64,000 nt of DNA from Zea mays (Eukaryota; Streptophyta; Magnoliopsida; Poales; Poaceae): assembly GCF_902167145.1 (NCBI RefSeq), contig NC_050104.1, forward strand, positions 12,980,001 through 13,044,000. Direction: 5' to 3'. The position numbers were made by a program, and so were the translations under genes. The notes below the pieces were generated by a model. The model did no database searches. It was not told the DNA's origin and worked only from the letters and a program-made list of their open reading frames with translations. Every line of letters begins with the position of its first letter. Within the stretch, counting starts at the first letter, position 1. Below, one piece after another: positions 1-64,000 of the stretch.

Positions 1-543
1 TTGACAAGCTGCACAAGGCCTATCTTTTTCGAATTGCACGTTAGTTAAACCTATCACGTGTTCTCCCTTTAGAAGCTTGTGAAGGTTCTTCATCCCCACA
101 TGTGCTAAGCGGCGATGCCACAGCCAGCCCATGCTAGTCTTAGCTATTAAGCATGCATCTAGACCGGCCTCTTCTTTTGCAAAATCAACTAAATAAAGTT
201 TGCCGTCTAATACACCCTTAAAAGCTAGTGAACCATCACTTCTTCTAAAGACAGACACATCTACATTTGTAAATAGACAGTTATACCCCATGTTGCATAA
301 TTGACTAATAGATAGCAAATTATATCCAAGAGACTCTACTAAAAACACATTAGATATGGAGTGCTCATTAGAAATTGCAATTTTACCTAACCCTTTTACC
401 TTGCCTTGATTCCCATCACCAAATATAATTGAATCTTGGGAATCCTTATTCTTGACGTAGGAGGTGAACATCTTCTTCTCCCCCGTCATATGGTTTGTGC
501 ATCCGCTGTCGATAATCCAGCTTGAACCCCCGGATGCATAAAC
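1..543 (-). CDS. pol: Sirevirus pol, N-terminal part (protease and GAG-pre-integrase)
   Basis: Open frame running off the left edge. It starts at the conserved VYASGGSSWIIDSG segment just after gag; DSG is the aspartic-protease active site of copia elements. It continues through the NMGYNC block into the HRRLAHVGMKNLHKLL GAG-pre-integrase motif and the zinc-binding CAACQ. I see no stop in the visible part. Its frame is +1 relative to gag, whose stop (557-559) lies just upstream, so pol is not made by simple readthrough. Product: polyprotein cleaved to protease, integrase and RT/RNase H in the virus-like particle. Whether the rest is intact cannot be seen. Confidence 0.85.
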
Positions 544-556
544 CTGCAAGGCAAAT

Positions 557-2929
557 TTAGGCTTGGGACTTAGGTACCCAACTCTTGTTGGGTCCTACTA
601 GGTTAGTCACAATTTCCTTAGGGACCCAAATGCAAGTTTTATCACCCTTGCATTTTGCCCCTAACTTCCTAGCAATTACCTTTCTATTCTTTCTACAAAT
701 TGCAAAGGAAGCATTCAAAGCATGATATATTGTAGAAGGTTCATTTAATTTCCTAGGAACATTAACAACATTTCTTCTAGGCATATTATGAACAGCATTT
801 CTCCTACCAACATTTCTATCATGCACATAAGAAGAGCTAGAAGCAAACATGGCATGAGAATCAAAGGCATTATATGCATTACAACTCCTATAAGCATTTC
901 TAGGTTGTCTTCTATCATAGTACAAAAAGGCATGGTTCTTTTTAGCACTAGTAGCCATAGGGGCCTTCCCTTTCTCCTTAGCGGGAATGGGAGCCTTATG
1001 GCTTGTTAAGTTCTTGGCTTCCCTTTTGAAGCCAAGTCCATCCTTAATTGAGGGGTGTCTACCAATCGTGTAGGCATCCCTTGCAAATTTTAGCTTATCA
1101 AATTCGCTTTTGCTAGCCTTAAGTTGAGCATTAAGACTAGCCACTTCATCATTCAATTTAGAAATTGAAACTAGGTGTTCACTACAAGCATCAACATTAA
1201 AATCTTTACACCTAGTGCAAACCATAACATGTTCTACACAAGAGTTAGATTTACTAGCCACTTCTAGTTTAGCATTTAAATCATTATTAACACCTTTTAA
1301 AGTAGCAATGGTTTCATGACAAGAAGATAATTCACTAGAAAGCACTTCATTTCTTTTAATTTCTAGAGCAAGAGAATTTTGTGCACAAACAAATTTATCA
1401 TGCTCCTCATATAAAAGATCCTCTTGTTTTTCTAGTAATCTATTCTTATCATTCAAAGCATCAATCAACTCATTAATTTTATCTATCTTAGATCTATCTA
1501 AGCCCTTGAACAAGCATGAATAATCTATGTCATCATCATCACTAGACTCATTATCACTAGAAGAAGTATAAGTGGAGTCTTGAGTACTCACCTTCTTCTC
1601 CCTTGCCATAAGGCATGTGTGATGCTCGTTGGGGAAGAGGGATGACTTGTTGAAGGCAGTGGCGGCGAGTCCTTCATTGTCGGAGTCGGAGGAGGAGCAA
1701 TCCGAATCCCACTCCTTGCCTAGATGTGCCTCGCCCTTTGCCTTCTTCTTCTCCCTCTTGCTCCCTTGTTCCTGGTCACTTTCATTATCGGGACAGTTAG
1801 CAATAAAATGACCAAGCTTACCGCATTTGAAGCATGAGCGCTTCTCCTTTGTCTTGGTCTTGCTTGGCTGTCCCTTGCGACCTTTAAGCGCCGTCTTGAA
1901 GCGCTTAATGATGAGGGCCATCTCCTCATTATTTAGCCCGACCGCCTCAACTTGCGCCACCTTGCTTGGTAGCGCCTCCTTGCTCCTTGTTGCCTTGAGA
2001 GCAATGGGTTGAGGCTCATGGATTGGACCATTCAATGCGTCGTCCACGTATCTCGCCTCCTTGATCATCATTCTCCCGCTTACAAACTTCCCTAGAACTT
2101 CTTCGGGCGACATCTTGGTGTACCTAGGATTTTCACGAATATTGTTCACCAAATGAGGATCAAGAACGGTAAAGGACCTTAGCATTAGGCGGACGACGTC
2201 GTGGTCCGTCCATCGCGTGCTTCCGTAGCTCCTTATTTTGTTGATAAGGGTCTTCAGCCTGTTGTAAGTTTGGGTTGGCTCTTCTCCCCTTATCATTGCG
2301 AATCGTCCAAGCTCGCCTTCCACCAACTCCATTTTAGTGAGCATGGTGATGTCGTTCCCCTCGTGAGAGATTTTGAGGGTGTCCCATATCTGCTTGGCGT
2401 TGTCCAAGCCGCTCACCTTATTGTACTCTTCCCTGCACAAGGATGCTAATAGAACAGTAGTAGCTTGTGCATTTCTATGGATTTGTTCATTTATAAGCAT
2501 AGGGCTATCCGAGCTATCAAATTTCATTCCATTCTCTACAATCTCCCATATGCTTGGATGGAGAGAGAATAAGTGACTACGCATTTTGTGACTCCAAAAT
2601 CCGTAGTCTTCCCCATCGAAGTGTGGAGGTTTGCCAAGAGGAATGGAAAGCAAATGCGAATTCGAACTATGTGGTATACGAGAATAATCAAATGAAAAGT
2701 TCGAATTGACCGTCTTCCTGTAGTCGTTGTCGTCGTCCTTTTGGGAAGAGGTAGACTCATCGCTATCGTCGTAGTAGACGATCTCCTTGATGCGCCTTGT
2801 CTTCTTTTTCTTCCCGTCTTTGCGCTTGTGGCCCGAGCCCGAGTCATTGGACTTGTCATCCCTTGGCTCGTTGACGAAGGACTCCTTCTCCTTGTCGTTG
2901 ATCACGATTCCCTTCCCCTTAGGATCCAT
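557..2929 (-). CDS. gag: Sirevirus gag, intact (790 aa)
   Basis: Uninterrupted capsid/nucleocapsid gene of E1. The ATG (2929-2927) lies about 36 bp after the primer site. The N-terminus is Lys/Asp-rich and disordered. The capsid-type domain (copia gag, UBN2-like) covers roughly residues 95-290, with FDGEDYGFWSHKM and LASLCREEYNKVSGLDNAKQIWD. One CCHC zinc knuckle, CFKCGKLGHFIANC, lies near residue 365. A long Sirevirus-specific C-terminal part follows, with acidic Ser/Asp runs, a predicted coiled coil (about 470-620) and a second Cys cluster, CTRCKDFNVDAC. At 790 aa it is close to the unbroken Opie-type gag of E3 (867 aa) and better preserved than E2 gag. Function: particle assembly and RNA packaging. 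Confidence 0.9.
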   Translation of the reverse strand: MDPKGKGIVINDKEKESFVNEPRDDKSNDSGSGHKRKDGKKKKTRRIKEIVYYDDSDESTSSQKDDDNDYRKTVNSNFSFDYSRIPHSSNSHLLSIPLGKPPHFDGEDYGFWSHKMRSHLFSLHPSIWEIVENGMKFDSSDSPMLINEQIHRNAQATTVLLASLCREEYNKVSGLDNAKQIWDTLKISHEGNDITMLTKMELVEGELGRFAMIRGEEPTQTYNRLKTLINKIRSYGSTRWTDHDVVRLMLRSFTVLDPHLVNNIRENPRYTKMSPEEVLGKFVSGRMMIKEARYVDDALNGPIHEPQPIALKATRSKEALPSKVAQVEAVGLNNEEMALIIKRFKTALKGRKGQPSKTKTKEKRSCFKCGKLGHFIANCPDNESDQEQGSKREKKKAKGEAHLGKEWDSDCSSSDSDNEGLAATAFNKSSLFPNEHHTCLMAREKKVSTQDSTYTSSSDNESSDDDDIDYSCLFKGLDRSKIDKINELIDALNDKNRLLEKQEDLLYEEHDKFVCAQNSLALEIKRNEVLSSELSSCHETIATLKGVNNDLNAKLEVASKSNSCVEHVMVCTRCKDFNVDACSEHLVSISKLNDEVASLNAQLKASKSEFDKLKFARDAYTIGRHPSIKDGLGFKREAKNLTSHKAPIPAKEKGKAPMATSAKKNHAFLYYDRRQPRNAYRSCNAYNAFDSHAMFASSSSYVHDRNVGRRNAVHNMPRRNVVNVPRKLNEPSTIYHALNASFAICRKNRKVIARKLGAKCKGDKTCIWVPKEIVTNLVGPNKSWVPKSQA

Positions 2930-2964
2930 CTCTTCGGGCGATTAGTCCCTTCTTGAAGAGAACG

Positions 2965-2976
2965 GCTCTGATACCA
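2965..2976 (-). promoter_or_regulatory. E1 primer binding site (tRNA-iMet)
   Basis: Reads TGGTATCAGAGC on the minus strand, complementary to the 3' end of initiator tRNA-Met, two bases after the LTR end. This is the standard copia first-strand primer site. Confidence 0.9.
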
Positions 2977-2978
2977 AT

Positions 2979-4258
2979 TGAGAGCACCTAGAGGGGGGGT
3001 GAATAGGTGATCCTGTAAAACTTAAGCTTATAGCCACAAAAACTTGTTAAGTGTTAGCACAATAAATGCCAAGTGGCTAGAAAGGAGTCTCAACAAAACA
3101 CAATACCAAAAGAGATCAATCACAGAGATGACACAGTGGTTTATCCCGTGGTTCGGCCAAGACCAACGCTTGCCTACTCCATGTTGTGGCGTCCCAACGG
3201 ACGAGGGTTGCAATCAACCCCTCTCAAGCGGTCCAAAGACCCACTTGAATACCACGGTGTTTTGCTTGCTTTTTTCTCAATCCCGTTTGCGAGGAATCTC
3301 CACAACTTGGAGCCTCTCGCCCTTACAATTGAAGTTCACAAAGAACACAGAGCAAAGGGGGAATGAGCAACGCACACAAGACTTCAAAAGATCAGAGCAA
3401 CAACACGCACACAAGTCGCAACAAGAGCTCGCAACACAAATCAATGAGTCCACAACTCAACAAGAGCTCTAGATGCTATCACAATGAACCAAATGCGTGG
3501 AATCGATGTCTTGGTGCTTAGGAATGTTGTAGGAATGCTTGGTGTACTCCTCCATGCGCCTAGGGGTCCCTTTTATAGCCCCAAGGCAGCTAGGAGCCGT
3601 TGAGAGCAATTCTGGAAGGCTGATCTTGCCTTCTGTCTTCGGGCGCACCGGACAATCCGGTGCACACCAGACACTGTCCGGTGCCCGATTTCTTTCCTTA
3701 AACGGCGCAGCCGACCGTTGCAGATCTGGGAGCCGTTGGCGCACCGGACAGTCCGGTGCACACCGGACAGTCCAGTGCCCCCTTCCGACCGTTGGCTCGC
3801 CCACGTGTCGCGCGCAGATTCCGCGGCCGACCGTTGGCCCGGCCGACCGTTGGCTCACCGTACAGTCCGGTGCACACCGGACAGTCCGGTGAATTTTAGC
3901 CGTACGCCGTCGGCAAATTCCCGAGAGCGGCCACTTCGCCCGAGGCAACCTTGCACACCGGACACTGTCCGGTGCACCACCGGACACTGTCCGGTGCACC
4001 ACCGGACAGTCCGGTGCCCCAGACCGAAACATCCTCTTGGCTATACACAGCCAACTCTTTTCTTCTCTTCTTCTTTCTGTTTCTCATACTTAGACAAGTT
4101 TATTAGTACACAAAACCAACGTACTGAGACTTAGAAACATACCTTTGCTCTTGATTTGCACTTTGTTCATCCATGGCATAGATTCACATTTAAGCACTTG
4201 TGTTGGCACTCAATCACCAAAATACTTAGAAATGGCCCAAGGGCACATTTCCCTTTCA
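2979..4258 (-). repeat. E1 5' LTR (Ji-type, 1280 bp)
   Basis: Bounded by TG...CA on the minus strand, with a short inverted terminus (TGAAAGG / CTCTCA, imperfect). It holds a TATA box (3577-3571) and, from about 3645 to 4020, a cluster of short palindromes of the form CACCGGACnGTCCGGTG, a hallmark of Sirevirus LTRs. The far end matches the start of Ji LTRs. Confidence 0.9.
3571..3577 (-). promoter_or_regulatory. TATA box of E1 5' LTR
   Basis: TATAAAA on the minus strand, in the context GGCTATAAAAGGGACC. The identical context occurs in both E2 LTRs (6768-6774, 15208-15214), marking the U3 core promoter. Confidence 0.75.
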
Positions 4259-4583
4259 CTCTCTTAATTTGTGTTTGCCATTTGACTTTGCCTCTCCTCG
4301 CTAAGTTCTTCTTTTTTCATATTATTGCTAAATCTAAATTCTGCAATCTTGTTTGCAACAATAGCAAGTATTGAACTTGGCTAATTCTCAGACTAATCAT
4401 CTTGTTTTAACACTTAAGATTACTTATCTCGGATCACATACTTGTAATAAGTTGTAAATTTTGGATTGTTTTAAGTATCTCGGATCACGTACTAATCATC
4501 TTTTTTCCCAGACTTAAGTTTTGGATTGTTTAAGTTGTAAATTTTAGGTTTCACTTATTCAGTCCCCATCTAGGCACCTTTCA
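4259..4583 (+). repeat. Remnant of an older LTR interrupted by E1
   Basis: The right end, TTCACTTATTCAGTCCCC followed by ATCTAGGCACCTTTCA, resembles the 3' ends of Sirevirus LTRs (ATTCACCCCCCTCTAGG...CA). Upstream are AT-rich sequences with internal duplications: TATCTCGGATCAC twice (about 4426 and 4472), ACTAATCATCTT twice, AAGTTGTAAATTTT twice. The remaining LTR would lie left of E1, outside the window. Strand is inferred from the 3'-end motif. No coding sequence. Confidence 0.5.
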
Positions 4584-4629
4584 ATGGAGGTCATATGTAG
4601 AGAGAAAACCAAACATGAACCATATAAAC

Positions 4630-4893
4630 TGTTAAGAATTATTATTAATGATTAATTAGAGGTTAATCTCAAAAGGTGTATTTTCACTCTCTTTCTTAGG
4701 CCCGTAACTACTTATTTGGGCTTATAAATACAAGCGTACACATGTACCTATATACATACGTACATATGTACGCACGTATGCACGTACGTATGTACATACA
4801 TACACACATATGTGTGTGTAAACTTGTAATAAATGCCATTTAGGCTCTTCAACAAACACGACATCACCCGCTTGTCTCTCGCTGATTCTGACA
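4630..4893 (+). repeat. Possible short LTR or LTR fragment
   Basis: Starts TGTTAAGAATTATTATTAAT, as many copia LTRs do, has a TATA-like CTTATAAATAC near 4720, a polyadenylation-like TTGTAATAAATGCC near 4830, and ends GATTCTGACA. The ends are roughly inverted, but I find no matching 5-bp TSD (TAAAC / TGTTA), so it may be a fragment or a coincidence. Confidence 0.3.
4733..4816. repeat. TACG/TACA/TG simple repeat
   Basis: About 84 bp of nearly uninterrupted alternating purine-pyrimidine sequence (CGTACACATGTAC, TACGTACATATGTACGCACG, ending CACATATGTGTGTG). Confidence 0.85.
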
Positions 4894-5079
4894 TGTTATG
4901 CTAGTTCACATGGCAGTGCCACACCCATTGCTAGCAGTTTTTCAGCATGTTGTTTTTAAAATGTATATTAACCACTCTAGACATAACAGATCCTTACAAT
5001 TATTAGTTATTGAACTTTTATGAATGTTGTCAATTGATGCTTCTTTCTTAAATTGCATTTCAACAATGGTAGATCCTCT

Positions 5080-5988
5080 TATTTAAGCATTTTTAACGTT
5101 TCCCTTGCATGATAACTCTCTTCCTGTGTATAGTTTAAATTTTGGAGTCATTCCGCTAATTCCTGAGAAGTGTGATGCTTCAAAATTTTAGGATTATCAG
5201 CTGATTTATTTGCTTAATGTTAGTTTTAAATTATTACTAAAGTCCTCACAGGTCGAATCAGTATGATGTCAGATAAAGTTATTAAACAATCCCAAACACA
5301 TATTTTATGGTCGGACAAAATATTTTAGAAGATGTAGTTGTACTCCATGAGATGATACATGAGCTCCATAAAAAAACAATTGAGTGAAATTATCTTAAAA
5401 TTAGATTTTGAGAAAGCATACAAAAAATAAAATAGAGCTAATTCCTAAGAAGTGCATAAAGGTTTCTCACCTAAGTGGTGCACCTGGATACATAATATCA
5501 TGTTTGGTGAACATGTGGGTGTCAATGTAAATAACAATTTTTGCCCATTTTGAACACATGCAAGGTTTAAGGCACGACAATCCATTGTCCCCGATCCTTT
5601 TTAACCTTGTTGCTGATATGTTGGCAATTCTTATAGCATGAGCGAAACAAGGGTTAATTTGTAGGGATAGTTCTCCATTTGTTAAATGGTGTGGTATTGA
5701 TATTACAATATGCAAACGATATAGTCATTTGCATGGATCACAACCAGGAACAAGCTGAAAATGTGAAATTACTCTTAACCACATTCGAGCAATTTTCAGG
5801 TCTCACAATACATTTACGCAAAAGCAAACTATTTTGTTATGGATTGGCGAAAAAAATGTAAAGAACAACACTTAAGGCTTTTTGGTTGTGGTATTAGTAG
5901 GCTTCTTTTCAAATATCTGTGAATCCCCGTGACACGTTAAAGACTGAGAAATTGTGACTACCAAAGCGTGCTTGGTAGGTTCGGAAAG
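5080..5988 (+). pseudogene. L1-type LINE reverse transcriptase, decayed fragment 1
   Basis: With several frame changes and stops, this stretch reads as a plant non-LTR (L1 clade) reverse transcriptase. Visible blocks in order: LNFGVIPLIPEK (about 5150), LIYLLNVSFK then LKVLTGRI (about 5205-5260), a degenerate ILEG-VVLHEMIHELH block (about 5320), KIRFEKAY, the CPRSF/PDPF block (about 5585), and LLQYANDIVICMDH (about 5700), where YADD has become YAND. It continues with FEQFSGLTIH and reaches the point where E2 inserted (TSD GAAAG, 5984-5988). The element is 5'-truncated or its 5' part is unrecognisable. It cannot be functional. Confidence 0.75.
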
Positions 5989-7355
5989 TGAAAGGAAAAT
6001 ATGTCTTTGGGCCATTTCCATAATGTTTTGGTGATTAAATGTCCAACACGGTTGATTAAGTTCTTATGTGCCAAATAAAGTGAGAAGTACAAATCAAGGC
6101 ACAAGGTATGTTTCTAGACTTAGTACATTGTTTTTTGAACGCTAATGTGTTTGTCTAAGTGCTAGAAACAGTTACAAAAGAAGGAGAAAAGAAATGGAAA
6201 GGACTTGGCTCTGTGCAGCCAAACTTCAGCTCAGTCTGGCACACCGGACTGTCCGGTGGTGCACCAGACAGTGTCTGGTGAGCCAGGCTAGTCTCCGGTA
6301 AAAGTGCTGCTCTCGGGAATCGACGGCGGTGTACGGCTATAATTCACCAGACTGTCTGGTGGTGCACCGGACTGTCTGGTGAGTCATCCGCGCGAACTCA
6401 TCGCTCTCGGGAATGAAGAAAGGCGACGTGGCTAAAATTCACTGGACTGTCCGGTGGTGCACCGGACTGTCCGGTGAGTCAACGGTCGCCAGCGCCAACG
6501 GTCGGCCGCACAATCTGCGGGCGACGCGTGGCTACTCCAACGGTCAGCTGGGTGCACCAAACTGTCCGGTGTGCACCGGACAGTGTCCGGTGTGCCATCT
6601 AGCCCGAAGGAGCAACGGTCGGCTCTGTCCGATTTGGAAGGAAATCGTGCACCGGGCAAACTACAGTAGTTGTTCGGTGGTGCACCGGACTGTCCAGTGC
6701 ACCACCCGACAGAAGGCAAGTTTGGCCTTCCAAATTGGCCTCCAACGGCTCCTAGCTGCCTTAGGGCTATAAAAGGGACCCCTAGGCGTATGGAGGAGTC
6801 ATCTAAGCATTCACTAAGCATTCTAAGACTCCCACACTCCGCCTCCGCGCATTTGATCGATTGTGTTAGTGAGTTGAACTCCGTTCAAGTTGTGAACTCT
6901 CTGTGCTACGTTTCGAGCTCAAGTCTTGGCTTGTGTGTGTGTGTGCTGTGAATTTGTGTCTTGTGTGTGTTGCTCTCCCAACCTTACTCTGCACTTTCTT
7001 TGTGATCTCTATTGTAAGGGTGAGAGACTCCAAGTTGTGGAGATTCCTCGCAAACGGGAAAATACACTTAAGGAAAAGACCGTGGTATTCAAGTTGATCA
7101 TCGGATCACTTGAAAGGGGTTGAGTGCAACCCTCGTCCATTGGGACGCCACAACGTGGAAGTAGACAAGTGTCACTTGGTCGAACCACGGGATAAAAATT
7201 GCGTGTCTCTTGTGTTGCTTTCTCTGTGATTATTGTGTTCACAAGAACTCGCTTCAAAGTTACTTAGTCGCACTAACACTTCTATAACTAAGTTTTGTGG
7301 CTATTTAGTGTTTGATTTTTCAGGATCACCTATTCACCCCCTCTAGGTGCTCTCA
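5989..7355 (+). repeat. E2 5' LTR (1367 bp)
   Basis: Starts TGAAAGGAAAATATG and ends CTCTAGGTGCTCTCA. Contains Sirevirus palindromes (about 6238-6480 and 6555-6590), a TATA box (6768-6774) and a GT-rich tract (about 6925-6970). It is longer than the 3' LTR because that copy lacks a stretch of palindromic sequence near 14775. Confidence 0.9.
6768..6774 (+). promoter_or_regulatory. TATA box of E2 5' LTR
   Basis: TATAAAA in the context GGGCTATAAAAGGGACCCC, shared with the other Ji-type LTRs in the window. Confidence 0.75.
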
Positions 7356-7357
7356 AT

Positions 7358-7369
7358 TGGTATCAGAGT
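7358..7369 (+). promoter_or_regulatory. E2 primer binding site (tRNA-iMet)
   Basis: TGGTATCAGAGT, two bases after the LTR end. The last base differs from the usual C. Confidence 0.85.
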
Positions 7370-7405
7370 CGTACTCTTCATCTAAGGGACTAACCGCCCG
7401 AAGAG

Positions 7406-9779
7406 ATGGATCCTAAGGGAAAGGGGGTGGTGGTCAACGACAAGGAGAAGGAGTCCCTCTTCAACGAGCCAAGGGACGACAAGCCCACGGACTCAGGATC
7501 GAGTCACAAGAAGAGGGACAGGAAGAAGAAGAGGCGCATCAAGAAGATCATTTACTACGACAGCATGCCTCCTCTTCTTCACCAAGAGACGACGACGATG
7601 ATGACTCTTCATCGAAAAAGAGAACGGTTAATCAAAACTACTCTTTTGACTATTCTCGCATGCCGTACAATTCAAATGCACATCTACTTTCAATTCCCCT
7701 TAGGAAACCTCCACACTTTGATGGAGAGGACTATTCGTTTTGGAGTCATAAAATGCGTAGTCATTTATTCTCTCTCCATCCTAGCATTTAGGAAATTATA
7801 GAGAATGGGATGCACTTCGAGAGTACGGATAACCCTGTGATAATTAATGAACAGATTCATAAAAATGCCCAAGCTACTACTGTCTTGCTAGCTTCACTTT
7901 GCAGGGATGAATACAATAAGGTGAGTGGCTTGGACAACGCCAAGCAAATCTGGGACACCCTCAAGATATCTCATGAGGGAAACGACGCCACCATGATTAC
8001 CAAAATGGAGCTGGTAGAAGGCGAGCTGGGGAGATTTGCGATGATCAGGGGAGAGGAGCCAACTCAGACTTACAACAGGCTCAAGACCCTGGTCAACAAG
8101 ATCCGAAGCTATGGAAGCACAAGATGGACGGATCATGATGTCGTCCGACTCATGCTAAGGTCATTTATTGTAATTGACCCCCATCTTGTCAATCTTATTC
8201 GTGAAAACCCTAGGTACACCAAGATGACGCCCGAGGAGATCCTTGGAAAATTTGTAAGCGGGCGCATGATGGTTAAGGAAGCTCGATACGTGGACGATGC
8301 TATAAACGATCCACTACCCATCTACGAGCCTCAACTCGTTGCTCTTAAGGCAACCAGTAGCGGGGAGGCGCTACCAAGCAAGGTGGCACAAGTGGAGGCT
8401 GCTGGCCTCAACGAAGATGAGATGGCGCTTATCATCAAGTGCTTCAAGACCGTGCTTAAAGGACGCAAGGAGTACCCCAACAAGAATAAAACAAGGGGAA
8501 AGCGCTCCTGCTTCAAATGCGGTAAGACTGGTCATTTTATTGCTCAATGTCCCGATAATGAAAATGACCAGGGACAAGAAAGACATGGGAAGAAGGAAAA
8601 GAAGAAAAACTACAAGAAGGCGAAGGGCGAGGCACATCTTGGAAAGGAGTGGGATTCTGACTGCTCCTCATCTGACTCCGATGATGAGGGATTGGCTGCC
8701 TCGGCCTTCGACAAATCTTCGCTCTTCCCCAACGAACGCCACACATGCCTCATGGCTAAGGAGAAGAAGGTATGTATTCGAGATTTCCCTAAGTACTCTT
8801 CTTCTAGTGATGAGGAATCCTCTGATGATGAAGTAGATTACTCTAGTTTATTTAAGGGTTTAGATAGAGCCAAAGTAGAGAAAATTAATGAATTAATTGA
8901 TGCTCTAAATGAAAAAGACAGATTGCTAGAGAAGCAAGAAGATATTTTGTATGAAGAGCATGACAAATTTATTAGTGTTCAAAAATCTCTTGCTCTAGAA
9001 ATTAAAAGAAATGAAATGCTATCCTCTGAGTTGTCTGCTTGCCATGAATCTGCTTCTAGTTTAAAAAGTTTAAATGATGAATTAAATGCTAAGCTAGAGG
9101 AAGTTAATAAGTCTAGTTCATGTGTAGAGCATATTGTTATTTGTAATAGATGTAAGGATTTTGATGTTGATGCCTGTGATGAACATCTTATTGCCATTAC
9201 TAAATTGAATGATGAGGTGGCAAGTCTTAATGCTCAACTTAAGACTTGCAAAAGTGATTTTGATAAATTAAAGTTTGCTAGGGATGCCTACACTATTGGT
9301 AGACACCCCTCAATTAAGGATGGACTTGGTTTTCGAAAGGAACCAAGAACTTAACAAGCCAAAAGGCTCCCGTTCTCAACAAGGAGAAAGGGAAGGCCCC
9401 TATGGCTAGTAGTCCTCAAAGGAATCATGTTGTTATTTATGATAGGAAAATTGCTAGTCATAATAAGAGTTATGTTCATACTGCTTACAATGATTCACAT
9501 GCTATGTTTGCCTCTAGCTCTACTTTTGTGCATGGTAGAAGTAGGCCTAGGAAAAATCATGTTGTGCATCATGTGCCTAGGAAAATGTGTGATAAACCTA
9601 CTACTGTTTTTCATGCTTGCAGCACTTCATTTGTACTTTCATGTAAGAATGAAAAAGTTGTGGCTAGGAAGTTGGGATCCAAATGCAAGGGAGACAAGAC
9701 TTATATTTGGGTTCCAAAAATTATTGTGACTAACCTTGTAGGACCCAACAAGAATTGGGTACCTAAAACCCAAGCGTAA
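7406..9779 (+). pseudogene. gag: Sirevirus gag, broken (E2)
   Basis: Homologous along its length to E1 gag, starting MDPKGKGVVVNDKEK. Damage: a one-base loss near 7562 shifts the frame after IIYYDS; an in-frame TAG at about 7789 replaces the Trp of the SIWEI motif; a further frame change near 9345 separates the last part, which resumes around 9402. The capsid region is otherwise open from 7810 (LASLCRDEYNKVSGLDNAKQ), as is the zinc knuckle CFKCGKTGHFIAQC (about 8511), then the acidic and coiled-coil regions. The C-terminus ends VPKTQA at 9779. No intact capsid protein can be made. Confidence 0.9.
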
Positions 9780-9790
9780 ATTGCTTTGCA

Positions 9791-10028
9791 GGTTATGCAT
9801 CCGGGGGCTCAAGCTGGATTATCGACAGCGGATGCACAAACCACATGACGGGGGAGAAGAAAATGTTCACCTCCTACGTCAAGAACAAGGATTCCCAGGA
9901 TGCGATTATCTTTGGAGATGGGAACCAAGGCAAGGTCAAAGGATTGGGAAAGATAGCCATTACATCCGAGCATTCTATCTCCAATGTGTTTTTAGTTGAA
10001 TCGCTCGGGTACAATTATGTAACATGGG
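9791..10028 (+). pseudogene. pol: Sirevirus pol, protease part (E2), cut by S1
   Basis: Begins after TTGCAG with the ASGGSSWIIDSGCTNHMTG protease segment and continues to SNVFLVESLGYN. One T is missing at the start (GGTTATG against GGTTTATG in E1 and E3). It stops where solo LTR S1 has inserted; the same reading continues at 11077. Confidence 0.85.
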
Positions 10029-11076
10029 TGTCGGAGAGGAAATCTCCGGCCGGGTGGTGGAGTGCACCCGCCCTAAATCCTAACATGAGGAGGGGCCTAA
10101 GCGTTTTGCTTGTTAGTTGGAAAATGGGAAGAACACAAGAACACACAAGGATTTAGAGTGGTTCGGGCCGCCGGAGTATAACACCCTACTCCACTGTGTG
10201 ATGTATTGCTTGAGAGCTTGTATGAACTCGTGAGTGTCTGAGTGAGCCTAAGATTGGATCTGTCTTGTAACGTCGCATGCCTCTCCTTTTATAGCTGAAG
10301 GGGGCATGCATAAAGGTACTGAGCCCCGACATGTGGGCCCAGGGACATAACGAATATAGCACTTGGAGCTACAAATGTTTGATGTTGGGGCAATCTTCTT
10401 GTGCCCTGACTTCTGAGATCTGTGTATCCTCGGTGTGCAAGGGAAGCTTCTTGTAGAAGGGATGATAAGCACAGCGCTCCGTATGGCACGGGCGCACTGT
10501 TTGTCAACAGATTGGACGGGCGCGTCGTCTGCTGGATGACCCTGACGTCGTCTGCCAACGTATTGGACAGGACGCATTAAATGCTGAGAGGGCACGTCGC
10601 CCGTCAGCGTGGTGGCAGGCGGCGCGTTCTCTCCGCAATAAATGCAGAGGCTGCGCGGCTTTAGGGGCCTTACGTCAGGCTCGGTCCGTTGGCTTATGTC
10701 ACGGGCCACAAGCCACGCGATAGCAGCGGGTCTCTGCCTGAGCGGGGAGTGTTGGGCAAGGCCTGGACACGTGCTAGCACCGGACCCTTACTCATGTCGG
10801 GGTCCTCCCCGTCCCGGGACCTTGCTAAGCACCGGACCCTTACTCGTGCCTTCTTGGGAGCTCCGGACTTGTACATACAGGGGTCCGGTGTCCCTCTACG
10901 GAGGTCCAGACCCAATGATGCCTCATGGGATGTATTATCTTTCCTTGCCACATGGTGCCCTTAGACCTGCCCATGTGGTGGGGTCGGGTGCCGTTCTCCG
11001 TGTGGCCTGGAGGCGTCGTACGTGTACAGCGCCTTCATACTGTAGAAGAGGGTACCCCTGAATCATGGTACCGACA
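10029..11076 (-). mobile_element. S1: solo LTR inserted in E2 pol (1048 bp)
   Basis: Ends are an exact TGTCGG...CCGACA inverted pair, flanked by a perfect 5-bp TSD ATGGG (10024-10028 and 11077-11081). No internal domain, so it is a solo LTR left by LTR-LTR recombination. Minus orientation is inferred from TATAAAA at 10293-10287, with GC-rich U3-like sequence upstream on that strand. It contains a duplicated GCTAGCACCGGACCCTTACT-like block, the second copy slightly diverged (about 10771 and 10828). Family not recognised. Confidence 0.85.
10287..10293 (-). promoter_or_regulatory. TATA box in solo LTR S1
   Basis: CTATAAAAGG on the minus strand; it sets the likely orientation of S1. Confidence 0.6.
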
Positions 11077-13735
11077 ATGGGTTATAATTGTTTATTTACA
11101 AATATAGATGTATCTGTCTTTAGAAGGAGTGATGGTTCATTAGAATTTAAGGGTGTATTAGACGACAAACTCTATTTAGTAGTTTTTTCGAAAGAGAATG
11201 CCGATCTAGATGCATGCTTAATGGCTAAGACTAATATGGGCCGGCTTTGGCATCGTCGTCTAGCACATGTTGGGATGAAGAACCTTCATAAACTTCTAAA
11301 GGGAGATCATGTGTTAGGACTAACTGATGTCTGCTTTGAGAAAGACAGACCTTGTGCAGCATGTCAGGTAGGGAAACAGGTGGGAAGCACTCATCACAGC
11401 AAGAATGTGATGACAACATCAAGACCACTGGAGCTCCTCCACATGGACCTCTTTGGACCCATTGCCTACCTTAGCATCGGGGGAAGTAAGTATGGTCTTG
11501 TAATTGTTGATGATTTTTTCCGCTACACTTGGGTATTCTTTTTGCAGGACAAATCAGAAACCCAAGGGGCCCTAAAGCGCTTTCTAAGGAGGGCTCAAAA
11601 TGAGTTTGAGCTTAAGGTGAAAAAGATAAGGAGTGACAATGGGTCCGAGTTCAAGAATCTACAAGTTGAAGAATTTCTTAAGGAGGAAGGCATTAAGCAC
11701 GAGTTCTCCGCTCCCTACACACCACAGCAAAACGGTGTAGTAGAGAGGAAAAACAGGACGCTTATCGACATGGTGATAACGATGCTTGGAGATTTCAAGA
11801 CGCCCGAGCGGTTTTGGTCGAAAGCTGTGAACACAGCTTGCCACGCCATAAACCGGCTCTATCTACATCGCCTTCTCAAGAAGACTTCCTACGAACTCCT
11901 CACCGGTGATGTGCGACCACAGGAACTATAGGAACAAGATTAGCCTTCTTCCTCGACGCTGGTGCATCTCCCAACTCAAAATGATGGATAGGTACCTCAA
12001 GAAGAGGAGCGTGATCAAGGGGGAGCACGAGAAGAACAAGTTATGGAGGAAGAAGCACCACGGGTCCCTACAACTCAAGTCCGAGCGACGATCCAAAGAA
12101 ATCACCCCATCGATCAGATTCTGGGTGATATCAGCAAGGGAGTAACGACTCGCTCACGTTTAGCTAATTTTTTGTGAGCATCACTCGTTTGTATCTTTTA
12201 TTGAGCCTTTCAGGGTAGAAGAGGCCTTGCAGGATCTGGATAGGGTGTTGGCCATGCAGGAAGAGCTCAACAACTTCAAAAGAATTGAAGTTTGGAGCCT
12301 GGTGCCACGTCCAAAGCAAAACGTTGTGGGCACCAAGTGGGTGTTCTGCAACAAGCAAGACGAGCACGGAGTGGTGACAAGAAACAAGGCTCGACTTGTG
12401 GCAAAAGGTTATGCCCAAGTCGCAGGTTTGGATTTCAGGGAGACTTTTGCTCCTGTGGCTAGGCTAGAGTCAATTCGAATATTGTTAGCCTATGCTGCTC
12501 ACCACTCTTTTAGGCTGTTCCAAATGGATGTGAAGAGCGCTTTCCTCAACGGGCCAATCAAGGAGGAGGTATACGTGGAACAACCCTCTGGCTTTGAGGA
12601 TGACAGGTATCCCGACCACGTATATAAACTCTCTAAGGCGCTCTATGGACTTAAGCAAGCCCCAAGAGCATGGTATGAATGCATTAGAGATTTCTTAATT
12701 GCTAATGCTTTCAAGGTTGGGAAAGTTGATCCCAATCTTTTTACAAAGACTTGTGATGGAGATCTCTTTGTGTGCCAAATTTATGTCGATGACATAATAT
12801 TTGGGTCTACTAATCAAAAGTCTTGTGAGGAGTTTAGCAGGGTGATGACACAAAAGTTTGAGATGTCAATGATGGGCGAGTTGACCTACTTCCTTGGGTT
12901 CCAAGTGAAGCAACTCAAGGACGGCACCTTCATCTCCCAAACGAAGTACACACAAGATCTTCTCAAATGGTTTGGGATGAAGGACGCCAAGCCCGCGAAG
13001 ACACCTATGGGAACCGACGGGCATGTTGACCTCAACAAAGGAGGTAAGTCCGTTGATCAAAAGGCATACCGGTCCATGATAGGTTCATTGCTTTATTTAT
13101 GTGCTAGTAGACCGGACATTATGCTAAGTGTATGCATGTGTGCTAGATATCAATCCGACCCCAAGGAATGTCACCTTGTGGCCGTTAAGCAAATTCTTAG
13201 ATATTTAGTTTCTACGCCTTGCTTCGGGATCTGGTATCCAAAGGGGTCTACCTTTGACTTGATTAGATACTCAGACTCCGATTATGCCGGGTGCAAGGTT
13301 GATAGGAAGAGCACATCGGGGACGTGCCAATTTCTAGGAAGGTCCCTGGTGGCCTGGAGTTCTAAGAAACAAACATCTGTTGCCCTATCCACCGCTGAGG
13401 CCGAGTATGTTGCCACAGGACAGTGTTGTGCGCAACTACTTTGGATGAGGCAAACTCTCCGGGACTTTGGCTACAATCTGAGCAAAGTCCCACTCCTATG
13501 TGACAATGAGAGTGCAATCCGCATGGCGGATAATCCTGTTGAACACAGCCGCACTAAGCACATAGACATCCGGCATCACTTCCTGAGAGATCACCAGCAA
13601 AAGGGAGATATCGAGGTGTACCATATTAACACCGAGAACCAGCTAGCCGATATCTTCACCAAGCCTTTAGATGAGAAAAGGTTTTTCAGGTTGCGTAGTG
13701 AGCTAAATGTCTTAGATTCGCGTAACTTGAATTGA
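11077..13735 (+). pseudogene. pol: Sirevirus pol: integrase, RT and RNase H (E2), broken
   Basis: Integrase comes first: HRRLAHVGMKNLHKLL, CAACQ zinc motif, HMDLFGPIAY, IRSDNGSEFKN, TPQQNGVVERKNRT, ending at KKTSYELLTG (about 11900). About 290 bp present in E3 (linker between integrase core and RT) is deleted here, and the next stretch carries three in-frame TAG codons (11929, 11941, 11989), all where CAG is expected. An extra T near 12168 shifts the frame. From there RT/RNase H is open to 13735: [28 protein letters not shown] block, catalytic YVDDIIFGS (about 12784), [13 protein letters not shown], RNase H with YSDSDYAGC, and the C-terminal ADIFTKPL. Confidence 0.9.
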
Positions 13736-14516
13736 TCTATAGCATACTTATGCTCTATGCCTTTGATCATGTTACTTTATGCATTTCAATCAATTATTGT
13801 TTATGGTGCTCAAGTTGTACAAGTGATCCCAGGACCTCACAAGTCCATATGTGAATGATGTACATATTAAGGGGAGATGTGCTACAACTTGACCCTTTGA
13901 GACTAACCTGTTTGTTTGAGTACATTTGATGTAATCTCAAAGGTGCATTGAAAGGGAAAAATGAACTTGGATGATGAAAAGACTTCCACTGCACTCCGGT
14001 ATTAGTGTAATTATTTCCAAGTTCATACTTGCAATTTCATTGCCTTTTTGCTCTTAATTGACATTTTTGGTGAGGCAATGGGGTTAAAAGGGCCAAAATT
14101 GATCATGTTTTGGTGCTTAATGCCAAAGGGGAGAAATTAAGGCCAAAGCAAATGGATCAGCCAACCACTTGAGAATTTTGAAAATAGTAGAGTTAGAATT
14201 TGATTTTGTCAAAATACTCTAATTGCAAAATTTGGTCTCTTATGGGGGAGAATTTTGATTATGGGAAAAAGGGAGAGTTTTTTGGCACTTGATCAATTTT
14301 TCTCTTGGAATATCTCTCTTTGTGCCCAAACAAGCATGTTTGACTTAGAGATAGGAAAATGAATTTAATTTACAAAAACAAACCAAGTGGTGGCAAAAAA
14401 TGATCCAAATATGTCAAATCTTGTGCAAAAATGATTTGGTCCCCATTTGCATTGATGTTGCACTTATTTTGGTTGATTTTTGATGTGTTGGCATAAATCA
14501 CCAAAAAGGGGGAGAT
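13736..14516 (+). other. E2 3' non-coding region with serial polypurine tracts
   Basis: No coding sequence; there is no sign of an env-like ORF. Polypurine-tract-like motifs recur: AAGGGGAGAT (13869), CAAAGGGGAGAAA (14124), TGGGGGAGAA (14242), and the functional tract CAAAAAGGGGGAGAT directly before the 3' LTR (14502-14516). Confidence 0.8.
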
Positions 14517-15799
14517 TGAAAGGGAAATGTGCCTTTGGGCCATTTCCATAATGTTTTGGTGATTAAATGTCCAACACGGTTGATTAAGTTCTTATGTGCC
14601 AAATAAAGTGAGAAGTACAAATCAAGGCACAAGGTATGTTTCTAGACTTAGTACATTGTTTTTTGAACGCTAATGTGTTTGTCTAAGTGCTAGAAACAGT
14701 GACAAAAGAAGGAGAAAAGAAATGGAAAGGACTTGGCTCTGTGCAGCCAAACTTCAGCTCAGTTTGGCACACCGGACAGTCTAGTCTCCGGTGAAAGTGA
14801 TGCTCTGGCGAATCGACAGCGGTGTACAGCTATAATTCACCGGACTGTCCGGTGGTGCACCGGACTGTCCGGTGAGTCATCCGCGCGAACTCATCGCTCT
14901 CGGGAATGAAGAAAGGCAACGTGGCTAAAATTCACCGGACTGTCCGGTGAGTCAACGGTCGCCAGCGCCAACGGTCGGCCACGCAATTTGCGGGCGACGC
15001 GTGGCTGCTCCAACGGTCAGCTGGGTGCACCAGACTGTCTGGTGTGCACCGGACAGTGTCCGGTGTGCCATCTGGCCCGAAGGAGCAACGGTTGGCTCTG
15101 CCCGATTTGGAAGGAAATCGTGCACCGGATTGTCCGGTGCACCACCCGACAGAAGGCAAGTTTGGCCTTCCAAGTTGGCCTCCAACTGCTCCTAGCTGCC
15201 TTGGAGCTATAAAAGGGACCCCCTAGGCGTATGGAGGAGTCATCTAAGCATTCACTAAACATTCTAAGACTCCCACACTCCGCCTCCGCGCATTTGATCG
15301 ATAGTGTTTGTGATTTGAGCTCTGTTCGAGTTGTGAACTCTCTGTGCTACGTTTCGATCTCAAGTCTTGGCTTGTGTGCGTGTGTGTGCTGTGAATTTGT
15401 GTCTTGTGTGTGTTGCTCTCCCAACCTTACTCTGCGCTTTCTTTGTGATCTCTATTGTAAGGGTGAGAGACTCCAAGTTGTGGAGATTCCTCGCAAACGA
15501 GAAAATACACTAAAGGAAAAGACTGTGGTATTCAAGTTGATCATCGGATCACTTGAAAGGGGTTGAGTGCAACCCTCGTCCATTGGGGCGCCACAACGTG
15601 GAAGTAGGCAAGTGTCACTTGGCCGAACCACGGGATAAAAATCGCGTGTCTCTTGTGTTGCTTTCTCTGTGATTATTGTGTTCACGAGAACTCGCTTCAA
15701 AGTTACTTAGTCGCACTAACACTTCTATAACTAAGTTTTGTGGCTATTTAGTGTTTGATTTTTCAGGATCACCTATTCACCCCCCTCTAGGTGCTCTCA
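14517..15799 (+). repeat. E2 3' LTR (1283 bp)
   Basis: TGAAAGGGAAATGTGCC to GGTGCTCTCA. TATA box at 15208-15214 and palindromes around 14838-14950 and 15035-15065. Followed by the TSD AAAAG and resumption of the LINE. Confidence 0.9.
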
Positions 15800-15804
15800 A
15801 AAAG

Positions 15805-16050
15805 AGAATCAACAATTGGAAGGGCACCTGGTGTTGCTAAACTCAATTTTAAGTATTCTACCAAATTTCATGATGTTGTTCTTTGATATTCAAGCGAGAG
15901 TGTTGGTGATACTAAATTTTGAGTTATTTTGAAAGGAGGAATGCCATAAGGAGAAATATTGACTTATTAAATAGGATACCAATTGTCAGCCAAGGAACAT
16001 GGTGGCTTACGTGTAGTTGATCTAATCACCAAGAATATTTATTTACTAGG
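15805..16050 (+). pseudogene. L1-type LINE, decayed fragment 2
   Basis: Resumes exactly where fragment 1 ended. The characteristic INNWKGTW block (compare the L1 consensus 'SxWKGKxLS') is followed by remnants of the SVLxSLPxYxxSFF and CQPKxxGGLG blocks: FFDIQ (about 15880), CQPRNMVAY (about 15990), then KNIYLL (about 16035). Interrupted by E4 (TSD CTAGG, 16046-16050). Confidence 0.75.
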
Positions 16051-17377
16051 TGTCGGGGACCATAATTAGGGGTACCCCCAAGACTCCTAATCTCAGCTGG
16101 TAACCCCCATCAGCACAAAGCTGCAAAGGCCTGATGGGCGCGATTCAGGACAAGGCTCCGTCCACTCAAGGGACACGATCCCGCCTCGCCCGAGCCCAGC
16201 CTCGGGCAAAGGCAGCCGACCCAGGAGGATTCACGTCTCGCCCGAGGGTCCCCTCAAGCAACGGACGCACCTTCGGCTCGCCCGAGGCCCAGGCTTCGCG
16301 GAGAAGCAACCTTGGCCAAATCGCCACGCCAACCGACCATATCGCAGGAGCATTTAATGCAAGGATCGACTGACACCTTATCCTGACGCGCGCTCCTCAG
16401 TCGACAGAGCCGAAGTGACCGCAGTCACTTCGCCGCTCCACTGACCGAACTGACAGGAAAACAGCGCCACCTGCCCTGCTCCGACTGCTGTGCCACTCGA
16501 TAGAGTGAGGCTGACAGCAGCTAAGTCCAGCCTCGGGCGCCATAGGAAGCTCCGCCTCGCCCGACCCCAGGGCTCGGACTCAACCACGACGCCGGACGAC
16601 GGACTCCGCCTCGCTCGACCCCAGGGCTCGGACTCAGCCTCGACCTCGGACGACGGACTCCGCCTCGCCCGACCCCAGGGCTCGGACTCAGCCTCGACCT
16701 CGGAAGACGGTCTCCGCCTCGCCCGACCCCAGGGCTCCGACTCGACCTCGACCTTAGAGGAGCCTCCGCCTCGCCCAACCTCGGGCTCGGACCTGCCACG
16801 TCACAGGGGCCATCATTACCCTACCCCTAGCTAGCTCAGGCTACGGGGAACAAGACCGGCGTCCCATCTGGCTCGCCCCGGTAAACAAGTAATGATGGCA
16901 CCCCGCGTGCTCCATGACGACGACGGCTCTCAGCCCCTTATGGAAGCAAGGAGACGTCAGCAAGGATCTGACAGCCCCGACAGCTGTACTTCCACAAGGC
17001 TCAAGCACTCCCCCGACGGCCACGACATCACATGAACAGGGCGCCAAAACCTCTCTGACTGCCACGACGGCATGTACTTAGGGCTCTAGCTCCTCTCTGC
17101 TAGACACGTTAGCACACTGCTACACCCCCATTGTACACCTGGGCCCTCTCCTTACGCCTATAAAAGGAAGGTCCAGGGCTCTCGTACGAGAAGGTTGGCC
17201 GCGCGGGAGAACGGGCTGGCGGACAGTCTCTCTCTCTCTCTCTCTCTCTTTCTCTCCCACGCGAACGCTTATAACCCCCTACTGCAAGCGCACCCGACCT
17301 GGGCGCAGGACAACACGAAGGCCGCGGGTTTCCCCTTTGCTGTCTTTCCCCCCTTTTGTGTTCCGTCTCGCGCCGAC
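16051..17377 (+). repeat. E4 5' LTR, main part
   Basis: Holds a tandem array of about 54-bp units built on CTCCGCCTCGCCCGACCCCA (about 16549-16790, five copies of this block), a TATA box (17159-17165) and a (TC)n tract (about 17226-17260). Interrupted by E3 with TSD CCGAC (17373-17377). The last 71 bp lie at 47172-47242. Confidence 0.9.
17159..17165 (+). promoter_or_regulatory. TATA box of E4 5' LTR
   Basis: CCTATAAAAGGAAGG; the same motif is in the 3' LTR at 61572-61578. Confidence 0.7.
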
Positions 17378-18662
17378 TGAAAGGGAATTAGGCTTACACC
17401 TATTTCCTAAATGATTTTGATGGTTGAATTGCCCAACACAAATAATTGGACTAACTAGTTTGCTCTAGTATATAAGTTATACAGGTGCCAAAGGTTCACA
17501 CTTAGCCAATAAAAAGACCAAGAAATGGGTTAAACAAAGAGAGCAAGGGATAACCGAAGGCTGCCCTGGTCTGGTGCACCGGACTGTCCGGTGTGCCACC
17601 GGACAGTGTCCGGTGCACCAGGGAACTCCAAGCTGAACTCTTCACCTTCGGGAAAACTCAGAGGCGCTCGGCTATAATTCACTGGACTATCCGGTGTACA
17701 CCGGACAGTGTCCGGTGCTCCAGGAATGAAGCGACTCTGAACTCGCCAGCTTCGGGAATTCGGTCCGCTATAATTCACCGGACATGTCCGGTGTACACCG
17801 GACTGTCCGGTGAGCCAGCGGAGCAACGGCTACTTCGCGCCAACGGTCACCTGCAGAGTCATTTAATGCGCGCCAGAGCGCAGCGGAAGTCAGGCACGCG
17901 CGAAGTGGCGCACCGGACACTCTACAGTACATGTCTGGTGTGCCACCGAACATCCAGGCGGGCCCAGCAGTCAGAGCTCCAACGGTCGGAACCCAACGGC
18001 CTGGTGACGTGGCTGGCGCACCGGACAGTATCCGATGGCGGTGCGCCATGCGACAGCAGCCTCCACCAAACGGCTAGTTTGGTGGTTGGGGTTATAAATA
18101 CCCCCAACCACGCCACATTCAAGTAATCCAAGTTTCTCAACTTCCAACCACTTACAAGAGCTAGGCATTCAATACAAGACACACCCAAGTGATCAAATCC
18201 TCTCCCAAATTCCACAAAAGCTTTAGTGCTAAGTGAGAGAGATTTGTTGTGTTCTTTTGAGCTCTTGCGCTTGGATTGCTTTCTTCTTTCTCATTCTTTG
18301 CTTGTGATCAAAACTCAATTGTAACCAAGGCAAGAGACACCAATTGTGTGGTGGTCCTTGCGGGGAAGTTTTGTTCCTGGTTGATTTGAGAAGAGAAAGC
18401 TCACTCGGTCCGAGGGACCGTTTGAGAGAGGGAAAGGGTTGAAAGAGACCCGGTCTTTGTGACCACCTCAACGGGGAGTAGGTTTGCAAGAACCGAACCT
18501 CGGTAAAACAAATCCGCGTGTCACACTCTTTATTCGTTTGCGATTTGTTTTGCACCCTCTCTCTCAGACTCGATTATATTTCTAACGCTAACCCGGCTTG
18601 TAGTAGTGATTAACTTTGTAATTTTTCAGTTTCGTCCTATTCATCCCCCTCTAGGCGACTTT
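17378..18662 (+). repeat. E3 5' LTR (all but last two bases)
   Basis: Sirevirus palindromes at about 17576-17618, 17683-17718, 17779-17815 and degenerate ones to 18030. TATAAATA box at 18093-18100. E5 inserted after CTAGGCGACTTT (TSD ACTTT, 18658-18662); the final CA is at 39077-39078. Confidence 0.92.
18093..18100 (+). promoter_or_regulatory. TATA box of E3 5' LTR
   Basis: GGGGTTATAAATACCCCC, a TATA box inside a short palindrome. Repeated in the 3' LTR at 46595-46602. Confidence 0.7.
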
Positions 18663-21600
18663 TGTCACACCCGGGTTTTAGGGGTCCAAAGCCCAGGCGC
18701 GAACATAATCACCAGGTGTGCTGGGACCAAGTCTCACACATATGATGAATCATGGCACATGATCGAATGTCACATCTTTACTATATAACAGGAATTCTAT
18801 ACAAAAATAAATAAATAATTACATTATAAGGAGACAACGGTCCAGCAACCCAAAGTTGACTGGGAGACGACGACCTAGATCTCTCACAAACTCATCGCAG
18901 CATCCTCCATGCGCCTCATTCTGCGGTACCTGTTCTTGACCTGTGGGGGGTGTGAGACAGCAAGAGTGAGCTCACATACGTTCATCGCTCAACAAGTTGT
19001 GGGGAATAATGTGCATGAACTCGCCAAAGGTGGGAGATCACGTGAAGTGTAAGGCTTACCAAAGAGGATGGTTAGAGCTGAGCATTGCTTTTAAAGTTGG
19101 TCAAAATTTTATTAGCAGTTACTAAGTATAAGTAAATACCAACCCAATTAAGTAGTAGAACAAAAGTAACATCATCACCTGCGATGCAATGCATATGACA
19201 AATTGAATTTAGTTCCATAAATTAATCATGTGAGGGTCCGAGCCGCTCATGACCGTGAGCACGGCTAGTATACCAGTTTTACACTCTGCAGAGGTTGCGC
19301 ATCTTTACCCACAAGTCATGTTACCCATCTGCCAAGGGATCGCGACTTCCCATACACCTCTACCAAGGAGGCGAGGCAGGGTAACACTACGAGGCCTTTA
19401 CAAAGTTCCACTAGCTTCAGAAAACCCGCTACAGTTTATAGGAAGCTCCAATGCAGGAATCCCTTGCAGGACCGCCATCGCAGCAAAATCCTCCCGAGGG
19501 CCTCCCTACACTGACTACTCCCCTACTGCCCTTGCCCCTTTCGGGTAAGGTAGTCCTCCACTAGCTTTCCTAATTAATCAGCCAAGGGCGTCCCATTAAA
19601 CCCTTGTGGTAGCACTGTTTTCTCGGGTGGTCGCTCCATGTTCCAATTAACATAATGATCTTATCATGAACGATAAATAACAACGGATAACAAAAGTATA
19701 ATCATGAGTAATGTATCTTCATACCCAAAACCACATAAAGCACTAGCAAGTACTACCCAAAAAGTTCAGTGGTAAACAAGGTATAAAGATAGACAAACTA
19801 GGGTCTCCTATTGGGTCCCATCAAAATTAACCTATGCAGATCATTATGATTAATTAGAACATGAGTGGGTAAAAGAAGTGATCAAGGGCACAACTTGCCT
19901 GGGACTTGAGATTCCGGGTACCAGGATGATCTTCAGATGACACGTGTCCTCACTGCTAGTCGTAGCAATACAAACAAACATGTATAGGCAAAATTAACAT
20001 TACACCAAACATAAGCACAAACTGAATAATAATAATCTAGGCGACATTACGAGATTGTAGAAACAAGAACCACTAAATTCGGAGTTACGGTTAAGGAGTT
20101 ATGGTTTTCCAAAGATCCACGTGGTTAAATATAGAATAGCCTAAGTGCAACATTTTAACCTATATTTCATGACAAAACAAAGTTGACAGATGATAATAAA
20201 TTTTATTGTGAGACTAATGCAACTGGAATGGATCAAAACGGACTTAATATGAATTTTCTAGGAATTAAACAATATCTAGGAATTATTTATACATTAAAAA
20301 TCAATTTCTAAATTTATTTATTGAATTACTCGGGTCTCTGGTTCGTGCGCATAAAAACAGAAAACTAGAGGGGCCTCTGCGCAAATAAACCTAAGACTCA
20401 GAGCACAGTAGCTAGGGACGGCGGGTTTTATTATGCAAAAGCCAAGGGTTTATTCGCAAAAGAGTTAAGTGAAGAGGTATCGTTGGATATGGGGCGCCCG
20501 ATCCGAATCCTACGCCCACGATTAAATCGGCTCGCGTAGTGAACCGGTACACATTGCGGGCCGATGGATTTAAATCCTCTGGTCTAGATTTTAATACATC
20601 ACGATCGAACACCATCCAACGATCCAACGATCCACGACTGAGATGAGCTGGGCCGAACCGGTACGCAACATCTAATCCTAACCGTCAACGCAAAGATCTA
20701 CGGTCCAACCCTTCCCTTCCCCAGATCTAATCTCATCCGCTCAAACCTCATCAAACGGCCATAAGGCCATCTTCCACCTGGCAACATCCAAGCAGCGGCA
20801 CCCACAACCCCGCGGCGGCAAGAAGCCCACCGGTGGTCACCGACCTCCACACCCCAAGCCCCAACCACCGATTCGATCATCGATTCGTGCGGAGAAGAAC
20901 AATGCGAACACCTGAGGGGGTACCTTTTTGGAAGAAACGGCAGGAACACTGTTGGCCACGGCAGGGAGCGGATGACGGTGAGGGAAGGGGCCCCGATGAG
21001 CGATTCGGTGAGTCGGTGTGCAAATTTGTCCAGGTGTTGCCAAGACGAGCTTCAGTACGCCCCGACAACAAACCAGGACCACACAACGGTCTGTAAGCAA
21101 CGATGAAGACCCCGGACGGCGGTGGCGGCCTGAGCACCTACACTGTTAATTCACGGTGAACCCGTAGAGCGACCAAGGCAAGTCCCGGGCGGAATTTATA
21201 GGGGCATAGAGTCCGCGGAGAGATGAATTGCTGATTCCGCACGGCTGGCGCGGAGGTTGAGCCCCAGGATTTGCGGACGGCGTTGAGAGGATCTCGCGTG
21301 ATTTCGTTGAGACGAAGTCTGGTTGGGGAGAACACCCAAGCGGAACCAGTCCCCGCGTGCGGAATGAGGTCCTAGATCGGAGCAGGCCCCACCAGCGATA
21401 TCCTCCACGAGTGCCCCGAAGAGGAGGGGTCGTTTGCGCCAGCTAGAGCCGCGAACCTTGGAGCGGCTGTTACAGCGGCGCCCGACCCGCGCGGAGATGG
21501 AGGAAGCGGATGAATCCGACATCCAGGGCCCACATGGACGCGAGGGGAGTGAGCACGCGGTGAGAAGAGACGCGGCCCACGCGTCAGGGAGAAATACTCC

Positions 21601-22234
21601 ATCCCACGCGTGATGGGAGGCTGGGCAGCGGGCCCCAATTGTCAGCCAGCGCAGGCCACACGGTGAGGAGCCGGCCAGTGGGGCATCGTCGTCAGTGACA
21701 GGGCGAGTGACGGGCTGGCGAGGTGAGGGGAGAGTGGGCCGAATTGTGCATGAGCGGCCCAGGTTAGTGTTTTTCTTTTATTCTTTTCCTGCTTTCTTAT
21801 TCCAAATTTCTATTTCTATTTCCAAATTCAACTCAGATTTTAGGTTTAAAATTCAAAATAAATTTAAAGTCAAAACTCCAATATGAATGTGACAATATCT
21901 TATTAATTAATTAATTTCCCTATTTAGACAAATGCTTTCAAATATAAAGCTCATACACACTAAAATAGAGAATAGGTATTTGAAAAATATCATTTCTAGT
22001 TTGTACTTTTCTTTAGTGAATAGTTATAAATATATTTCAATAAAGTAACAAATTTATATGGAGATTATTTTAAATCTTTATTGGAAACATAATTATGTTA
22101 TGTGGGGTTGTCCCACATGTAAGAAAAATTTTTATTGGAGGATTTTCTAGCACCAGAAACCTTTAGAGGGTTTATTTACTATTATTTTATTTATTAATTT
22201 ATTTGTTTTTCAAAATGAGATTTTAGGTGCTACA
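18663..22234 (-). repeat. E5 3' LTR (3572 bp, left copy)
   Basis: Its sequence is repeated almost exactly at 35499-39071. On the minus strand it contains a TATA-like TATAAAT (21200-21194) and, at about 19245-19645, a block homologous to 24586-24985 of the E6 LTR. No coding sequence; open frames inside are not conserved products. Confidence 0.9.
19245..19645 (-). other. Conserved LTR module shared by E5 and E6
   Basis: On the minus strand it contains, in the same order as plus-strand 24586-24985 of E6: GAAAACAGTGC, the CTGAxTAATTA block, a TTTGTAAAGGC-TCGTAGTG block, CCTTGGTAG, AACCTCTGCAGAGTGT and CGTGCTCACGGTxATGAGCGG. The rest of the two LTRs is not obviously alike. The second E5 copy is at about 36082-36482. 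Confidence 0.7.
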
Positions 22235-22865
22235 AATCCTACCCCCTTAACAGAAATCTCGTCCTCGAGATTTGTAAGGGTGCATACTCATATTGTCTCG
22301 GAACATATGCACAAACAAAGAAATCTCGGCATGATGCATAACGCATTAGCAAAACATGGGGTCGATTAGACCTTATTATTCGTTCTTAAAATAATATCAT
22401 ATCATCCACTAACTAAAGTAACATCTAGATCTTACAAATAGTAGTAATTTATATATATGTTTATGTAGCTTGGTGGAGCTGGTGGTGGTGGTGGAGGTTG
22501 TTGTTGTTGTTGTCTCTCCAACCGCGCTTGCCTTATTTCTTGGCGGACCTGACGTATTTCCTCGCGTTCTTGTCTTATCTGATTTTGCATCTCGGTCACC
22601 AGGTCTGTTAATTGTTGTATTACTAGTCTTTGGGCAGCAACCACTTGATCGATTTCAACAGGTGGAGGATTTGGAGGATTCATTTATTTTGCTGTTGCGT
22701 GATAATCTTTCCTTTCCTGGTATTGACCATGAAAGTTAGAAGCATATGGTAATAGTTTTGCAAAGGAAATTATTCAATAAGCAGAATGAATAAGCTAGTA
22801 GCTGGTTATAATCTGAAGATTCTTTAGTAGGGCTTAATCTTTATTTTATGTTCAGATTGGGGTAA
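22235..22865 (-). other. E5 internal region, 3' side, with polypurine tract
   Basis: Next to the LTR, on the minus strand, it reads CTCGAGGACGAGATTTCTGTT then AAGGGGGTAGGATT, the polypurine tract typical of Del/Tekay chromoviruses (22235-22250). It then holds the short ORF 22683-22432. E6 is inserted at 22866 (TSD GGTAA, 22861-22865). Confidence 0.8.
22432..22683 (-). CDS. Short Gln/Pro-rich ORF in E5 (gag N-terminus-like, 83 aa)
   Basis: 83 residues with a heptad-like helix (VVAAQRLVIQQLTDLVTEM), a charged Arg/Glu/Gln segment with repeated EIRQxRxE units, then poly-Gln and poly-Pro. Composition and layout resemble the N-terminal helix plus Gln-rich stretch of chromovirus gag (compare E6 gag at 27283), but no capsid domain or zinc knuckle follows. 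It could be a gag remnant or a chance ORF. It is the only plausible coding segment of E5. Confidence 0.35.
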   Translation of the reverse strand: MNPPNPPPVEIDQVVAAQRLVIQQLTDLVTEMQNQIRQEREEIRQVRQEIRQARLERQQQQQPPPPPPAPPSYINIYINYYYL

Positions 22866-22866
22866 T

Positions 22867-22930
22867 GTAACGCCCCGAATTTTGCAGTTAAATTTTTTCT
22901 TTTCTTTACTCGCCAAAATTCGGGCGTTAC
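22867..22930 (+). promoter_or_regulatory. Hairpin at the start of the E6 5' LTR
   Basis: Arms GTAACGCCCCGAATTTTG (22867-22884) and CAAAATTCGGGCGTTAC (22914-22930) pair over 17 bp with one extra C; the loop is about 29 nt and T-rich. The same structure occurs at 31883-31946 in the 3' LTR. Confidence 0.8.
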
Positions 22931-24585
22931 CTTTTCTTTTTCTTTTTCCCTTCGCTAAACCTTGACCTTTTCCAAAGTTCTAGCGGGATTCGGTTTGGAT
23001 TTCCCGTGTAAGAAAAACCCTAAATACTTTATGTTGTTTGATGCACCATGCCGAACCTTGCATTTCTTTTGATTGCTTTGAAAGTGCAAATGCATTCATG
23101 TAGGAAGATCGGATTTCGAAAATGAGGAGAAGATCTTTTCTTTCTTTTTCTCTCTCTTTCTCTCTCCTCTTTTTCTCTCTCTCCCGCGCCGTGGGCCGAC
23201 CCCGGCCGGCCCAGCCGCCCCTGGCGCCCCCCCCCCCTTGGGCCCAATAGGCCCATGCCGCCCCCCCCCCCCACCTCCCCTTTTTCCCCAAACCCTCTCC
23301 CTCTCCCTCTCATTTTCTCTCATTCTCTCCCTAGCGCCGCCCCTACCCCTGCCCTAAGCCGCCGCCGCCCCCTGCCCCGTCGCCGATCGGCCGCCCCGCC
23401 CCATCCCCGTCCCCGTCGCCGGTGAGGCCCCTCCCCCTCTCCTCCCTCCCCCATTCCCCCTCCCCTTTTCCCCTCGCCGCTCGGCGCCATGGCTGCCGCC
23501 ATGGCCGGCTCACCCTGGCCGCCCGCCCCGGCCGCCTGGCCCCCTGGCCGCCGCCCGGCCGCCTGGCTCGGCCGCCCGCCTGGCCCCTGGCCGCGCGCCG
23601 CCCGGCCGCCTGGCTCGGCTGCCCGCTTGGCCGCCTGGCCGCGTGCCCGCCTGGCCGCGCGCCCCTGGCCGCGCCCCGGCCGCCTGGCCCTTGGCCGCGC
23701 CCCCCTGGCCGCTCGGCCGGCTCAGCCGCCCCGGCTCGGCCGCCCCTGCGCGCCCTGCCCCCGGCCGGTTCAACCGCCCCTAGGGCCGGTTCAACCGCCC
23801 CCCCCCCTCTGTTTTTTTTATTTTTTTTTATTTTATTTTATTTACTTTCTGTGATCATAGCTATTTTATTTTAGGTAGGCTAATCATTGTTAATGTTATT
23901 GAAATATGAAGCTTAATTTAAAATTCCGTTATGCTAGTTGATTTATGTAGTTAATTGTTTACCTCGTGCAATGTTGATCAACTTAAAATGATTAGGTTTC
24001 CATTAGTGTATATGTAACAGAATTCTTTTGTTAAGAACCAATTGTAATTGATCGTTAGTGCATAAGATTTAACCCCCTGCGAGACCCTTTCCCGTTTCTT
24101 TCTAACCATAACAAATGCAATGTCAAATGTCATACTTGATGCATATTCGCTTTACTTGTTCCCTTGTATGGTGTACTGTTCTTTTGTATTAAATATGTGG
24201 ATGTATGTATGTTTGCGCTCGCATAGAGAACGATCCGGTCGAAGAGACCGAGGAACTCGCAGGAGAAGCCCCTGAGCAGCAGTCGTTTGGTGGAGGCAAG
24301 TGTCCTTTGACCTATCTCTGTCCTATTCATTCTTTAATTCACCCCCCGCATTACACCTTTATACCTAAGGATTGACTAGCTTTTGTTATCCATGTCCTTG
24401 TTTACCTATTTGGGTTGGATTATTACTGTTTAGCTTTATGCTATTGCTCAACTCTAATCAATGAACATGATGAGATTATCTATGATACGCTGTTTTCCCT
24501 TCTCTTATTATGATGTTGTACTTGTGGTATTCAAGGGGGCTCGAGCGGTTTCTCGAGTGCCTCTCCGTAAGGACCTGTTCTATGG

Positions 24586-24985
24586 ATGACCGCCCGGGAA
24601 AACAGTGCAACCATGAGGGTGGAATGGGGTGCCCTTAGCTGAATAATTAGAGGATCCGGGGTGTAGTTCACTTAGCCGTCGTGCCGTCAATGGGGCTCGG
24701 TGTATGCGGCTCGCTCTGCCAAGTTTGGGTTCGCCCCTTGGGGAGGAGTGCGGTGCATTTAGGAAACCTAACGGGTGGCTACAGCTCCGGGGAATCTTTG
24801 TAAAGGCTACGTAGTGAAACCCTGCCTATTCACCTTGGTAGTGTTTAAGGGTTTGATCGGCCCGAGGCAAGAGGGAATCACGGCTTGTGGGTAAAGTGCA
24901 CAACCTCTGCAGAGTGTTATGAAACTGATATATCAGTCGTGCTCACGGTTATGAGCGGCCAAGGGAGCTCCAGTGATTAGTGGTA
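24586..24985 (+). other. Conserved LTR module shared by E6 and E5
   Basis: Homologous to minus-strand 19645-19245. Includes GGGAAAACAGTGCAACCATG, TTTGTAAAGGCTACGTAGTG, AACCTCTGCAGAGTGTTATG and CGTGCTCACGGTTATGAGCG. Second E6 copy at about 33603-34003. Confidence 0.7.
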
Positions 24986-25615
24986 CTTGATCAGAGACAT
25001 TGTGGTACAGGTGGTTATGAGATTGATGGTTTTGGTTATGACTATGGTGCTGGTAAGTGGTATTCTTTCCGTTTGGAAAGGGTACATCGGGTTAATAACT
25101 TGGGTTAATGCTAAAACTTGGCTTTCTACTAGTAAATAATAATCTGACCAACTAAAAGCAACTGCTTGACTTATCCCCACATAAAGCTAGTCCACTACAG
25201 CCAAACAGGATACTTGCTGAGTATGTTGATGTGTACTCACCCTTGCTCTACACACCAAACCCCCCCCCAGGTTGTCAGCATTGCAACCACTGCTCAGGCG
25301 AAGATGAAGCTGTGGAAGGAGACTTCCAGGAGTTCCAAGACTACGACGAGTTCTAGGTGTGGGTTAGCGGCAACCCCCAGTCGGCTGCCTGTGAAGGCCG
25401 CGTTATCTACGTTTCTTTTCCGCACTTTGATTTATTGTAAGAACTATATGGACGTCTCAGACGTATGATGTAATCGACTATTTCCCTTATTAATACCATT
25501 TTGAGCACTGTGTGATGATGTCCATGTTATGTAACTGCTGTGTACGTGAATAACTGATCCTGGCACGTACATGGTTCGCATTCGGTTTGCCTTCTAAAAC
25601 CGGGTGTGACATAAG

Positions 25616-25628
25616 TGGTATCAAAGCC
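25616..25628 (+). promoter_or_regulatory. E6 primer binding site (tRNA-Met)
   Basis: TGGTATCAAAGCC, four bases after the LTR end; typical of Del/Tekay elements. Confidence 0.85.
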
Positions 25629-25865
25629 GTGCTGACTGTAGGACCGCTAACCTAGAGTAGAATGGTCGTTCTAAGGACTATAGACCTCTGTCTCTTCCTT
25701 GACTTTGATATCCCTTCAAAAGTTGGTCATACCGACCAAACCTATGTTCTACTATATATTATACCTTGCTAAAAAATTGTGTTTCATTCTGATCCTTCAT
25801 TTACTTATTACTTGCTGGTCATATTAATTCTGTTCTCACCCTTTTGCTTGCGATGTCTTTTGTAG
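25629..25865 (+). other. E6 leader between primer site and orf0
   Basis: About 240 bp with no ORF of note. It ends in a pyrimidine-rich stretch and TTTTGTAG directly before the orf0 ATG, which looks like a 3' splice site. An out-of-frame ATG at about 25852 opens a very short upstream frame. Confidence 0.6.
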
Positions 25866-26879
25866 ATGGCTCGACTTAGACACACTGCACGTAAGTCAGT
25901 CATCCCCTTCTTACCCTCCCGCCTTGCTGAGCGTCCGCTTCGCCGTCCCGTGGCCGGACAGTCCAGCCACTTGGAGAGACTACACCACCGCCTGTGTGAG
26001 GAGCAGGAACGTCGACGACAGGAGCAGCAGAGCTCTTCCTTCTCGCTCCACCAGGAGATAGAGTCCGTGAGGAGCTGCTCCCCTGTGCTTCCTCTGGAGC
26101 CGCCCCCTGCACCACCACTGGGCGCCCCAGCTTCTGGAGCAGCTGCTGGAGGAGACCCAGACGACGGAGATGGCGATGACAGCTCGAGCCACGACACCGA
26201 CTTCTCTGCTAACCCCGAGCCGGAAGGATGGGTTGCTCGACCCATCACTCGCGACGCTGCTCGCGGGTGTCACTTCCACGATGCGCTCGACACCCTGCTA
26301 CGTCGGGCATTTGACCGGCATACTTGGTCCGTCGAGTATCGCTGTGTGGTCTACCAGCATAGTCGCGGGGTCTACCCGGACCGCTGGGAGGTGACTTGCT
26401 TGGTGCGCTGCCCGGAGGACAGTCTCCAGGGTGCGGAGGCCTGTTCAGAGCACTATTCTATCTCTGAGCGGGACTCAGCTGAGGCAGCCATGCAAGATGC
26501 TGCACGGCGTGCGCTTTCGCACTACTGCTCGGTTTTCGGTGGGGCAGCTGACGGTCTTGACCTGAAGTATTACCCCCGCCGTCCATCTGGCAGCACAGGA
26601 GGCGTGATTGTTTCACCTGTCGGTGAGGGCAATCCTAGGTTGAGCAGCACAGTCAACCTAGCCGCCGTGCTAAACACGGAGCTGGACCATGCATTAGACG
26701 AGCTGAGTAGGGCTCGTGCTGAGATCGCCCTGCTGCGGGCTGAGCGCGCGGAACGTCGTTATTTGGATGGTGGTTCCCCCGCTCCCGTCGGGACTCAGCA
26801 CCCGTACCGCTCACCTCAGCGTGGACACCAGTCTTATGGCAATCCCGACTGCAAGACCAAGATAAATCTAGAACCATAG
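25866..26879 (+). CDS. orf0: sense ORF upstream of gag with histone-H3-like N-terminus (337 aa)
   Basis: Not a gag or pol part. Residues 1-11 read M-A-R-L-R-H-T-A-R-K-S; after Met removal, A1, R2, T6, A7, R8, K9 and S10 fall on the same positions as in histone H3. Next come a basic segment (12-30), a charged helix (35-56), a Pro/Ala-rich and acidic linker (75-112), and a folded-looking domain at 125-225 with helix 138-149, strands about 155-166, 173-182 and 191-200, and helix 202-224 (SAEAAMQDAARRALSHY). This alpha-beta-beta-beta-alpha order recalls a dsRNA-binding domain, but the usual Lys cluster is absent. A coiled coil follows (265-298). The ATG is the first in frame and sits right after TGTAG. 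Intact, no stops. Function unknown; related orf0 genes are known from rice RIRE3/RIRE8 elements. Confidence 0.8.
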   Translation: MARLRHTARKSVIPFLPSRLAERPLRRPVAGQSSHLERLHHRLCEEQERRRQEQQSSSFSLHQEIESVRSCSPVLPLEPPPAPPLGAPASGAAAGGDPDDGDGDDSSSHDTDFSANPEPEGWVARPITRDAARGCHFHDALDTLLRRAFDRHTWSVEYRCVVYQHSRGVYPDRWEVTCLVRCPEDSLQGAEACSEHYSISERDSAEAAMQDAARRALSHYCSVFGGAADGLDLKYYPRRPSGSTGGVIVSPVGEGNPRLSSTVNLAAVLNTELDHALDELSRARAEIALLRAERAERRYLDGGSPAPVGTQHPYRSPQRGHQSYGNPDCKTKINLEP

Positions 26880-27282
26880 ATCGCTAGAGTTGGATCTTGT
26901 AATTAATACGAAATATATGCATAGAAGCTTCAGTCTTAGCGTTAGTCTCAGTCTTAGTTAGTCTTAGTTAGACAGGGTAGTTTGCTATATCCTGTGCATT
27001 TATGTTTGTCATGATGAACTATGTTTGGTTTGGATCTTTGTAATGACTGTCACCAGAGTGTGGGTATCCCCTGCATTTTGGTTTACCTGTTATGTTAATA
27101 AAGTTAGTTATATAGTTGGGAAACCCATTATTCTCCTTTCCTCTTTATCTGAGAAGCTGTGTGGTCTGTGTTGGAGATCAGTGAAGATGCTCACCTGCTC
27201 AGTGCTGTTGAGGAATTCTATTCTCTTTTCTTATGCTGCAAGATCTGCCAGATCAGTTCTGATGTGTGGTTGCATTCTGCAG
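26880..27282 (+). other. Spacer between orf0 and gag with splice-acceptor-like end
   Basis: AT-rich, with short TCTTAGTTAG repeats (about 26935-26975). It ends TGCATTCTGCAG immediately before the gag ATG, a good 3' splice-site match. No ORF of its own is supported. Confidence 0.6.
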
Positions 27283-28242
27283 ATGTCAGAGAACAGGCGC
27301 AGAGGAGGAAGGCGTGCTCAGCAGGAGCGAGCCGCTCAACAGGAGGAGGCGCCCCAGCAGCAGCAGCTGCCACCCCCGCCCCCGATGTCCATCGAGCAGA
27401 TGTTTCTGATGCAAACTCAGGCAGTTCAAGCCATCGGTCAGACTTTGGCCGCCATTCAGCAGCAGCAGCAGCAACAGCAGCAAGCACCACCTCAGCCTCA
27501 GATGCCTCAGATGCCCAGAGACAAGCGTGCTGAATTCATGAGAGGTCATCCACCAACGTTCGCTCACTCTTCTGACCCCATGGATGCTGAAGATTGGCTG
27601 CGCACTGTGGAGCGGGAGTTGCATACCGCTCAGTGCGATGACAGGGAGAAAGTTCTGTATGGTCCCCGTCTGTTGAGAGGAGCAGCCCAGTCATGGTGGG
27701 AGTCTTACCTCGCCACCCATGCCAACCCCGACACCATCACCTGGGAAGAATTTAGGGGTAGCTTTCGTCAGTACCATGTTCCTGCAGGTCTGATGACAGT
27801 GAAGAAGGAGGAGTTCCTGGCCCTCAAGCAAGGGCCATTGTCTATCAGTGAGTATCGGGACAAGTTTCTGCAATTGTCTCACTATGCTCCTGAAGATGTC
27901 AACACTGATGCCAAGCGGCAGTACCGTTTCCTGAGAGGCTTGGTTGACCCTCTGCAGTATCAGCTGATGAATCACACCTTCCCGACATTCCAGCACCTGA
28001 TTGATAGAGCGATCATGACGGAGAGAAAGCGCAAGGAGATGGAAGATCGTAAGCGCAAGATCAGTGGACCCCAGCCTGGAAGCAGCAGCCGCCCTCGTTT
28101 TTCAGGCAATCAACCTCAGCAGTTCAGGCAGAACCAGCGTCCACCTCAGCAGCATCAGCAGTTCCAAAGGCAGTATCCTCAGCATCAGTACCAGAACCGT
28201 CAGAGCAATCAGTCAGGAGGTCAGTTTCAGAAGCAGAATTAG
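27283..28242 (+). CDS. gag: Chromovirus gag, ends at a premature TAG (E6)
   Basis: Start chosen at MSENRRRGGRRAQQE, directly after CAG; the frame is open further upstream, but that part looks non-coding. A Gln/Pro-rich N-terminus is followed by a Retrotrans_gag capsid domain from about residue 85 (FMRGHPPTF, DWLRTVERELHTA, AAQSWWESYL, FRGSFRQYHVP, LKQGPLSISEYRDKFLQLS, DRAIMTERKR) and a Gln-rich linker. The frame stops at TAG (28240-28242) where CAG is the likely ancestor; the same frame continues straight on into the zinc knuckle and pol. Capsid is complete, nucleocapsid lies beyond the stop. A leaky stop is an alternative: the codon is followed by CAA. Confidence 0.88.
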   Translation: MSENRRRGGRRAQQERAAQQEEAPQQQQLPPPPPMSIEQMFLMQTQAVQAIGQTLAAIQQQQQQQQQAPPQPQMPQMPRDKRAEFMRGHPPTFAHSSDPMDAEDWLRTVERELHTAQCDDREKVLYGPRLLRGAAQSWWESYLATHANPDTITWEEFRGSFRQYHVPAGLMTVKKEEFLALKQGPLSISEYRDKFLQLSHYAPEDVNTDAKRQYRFLRGLVDPLQYQLMNHTFPTFQHLIDRAIMTERKRKEMEDRKRKISGPQPGSSSRPRFSGNQPQQFRQNQRPPQQHQQFQRQYPQHQYQNRQSNQSGGQFQKQN

Positions 28243-31200
28243 CAAGCACCTCGTCTTCCTGCCCCAGCAAATCAGCAGAACAGTCAGGCAGCACCAGCTC
28301 AGGTTGGAAACAGGGCATGTTTCCACTGTGGAGAGCAAGGCCACTGGGTGATGCAATGTCCGAAGAAGGCAGCCCAGCAGCAGTCAGGCCCCAATGCCCC
28401 AGCAAAGCAGAATGTGCCTCAGCCTGGAGCAGGCAATCGCCCTCAACAGCGCTATAATCATGGAAGGCTGAACCACTTGGAGGCTGAAGCAGTTCAGGAG
28501 ACCCCCGGCATGATAGTAGGTATGTTCCCAGTCGACTCCCATATTGCAGAAGTGTTATTTGATACTGGAGCAACGCATTCTTTCATTACTGCATCATGGG
28601 TAGAAGCACATAATCTTCCAATTACTACCATGTCAACCCCCATTCAAATTGACTCAGCCGGTGGTAGAATTCGAGCCGATAGCATTTGTTTGAATATAAG
28701 TGTGAAAATAAGGGGGATAGCGTTTCCCGCCAACCTTATAGTAATGGGTACTCAGGGAATAGATGTCATCCTAGGGATGAATTGGCTAGACAAGTATCAG
28801 GCAGTTATCAGTTGTGATAAAAGGACAATCAAGTTGGTGTCCCCACTAGGAGAGGAAGTGGTGACCGAGTTAGTCCCACCTGAGCCGAAGAAAGGAAGTT
28901 GTTATCAGATGGCTGTCGATAGCAGTGAAGCAGACCCAATTGAGAGTATCAAGGTTGTGTCTGAATTCCCAGATGTGTTTCCAAAGGACTTACCGGGTAT
29001 GCCACCAGAGCGGAAAGTTGAGTTTGCCATAGAGCTTCTTCCTGGAACCGCCCCCATCTTTAAGAGAGCTTACAGAATATCCGGACCAGAATTGGTTGAG
29101 CTTAAGAAGCAAATTGATGAGCTGTCAGAGAAAGGTTACATTCGGCCAAGCACCTCGCCTTGGGCCGCCCCTGTCTTATTTGTGGAGAAGAAAGATGGCA
29201 CCAAGAGGATGTGCATTGATTATCGAGCTTTGAATGAGGTCACGATCAAGAACAAGTATCCCTTGCCTAGAATAGAAGATCTGTTCGACCAGTTGAGAGG
29301 AGCCAGTGTGTTCTCCAAGATTGATCTGAGGTCAGGTTATCATCAGCTCAGGATCCGACCTTCGGACATTCCGAAGACGGCATTCATTTCCAAGTATGGG
29401 TTGTATGAGTTCACAGTGATGTCTTTTGGTTTGACCAATGCGCCAGCATTCTTCATGAACTTGATGAACAGTGTATTCATGGATTACCTTGATAAGTTTG
29501 TGGTGGTATTCATTGATGATATTCTGGTTTATTCTCAAAGCGAAGAAGAGCATGCAGATCATTTGAGGATGGTGTTGCAGAGATTGCGAGAGCACCAGTT
29601 GTATGCAAAGTTGAGCAAGTGTGAGTTCTGGATCAGTGAAGTCCTGTTCTTGGGTCACATAATCAACAAGGAAGGATTGGCTGTGGATCCGAAGAAAGTG
29701 GCGGACATTTTGAACTGGAAAGCGCCAACAGATGCTAGAGGAATCAAGAGTTTCATTGGAATGGCCGGATATTATCGGCGATTCATTGAAGGGTTTTCGA
29801 AGATTGCGAAACCGATGACAGCGTTGCTAGGCAACAAAGTTGAGTTCAAATGGACCCAGAAATGTCAAGAGGCCTTTGAAGCGCTGAAAGAGAAGTTGAC
29901 TACAGCGCCTGTCCTAGTCTTGCCCGATGTGCACAAGCCCTTCTCGGTGTATTGTGATGCTTGTTACACAGGTTTGGGATGTGTGTTGATGCAAGAGGGA
30001 AGAGTTGTGGCTTACTCGTCCCGACAGCTGAAGGTTCATGAGAAGAACTACCCAATCCATGATCTAGAGTTGGCAGCAGTGGTTCACGCACTGAAGACAT
30101 GGAGGCACTATCTGTATGGACAGAAATGTGATGTTTACACAGACCACAAGAGTCTGAAGTACATATTCACTCAGTCAGAGTTGAACATGAGGCAACGAAG
30201 ATGGTTAGAGCTGATCAAAGACTATGAGTTGGAGATTCATTACCATCCAGGCAAAGCAAACGTAGTGGCAGATGCTTTGAGCAGAAAGAGTCAAGTCAAT
30301 CTGATGGTCGCTCGCCCGATGCCTTATGAGTTGGCCAAAGAGTTTGACAGGTTGAGTCTCGGATTTCTGAACAATTCGCGAGGAGTCACAGTTGAATTGG
30401 AACCTACCTTGGAGCGCGAAATCAAAGAAGCGCAGAAGAATGATGAAAAAATCAGTGAGATTCGGCGACTGATTCTAGAAGGCAAAGGCAAAGATTTTCG
30501 AGAAGATGCAGAAGGCGTGATATGGTTCAAAGACCGCTTGTGTGTTCCCAATGTCCAGTCTATTCGGGAGTTGATTCTTAAGGAAGCTCATGAGACAGCT
30601 TATTCGATTCACCCTGGCAGTGAGAAGATGTATCAGGATCTGAAGAGGAAATTCTGGTGGTATGGAATGAAGAGGGAAATCGCAGAGCATGTGGCTATGT
30701 GTGATAGTTGTCGAAGAATTAAGGCAGAACACCAGAGACCTGCTGGATTGTTGCAACCGTTGCAGATCCCTCAGTGGAAATGGGATGAAATTGGTATGGA
30801 TTTCATAGTCGGATTGCCTCGCACTCGAGCCGGCTACGATTCTATTTGGGTAGTGGTGGACCGTTTGACCAAGTCAGCCCACTTCATACCTGTCAAGACC
30901 AATTACAGCAGTGCAGTATTGGCAGAATTGTATATGTCTCGGATCGTTTGTCTTCATGGTGTGCCAAAGAAGATAGTGTCAGATAGAGGAACGCAGTTCA
31001 CCTCTCATTTCTGGCAGCAGTTGCATGAAGCCTTGGGCACGCATCTGAATTTCAGTTCAACTTATCACCCGCAGACAGATGGTCAGACTGAAAGAACCAA
31101 TCAAATTCTTGAAGACATGTTGAGAGCCTGTGCGTTGCAAGATCAGTCCGGATGGGACAAGCGATTGCCTTATGCAGAGTTTTCCTATAACAACAGTTAC

Positions 31201-31845
31201 CAGGCCAGTTTGAAGATGTCACCATTTCAGGCGCTCTATGGAAGGAGTTGCAGAACTCCGTTGCAATGGGATCAGCCTGGAGAGAAGCAAGTGTTTGGGC
31301 CAGACATTCTGCTTGAAGCCGAAGAGAACATCAAGATGGTCCGAGAGAATCTGAAGATAGCGCAATCGAGGCAGCGAAGCTATGCAGACACAAGAAGAAG
31401 AGAGCTGAGTTTCGAAGTCGGAGACTTTGTCTATCTGAAAGTGTCACCGATCAGAGGAGTCAGAAGATTCGGAGTGAAAGGCAAGCTAGCACCCCGCTAC
31501 ATTGGTCCGTATCAGATTCTTGCAAGACGAGGAGAAGTGGCCTATCAGCTCAGTTTGCCAGAGAGTTTGTCTGCTGTGCATAATGTCTTTCATGTGTCTC
31601 AGTTGAAGAAGTGCTTGCGTGTGCCAGAAGAGCAGTTGCCAGTGGAAGGTCTTGAGGTCCAGGAGGACTTGACCTACGTTGAGAAGCCAGTGCAAATCCT
31701 TGAGGTTGCAGACCGAGTCACCCGAAGGAAGACCATCAGAATGTGCAAAGTCAGATGGAATCACCACTCTGAGGAAGAAGCAACCTGGGAGCGTGAAGAT
31801 GATCTGATGGCCAAGTACCCAGAGCTCTTTGCTAGCCAGCCCTGA
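28243..31845 (+). CDS. pol: Chromovirus pol with nucleocapsid knuckle and chromodomain (E6), open
   Basis: Open frame of 1200 codons in the gag frame, after the single stop. In order: zinc knuckle [14 protein letters not shown] (about 28320); aspartic protease [12 protein letters not shown] (about 28552); reverse transcriptase with [25 protein letters not shown] and catalytic FIDDILVYS (about 29510); RNase H from [14 protein letters not shown] (about 29950) to the NVVADALSR block; integrase with an HHCC zinc domain ([15 protein letters not shown]...CDSCRR) and DDE residues in [18 protein letters not shown] and [13 protein letters not shown]; and a C-terminal chromodomain (about 31672-31810) with [26 protein letters not shown]. 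Of the three aromatic-cage positions, Tyr and Trp look present and the third is His. No damage seen in this part. Confidence 0.93.
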
Positions 31846-31881
31846 ATCTCGAGGGCGAGATTCTTTTAAGGGGGATAGGTT
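31846..31881 (+). promoter_or_regulatory. E6 polypurine tract
   Basis: Just after the pol stop: CTCGAGGGCGAGATTCTTTT, then AAGGGGGATAGG, next to the 3' LTR. Second-strand primer site, matching the E5 tract in layout. Confidence 0.85.
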
Positions 31882-34628
31882 TGTAACGCCCCGAATTTTG
31901 CAGTTAAATTTTTTCTTTTCTTTACTCGCCAAAATTCGGGCGTTACCTTTTCTTTTTCTTTTTCCCTTCGCTAAACCTTGACCTTTTCCAAAGTTCTAGC
32001 GGGATTCGGTTTGGATTTCCCGTGTAAGAAAAACCCTAAATACTTTATGTTGTTTGATGCACCATGTCGAACCTTGCATTTCTTTTGATTGCTTTGAAAG
32101 TGCAAATGCATTCATGTAGGAAGATCGGATTTCGAAAATGAGGAGAAGATCTTTTCTTTCTTTTTCTCTCTCTTTCTCTCTCCTCTTTTTCTCTCTCTCC
32201 CGCGCCGTGGGCCGACCCCGGCCGGCCCAGCCGCCCCTGGCGCCCCCCTGGGCCCAATAGGCCCATGCCGCCCCCCCACCTCCACTTTTTCCCCAAACCC
32301 TCTCCCTCTCCCTCTCATTTTCTCTCATTCTCTCCCTAGCGCCGCCCCTACCCCTGCCCTAAGCCGCCGCCGCCCCTTGCCCCGTCGCCGATCGGCCGCC
32401 CCGCTCGGCCGCCCCGCCCCGTCCCCGTCCCCGTCGCCGGTGAGGCCCCTCCCCCTCTCCTCCCTCCCCCATTCCCCCTCCCCTTTTCCCCTCGCCGCTC
32501 GGCGCCATGGCCGCCGCCATGGCCGGCTCGCCCTGGCCGCCCGCCCCGGCCGCCTGGCCCCCTGGCCGCCGCCCGGCCGCCTGGCTCGGCCGCCCGCCTG
32601 GCCCCTGGCCGCGCGCCGCCCGGCCGCCTGGCTCGGCTGCCCGCTTGGCCGCCTGGCCGCGTGCCCGCCTGGCCGCGCGCCCCTGGCCGCGCCCCGGCCG
32701 CCTGGCCCTTGGCCGCGCCCCCCTGGCCGCTCGGCCGGCTCAGCCGCCCCGGCTCGGCCGCCCCTGCGCGCCCTGCCCCCGGCCGGTTCAACCGCCCCTA
32801 GGGCCGGTTCAACCGCCCCCCCCCCTCTGTTTTTTTTTATTTTTTTTATTTTATTTTATTTACTTTCTGTGATCATAGCTATTTTATTTTAGGTAGGCTA
32901 ATCATTGTTAATGTTATTGAAATATGAAGCTTAATTTAAAATTCCGTTATGCTAGTTGATTTATGTAGTTAATTGTTTACCTCGTGCAATGTTGATCAAC
33001 TTAAAATGATTAGGTTTCCATTAGTGTATATGTAACAGAATTCTTTTGTTAAGAACCAATTGTAATTGATCGTTAGTGCATAAGATTTAACCCCCTGCGA
33101 GACCCTTTCCCGTTTCTTTCTAACCATAACAAATGCAATGTCAAATGTCATACTTGATGCATATTCGCTTTACTTGTTCCCTTGTATGGTGTACTGTTCT
33201 TTTGTATTAAATATGTGGATGTATGTATGTTTGCGCTCGCATAGAGAACGATCCGGTCGAAGAGCCCGAGGAACTCGCAGGAGAAGCCCCTGAGCAGCAG
33301 TCGTTTGGTGGAGGCAAGTGTCCTTTGACCTATCTCTGTCCTATTCATTCTTTAATTCACCCCCCGCATTACACCTTTATACCTAAGGATTGACTAGCTT
33401 TTGTTATCCATGTCCTTGTTTACCTATTTGGGTTGGATTATTACTGTTTAGCTTTATGCTATTGCTCAACTCTAATCAATGAACATGATGAGATTATCTA
33501 TGATACGCTGTTTTCCCTTCTCTTATTATGATGTTGTACTTGTGGTATTCAAGGGGGCTCGAGCGGTTTCTCGAGTGCCTCTCCGTAAGGACCTGTTCTA
33601 TGGATGACCGCCCGGGAAAACAGTGCAACCATGAGGGTGGAATGGGGTGCCCTTAGCTGAATAATTAGATGATCCGGGGTGTAGTTCACTTAGCCGTCGT
33701 GCCGTCAATGGGGCTCGGTGTATGCGGCTCGCTCTGCCAAGTTTGGGTTCGCCCCTTGGGGAGGAGTGCGGTGCATTTAGGAAACCTAACGGGTGGCTAT
33801 AGCTCCGGGGAATCTTTGTAAAGGCTACGTAGTGAAACCCTGCCTATTCACCTTGGTAGTGTTTAAGGGTTTGATCGGCCCGAGGCAAGAGGGAATCACG
33901 GCTTGTGGGTAAAGTGCACAACCTCTGCAGAGTGTTATGAAACTGATATATCAGTCGTGCTCACGGTTATGAGCGGCCAAGGGAGCTCCAGTGATTAGTG
34001 GTACTTGATCAGAGACATTGTGGTACAGGTGGTTATGAGATTGATGGTTTTGGTTATGACTATGGTGCTGGTAAGTGGTATTCTTTCCGTTTGGAAAGGG
34101 TACATCGGGTTAATAACTTGGGTTAATGCTAAAACTTGGCTTTCTACTAGTAAATAATAATCTGACCAACTAAAAGCAACTGCTTGACTTATCCCCACAT
34201 AAAGCTAGTCCACTACAGCCAAACAGGATACTTGCTGAGTATGTTGATGTGTACTCACCCTTGCTCTACACACCAAACCCCCCCCAGGTTGTCAGCATTG
34301 CAACCACTGCTCAGGCAAAGATGAAGCTGTGGAAGGAGACTTCCAGGAGTTCCAAGACTACGACGAGTTCTAGGTGTGGGTTAGCGGCAACCCCCAGTCG
34401 GCTGCCTGTGAAGGCCGCGTTATCTACGTTTCTTTTCCGCACTTTGATTTATTGTAAGAACTATATGGACGTCTCAGACGTATGATGTAATCGACTATTT
34501 CCCTTATTAATACCATTTTGAGCACTGTGTGATGATGTCCATGTTATGTAACTGCTGTGTACGTGAATAACTGATCCTGGCACGTACATGGTTCGCATTC
34601 GGTTTGCCTTCTAAAACCGGGTGTGACA
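31882..34628 (+). repeat. E6 3' LTR (2747 bp)
   Basis: Near-identical to the 5' LTR: hairpin at 31883-31946, GC tract about 32527-32810, shared module about 33603-34003. Poly-C runs are shorter and an extra CTCGGCCGCCCCG-like unit occurs near 32404. Confidence 0.93.
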
Positions 34629-34633
34629 GGTAA

Positions 34634-35498
34634 CCAGTCGTATAAGGTGAATATCCAAGGGTAAGATAGAATCTGTCAAGATGAGATATATATGGGTGAG
34701 ATAGACTACAAGATGTAGGTTAAAAGTTTGTTTGTTGTTAGATGGGAATAGATCATATTCGTTAGAAGGTTATGATATAAGCCAAGTGGTTGGGATAAGT
34801 ATGCTTGCTAGAACAAGACAAGTCTCTATGAATAAGACATAATCTTTTGAGATTAGTTAGATCTAGTAGGATAGGGTAGAGTCTTTTTCGAGATAAGATG
34901 GATCTATTAAGGTAAGAAAGAATCTTTTAATATAAGAGAGAATCATTTAAAATAAAAGAGAATCTTTTTTTAAGATAAAATGGATCTATTAATATAGGAG
35001 AGTATCTTTTAAGATAAGAGAATCTATTAAGATAGGAAAGAATCTTTCAAGATAAGATTGATCTATTAAAATAGATACACTTCAATGGAGAGTAATCTAG
35101 GCTGTTTAGTTATCTTATGAATTCTATTTATGCCTATATGTATATGCGGATGTAATTGTGGACATTACTCCACAACTCATCACACTCAATCAAAGATCCA
35201 AATCAAACAAGTATCATAAGAACAAGCATTTCAAGCATATAGATACAAAAAAATAGTTTTTTTCCTAAGAGTAGGTCTCCTATTCCTAAAGGTCACTTTT
35301 AGGCACAGGACTTCAAAGTGTGAAATCCACATTTGTCTTTAGAATGAAAAGGTAAGAATAATCAGAGTAAGCGGAATTAGATGAGAAAAGATCAAGAAAA
35401 GTTTAGAAAAGAATCAGAGTAGCAAGGGTAAGTAAGTATTGGTTGTCCAGTTCTATCTAGGTTTCGTCCTACAGTCAACATTCCTCTGATACCACTTC
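34634..35498 (-). other. E5 internal region, 5' side
   Basis: Leader of E5 on the minus strand. No ORF supported. Between about 34860 and 35095 lies a degenerate repeat of roughly 30-40 bp built on AAGATAAGATGGATCTATTA and AGAGAATCTTTT. Confidence 0.7.
35484..35494 (-). promoter_or_regulatory. E5 primer binding site (tRNA-iMet)
   Basis: TGGTATCAGAG on the minus strand, four bases after the end of the right LTR (GTGTGACA); it fixes E5's orientation. Confidence 0.88.
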
Positions 35499-38400
35499 TG
35501 TCACACCCGGGTTTTAGGGGTCCAAAGCCCAGGCGCGAACATAATCACCAGGTGTGCTGGGACCAAGTCTCACACATATGATGAATCATGGCACAGGATC
35601 GAATGTCACATCTTTACTATATAACAGGAATTCTATACAAAAATAAATAAATAATTACATTATAAGGAGACAACGGTCCAGCAACCCAAAGTTGACTGGG
35701 AGACGACGGCCTAGATATCTCACGAACTCATCGCAGCATCCTCCATGCGCCTCATTCTGCGGTACCTCTTCTTGACCTGTGGGGGGGTGTGAGACAGCAA
35801 GAGTGAGCTCACATACGTTCATCGCTCAACAAGTTGTGGGGAATAATGTGCATGAACTCGCCAAAGGTGGGAGATCACGTGAAGTGTAAGGCTTACCAAA
35901 GAGGATGGTTAGAGCTGAGCATTGCTTTTAAAGTTGGTCAAAATTTTATTAGCAGTTACTAAGTATAAGTAAATACCAACCCAATTAAGTAGTAGAACAA
36001 AAGTAACATCATCACCTGCGATGCAATGCATATGACAAATTGAATTTAGTTCCATAAATTAATCATGTGAGGGTCCGAGCCGCTCATGACCGTGAGCACG
36101 GCTAGTATACCAGTTTTACACTCTGCAGAGGTTGCGCATCTTTACCCACAAGTCATGTTACCCATCTGCCAAGGGATCGCGACTTCCCATACACCTCTAC
36201 CAAGGAGGCGAGGCAGGGTAACACTACGAGGCCTTTACAAAGTTCCACTAGCTTCAGAAAACCCGCTACAGTTTATAGGAAGCTCCAATGCAGGAATCCC
36301 TTGCAGGACCGCCATCGCAGCAAAATCCTCCCGAGGGCCTCCCTACACTGACCACTCCCCTACTGCCCTTGCCCCTTTCGGGTAAGGTAGTCCTCCACTA
36401 GCTTTCCTAATTAATCAGCCAAGGGCGTCCCATTAAACCCTTGTGGTAGCACTGTTTTCTCGGGTGGTCGCTCCATGTTCCAATTAACATAATGATCTTA
36501 TCATGAACGATAAATAACAACGGATAACAAAAGTATAATCATGAGTAATGTATCTTCATACCCAAAACCACATAAAGCACTAGCAAGTACTACCCAAAAA
36601 GTTCAGTGGTAAACAAGGTATAAAGATAGACAAACTAGGGTAACCTATTGGGTCCCATCAAAATTAACCTATGCAGATCATTATGATTAATTAGAACATG
36701 AGTGGGTAAAAGAAGTGATCAAGGGCACAACTTGCCTGGGACTTGAGATTCCGGGTACCAGGATGATCTTCAGATGACACGTGTCCTCACTGCTAGTCGT
36801 AGCAATACAAACAAACATGTATAGGCAAAATTAACATTACACCAAACATAAGCACAAACTGAATAATAATAATCTAGGCGACATTACGAGATTGTAGAAA
36901 CAAGAACCACTAAATTCGGAGTTACGGTTAAGGAGTTATGGTTTTCCAAAGATCCACGTGGTTAAATATAGAATAGCCTAAGTGCAACATTTTAACCTAT
37001 ATTTCATGACAAAACAAAGTTGACAGATGATAATAAATTTTATTGTGAGACTAATGCAACTGGAATGGATCAAAACGGACTTAATATGAATTTTCTAGGA
37101 ATTAAACAATATCTAGGAATTATTTATACATTAAAAATCAATTTCTAAATTTATTTATTGAATTACTCGGGTCTCTGGTTCGTGCGCATAAAAACAGAAA
37201 ACTAGAGGGGCCTCTGCGCAAATAAACCTAAGACTCAGAGCACAGTAGCTAGGGACGGCGGGTTTTATTATGCAAAAGCCAAGGGTTTATTCGCAAAAGA
37301 GTTAAGTGAAGAGGTATCGTTGGATATGGGGCGCCCGATCCGAATCCTACGCCCACGATTAAATCGGCTCGCGTAGTGAACCGGTACACATTGCGGGCCG
37401 ATGGATTTAAATCCTCTGGTCTAGATTTTAATACATCGCGATCGAACACCATCCAACGATCCAACGATCCACGGCTGAGATGAGCTGGGCCGAACCGGTA
37501 CGCAACATCTAATCCTAACCGTCAACGCAAAGATCTACGGTCCAACCCTTCCCTTCCCCAGATCTAATCTCATCCGCTCAAACCTCATCAAACGGCCATA
37601 AGGCCATCTTCCACCTGGCAACACCCAAGCAGCGGCACCCACAACCCCGCGGCGGCAAGAAGCCCACCGGTGGTCACCGACCTCCACACCCCAAGCCCCA
37701 ACCACCGATTCAATCATCGATTCGTGCGGAGAAGAACAATGCGAACACCTGAGGGGGTACCTTTTTGGAAGAAACGGCAGGAACACTGTTGGCCACGGCA
37801 GGGAGCGGATGACGGTGAGGGAAGGGGCCCCGATGAGCGATTCGGTGAGTCGGTGTGCAAATTTGTCCAGGTGTTGCCAAGACGAGCTTCAGTACGCCCC
37901 GACAACAAATCAGGACCACACAACGGTCTGTAAGCAACGATGAAGACCCCGGACGGCGGTGGCGGCCTGAGCACCTACACTGTCAATTCACGGTGAACCC
38001 GTAGAGCGACCAAGGCAAGTCCCGGGCGGAATTTATAGGGGCATAGAGTCCGCGGAGAGATGAATTGCTGATTCCGCATGGCTGGCGCGGAGGTTGAGCC
38101 CCAGGATTTGCGGACGGCGTTGAGAGGATCTCGCGTGATTTCGTTGAGACGAAGTCTGGTTGGGGAGAACACCCGAGCGGAACCAGTCCCCGCGTGCGGA
38201 ATGAGGTCCCAGATCGGAGCAGGCCCCACCAGCGATATCCTCCACGAGTGCCCCGAAGAGGAGGGGTCGTTTGCGCCAGCTGGAGCCGCGAACCTTGGAG
38301 CGGCTGTTACAGCGGCGCCCGACCCGCGCGGATATGGAGGAAGCGGATGAATCCGACATCCAGGGCCCACATGGACGCGAGGGGAGTGAGCACGCGGTGA

Positions 38401-39071
38401 GAAGAGACGCGGCCCACGCGTCAGGGAGAAATACTCCATCCCACGCGTGATGGGAGGCTGGGCAGCGGGCCCCAATTGTCAGCCAGCGCAGGCCACGCGG
38501 TGAGGAGCCGACCAGTGGGGCATCGTCGTCAGTGACAGGGCGAGTGGCGGGCTGGCGAGGTGATGGGAGAGTGGGCCGAATTGTGCATGAGCGGCCCAGG
38601 TTAGTGTTTTTCTTTTATTCTTTTCCTGCTTTCTTATTCCAAATTTCTATTTCTATTTCCAAATTCAACTCAGATTTTAGGTTTAAAATTCAAAATAAAT
38701 TTAAAGTCAAAACTCCAATATGAATGTGACAATATCTTATTAATTAATTAATTTCCCTATTTAGACAAATGCTTTCAAATATAAAGCTCATACACACTAA
38801 AATAGAGAATAGGTATTTGAAAAATATCATTTCTAGTTTGTACTTTTCTTTAGTGAATAGTTATAAATATATTTCAATAAAGTAACAAATTTATATGGAG
38901 ATTATTTTAAATCTTTATTGGAAACATAATTATGTTATGTGGGGTTGTCCCACATGTAAGAAAAATTTTTATTGGAGGATTTTCTAGCACCAGAAACCTT
39001 TAGAGGGTTTATTTACTATTATTTTATTTATTAATTTATTTGTTTTTCAAAATGAGATTTTAGGTGCTACA
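35499..39071 (-). repeat. E5 5' LTR (3573 bp, right copy)
   Basis: Functional 5' LTR of the minus-strand element. TATA-like box at 38037-38031; shared module at about 36082-36482. Ends in TGTAGCACC on the minus strand at 39071, followed by TSD ACTTT. Confidence 0.9.
38031..38037 (-). promoter_or_regulatory. TATA-like box of E5 5' LTR
   Basis: CCCTATAAATTCCGCCC on the minus strand, also in the left LTR at 21194-21200. Confidence 0.55.
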
Positions 39072-39080
39072 ACTTTCAAT

Positions 39081-39092
39081 TGGTATCAGAGC
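39081..39092 (+). promoter_or_regulatory. E3 primer binding site (tRNA-iMet)
   Basis: TGGTATCAGAGC, two bases after the last bases of the E3 5' LTR (39077-39078), which resume after E5. Confidence 0.9.
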
Positions 39093-39126
39093 TCGGTGCT
39101 TCATTAGAGCCTAACCGCTCGAAGTG

Positions 39127-41730
39127 ATGTCGGGAGATCACGCCAAGGAGATGGAGACCGACGAAAAGCCCACTACAAGCCACGGGAAGGCTTCATCGGA
39201 AGAGTCCCGCAAAAAGGGAAAAGGGAAGGGGAAGAAAGCTTCTTCCCACAAGTCGCATCGGAGTGGCGACAAGGTAAAGAAGATGAGGAAGGTGGTCTAC
39301 TACGAGACCGACACTTCATCACCTTCCACCTCCGGCTCCGATGCGCCCTCCATAACTTCTAAGCGCCATGAGCGTAAGAAGTTTAGTAAGATACCCTTAC
39401 ACTACCCTCGCACTTCTAGACATACTCCATTACTTTCCGTTCCATTAGGCAAACCGCCAACCTTTGACGGTGAAGATTATGCTAGATGGAGTGATTTAAT
39501 GAAATTTCATCTAACCTCACTCCACAAAAGTATATGGAATGTTGTTGAGTTTGGAGCACAGGTACCATCCATAGGGGATGAGGATTATGATGAGGACGAG
39601 GTGGCCCAAATCGAGCACTTCAACTCCCAAGCCACAACCATACTCCTCGCCTCTCTAAGTAGGGAGGAGTACAACAAGGTGCAAGGATTAAAGAGCGCCA
39701 AGGAAGTTTGGGACGTGCTCAAGACCGCGCACGAGGGTGATGAACTAACCAAGATCACCAAGCGGGAAACGATCGAGGGGGAGCTCGGTCGCTTCCGTCT
39801 TCGCCAAGGGGAGGAGCCTCAAGGCATGTACAACCGGCTCAAAACCTTGGTGAATCAAGTGCGCAACCTCGGGAGCAAGAAATGGGATGACCACGAGGTG
39901 GTTAAGGTTATTTTAAGATCACTTATTTTCCTTAACCCTACTCAAGTACAATTAATTCGTGGTAATCCTAGATATACACTAATGACTCCCGAGGAAGTAA
40001 TCGGGAATTTTGTGAGCTTTGAGTTTATGATTAAAGGCTCACGGAAGATCAACGAGCTTGACGGTCCCTCCACATCCGAAGCACAACCGGTCGTGTTTAA
40101 GGCGACGGAGGAGAAGGAGGAGTCTACACCAAGTAGACAACCAATCGACGCCTCAAAGCTTGACAACGAGGAAATGGCGCTCGTCATCAAGAGCTTTCGC
40201 CAAATCCTCAAACAATGGAGGGGGAAGGACTACAAACCCCGCTCCAAGAAAGTGTGCTACAAATGTGGTAAGCCCGGTCATTTTATTACAAAATGTCCTA
40301 TATCTAGTGACAGGGGCGACGACAAGAAGGGGAGAAGAAAGGAGAAGAAGAGGTACTACAAGAAGAAGGGCGGTGATGCCCATGTTTGTCGCGAGTGGGA
40401 CTCCGACGAAAGCTCTAGCGACTCTTCCGACGACGAGGACGCCGCCAACATCGCCGTCACCAAGGGACTTCTCTTCCCCAACATCGGCCACAAGTGCCTC
40501 ATGGCAAAGGACGGCAAAAAGAAAAAGGTTAAATCTAAATCCTCCACTAGATATGAATCCTCTAGCGATGATAATGCTAGTGATGAGGAAGATAATTTGC
40601 GTACTCTTTTTGCCAACTTAAACATGCAACAAAAAGAAAAATTAAATGAATTAATTAGTGCCATCCATGAGAAGGATGATTTCTTGGACTCCCAAGAGGA
40701 CTTCCTAATCAAAGAAAACAAAAAACATGTTAAAGTAAAAAATGCTTATGCTCTAGAAGTTGAAAAATGTGAAAAATTATCTAGTGAGCTAAGCACTTGC
40801 CATGAGACTATAGACAACCTTAGAAATGAGAATGCTAATTTGTTAGCTAAGGTTGATTTTATTGCTTGTAATGTTTCAATTCCCAATCTTAGAAATGATA
40901 ATGATGATTTGCTCGCTAAGATTGAAGAATTAAACATTTCTCTTGCTAGCCTTAGAGATGAAAATAAAAAATTGCTTGCTAAGGCTAAAGATTTTGATGT
41001 TTGCAATGCTACCATTTCCGACCTTAGAAGTAAAAATGATATATTGCATGCTAAGGTTGTAGAATTAAAATCTTGCAAACCATCTACATCTACCATTGGG
41101 CACACTTCTATTTGTACTAGATGTAGAGATGTTGATATTAATGCTATTCATGATCACATGGCTTTAATTAAACAACAAAATGATCATATAGCAAAATTAG
41201 ATGCTAAAATTACTGAGCATGAACTTGAAAATGAAAAATTTAAATTTGCTCGTAGTATGCTTTATAATGGGAGACGCCCTGGCATCAAGGATGGCATTGG
41301 CTTCCAAAAGGGGAACAATGTCAAACTTAATGCTCCTCCTAAGAAATTGTCCAACTTTGTTAAGGGCAAAGTTCCCATGCCTCAGGATAACGAGGGTTAC
41401 ATATTGTACCCTGCCGGTTATCCTGAGAGCAAAATTAGGAGAATTCATTCTAGGAAGTCTCACTCTGGCCCTAACCATACTTTTATGTATAAGGGTGAGA
41501 CATCTAGTTTTAGGCAACAAACCCATGCTAAGTTGCCTAAGAACAAAACTCCTAGTGCATCAAATGATCATGACATTTCATTTAAAACTTTTGATGCATC
41601 ATATGTTTTAACTAACAAATCCGGCAAGGTAGTTGCCAAGTATGTTGGGGGCAAACACAAGGGATCAAAGACTTGTGTTTGGGTACCCAAAGTTCTTGTA
41701 TCTAATGCCAAAGGACCCAAAACCATTTAG
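39127..41730 (+). CDS. gag: Opie-type Sirevirus gag, intact (867 aa)
   Basis: ATG at 39127 (MSGDHAKEMETDEKP); the GTG just before it is not used. Lys/Ser-rich N-terminus; capsid region about residues 95-300 (FDGEDYARWSDLM, LASLSREEYNKVQGLKSAKE, IRGNPRYTLMTPEEV); zinc knuckle CYKCGKPGHFITKC near residue 377; acidic Ser/Asp runs; long coiled coil (about 500-690) with repeated LRxENxxLLAK units; Cys cluster CTRCRDVDINA; basic C-terminus. Alignable with E1 gag but with an enlarged coiled-coil section. No stop or frameshift, in contrast to the broken pol beside it. Confidence 0.92.
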   Translation: MSGDHAKEMETDEKPTTSHGKASSEESRKKGKGKGKKASSHKSHRSGDKVKKMRKVVYYETDTSSPSTSGSDAPSITSKRHERKKFSKIPLHYPRTSRHTPLLSVPLGKPPTFDGEDYARWSDLMKFHLTSLHKSIWNVVEFGAQVPSIGDEDYDEDEVAQIEHFNSQATTILLASLSREEYNKVQGLKSAKEVWDVLKTAHEGDELTKITKRETIEGELGRFRLRQGEEPQGMYNRLKTLVNQVRNLGSKKWDDHEVVKVILRSLIFLNPTQVQLIRGNPRYTLMTPEEVIGNFVSFEFMIKGSRKINELDGPSTSEAQPVVFKATEEKEESTPSRQPIDASKLDNEEMALVIKSFRQILKQWRGKDYKPRSKKVCYKCGKPGHFITKCPISSDRGDDKKGRRKEKKRYYKKKGGDAHVCREWDSDESSSDSSDDEDAANIAVTKGLLFPNIGHKCLMAKDGKKKKVKSKSSTRYESSSDDNASDEEDNLRTLFANLNMQQKEKLNELISAIHEKDDFLDSQEDFLIKENKKHVKVKNAYALEVEKCEKLSSELSTCHETIDNLRNENANLLAKVDFIACNVSIPNLRNDNDDLLAKIEELNISLASLRDENKKLLAKAKDFDVCNATISDLRSKNDILHAKVVELKSCKPSTSTIGHTSICTRCRDVDINAIHDHMALIKQQNDHIAKLDAKITEHELENEKFKFARSMLYNGRRPGIKDGIGFQKGNNVKLNAPPKKLSNFVKGKVPMPQDNEGYILYPAGYPESKIRRIHSRKSHSGPNHTFMYKGETSSFRQQTHAKLPKNKTPSASNDHDISFKTFDASYVLTNKSGKVVAKYVGGKHKGSKTCVWVPKVLVSNAKGPKTI

Positions 41731-41764
41731 GTACCTAAAGTCAAGAACTAAACATGTTTTGTAG

Positions 41765-44700
41765 GTTTATGCATCCGGGGGCTCAAGTTGGATCATCGAC
41801 AGCGGGTGCACAAACCACATGACAGGGGAGAAGAAGATGTTCTCCTCCTATGAGAAAACCCAAGATCCCCAACGAGCTATCACATTCGGGGATGGAAATC
41901 AAGGTTTGGTCAAAGGATTGGGTAAAATTGCTATATCTCCTGACCATTCTATTTCCAATGTTTTTCTTGTAGATTCATTAGATTACAATTTGCTTTCAGT
42001 TTCTCAATTATGTTAAATGGGCTACAACTGTCTATTCACTGATGTAGGTGTCACTGTCTTTAGAAGAAGTGATGATTCAATAGCATTTAAGGGAGTGTTG
42101 GAGGGTCAGCTGTACTTGGTAGATTTTGATAGAGCTGAACTCGACACTTGCTTAATTGCTAAGACTAACATGGGTTGGCTCTGGCACCGCCGACTAGCCC
42201 ATGTTGGGATGAAGAATCTTCATAAGCTTCTAAAGGGAGAACACATTTTAGGATTAACAAATGTTCATTTTGAGAAAGACAGGATTTGTAGCGCATGCCA
42301 AGCAGGGAAGCAAGTTGGTGCCCATCATCCACACAAGAACATCATGACTACTGACAGGCCACTGGAGCTCCTACACATGGATCTATTCGGCCCGATAGCT
42401 TATATAAGCATCGGCGGGAGTAAGTACTGTCTAGTTATTGTGGATGATTATTCTCGCTTCACTTGGGTGTTCTTTTTGCAGGAAAAATCTCATACCCAAG
42501 AGACCTTAAAGGGATTCTTGAGACGGGCTCAAAATGAGTTCGGCTTAAGGATCAAGAAAATTAGAAGCGACAACGGGACGGAGTTCAAGAACTCACAAAT
42601 AGAAGGTTTCCTTGAGGAGGAGGGCATCAAGCATGAGTTCTCTTCTCCCTACACGCCACAACAAAATGGTGTAGTGGAGAGGAAGAATCGAACTCTATTG
42701 GACATGGCAAGAACCATGCTTGATGAGTACAAAACTTTGGATCGGTTTTGGGCCGAGGCGGACAACACCGCTTGCTACGCCATCAACCGATTATATCTAC
42801 ACCGAATCCTCAAGAAGACATCATACGAACTCCTAATCGGTAAAAAGCCCAATATTTCATATTTTAGAGTCTTTGGTAGCAAATGTTTTATTCTTGTTAG
42901 AAGAGGTAGAAAATCTAAATTTGCTCCTAAGACTGTAGAAGGCTTTTTACTAGGATATGATTCAAACACAAGGGCATATAGAGTCTTTAACAAGTCCACT
43001 GGACAAGTTGAAGTTTCTTGTGACGTTGTGTTTGATGAGACTAACGGCTCTCAAGTAGAGCAAGTTGATCTTGATGAAATAGGTGATAATGAGGCTCCGT
43101 GCATCGCGCTAAGGAACATGTCCATTGGGGATGTGTGTCCTAAGGAATCCGAAGAGCTTCCAAATGCACAAGATCAACCGTCCTCCTCCACACAAGCATC
43201 TCCACCAACTCAAAATGAGGATGAAGCTCAAGTTGATGAAATACAAGATCAAGCAAATGAGCCACCTCAAGATGACGGCAATGATCAAGGGGGAGATGCA
43301 AATGATCAAGACAAGGAGTATGAAGAACCGAGGCCGCCACACCCAAGAGTCCACCAAGCAATCCAACAAGATCACCCCGTCGACACCATCCTCGGCGACA
43401 TCCATAAGGGGGTAACCACTAGATCTCGTGTTGCACATTTTTGCGAGCATTACTCTTTTGTTTCCTCTATTGAGCCACACAAGGTAGAGGAAGCACTTCA
43501 AGATTCGGATTGGGTGGTGGCAATGCAAGAGGAGCTCAACAACTTCACTAGGAATGAGGTGTGGCATTTGGTTCCACGTCCTAATCAAAATGTTGTAGGA
43601 ACCAAATGGGTGTTCCGCAACAAGCAAGATGAGCATGGTGTGGTGACAAGGAACAAAGCTCGACTTGTGGCCAAGGGATACTCCCAAGTCTAAGGTTTGG
43701 ATTTCGGTGAAACCTATGCACCCGTAGCTAGGCTTGAGTCAATTCGTATATTATTAGCCTATGCTACTTACCATGGCTTCAAGCTTTATCAAATGGACGT
43801 GAAAAGTGCCTTCCTCAATGGACCAATCAAGGAAGAGGTCTATGTTGAGCAACCTCCTGGCTTTGAAGATAGTGAGTACCCTAACCATGTGTATAAACTC
43901 TCTAAGGCGCTTTATGGGCTCAAGCAAGCCCCAAGAGCATGGTATGAATGCCTTAGAGATTTTCTTATCACTAATGGATTTCAAAGTCGGAAAGGCCGAT
44001 CCTACTTTATTCACTAAAACTCTTGAGAATGACTTGTTTGTATGCCAAATTTATGTTGATGATATTATATTTGGGTCTACTAATGAGTCTACATGTGAAG
44101 AATTTAGTAGGATCATGACACAAAAATTCGAGATGTCTATGATGGGGGAGTTGAAGTATTTCTTAGGATTTCAAGTAAGACAACTCCAAGAGGGCACCTT
44201 CATTAGCCAAACAAAGTACACTCAAGACATTCTAAGCAAGTTTGGGATGAAGGATGCCAAACCCATCAAGACACCCATGGGAACCAATGGGCATCTCGAC
44301 CTCGACACGGAAGGTAAGTCCGTGGATCAAAAGGTATACCGGTTGATGATAGGTTCTTTACTCTATTTATGTGCATCTCGACCGGATATTATGCTTTCCG
44401 TAGCATGTGTGCAAGATTCCAAGCCGACCCTAAGGAAGCTCACCTTACGGCCGTAAAACGAATCTTGAGATATTTAGTTTATACTCCTAAGTTTGGGCTT
44501 TGGTATCCTAGGGGATCCACTTTTGATTTAATTGGTTATTCGGATGCCGATTGGGCTGGGTGTAAAATTAATAGAAAGAGCACATCGGGGACTTGCTAGT
44601 TCTTGGGAAGATCCTTGGTGTCTTGGGCTTCAAAGAAGCAAAATTCCGTAGCTCTTTCTACTGCCGAAGCCGAGTATATTGTCGCAGGCCATTGTTGCGC

Positions 44701-45007
44701 GCAACTACTTTGGATGAGGCAAACCCTTAGGGACTATGGTTACAAACTAACCAAAGTTCCTCTTCTATGTGATAATGAGAGTGCAATCCGCATGGCGGAT
44801 AATCCCGTCGAGCATAGCCGCACTAAACACATAGCCATTCGGTATCACTTTCTAAGGGATCACCAACAAAAGGGAGATATCGAGATTGCATACATTAATA
44901 CTAAAGATCAATTAGCCGATATCTTTACCAAGCCACTTGATGAACAAACCTTTAACAAACTTAGGCATGAGCTAAATATTCTCGATTCTAGGAACTTCTT
45001 TTGTTAA
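41765..45007 (+). pseudogene. pol: Opie-type Sirevirus pol, broken (E3)
   Basis: Frame +1 to gag, starting at VYASGGSSWIIDSG right after TTTTGTAG. Protease, then GAG-pre-integrase HRRLAHVGMKNLHKLL, zinc CSACQ, integrase core (HMDLFGPIAY, IRSDNGTEFKN, TPQQNGVVERKNRT), a long acidic linker, RT (WVFRNKQDEHG, catalytic YVDDIIFGS about 44055) and RNase H (YSDADWAGC) to ADIFTKPL. Damage: TAA at 42014, TAA at 43691 and TAG at 44597, each one C-to-T change from Gln; an extra C near 43981; one base lost near 44402. Full length otherwise. The integrase-RT linker missing from E2 is present here. Confidence 0.92.
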
Positions 45008-45879
45008 TTTGCACACATAGCTCATTCATATACCTTTGATCATGTCTCTTTCATATGCTATGAATAATGTGTTTTCAAGTCTATTTCAAACCAAGTCATA
45101 GGTGTATTGAAAGGGAATTGGAGTCTTTGGCAAAGACAAAGGCTTCCACTCCGTAACTCATCCTTCGCTGTCGCTCCGGGCAACTCTCCATCTTTGGGGG
45201 AGAGAGCCTAAGCACAAAGCAAAAGGACTCCGTCTTTGGTATAATCTTCACTCATATGTTTTATTTGCCAAAGGAGAGAGAATGTTTAAAAAGGGCTATA
45301 ATAATTCCGTTTTTGGCGATTTATGCCAAAGGGGGAGAGAGAGCATGAGCCCAAAGCAAAAGGACCGCACCACCACCATTTTCAAAATTTTGGTTTTCAA
45401 TTGGTACTAATTTTAGAAAGAGTTTTTCAAATGGTATGATTTTCAAATTAGTATCTCATTGTGTTCAAAAGGGGGAGAGAGTAGTATTTTCAAAATCGAC
45501 ATCTTAAAACCCTCTTGAACACTAAGAGGAGGATTTCATTTAGGGGGAGTTTTGTTTAAGTCAAAGGAAAAGCATTTGAAACAGGGGGAGAGAATTTCAA
45601 ATCTTGAAAATGCTTCGCAAAATCTTATTCATTTACCTTTGACTATTTGCAAAAGAACTTTGAAAAGGATTTACAAAAGAATTTGCAAAAACAAAACATG
45701 TGGTGCAAGCGTGGTCCAAAATGTTAAAAATGAAGAAACAATCCATGCATATCTTATAAGCAGTTTTATTGGCTCAATTCCAAGTAACCCTTGCACTTAT
45801 ATTATGCAAACTAGTTCAAATATGCACTTCTATATTTGCTTTGGTTTGTGTTGGCATCAATCACCAAAAAGGGGGAGAT
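45008..45879 (+). other. E3 3' non-coding region with serial polypurine tracts
   Basis: No env-like or other gene supported. At least seven polypurine-like motifs: 45195 (GGGGGAGAGAG), 45268, 45326, 45467, 45541, 45583 and the terminal CAAAAAGGGGGAGAT at 45865-45879 next to the LTR. Confidence 0.8.
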
Positions 45880-47166
45880 TGAAAGGGAATTAGGTGTACA
45901 CCTATTTCCTAAATGATTTTGGTGGTTGAATTGCCCAACACAAATAATTGGACTAACTAGTTTGCTCTAGTATATAAGTTATACAGGTGCCAAAGGTTCA
46001 CACTTAACCAATAAAAAGACCAAGAAATGGGTTCAACAAAGAGAGCAAGGGATAACCGAAGGCTGCCCTGGTCTGGCGCACCGGACTATCCGGTGTGCCA
46101 CCGGACAGTGTCCGGTGCACCAGGGAACTCCAAGCTGAACTCTTCACCTTCGGGAAAACTCAGAGGCGCTCAGCTATAATTCACCGGACTGTCCGGTGTA
46201 CACCGGACAGTGTCCGGTGCTCCAGGAATGAAGCGACTCTGAACTCGCCAACTTCGGGAATTTGGTCCGCTATAATTCACCGGACATGTCCGGTGTACAC
46301 CGGACTGTCCGGTGAGCCAGCGGAGCAACGGCTACTTCGCGCCAACGGTCACCTGCAGAGTCATTTAATGCGCGCCAGAGCGCAGCGGAAGTCAGGCACG
46401 TGCGAAGTGGCGCACCGGACACTCTACAGTACATGTCTGGTGTGCCACCGGACATCCAGGCGGGCCCAGCAGTCAGAGCTCCAACGGTCGGAACCCAACG
46501 GCCTGGTGACGTGGCTGGCGCACCGGACAGTGTGCGGTGGCGGTGCGCCATGCGACAGCAGCCTCCACCAAATGGCTAGTTTGGTGGTTGGGGTTATAAA
46601 TACCCCCAACCACGCCACATTCAAGGAATCCAAGTTTCTCAACTTCCAACCACTTACAAGAGCTAGGCATTCAATACAAGACACACCCAAGTGATCAAAT
46701 CCTCTCCCAAATTCCACAAAAGCTTTAGTGCTAAGTGAGAGAGATTTGTTGTGTTCTTTTGAGCTCTTGCGCTTGGATTGCTTTCTTCTTTCTCATTCTT
46801 TGCTTGTGATCAAAACTCAATTGTAACCAAGGCAAGAGACACCAATTGTGTGGTGGTCCTTGCGGGGAAGTTTTGTTCCCGGTTGATTTGAGAAGAGAAA
46901 GCTCACTCGGTCCGAGGGACCGTTTGAGAGAGGGAAAGGGTTGAAAGAGACCCGGTCTTTGTGACCACCTCAACGGAGAGTAGGTTTGCAAGAACCGAAC
47001 CTCGGTAAAACAAATCCGTGTGTCACACTCTTTATTCGTTTGCGATTTGTTTTGCACCCTCTCTCTCGGACTCGATTATATTTCTAACGCTAACCCGGCT
47101 TGTAGTTGTGATTAACTTTGTAATTTTTCAGTTTCGCCCTATTCACCCCCCTGTAGGCGACTTTCA
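45880..47166 (+). repeat. E3 3' LTR (1287 bp)
   Basis: Palindromes at about 46078-46125, 46185-46220 and 46281-46315; TATA box 46595-46602. Ends CTTTCA, inverted to the TGAAAG start, then TSD CCGAC. Confidence 0.92.
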
Positions 47167-47171
47167 CCGAC

Positions 47172-47242
47172 CCATCTGGGCTGGTACACGCGGCGACAAT
47201 TTACTCGTCGGTCCAGGGACCCCCGGGGTCGAAACGCCGACA
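47172..47242 (+). repeat. E4 5' LTR, last 71 bp
   Basis: Continues the LTR interrupted at 17377 (CCATCTGGGCTGG...GTCGAAACGCCGACA), matching 61776-61846 of the 3' LTR. Confidence 0.9.
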
Positions 47243-47244
47243 GT

Positions 47245-47262
47245 TGGCGCGCCAGGTAGGGG
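47245..47262 (+). promoter_or_regulatory. E4 primer binding site
   Basis: TGGCGCGCCAGGTAGGGG, two bases after the LTR end. The TGG start fits a tRNA CCA end; I could not identify the tRNA with confidence. Confidence 0.7.
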
Positions 47263-47338
47263 CCTGCTGCGTGTTGACGAACAGCTTCCCGTCAAGCTCC
47301 AGATGGGTAGTCTCTAGCAACCTCTCCAACCCGGGACG

Positions 47339-49584
47339 ATGCTTCGTTTCGGGAGTCTTGAGTTCATATCCCTCGACGGCAGCTACGACATGATACTCCT
47401 TCCTCCGCCGCGCGACAACGACAATGGCGGCCGTCAGCCCGCCCGCCGGCGGCGGAATCGACGACGTCTTCCCCACGTGGCGGAAGAGCAACATCCGGGT
47501 CTGTCCCGTCACCTTCCCCACCGACGGAGGAAGAGGCGGGGCAGGCATGGCCAAGCAGGAGGCGGCACCTCGTCGGCTGTCGAGCGAGTCGACGGCGCCG
47601 GCGCCCCAATGGGGGACACGTCGGGCGTTGACCTCACATCTGAGACGAAGATGAGCGTCGTTTCCCCGCAACACGCCAACCCCAAGCAGACGGACGACGC
47701 CAGCACGCTCGCGAAGGACTTGTTGGGCGTTAGCCTCGTACCTGAGACAACGGTGCAGTCCATCCCCCACGCGACTTCGTCATCGCCCGTCGACCAAAAG
47801 GTACCGTCCGTTTCCCATCCCATGCCTTTCAGATTCGGCTGCGACCCACCAAGCGACCCCACTTCGGTGGACGCTTTCATAAAGGCATGTCCAAACCCTC
47901 CGGGGTATCATATGCGGTCACCCTTGGACCGGCTGACGGCCGTCTCGACCTACGAGCCCCTGGGTTCCGAGGAAGATGACGAGCCTGACTCTGGTTGGGA
48001 TTTCTCCGGGCTCGATAACCCCAGTGCCATGCGGGACTTCATGACCGCATGTGACTACTGCCTCTCCGATTGCTCCGATAGCAGCCACAGCCTCGGTGAC
48101 GAGGACTGTGGCCCAAGTCGCGAATGCTTCCACGTCGATCTAGGGGGTCTCAACGAAGGCAACCATCTTGGTATGCTGGAGGACGGTGATCCCCCTAGGC
48201 CTGCGCCTCGCGTTGACATCCTTCGGGAGCTAGCTGTGGTCCCAGTCCCTGCGGGGGGTCAGGACGCACAACTCGAGCAAATACGCGAGGTACAGGCCAG
48301 GCTCGACGAGGAAGCAGAACAACTTCTGCAGCTTCGGCAAAATATCGGGCAGGAGTGGGCAGGCCGAGCACCGGCCGGAGAAGCGCGTCATCTGGCCCAG
48401 GACGTCCAGCACCGCATCGCCGACGATGTCAGGGCGAGGCTGCCCCCGGCTTCCAGTGGGGTCGGCCAGAACTTAGCTGCAGCGGCGATATTACTCCGAG
48501 CGATGCCGGAACCATCCACCACCGAGGGGCGGCGTATCCAGGGAGAGCTCAAGAATCTCCTAGAAGATGCCGCGGTCCGACGGGCCGAGAGCTCTGCCTC
48601 CCAAAGGCAGGGGTACCCCCGGAGCATCGCGCCGCGACTTCCCGATTCATGCGGGAAGCCTTGGTCCACACCGGACACACGCGGAACACAGCGTCTGCAG
48701 CCTCGGGTCGCCTCGGCAACGAGCACCACCGCCGCGACCGTCGAGCCCACCTCGACGAGAAGGTGCGCCGAGGCTACCACCCCAGGCGTGGGGGACGCTA
48801 CGACAGCGGGGAGGATCGGAGCCCCTCGCCCGAACCACCCGGTCTGCGAGCTTTCAGCCGGGCCATACGACGGGCGTCGTTCCCGACCCGTTTCCAAACC
48901 CTGACTACCATCACCAAGTACTCGGGGGAGTCAAAACCGGAACTGTGGCTCGCGGACTACCGGCTGGCCTGCTAGCTGGGTGGGACGGACGATGACAACC
49001 TCATCATCCGCAACCTTCCCCTGTTCCTCTCCGACGCCGCCTGAGCCTGGCTGGAGCATCTGCCTCCTGCGCAGATCTCCAACTGGGACAACCTGGTCAA
49101 AGCCTTTGTCGGCAACTTCCAGGTCACATACGTGCGCCCTGGGAACTCCTGGGATCTCCGAAGCTGCCGCCAGCAGCCGGGAGAGTCCCTGCGGGACTAC
49201 AAACGGCGATTTTCGAAGCAGCGCACCGAGCTGCCCAACATCACCGACTCGGATGTCATCAGCGCGTTCCTCGCCGGCACCACTTGCCGCGACCTGGTGA
49301 GCAAGCTGGGTCGCAAGACTCCCACCAGGGCGAGCGAGCTGATGGACATCGCCACCAAGTTCGCCTCTGGTCAGGAGGCGGTTGAGGCCATCTTCTGAAA
49401 GGACAAGCAGCCTCAGGGGCGCCAGCCGAAAGACGTCCCCAAGGCATCCGCTCAGCGCGGCGCGAGAAAGAAGGGCAAGAAGAAGTCGCAAGCGAAACGC
49501 GACGCCGCCGACGCGGACCTTGTCGCCGCCGCCGAGCACAGGAACCCTCGGAAGCCTCCCGGAGGCGCCAAACTGTTCGACAAG
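47339..49584 (+). pseudogene. gag: Tat-lineage gag, broken (E4)
   Basis: Long Tat-type gag. The N-terminal half runs in one frame (about 47339-48610) with an acidic region (MRDFMTACDYCLSDCSD) and a helical segment (DAQLEQIREVQARLDEEAEQ). It shifts frame near 48612. The capsid domain follows (ITKYSGESKPELWLADYRLAC, LIIRNLPLFL, FVGNFQVTYVRPGNSWDL, QQPGESLRDYKRRFSKQ, LMDIATKFASGQEAVEAIF). In-frame stops at about 48973 (TAG), 49042 (TGA) and 49396 (TGA) fit C-to-T change from Gln or Arg codons. The Lys-rich C-terminus and CPYHQGPVKHTLEE motif continue in frame into pol. Exact start uncertain. Confidence 0.8.
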
Positions 49585-52500
49585 ATGCTCAAGGAGTCGT
49601 GCCCCTATCATCAGGGTCCCGTCAAGCACACCCTTGAGGAGTACATCATACTTCGGCGCTACTTCCACAGGGCCGGGCCACCGGCGGAAGGTGGCAGAGC
49701 CCACAACAACGACAAGAAGGAGGATCACAAGGCAGAGGAGTTCCCCGAGGTCCACGACTGCTTCATGATCTACGGTGGGCAAGTGGCGAACGCCTCAGCT
49801 CGGCACCGCAAGCAAGAGCGCCGGGAGGTCTGCTCGGTAAAGGTGGCGGCGCCAGTCTACCTAGACTGGTCCGACAAGCCCATCACCTTCGACCAGGGTG
49901 ACCACCCCGACCGCATGCCGAGCCCAGGAAAGTACCCGCTCGTTGTCGATCCCGTCATCAGCAACATCAGGCTTACCAAGGTCCTCATGGACGGAGGCAC
50001 CAGCCTCAACATCATCTACGCCGAGACCCTCGGGCTCCTGCAGATCGATTTGTCCTCGATCCGGGCCGGCGCGGTGCCTTTTCACGGGATCATCCCCGGG
50101 AAACACGTCCAACCCCTTGGACAACTCGATCTGCCCGTCTGCTTCGGGACTCCCTCCAACTTCCGAAAGGAAACCCTCACGTTCGAGGTGGTCGGGTTCC
50201 GAGGAACCTACCACGCAGTGCTGGGGAGACCATGCTACGCTAAGTTCATGGTCGTCCCCAACTACACCTACCTCAAGCTCAAGATGTCGGGCCCCAACGG
50301 GGTCATCACCGTCGGCTCCACGTACCGACATGCGTACGAATGTGACGTGGAGTGCATGGAGTACGCCGAGGCCCTCGCCGAATCCGAGGCCCTCATCGCC
50401 GACCTGGAGAGCCTCTCCAAGGAGGCGCCAGATGCGAAGCGCCACGCCGGCAACTTCGAGCCAGCTGAGACGGTTAAGTCTGTCCCTCTCGACCCCAGCA
50501 ACGACGCCGCCAAGCAGATCCGGATCGGCTCCGAGCTCGACCCCAAATAGGAAGCAGTGCTCGTCGACTTTCTCCACGCGAATGCCGAAGTTTTTGCGTG
50601 GAGTCCCTCGGACATGCCTGGCATACCGAGGGATGTCGCCGAGCACTCGCTGGATATCCGAGCTGGAGCCCGACCCGTGAAGCAGCCTCTGCGCCGATTC
50701 GATGAAGAAAAGCGTAGAGCCATAGGCGAGGAGATCCACAAGCTGATGGCTGCAGGGTTCATCAAAGAGGTATTCCATCTCGAATGGCTTGCCAACCCTG
50801 TGCTTGTGAGAAAGAAAGGAGGGAAATGACGGATGTGTGTAGACTATACTGGTCTAAACAAAGCATGTCCGAAGGTTCCCTACCCTCTGCCTCGCATTGA
50901 TCAAATCGTGGATTCCACTGCTAGGTGCAAAACCCTGTCTTTCCTCGATGCCTACTCAGGGTATCACCAAATTAGGATGAAAGAGTCCGACCAGCTCGCG
51001 ACTTCTTTCATCACACCCTTTGGCATGTACTTCTACGTTACTATGCCATTCGGTTTGAGGAATGCGGGTGCGACATACCAAAGGTGCATGAACCACGTGT
51101 TCGGAGAGCACATTGGTCGAACGGTCGAGGCTTACGTTGATGACATCGTAGTCAAGATGAGGAAAGCCTCCAACCTCCTCTCCGACCTTGAAACGACATT
51201 CCGGTGTCTCAAGGCGAAAGGCGTAAAACTCAATCCTGAGAAGTGTGTCTTCGGAGTCCCCCGAGGCATGCTCCTGGGGTTCATCGTCTCCGAGCAGGGC
51301 ATCGAGGCCAACCTGGAGAAAATCGCAGCCATCACCAACATGGGGCCCAACAAGGACTTGAAAGGAGTACAGAGGGTCATGGGATGCCTTGCGGCTCTGA
51401 GCCGTTTCATCTCGCGCCTTGGCGAAAGAGGCCTACCTCTGTACCACCTCTTAAGGAAGACCGAGCGCTTCACTTGGACCCCCGAGGCCGAGGAAGCCCT
51501 CGGGAACCTAAAGGCGCTCCTTACCAACGTGCCCATCTTGGTGCCCCCCGCTGCCGGAGAAGCCCTCTTGATCTACATCGCCGCTACCACTCAGGTGGTC
51601 AGCGCCGCGATCATGGTCGAGAAACAAGAAGAGGGGCACACATTGCCCGTCTAGAGGCCGGTCTACTTCATCAGTGAAGTACTGTCCGAGACCAAAATCC
51701 GCTACTCGCAAATCCAGAAGCTATTGTACGCGGTAATTCTGACGCGGCGAAAGTTGCGACACTACTTCGAGTCTCATCCGGTGACTGTGGTGTCATCCTT
51801 CCCCCTGGGGGAGATCATCCAGTGTCGAGAGGCCTCGGGTAGGATTGCAAAGTGGGCGGTGGAGATCATGGGCGAGACAATCTCGTTCGTCCCTCGGAAG
51901 GCCATCAAGTCCCAAGTCTTGGCGGACTTTGTGGCTGAATGGGTCGACACCCAGCTTCCAGCAGCTCCGATCCAACCGGAACTCTGGACCATGTTTTTCG
52001 ACGGGTCGTTGATAAAAACAGGAGCGGGCGCGGGCTTGCTCTTCATCTCACCCCTCGGGAAGCACCTTCGCTACGTGTTGCGCCTCCATTTCCCGGCGTC
52101 CAACAATGTGGCCGAGTACGAGGCTCTGGTTAACGGGTTGCGCGTCGCCATCGAGCTAGGGGTCCGACGCCTCGACGCTCGTGGCGACTCGCAGCTTGTC
52201 ATCGACCAAGTCATGAAGAACTCCCATTGTCGCGACCCGAAGATGGAAGCCTACTGCGATGAGGTTCGGCACCTGGAGAACAAGTTCTTCGGGCTCGAGC
52301 TCAACCACATCGCCCGACGATACAACGAGACTGCGGATGAGCTGGCTAAGATAGCCTCGAGGCGGACAACGGTTCCCCCGGATGTCTTCTCCCGAGACCT
52401 ACATCAACCCTCAGTCAAGACCGACGACACGCCCGAGCCCGAGAAGGTCTCGGCCCTGCCCGAGGTGCCCTCGGCTCAGCCCGAGGCATCCTCGGCCCCC

Positions 52501-53798
52501 GAGGGTGAGGCACTGCGCGTTGAGGAAGAGCGGAATGGGGTCACACCTAATCGAAACTGGCAGACCCTGTACCTGCAATATCTCCACCGAGGAGAGCTAC
52601 CCCTCGACAGAGCCGAAGCTCAGCAACTGGCGCGGCGCGCCAAGTCGTTCGTCTTGCTGGGTGACGGGAAGGAGCTCTACCACCGCAGTCCCTCATGCAT
52701 CCTCTAGTGATGCATATCCATCGCCGAAGGTCAGGAGTTATTACAAGAAATACACTTGGGGGCTTGCGGTCACCATGTAGCACCTCGACCCTCGTTGGAA
52801 ATGCCTTCCGACAGGGTTTCTACTGGCCAACCGCGGTGGCCGACGCCACTAGGATTGTACGCACCTGCCAAGGGTGTCAATTCTACGCAAAGCAGACCCA
52901 CCTGCCCGCTCAGGCTCTGCAAACAATACCCATCACCTGGTCGTTTGCTGTGTGGGGTCTGGACCTCGTCGGTCCCTTGTAGAAGGCACCCGGGGGCTAC
53001 ACACACCTGCTGGTCGCTATCGACAAATTCTCCAAGTGGATCGAGGTCCGACCCCTAAACAACATCAGGTCCGAATAGGCGGTGGCGTTCCTCACCAACA
53101 TCATCCATCGCTTTGGGGTCCCAAACTCCATCATCACCGACAACGGCACCCGGTTCACCGGCAGAAAGTTCCTGGACTTCTACGAGGATCACCACATCCG
53201 GGTGGACTGGGCCGCCGTAGCTCACCCCATGACGAATGGGCAAGTAGAGCGTGCCAACGGCATGATTCTGCAAGGACTCAAGCCACGGATCTACAACGAC
53301 CTCAACAAGTTCGGCAGGCGATGGATGAAGGAACTCCCTTCGGTGGTCTGGAGTCTGAGGACAACGCCGAGCCGAGCCATGGGCTTCACGCCGTTCTTTC
53401 TAGTCTATGGGGCCGAGGCCATCTTGCCCACAGACTTAGAATACGGTTCCCCGAGGACGAGGGCGTACGACGACCGAAGCAACCGAACCAACCGAGAAGA
53501 CTCACTGGACCAGCTGGAAGAGGCTCGGGACATGGCCTTACTACACTTGGCGCAGTATCAGCAGTGCCTGCGACGCTACCACACCCGAGGGGTTCGGTCC
53601 CGAGACCTCTAGGTGGGCGACTTGGTGCTTCGGCTACGACAAGACGCCCGAGGGCGTCACAAGCTCACGCCTCCCTGGGAAGGGCCGTTCATCATCGCCA
53701 AGATTTTGAAGCCCGGAACGTACAAGCTGGCCAACAGTCAAGGCGAGGTCTACAGCAACGCTTGGAACATCCGACAGCTACGTCGCTTCTACCCTTAA
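49585..53798 (+). pseudogene. pol: Tat-lineage pol with two RNase H domains, broken (E4)
   Basis: Protease with VLMDGGTSLNIIY (DGG form) at about 49981; RT with KVPYPLPRIDQIVD, DAYSGYHQIRM and AYVDDIVV (about 51130); a degenerate RT-linked RNase H (LLIYIAATTQVVSAAIMVE); a second, archaeal-type RNase H (about 51985-52360) with catalytic residues in MFFDGSL, EYEALVNGL and ARGDSQLVID; integrase with CQGCQFYAKQ, WGLDLVGPL, ITDNGTRFTG and HPMTNGQVERANG; C-terminus ends AWNIRQLRRFYP. Stops at 50548, 50827, 51652, 52705/52708, 52979, 53077 and 53610 and one frame change near 52780 inactivate it. Confidence 0.88.
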
Positions 53799-54265
53799 GA
53801 TGTTTTCAAGTCGTTCATACATCTCGTTCACATACGCCAATAAAGTCTAACCATCAAGGAAGGGTCAGCCTTGCCTCGGCAAAGCCCGACCCTCCCTCGG
53901 GGGCTAGAAGGGGCGAACCCCCTCTGCGTCAAAATTTTCCTCGAAAAAAGTCTTCCACCAAAACGACTTTCGTGTCTCCCGACTATATCAGTAACAGAAC
54001 CCCGAGAAACAAATAAGAGTGTATGTAAGTGGCAAGGCCGACCGAGCCGAGGGATTCCTACGCCTCCGGGATACGGATACCTCACTCGTCACCTACCACG
54101 AAAAATAACTCTTACTTGGGTAAGCAATTCTGCTACTGACGAACGAGTCCGGATACGCGAAACAGGAGGAAAAGAGACACAACTTTATATCACGACAACA
54201 AAGTGTTCAGGCCTCGGCGGCCACAAAAGACACATACATATTCAAAATAAACTGCCCCGGCAGAA
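53799..54265 (+). other. E4 spacer between pol and the antisense gene
   Basis: Non-coding. Contains CCTCGGGGGCTAGAAGGGG (about 53894), nearly the same as the polypurine tract before the 3' LTR. The antisense gene ends at 54266 on the other strand. Confidence 0.65.
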
Positions 54266-54744
54266 TCAGGCATTGCCCGGGGAAGGAGCTGCACCCTCGG
54301 CTTCGTTTCCACCCTCGGCGAGATCCGCCCCGCCCTCGGACAACGGCGCAAGCGGAAGGATCTCCGCCTCGAAGGTGGACGCCAGCACCGCGCTCGGGCT
54401 CGCGGCGACCGCGTCGAGCCACTGAACTACGGCCAGGGCAGCTTCATCTTTGTCGAGAAGGCAGTACCCCTCGCTGACCCGCTCCAGATCCACGTCGTAG
54501 TGGGAAGCGAGCACGGCGAAGGCCCGCCTGACGCCGTGATGCAGCGCCTCGCGGAGTCTGCCGCGCGCGTGGTCACCCAAGGCCTGCAGGCGACTCTGAG
54601 GGGAGCTCCCCGAGGAGACGTCGTCAAGACCGAAGATCTGGCAGAAGGCCGAGATAGCCTCAGACATGGCCACGCGGCCGGCCTCCTTCTGCTCAGCCGC
54701 CTGGGCAAGTGCCTTGGCGGACTCGTCGAGGGCAGACTCGAGCT
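54266..54744 (-). pseudogene. Antisense gene, exon 5
   Basis: C-terminal exon. Helical start (ESALDESAKALAQAAEQKEA), then a domain with FCQIFGL, RLQALGDHARGRLREAL, VRRAFAVLASHYDVDLERV and VVQWLDAVAASPSA; acidic Gly/Ala tail. Read-through in a single frame, no stop until TGA at 54268-54266. Confidence 0.65.
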
Positions 54745-54826
54745 CTGCAGATAGCCAAAGTAGAAGTCTTCAAACACGAGTTGAAGAATTAAGCTGAATC
54801 AAAATCTTAAAACAGCCAAGACATAC

Positions 54827-55235
54827 CTTCGGCTCGGGCACGCTGCTCCGAGGCTGCGGCTTGGGCGGACTGAGCAGACCCGACGGCCACGGCTAGGTCC
54901 TCCGCAAGGGCTCCGGCCCGGGCAGACGCCTCAGCTAGCTGGTCTCCAAGGGCCTCAGCCCGGCTTTCAGCCTCGGCGGCCCGACCCCGAGATTGGTCCC
55001 GCTCGCCGATGACCTGGCCAAGCTCCAACTGCCGTCGCTGCGCCTCTGTGCGTGCCGCCGTCGCCTCTGCCCCCAGATCAACATAGAGCAACCGAAGGTC
55101 CGCCACCTCGGCGCTCCGTTGGGAGAGGCGCTCGGCAGTCTCGGTAAGCGTGGTCCTCAGGAACCGCAGCGAACCCCAGACATCGGCATCGTGGAGGATG
55201 AACGACGACTTGGCGGCGCTCAGATCCGTCAGATC
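54827..55235 (-). pseudogene. Antisense gene, exon 4 (coiled coil)
   Basis: Opens with DLTDLSAAKSS and becomes a long Ala/Glu/Arg coiled coil (RAAEAESRAEALGDQLAEAS, AVAVGSAQSAQAAASEQRAR). Phase 0 in, phase 1 out. Confidence 0.65.
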
Positions 55236-55304
55236 CTGAGGAAAGGAAACGGGGCGTCACAAAGAATACCTTGATCACGTGAAAGGTATGCCTGAAATCC
55301 TTAC

Positions 55305-55908
55305 CTGGAGGATCTTGGGAATGTCCCTGCAAAGGACCTCCAAGGTCGACCGAAGCGACCCCACCGTTGCCTCGGCACACTCACGAAGCCCGTCCTAAGA
55401 CTGCTCCTCTCGCTCATCGTCGAGAACGAAGAGGGGATCCGAAGCACCATGGATCCAGAACCAGAGCGACTGACGCCGCCCATCGGGACTGCGCTGCGCG
55501 AGGACGAGGTTGCCGCTCCACAGGACGGGTCGCGGTTCTGCGCCCCCCTCCTCCGAGGCATCAAGTAGCGGCGCCTCGGCCATCTCAGTGCCGGCGGCGA
55601 CGGGTGGCTCCACGGCCCAGACGGCAATAGCCTCGGCAGAAGCTGGTGCCAGCGCCGGCAACACGTCTGGTGGGCTCGAGGCCGCAGCCGCGCCAACAGT
55701 CTCCCTCGGCACGACGGCCGCCTCGACGGAGGGGTCAGCCTCGGGAGCTCGCCCCACGGCAACTTGTGCCGCCTGAGCCCCCCACTTTGGGGCATCTTGT
55801 GAGGAGGCCAGCTGGCCGGCGAGGCCCGGCGCGGCACTGGCTGCAGAAGCCGACGCCGTCTTGAGGACCTTCCAGGGAGCCAGACCGGTCGAACCGTGCC
55901 TCCGTTTG
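55305..55908 (-). pseudogene. Antisense gene, exon 3
   Basis: Low-complexity Ala/Pro/Glu-rich segment, then VLWSGNLVLAQRSPDG and FVLDDEREEQS; TAG at 55397-55395; continues to REC-AEATVGSLRSTLEVLCRDI. Phase 2 in, phase 0 out. Confidence 0.6.
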
Positions 55909-55982
55909 CTGGGAAGAAAGGGAAGAGCAGGATTAGGACACGCGAAGGAGGAGCCGGGACAAAGGTATCCTAAGATACTTAC

Positions 55983-56653
55983 CCACTCCGGGCCACGACC
56001 AATCGTGCCTGCGGGGAGGCCCCTCGAGCCTCGGTCCCCGCGGGTACCACCGAGGTTAGCCCCGCTGCCGGCTTCGGCACCATCCTTGCCTCGGGCACCC
56101 GAGGCACCAGAGGGACGAACTGCCTAGGCGCAGCCACGACGACCCGAGGATCAGCCTCCTGTGCAGTCGGCACCGGCAACGGCTCTTGGGGAACAGGCGG
56201 GTCAGCCTGACTCCCCGGGGTCACCTCAACTACCTCGGTCAAGGGGTCAAGTACCCTCTCGGCCTGCCCCTGTTCTTCGGACCGGGACCCTGATGTCCTA
56301 GCCCCGGATACCGGCGGTGCCAGCCCACTCGGGGGCTGGCTCGACGACCCCTGGCCCAGCCTCAGATCCGGGCTGAGGCCAAGGCGGGTAGCCATGTCAT
56401 CGTCTTCATCATCGTCATCATCGTCGTCGTCGTCATCATCAGGCGTCTCCGGCGACGGCTCCCTCGGGAGCCCGTCCCTCTCCTGCCGCCGACGACGCCT
56501 CTCCAAGGCATCCCGAGCCTGCGTCCGCTCGCGGGCCCGAGCCTTCTCCGCGTCCTTCTTCTCTTTCTTCTTCTCCACAGCGACCCTCCGCGCGGCTCGG
56601 TCCACCGTGTCCTCTGGGATCGGTGGTAGAAAAGGCTTGTGGAACCCCACCTC
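55983..56653 (-). pseudogene. Antisense gene, exon 2
   Basis: Starts EVGFHKPFLPPIPED, then a very basic Lys/Arg/Glu helix (VEKKKEKKDAEKARARERT), a pure Asp run near 56405-56440 encoded by GAT/GAC repeats, and a Pro/Ser-rich tail. Phase 0 in, phase 2 out. Confidence 0.65.
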
Positions 56654-56732
56654 CTGGAGACGGACAGAAATCTCAGCTCTGAGAACCCAGGGGGCAGTCT
56701 TACACAAGAAGGAAGAAGGAGCGGACACTCAC

Positions 56733-57509
56733 CAGGGATATGCACCCGCGCTCGGGGCGCATCGAGGGCTGGGTAAGAGCACCGGCGTCCAGCTTTCCTA
56801 CCGTGGCTGCTACCCGCCTGTGGAGGTCATCGGCGGGGAGGGGGACCGAGGACATCTGCGAACCCTCCAGGTCGACCCCCGGCATCATCTCCGAAAGCAG
56901 CAGTCACCGCTTCGTCAATGGGAGCACCCTTCGGTGATGGATGGCGGCAACCACCCCCGCGGCGGTGAGCCCCCCATCTCGCAGCACCTGCAAGGCCTCC
57001 AGAAGGGGCTGGAGATTCTTCTATCTCTCGCGCGGGGTCCCGTAGCGCCAGTTGGTGCCGGAGGTGGTCACCACTCGTTGAGAAAACGATGGGAGCCTCC
57101 CATCGTCGTTCCGAAGGTTAAACCACCGGCGCTGCCACCCCTTGTTCGAAGAGGCAAGGATGGCGGGGATATACTGTTGCGCACGCGCCTGCCTCAACTG
57201 GAGGATGCAGCCACCGGCCCGCACCGCCATGCGAACTCTCCTCTCCCTCGTCGCCAAGGCAAAAGGCTCCGCAGAGAAGAGATGAGTCCACAGATCCCAG
57301 TGGGGGCCAATCCCCAAAAACCCTTCGCAAACCGCCGCAAAGATGGCTGCTTGTGCAATGGAGTTAGGGCTAAGATTGTGCAGCTCCACCCCATAGAAAT
57401 GCAGGATCGCTCGCATGAAACGACTCGCCGGCACTCCAAACCCCCGCTCGTGGAAAGAGATGAAACTCAGCACATACCCTGGCGGTGGGGATGGGGCGGC
57501 TCCGCTAGG
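56733..57509 (-). pseudogene. Antisense gene, exon 1 (distal part, Transposase_28-like)
   Basis: Continues exon 1 past the Ds-like insertion: PPPGYVLSFISFHERGFGVP, FMRAILHFYGVELHNLSPNS, FLGIGPHWDLWTHLFSAEPF and GWQRRWFNLRNDDGRLPSF. Pattern fits the conserved core of the plant 'putative gypsy-type transposon' family. TAG at 57023-57021 and TGA at 56906-56904 interrupt it. Donor CTG|GTGAGT at 56733/56732. Confidence 0.68.
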
Positions 57510-58751
57510 TAGGGATGAAAACGGGACGGATACAGCCGGATACAAGGTCATCCCGTATCCTACCCTAATGTAATTCTCTCGGATACGGGACCGGATACGG
57601 GTAGTTAAGATTTGGGACGGATATAGGACGGGACCGGGTAATAATCCGGACGGGTAAGAAACGGATAACAGATACTACTCGGGTAGGTACCGGATAATTA
57701 TCGGGTAGTTCATCTGATGATATTAATTGTCCAACCATCCATAAGTTAAGTAATACATAATCATGTATATGATAGATCAGATGTAAGAAAGGAAACCGGT
57801 AAAATTGACATCTTGCAGTTTAAAGTTGCTTATCACAAGGACATTGTAGAACCAACACCACAATATTTAAAATTCATAAAATATTCTAGTTTCACTAAAA
57901 AATTGCAAAAAAGTTACAAAAACTAATAAATATTTTATATGAAGGTAACTCAAGTCCTCGTATGAAAATGATAAAGTGAAGTATTGATTATGTTGAAACT
58001 TGGATACTTACACTGATTTCACATGTAACTCATACAAATAAGTGAAAGTGAAAGGAAAGAAATGTGGGCATCTTATAGATCTTATGATCCAAACATTTTT
58101 ATGGTTACATATGGACATATGTTGTATCTCCGTAAAATTTCATGATTTTCTGAGGCTATTTATGTATTATTAATTTCTTGTCATAGAAAATCATCAAAAT
58201 ACAATTAAATCATTAAAATATTGTAGTATCGACCGAAAATACAAATAAGTTACCAATACTAATAAATAGTCTATAAAAAGATAACCTTAAGTTCCCACGT
58301 GGAGATAACCTTAAACACCCACATAAAAATGATAAAGTCTATTAATTTAATATAAATTTGGACATTATTTCAATAATTTTGGTCTAAAAGATATGTTTAA
58401 ACAAAAAATGATGTATTACAAAGTCATGGATCTCTTCAAGCTCTACAATTTTCATATAAACTTTATCTTCATCCGATTTCATATGTAAAAGTTATGATTT
58501 TATAACTATATTATGCAGAAAAAGAAAAAACGGGTACCCGAATTCCGGGTACCCGTATCCGACCCGGGATTTTCGGGTATTGACCGGGTATTAGTGATTC
58601 CGTATCCTACCCGTATCCGAGGTTCAATATCCGGGTAATACCCGTATCCGTCCCGACAAACAAAATACCCGTATCCGTATCCGAAATTACGTCCCGTTTT
58701 GGTACCCGTATCCGATACCCGTTTCGAGTACCCGTCCCGTTTTCATCCCTA
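57510..58751. mobile_element. Ds-like non-autonomous hAT element (1242 bp)
   Basis: Perfect 8-bp TSD CCGCTAGG (57502-57509; 58752-58759). Terminal inverted repeats start TAGGGATGAAAACGGGACGG and match for 20 bp; the first 11 bp equal the Ac/Ds terminus. AAACGG, the hexamer bound by Ac transposase, occurs at 57519, 57659 and 58528, and as CCGTTT at 58694, 58719 and 58737, clustered near both ends. Subterminal CGGATACGGG and CGGGTACCCG repeats add further structure. The middle is AT-rich with no transposase ORF, so it needs an Ac-like helper. It splits exon 1 of the antisense gene. Confidence 0.9.
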
Positions 58752-58900
58752 CCGCTAGGGGGAGCAATCCACTCCGGCTGCGGGTCACCAGAGAGGGGAC
58801 GAAGCAAGCCATCAGCAACAAGGGCCTCCAAATTGTCCACCGTGACGGTAGAGAAAGGCCACGGGTCGTGCGGCGGAATAACGGCCACCCGGTCGACCAT
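58752..58900 (-). pseudogene. Antisense gene, exon 1 (start)
   Basis: ATG at 58900-58898 (MVDRVAVIPPHDPWPFS), then NLEALVADGLLRPLSGDPQP up to the Ds-like insertion. Removing the insertion and one TSD copy restores the frame of 57509-56733. Confidence 0.65.
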
Positions 58901-59032
58901 CACCAAGCAAAGGAGGTGGCGGCGGAGCGAACAAGGTGTGCAGTTTCCTTTCTCTAGCTATTCCCTCAGGTTGCGGAAACCTAAGCGGGAGACGAGCAGC
59001 AGAGTAAAGAACCGTCGCCGGTCCCTCTCCCG

Positions 59033-59043
59033 AATATATAAAG
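59033..59043 (-). promoter_or_regulatory. Candidate TATA box for the antisense gene
   Basis: CTTTATATATTCG on the minus strand, about 135 bp upstream of the ATG at 58900. The plus strand also reads as a TATA box (TATATAAAGG), so direction is uncertain. Confidence 0.35.
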
Positions 59044-59377
59044 GCCCAGGCGAGACCCGTTCAACACTTCGCCCGAGCCCGCCGCAAAATTCAAAACTCG
59101 GAGGCGAAACGCCCATTCCTCAAACGGCTCGCGCACGCACAACGGTAGCCCCGCGAACCACTCGTCCCGTCGCATTAACTCTGTGGCAGGACAAGCGGTA
59201 CCTTTGGCAGGCGAAGCAGGCGACGCTTCACCTCCGCCATGATGACCGCGTCAAAAAGGTACGCCATGTCGTTCAAATTCACATCCCTTTTTCTCTTCCC
59301 CTTTCTCTCTCTTGCTACAGGGACCGGGAAAGGGGATACTCCGAAAGGGATCCTTCGTCACGAAGGAAACGGGCCCC

Positions 59378-59680
59378 GAGCCCCCCTACTGATCAGAGGT
59401 TCGAAGGCTGGCCCCTCGGAAGGGTTCGACAGCCGCCTCAGAGCAGTCGGGCTTCGAGCCCTCCTACTGATCAGAGGTTCGAAGGTTGGCCCCTCAGAAG
59501 GGTTCGACAGCCGCCTCAGACAACTCGGGCTCCGCGCCCACCACTGGTCAGAGGTTCGAAGGCTGGCCCCTCGGATGGGTTCGACAGCCGCCTCAAGCCA
59601 CTCGGGCTCCGCGCCCACTACTGATCAGGGGTTCGTAGGCTGGCCCCCGAAGGGTTCGACAGCCGCCTCAGAGCACGCGG
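59378..59680 (+). repeat. 78-bp tandem repeat, four copies
   Basis: Each copy contains CTGATCAGAGGTTCGAAGGC, then TGGCCCCTCGGAAGGGTTCG and ACAGCCGCCTCAGA, with small changes and short deletions in copies 3 and 4. Confidence 0.85.
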
Positions 59681-60390
59681 AGCGAGGGATGACTCTGGGT
59701 ACATCCGATACATGGCCGAGGCTCGGGCTACGCTCCCGAGGTACCCTAGGACATTTCCGAGACCAGCAGGAGCGATTTTGTAACGGAATCTCATCAGAGG
59801 GAGGCATCGAGCCCCCAGACCCTATTAAACGGGACCGGGTCCAGCAAATCACCTGCAGGTACTTTTGGAGCGCGCCTCTGGGCCACTAGCCGACCCTTAT
59901 CGAACGGGGCACAGGTGTCCACTCGGATCACCCGTTAGCAACTCACTGGAGACACCATGTTCGGCGCCCTCCGAGGGCAACATGGCGCTTTCCCCCCTCC
60001 TCCTTGCGGAAAGGCGACGCAGGGGCGTATGAAAAAAGCCGAGTCTGTCCTTGACCGTCCTCTCACTCTGTGCGGAGGCTCGGTGGCTGCTCTCGCAAAC
60101 CCGGCTCCGGCCAAACCGTTGACAGCGTCAACATACCAGCCCGAGAACTTGGAACCTGACTATGCACCTGGGCTATGGCCAGTTCGCATGAGGGAACAAC
60201 CAGACCGGCCGAAGCATCACGAAACGCGCTAAGACCTCGAAGGAGTCAAACCACTCCTCTGAGGCCTCGGGGGCTACACCCGGCGGGTGCGCTCGCGCGC
60301 ACCCACCGGAACGAAACGCAACCGAGAAAGGTCGGTCCCCTTGCAAAAAAGTGCGACAAAAGCCTCCAAGAGAGTACCAACACTCCCTTC

Positions 60391-60406
60391 GAGGCTCGGG
60401 GGCTAC
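60391..60406 (+). promoter_or_regulatory. E4 polypurine tract
   Basis: GAGGCTCGGGGGCTAC directly before the 3' LTR. Confidence 0.75.
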
Positions 60407-61846
60407 TGTCGGGGACCATAATTAGGGGTACCCCCAAGACTCCTAATCTCAGCTGGTAACCCCCATCAGCACAAAGCTGCAAAGGCCTGATGGGCGCGAT
60501 TCAGGACAAGGCTCCGTCCACTCAAGGGACACGATCACGCCTCGCCCGAGCCCAGCCTCGGGCAAAGGCAGCCGACCCAGGAGGATTCACGTCTCGCCCG
60601 AGGGTCCCCTCAAGCAACGGACGCACCTTCGGCTCGCCCGAGGCCCAGGCTTCGCGGAGAAGCAACCTTGGCCAAATCGCCACGCCAATCGACCGTATTG
60701 CAGGAGCATTTAGTGCAAGTATTGACTAACACCTTATCCTGACGCGCGCTCCTCAGTCGACAGAGCCGAAGTGACTGCAGTCACTTCGTCGCTCCACTGA
60801 CCGAACTGACAGGAAAACAGCGCCGCCTGCCCTGCTCCGACTGCTGTGCCACTCGACAGAGTGAGGTTGACAACAGCTAAGTCCAGCCTCGGGCGCCATA
60901 GGAAGCTCCGCCTCGCCCGACCCCAGGGCTCGGACTCAACCATGACGCCGGACGACAGACTCCGCCTCGCCCGACCCCAGGGCTCGGACTCAGCCTCGAC
61001 CTCGGACGACGGACTCCACCTCGCCCGACCCTAGGGCTCGGACTCAGCCTCGACCTCGGACGATGGACTCCGCCTCGCCCGACCCTAGGGCTCGGACTCA
61101 GCCTCGACCTCGGAAGACGGTCTCCGCCTCGCCCGACCCCAGGGCTCGGACTCGACCTCGACCTCGGAGGAGCCTCCGCCTCGCCCGACCTCGGGCTCGG
61201 ACCTGCCACGTCATAGGGGGGCCATCATTACCCTACCCCAAGCTAGCTCAGGCTACGGGGAAGAAGACCGGCGTCCCATCTGGCTCACCCCGGTAAACAA
61301 GTAATGATGGCACCCCGCGTGCTCCAAGATGACGGCGGCTCTCAGCCCCTTACGGAAGCAAGGAGACGTCAGCAAGGATCCGACAGCCCCGACAGCTGTA
61401 CTTCCACAAGGCTCAAGCACTCCCCTGATGGCCACGACATCACATGAACAGGGCGCCAAAACCTCTCCGACTGCCACGACGGCATGTACTTAGGGCTCTA
61501 GCTCCTCTCTACTAGACACGTTAGCACACTGCTACACCCCCCATTGTACACCTGGGCTCTCTCCTTACGCCTATAAAAGGAAGGTCCAGGGCTCTCGTAC
61601 GAGAAGGTTGGCCACGCGAGAGAACGGGCTGGCGGATAGTCTCTCTCTCTCTTCCACGCGAACGCTTGTAACCCCCTACTGCAAGCGCACCCGACCTGGG
61701 CGCAGGACAACACGAAGGCCGCAGGTTTCCCCTTTGTTGTCTTTCCCCCCTTTTGTGTTCCGTCTCGCGTCGACCCATCTGGGCTGGGACACGCGGCGAC
61801 AATTTACTCGTCGGTCCAGGGACCCCCCGGGGTCGAAACGCCGACA
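60407..61846 (+). repeat. E4 3' LTR (1440 bp)
   Basis: Has six copies of the CTCCGCCTCGCCCGACC block (about 60905-61190) against five in the 5' LTR; TATA box 61572-61578; a shorter (TC)n tract. Ends CCGACA, then TSD CTAGG. Confidence 0.92.
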
Positions 61847-61851
61847 CTAGG

Positions 61852-62012
61852 TAAGTGGGTTTATAAGCTGCTTAAATGAGAATGACAATTGGCAACAAAT
61901 GCCCATGAACAAATACTTAGGTACTAAATCGTTAACTCAAGTTACCAGGAAATCTAGAGATTCTCACTTCTGATCTGGCCTGATGAAGTAAAGGAGGAGT
62001 ACATTCGCTGGG
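61852..62012 (+). pseudogene. L1-type LINE, decayed fragment 3
   Basis: Resumes after E4: GKWVYKLLK (compare L1 'SKWLFKLLN'), then a degenerate NxYLGxKxLxQV block, SRDSHF (about 61960) and EEYIRW (about 61994-62011), where S2 inserted (TSD CTGGG). Confidence 0.75.
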
Positions 62013-62722
62013 TGTTAGGGGCCAACTTTGCAAAAGGTCCTCATAAAACTTTCACTTTGACGTGAACAAATGTGTTTCAGGTACACGACTAATGGCAGAT
62101 GAAGCTAGCCTTCAAAGTGCTACCTAGAATAGTTGAAGCAATGCGAAGATAAGTTTCGTCTAGCACATACGGACGACAAGGAAGAAACTCGAAGCTGCAA
62201 GCTTCGACACAAAAAAGCTTTCGGCGCGAAGTGACGAAGTAGACACTGAGACTTGTGCAGCAAGAAAGAAAAAGAAAATACAACAATATTCATGTATCAT
62301 CTGTAAATCGTGTATGTAGACTTTATGGGCAAGTTTGCAATTTCCACGAAGTTGTTCGTCTTCTCTATAAATAGGCGAACAGTAACCTACATAAATTCAC
62401 CTCTCGAGGGCCTTAGCTTTGTGCTGCTTAGCATTCGAAGAACCTTCGATCTTCCTCTCATAGAGAAGTCGAAGGTATGTTTGTAATTTTGTTTAACATA
62501 AGGAAGAATGAAATAAAGATGCTAAGGCATATGAAATGAGTTTTATATTTCATTGTGTATCGTCATTTTATCCAATATTGTTTTATTTGCACATACCTTT
62601 ATAAACCTTCATCCTTCAAGTTAACACTTTAGAGAAGTGATAACTTTAGGACGAAGGTTCGTATTCTTTTGTGTTGCCTTGATTTTCAATGCCTTCAGGG
62701 GATTGAAATCAAGTATCCAACA
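62013..62722 (+). mobile_element. S2: solo LTR inserted in the LINE (710 bp)
   Basis: TGTTAGGGGCC...ATCCAACA ends; 5-bp TSD CTGGG (62008-62012) and CTGAG (62723-62727), one mismatch. TATAAATA box at 62366-62373 sets plus orientation. Removing it brings the LINE block before and after into register. No internal domain. Family not recognised. Confidence 0.75.
62366..62373 (+). promoter_or_regulatory. TATA box in solo LTR S2
   Basis: CTCTATAAATAGGCG, a canonical plant TATA context. Confidence 0.6.
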
Positions 62723-62727
62723 CTGAG

Positions 62728-63600
62728 TTATTTTAGCGTAGATGATGGGAAACAAATTAGATCGTGTGAATACACTTAGATGAATGATAGACCCCTCAAG
62801 GAGCTTTTTCCTATTTTTATTATAGCGTGTGATAAAAAAAGTCTTAGTGGCAGAAGTCCTTCCTTTGGTGTGTATCAAATAGGTGGAATAGGATTGTTGA
62901 ACTTGGTTGGATTAGTTAATTTGGGGATGAATTGGGATAAGTTTATTTGGGGCGCGTAGAGATGTATATTTATATGTTCGCTTTATTTATCAATTAATAA
63001 TGAATACCCCAATATGAATCAACTTGTTTGTCTATGGAAGCTAAAAATTCCTATTAAAATTCAAAGTATCCTATGAAATTTATAAAAGGGAAGTGTCTCT
63101 CACTTAATATAATATAGAAAAAAAGTGGTGGGAAGGAAGTGTGAGGTGCAATTTATGTAATCAGAATGTGAATATCCGACAGTTTGTTATTGCTATATTG
63201 CTCGAGCTATTTGGAGGACTATTTTTAGCTCTTAAAATATATTGACCTACTAATATTAATCATATAGTAGGATCTTGGAAAAGTAGCAATGAGACTGCAC
63301 ACAAAAAGGCTTATGATAAGAGTGACAACTATATTTTGCCATTTTAGTAATTATCGTTTTGCCAAAACGATGTTTTTTCTTTAAAATAAACAGATACCCT
63401 CTATTGTGCAGGCCATTTTCATGGGAACCTACTAGTTCAAATTATGGAGATGGATGTAGAAAGAAGAGGCTCATAAAGAAATAAACGATTCTTGTCATTC
63501 TTTGGAGGTTGTGGCTATAGAGATCTTTGCAAGGGTGGCGGTTCAATGCTAGAATTCCAATGTCTTAGTATTATTTTTTGTCTATAGGTTTCACTTTCTT
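62728..63600 (+). pseudogene. L1-type LINE, decayed fragment 4 (zf-RVT region)
   Basis: Reads, with stops and frame changes, as the C-terminal part of plant L1 ORF2: DDGKQIR and DRPLKELFP (about 62740-62815), a KLKIPIKIQ-like block (about 63040), SLTxYNIEKKWWEGSVRC-x-LCNQN (about 63100-63170; the CxxC of the zf-RVT domain), GSWKSSNETAHK (about 63270-63310), a QAIFMGTY-like block (about 63410), and a final helix near 63500. The exact 3' end is not clear; I see no poly-A tail. Confidence 0.7.
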
Positions 63601-64000
63601 TCCATGTTACATTTAGTTCATTCAAGTTTTGCATGGAATATTTTGTAAGACCATATGCAAGCAACTACAAAAGGTTGGAATCGTTTTTTCCATTGTCTAA
63701 AAAATTAGACACAATCTATTTATTTAGCCTTCGCTTATATTTGGATATAAACTATTCTAGCTTATGGCTAGTGAAATTGGGGTTTTTGGTGTAAGTTGTC
63801 CAAGGAGACCGATGTGGAGGTGTTTTCCTTGTTAACGCCTATTCAAGCCTTTGAAACACAACCTACTGTTCCAAAAACAATTAACAAAAGGGGCATCCAA
63901 CTACACTAATACAGGGACATCTAGTTATGCATGTAATTGGAAAACATGAGCATGTATCTAAAAGGGAAATTGGTTGTATTCCATTTCTATATTGGTTTTG
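63601..64000. other. AT-rich sequence, nothing identified
   Basis: No ORF, TSD or repeat that I can support. It may include the LINE 3' UTR and flanking DNA. Confidence 0.5.

Follow-up and report, generated by a model that had tools for sequence, protein, structure and literature searches.

A histone H3-like N-terminal tail on ORF0 proteins of maize Ty3/gypsy retrotransposons

Influenza NS1 and the self-methylation site of G9a are viral and cellular mimics of histone H3. H3K9 methylation is a major mark for transposon silencing in plants, and the region around this lysine is the part of H3 that is gripped by H3K9 methyltransferases, chromodomain readers and demethylases. What NS1, G9a and the disputed coronavirus ORF8 (PMC10833455) share with the protein described here is a short A-R-K-S/T-type segment in a non-histone protein. 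The present segment, a putative mimic, differs in that it lies at the very N-terminus, belongs to a plant retrotransposon protein and is longer in a second family (family C, where it extends to H3 residue 24).

ORF0 proteins of the Retrosat2/RIRE3/ZMsat2/Sb7 type, described for grass Tekay elements (PMC3485330, PMC11728184), share with the orf0 studied here the site between the 5' LTR and gag, the size class, the disordered regions, a DRBM-like alpha/beta region and a C-terminal helix. Both papers describe the role of ORF0 as unknown, and ORF0s reportedly diverge strongly from one genus to another (PMC3485330). A difference is that no histone-like tail is described in the main text of PMC3485330 or PMC11728184, in which the word 'histone' has no occurrence. 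VANC proteins of Arabidopsis VANDAL transposons are transposon-coded accessory proteins that oppose silencing, as we propose ORF0 may do; compared by description only, they differ in being sequence-specific (PMC10398659).

In this study, we analyzed a 64-kb stretch of Zea mays DNA (the window, 64,000 nucleotides), for which the original prediction was that a retrotransposon protein begins with a mimic of the H3 tail around lysine 9.

The element and its ORF0 protein

The window contains a complete LTR retrotransposon (22866-34628, + strand) with orf0, gag and pol between its LTRs (Table 1). Its Pfam domain order is gag-PR-RT-RH-INT with a chromodomain at the integrase C-terminus, as in Tekay (Del/Retrosat2) chromoviruses, and an extra ORF is present between the primer binding site and gag, the position of Retrosat2-type ORF0. 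On the basis of ORF0, LTR length and chromodomain type, the element was named a Tekay/Retrosat2-like chromovirus. The orf0 family of the window is young and abundant. The best 119 of 11,789 first-look candidates for orf0 matches in the Zea mays genome all covered residues 1-337 with 98-100% identity, and 116 of these 119 listed matches had no internal stop.

Table 1. Positions of the retrotransposon and its parts in the window
Feature	Position	Strand	Evidence or remark
Target-site duplication GGTAA (5 bp), left copy	22861..22865	+	Ends read
5' LTR, TGTAACGCC...GTGTGACA	22866..25611	+	98.66% identity to 31882-34628
Primer binding site TGGTATCAAAGCC, TGGTATC type	25616..25628	+	Starts 250 nt before orf0 ATG
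H3-like core M-ARLRHTARKS, codons 1-11	25866..25898	+	DNA and translation
Conserved tail, codons 1-30	25866..25955	+	Lowest dN/dS within orf0; no structure in a low-confidence model
orf0, 337 aa	25866..26879	+	Tail, helix 35-55, linker, alpha-beta-beta-beta-alpha 136-223, helix 257-300
gag (Retrotrans_gag, Ty3_capsid)	27283..28242	+	Pfam; ATG read in DNA
pol: protease, RT, RNase H, integrase, chromodomain	28351..31845	+	Pfam
Chromodomain-like region, group II type	31714..31830	+	Pfam Chromo E 0.0011 (below family cut-off) and alignment
Polypurine tract AAGGGGGATAGG	31868..31879	+	Read in DNA
3' LTR	31882..34628	+	LTR pair 98.66% identical
Target-site duplication GGTAA (5 bp), right copy	34629..34633	+	Ends read

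The protein is 337 residues long, not about 125 as had been implied. An in-frame TAG stands directly before its ATG, which is therefore the first possible start of the frame if there is no splicing; apart from this start, the ORF has a Met only at residue 209. Acceptor-like, pyrimidine-rich stretches ending in AG were seen directly before the ATGs of orf0 (25845-25865, TTTTGTAG|ATG) and gag (27262-27282, CATTCTGCAG|ATG). Across all 16 aligned copies of subfamilies A and B (defined below), the eight bases that end the orf0 stretch showed no more than one change, and no clear conserved splice donor was seen in the leader. Alternative splicing to the two ATGs would account for access to gag behind an ORF of 337 codons. 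Downstream, gag and pol lie in one frame in this copy, yet form two ORFs split by a stop codon (28240-28350). The element is also flanked by two copies of a 3.6-kb repeat (18658-22235 and 35494-39072, 99.3% identical, same orientation), which probably represent the LTR pair of an older element, the present one having inserted within it.

A Pfam search of orf0 returned no family at E <= 1, its structure model was weak (mean pLDDT 44.8), and a PDB fold search with the model gave no match at E <= 0.001. Residues 136-223 (26271-26534) are predicted in this weak model to follow the alpha-beta-beta-beta-alpha order of a dsRNA-binding domain, and a DRBM-like alpha/beta region was reported for Tekay ORFs of maize and sorghum (PMC11728184); it is this order and this report, rather than a fold match, that suggest the dsRNA-binding-domain-like reading. 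ORF0 relatives were also searched for in IMG/VR, where none was confirmed.

The chromodomain of the element lies at pol residues 1122-1160, and its PDB matches were headed by the unnamed protein 2m2l at E 7e-5, with Clr4 (E 0.099) and chromobox 1 (E 0.13) coming next. The Y/W/F cage of HP1-beta aligns with V/W/H in the element, so that positions 1 and 3 appear non-aromatic, although the alignment has little support around position 1. Group II chromodomains of seed plants lack the same two cage aromatics (PMC3605345, PMC6317226), and the element agrees with this type, with a weak alignment at the first cage site. Seed-plant chromovirus chromodomains are described as lacking the methyl-lysine cage and as having an unknown partner (PMC6317226). 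The element's own chromodomain had been listed among the candidate binders of the tail; with two of the three cage positions apparently non-aromatic (V and H at positions 1 and 3), this candidate is unlikely on sequence and was disfavoured.

Likeness to H3 and conservation in the orf0 family

The DNA at 25866-25898 (ATGGCTCGACTTAGACACACTGCACGTAAGTCA) reads M-A-R-L-R-H-T-A-R-K-S, and seven of the ten residues after Met are identical, in register, to H3 1-10 (A1, R2, T6, A7, R8, K9 and S10), which confirms the starting observation of the original prediction. Q5 of H3, a residue touched by H3K9 readers, is replaced in ORF0 tails by H, C or K. First, when all ATGs on the two strands were counted (2,108 in the window), one was followed by a 7/10 match and seven by a 4/10 match, with none at 5 or 6; over all 10-mers in six frames of the window, the orf0 tail was the single 7/10 match and two others reached 6/10. 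Second, random draws of 10 residues gave at least 7/10 once in 2,000,000 when taken from the whole protein and never in 2,000,000 when taken from residues 2-41. Third, the alignment score of orf0 residues 1-29 with the H3 tail was equalled by 70 of 100,000 shuffles, and that of the subfamily B tail by 572 of 100,000. The H3 likeness of orf0 thus exceeds chance for one named motif, but that motif was chosen post hoc. Both the A-R-K-S/T core and the likeness beyond chance expected of a K9-type H3 mimic are found here. PDB searches with orf0 alone or with a 31-sequence profile gave no H3 match up to E 10. Stronger than these chance statistics is the comparative evidence from family C, whose likeness to H3 is closer.

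A protein search with orf0 found 844 relatives, and one with the divergent relative P0116, which is identical to a copy in the Zea mays genome, found 820. The best 120 listed from each search were pooled into one alignment of 221 proteins, in which 114-115 rows reach the tail. These proteins comprise subfamily A, which is window-like, and subfamily B, with N-termini such as MARIRCTARKSMIPFLPSRLA. Most tail positions were well kept among these listed relatives: K9 in 113/115, T6 in 110/114, S10 in 107/115, Arg at position 4 in 108/114, A7 in 102/115, R8 in 98/115 and R2 in 93/114. Losses of Arg were mostly to H, C, W or Q, the changes that methylated CpG sites decaying in dead copies would be expected to leave. 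Of 116 listed N-termini, one was identical to H3 in register at 8/10 residues, 61 at 7/10, 40 at 6, 11 at 5 and three at 4 or fewer. The mean share of the commonest residue in the window family was 0.90 for residues 1-11 versus 0.76-0.88 elsewhere, so the core is not outstanding.

Selection was analyzed by comparing the window copy with four intact B copies (out of 30 B loci). For codons 2-30, dS was 1.6-2.4, dN 0.086-0.133 and dN/dS about 0.045-0.063, compared with dN/dS of approximately 0.17-0.27 for residues 31-60, 0.38-0.66 for 61-120, 0.11-0.16 for 121-230 and 0.11-0.13 for 231-337. The proposed dN/dS check therefore gave the lowest ratio of orf0 to the tail; by dN alone, however, the tail is only level with residues 121-230 (0.091-0.113), and its low ratio is in large part due to high dS, synonymous sites of codons 2-30 being near saturation between A and B. 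Within the tail, dN was 0.10-0.22 for codons 2-11 versus 0.05-0.12 for codons 12-30. In three of the four pairs, replacements in codons 2-11 fell only at positions 3 and 5, both of which do not match H3, and in the fourth (B copy L025) Ala1 was replaced as well. The tail is maintained at the protein level. The expectation that residues 1-11 would be more conserved than those following them did not hold: the constrained unit spans residues 2 to about 30, and the core is conserved no more than the next 15-20 residues. This constraint runs to residue ~30 through VIPFLPSRLAERPLRR, a sequence unlike H3, and the residues beyond 11 probably serve a second function in the window family.

A second family with a closer likeness to H3

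The genome was searched with the pattern M-A-R-T-[K/N/R/S/H/Q]-x-T-A-R-K, which gave 97 matches, whereas the reversed control gave none. Judged by their letters (lysine 4, glutamine 5), 17 of the 97 look H3-like. Thirty were made into loci, of which four were H3 genes and 26 came from one repeat family, family C. Loci of this abundant Ty3/gypsy family are L040-L051, L055-L068 and L071-L076 (e.g. C2:98898666-98898695). The family C ORF before gag starts with MARTRKTARKSTGPFGVPRHQLAPR (start sequence MARTRKTARKSTGPFGVPRHQLAPRHEGSS) and can be aligned with H3 1-24. S10, T11, G12 and P-R-x-Q-L-A agree with H3 with a gap of one residue, and since they lie outside the search pattern, this agreement was not selected for. 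A phmmer search of PDB with the member P0274 placed H3 at the top (E 0.034; residues 1-25 aligned to H3 1-24), and 57 of the best 60 of 119 matches were H3 or its variants, one of them named Cse4. With a profile of 26 members, the best E was 0.012 and the best 60 of 84 matches were all H3 or variants; each of these two E values is non-significant alone at the usual threshold. The best PDB match of the profile was human H3.8 (8kb5_A, MARTRWTARKSTGGIAPRKQLATK), which also has Arg at position 4; the difference is that H3.8 is a histone with a solved structure, whereas Pfam finds no histone fold in the ORF0s. None of 100,000 shuffles reached the score of the family C tail with H3, and 783 of 100,000 did so for residues 10-29 alone.

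The C protein has approximately 191 residues. A single-sequence model gives a tail mostly without predicted structure followed by a single helix (36-138), and this helix of about 100 residues is predicted to be a coiled coil. In Pfam, two family C proteins had all families below cut-off, with ATG16 best (E 6e-7 and 2e-5) and no histone. The C ORF occupies the site that orf0 has in its element: in 5 of 9 examined copies it is preceded by a TGGTATC site at a distance of 241-251 nt (250 nt in the window), and gag lies downstream in L071-L076 (6/6), L058 and L069, its best pieces being 30-39% identical to the window gag. Seven of these eight copies also matched the protease at the beginning of pol. 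L058 and L069, the two that were followed further, showed no RT, and family C may thus be non-autonomous.

With one C protein as query, 1,676 related proteins were found (best 120 listed), and a genome search with one MPP-type member gave 5,165 first-look candidates. Among the listed proteins, Arg stood at position 4 in 110 of 111 rows, and the mean share of the commonest residue was 0.87 for residues 2-12, 0.93 for 13-27, 0.89 for 28-60 and 0.85 for 61-190. Losses of Arg and Ala in the core look like CpG decay. When L059 (MA type) was compared with five MPP-type copies, pN was 0.05-0.10 and pS 0.58-0.68 for codons 2-27, versus pN of 0.13-0.19 for the rest of the ORF; L059 was found via the pattern, which biases codons 1-10, and the five MPP copies by whole-protein similarity. 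As regards the start, 22 of 26 copies had no earlier in-frame ATG between the last stop and this start, within the 120 nt upstream, and 31 of the 120 listed proteins had a predicted start further upstream. Family C starts vary among MA-, MP-, ML- and MPP-RTRK, the last forming a large subfamily (MPPRTRK) that is one residue longer, and the residue after Met was P in 52, A in 28, S in 15 and L in 9 of 104 listed proteins. The predicted N-terminal register is kept within the window family, where 111 of 114 aligned rows have Ala as residue 2, but not in family C. Given this variation and the MPPRTRK form, a free Ala1 is not what selection keeps, nor is the exact N-terminal register.

The tail is the part common to both ORF0 proteins. 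In hhalign, the ORF0 profile (31 sequences) and the C profile (26) aligned only from residues 1-19 to 1-19, with 12/19 identical (63%), E 2e-4 for this one comparison and a probability of 46%. With P0274, the sole tblastn match on the window at E <= 1 was 25866-25910 (15 residues, 73%, E 0.077); P0252 did not match this segment and gave two other weak matches there (E 0.43 and 0.52). Common to A, B and C is R-x-R-x-T-A-R-K-S, and both families keep R4 (not K4), T6, A7, R8, K9 and S10. Seven of the eight residues common to the A and C cores have synonymously different codons, which argues against recent exchange between the families. In both families, the tail is mostly without predicted structure ahead of a helix. 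The proposed centring on K9 stands: T6-A7-R8-K9-S10 is kept as protein, most conserved codons having changed synonymously, and the likeness is found again, in stronger form, in family C. A short N-terminal module common to two otherwise dissimilar ORF0 proteins is new, even if it is an import signal.

Possible roles of the tail

We tentatively favor, as a real possibility though short of a probable one, the reading that the tail is disordered, is H3-like around K9 and engages writers or readers of H3K9 in the host. The N-terminal tail of orf0 resembles H3 around lysine 9, with K4 replaced by Arg, which would remove the site of the opposing mark. It stands ahead of a region with the predicted alpha-beta order of a dsRNA-binding domain and a helix in the window family, and ahead of the predicted helix of about 100 residues in family C. 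Through oligomerisation, several copies of the tail may be offered to writers, readers or erasers of the host H3K9 mark, the candidates being SUVH-type methyltransferases, CMT/ADCP1-type readers and JMJ demethylases. A disordered tail with an oligomerising helix could act as a multivalent decoy, so that the element is silenced less strongly, or as a multivalent tether to heterochromatin, the two being about equally likely. The nuclear location predicted for grass 5' additional ORFs (PMC11728184) speaks for this proposal, and the dispute over whether a coronavirus accessory protein mimics H3 through an internal ARKS motif (PMC10833455) speaks against it. A wider version, which we regard as doubtful, is that grass chromoviruses carry a portable H3K9-mimic tail on dissimilar ORF0 bodies, whose Lys9 would be methylated by the host and would divert or recruit heterochromatin machinery.

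The main rival, which appears rather unlikely, is that the tail serves nuclear localisation or nucleic-acid binding as a basic segment (R-x-R-x-T-A-R-K), its likeness to H3 reflecting the basic nature of both tails. The motif is charged at R2, R4, R8 and K9, basic residues go on in the window family (R19, R23, R26 and R27), and besides the nuclear prediction for grass ORFs, a basic signal is predicted in a Tekay ORF of sunflower (PMC11728184). However, T6 and S10, together with T11, G12 and P-R-x-Q-L-A of family C, are conserved like the charged residues although a basic signal needs none of them, and position 4 is held as R in 108/114 window-family and 110/111 family C rows among the listed proteins.

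It is unlikely that the tail is an ORF0 segment with a function internal to the element, such as Gag assembly or self-association, its H3 likeness being a coincidence combined with shared descent of the tails. In the window family, the conserved block runs to residue 30 and has its centre away from the H3-like residues, which would fit such a function, as would the greater uniformity of residues 13-27 than 2-12 in family C. On the other hand, family C is more H3-like than the window family, also beyond the shared core, and the function would need to be common to proteins with dissimilar bodies.

Plant CENH3 also starts with MARTK, and mimicry of this centromeric variant rather than canonical H3, as a way to reach centromeric chromatin, was considered and seems very improbable. 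The poplar tail (MARTKHPVARKRARSPKRSD; PMC11288735) has His5, as in the window copy, and A-R-K, yet the window copy is in register with this poplar CENH3 only at A1, R2 and H5. The in-register T6-A7-R8-K9-S10, as well as S-T-G and P-R-x-Q-L-A in family C, fit canonical H3. Conservation at the RNA level, either as a 5' splice site GTAAGT at codons 8-10 (CGTAAGTCA in the window copy, which we take to be a perfect splice donor consensus, with GTAAGT kept in 29 of 30 B copies read, also where Arg8 changed) or as another signal near the primer site, can hardly be credited, since seven other window-family copies read CGAAAGTCA and keep R-K-S without GTAAGT, while codons 2-30 are near synonymous saturation between A and B and seven of eight shared A/C core codons differ synonymously.

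With respect to the H3-like tail, a search of open-access literature found, among the titles and beginnings of abstracts listed, no paper on such a tail of a plant retrotransposon protein. ORF0 and viral histone mimicry are both known; what we regard as new is that they are combined here and that dissimilar ORF0 bodies share the tail. Reading the tail as an H3 mimic would, if true, give ORF0 a testable function and bear on how seed-plant chromoviruses without a methyl-lysine cage find or escape heterochromatin. If the portable-tail version were true, plant retrotransposons would encode a histone mimic, a single crop genome would contain thousands of candidate copies of it, and the tail would be a possible stand-in for the chromodomain cage lost by seed-plant chromoviruses. 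If abundant plant retrotransposons do copy the H3K9 tail onto accessory proteins, this would be a direct protein-level counter-move in the silencing conflict, in which the elements may imitate a tag that the plant itself uses for silencing.
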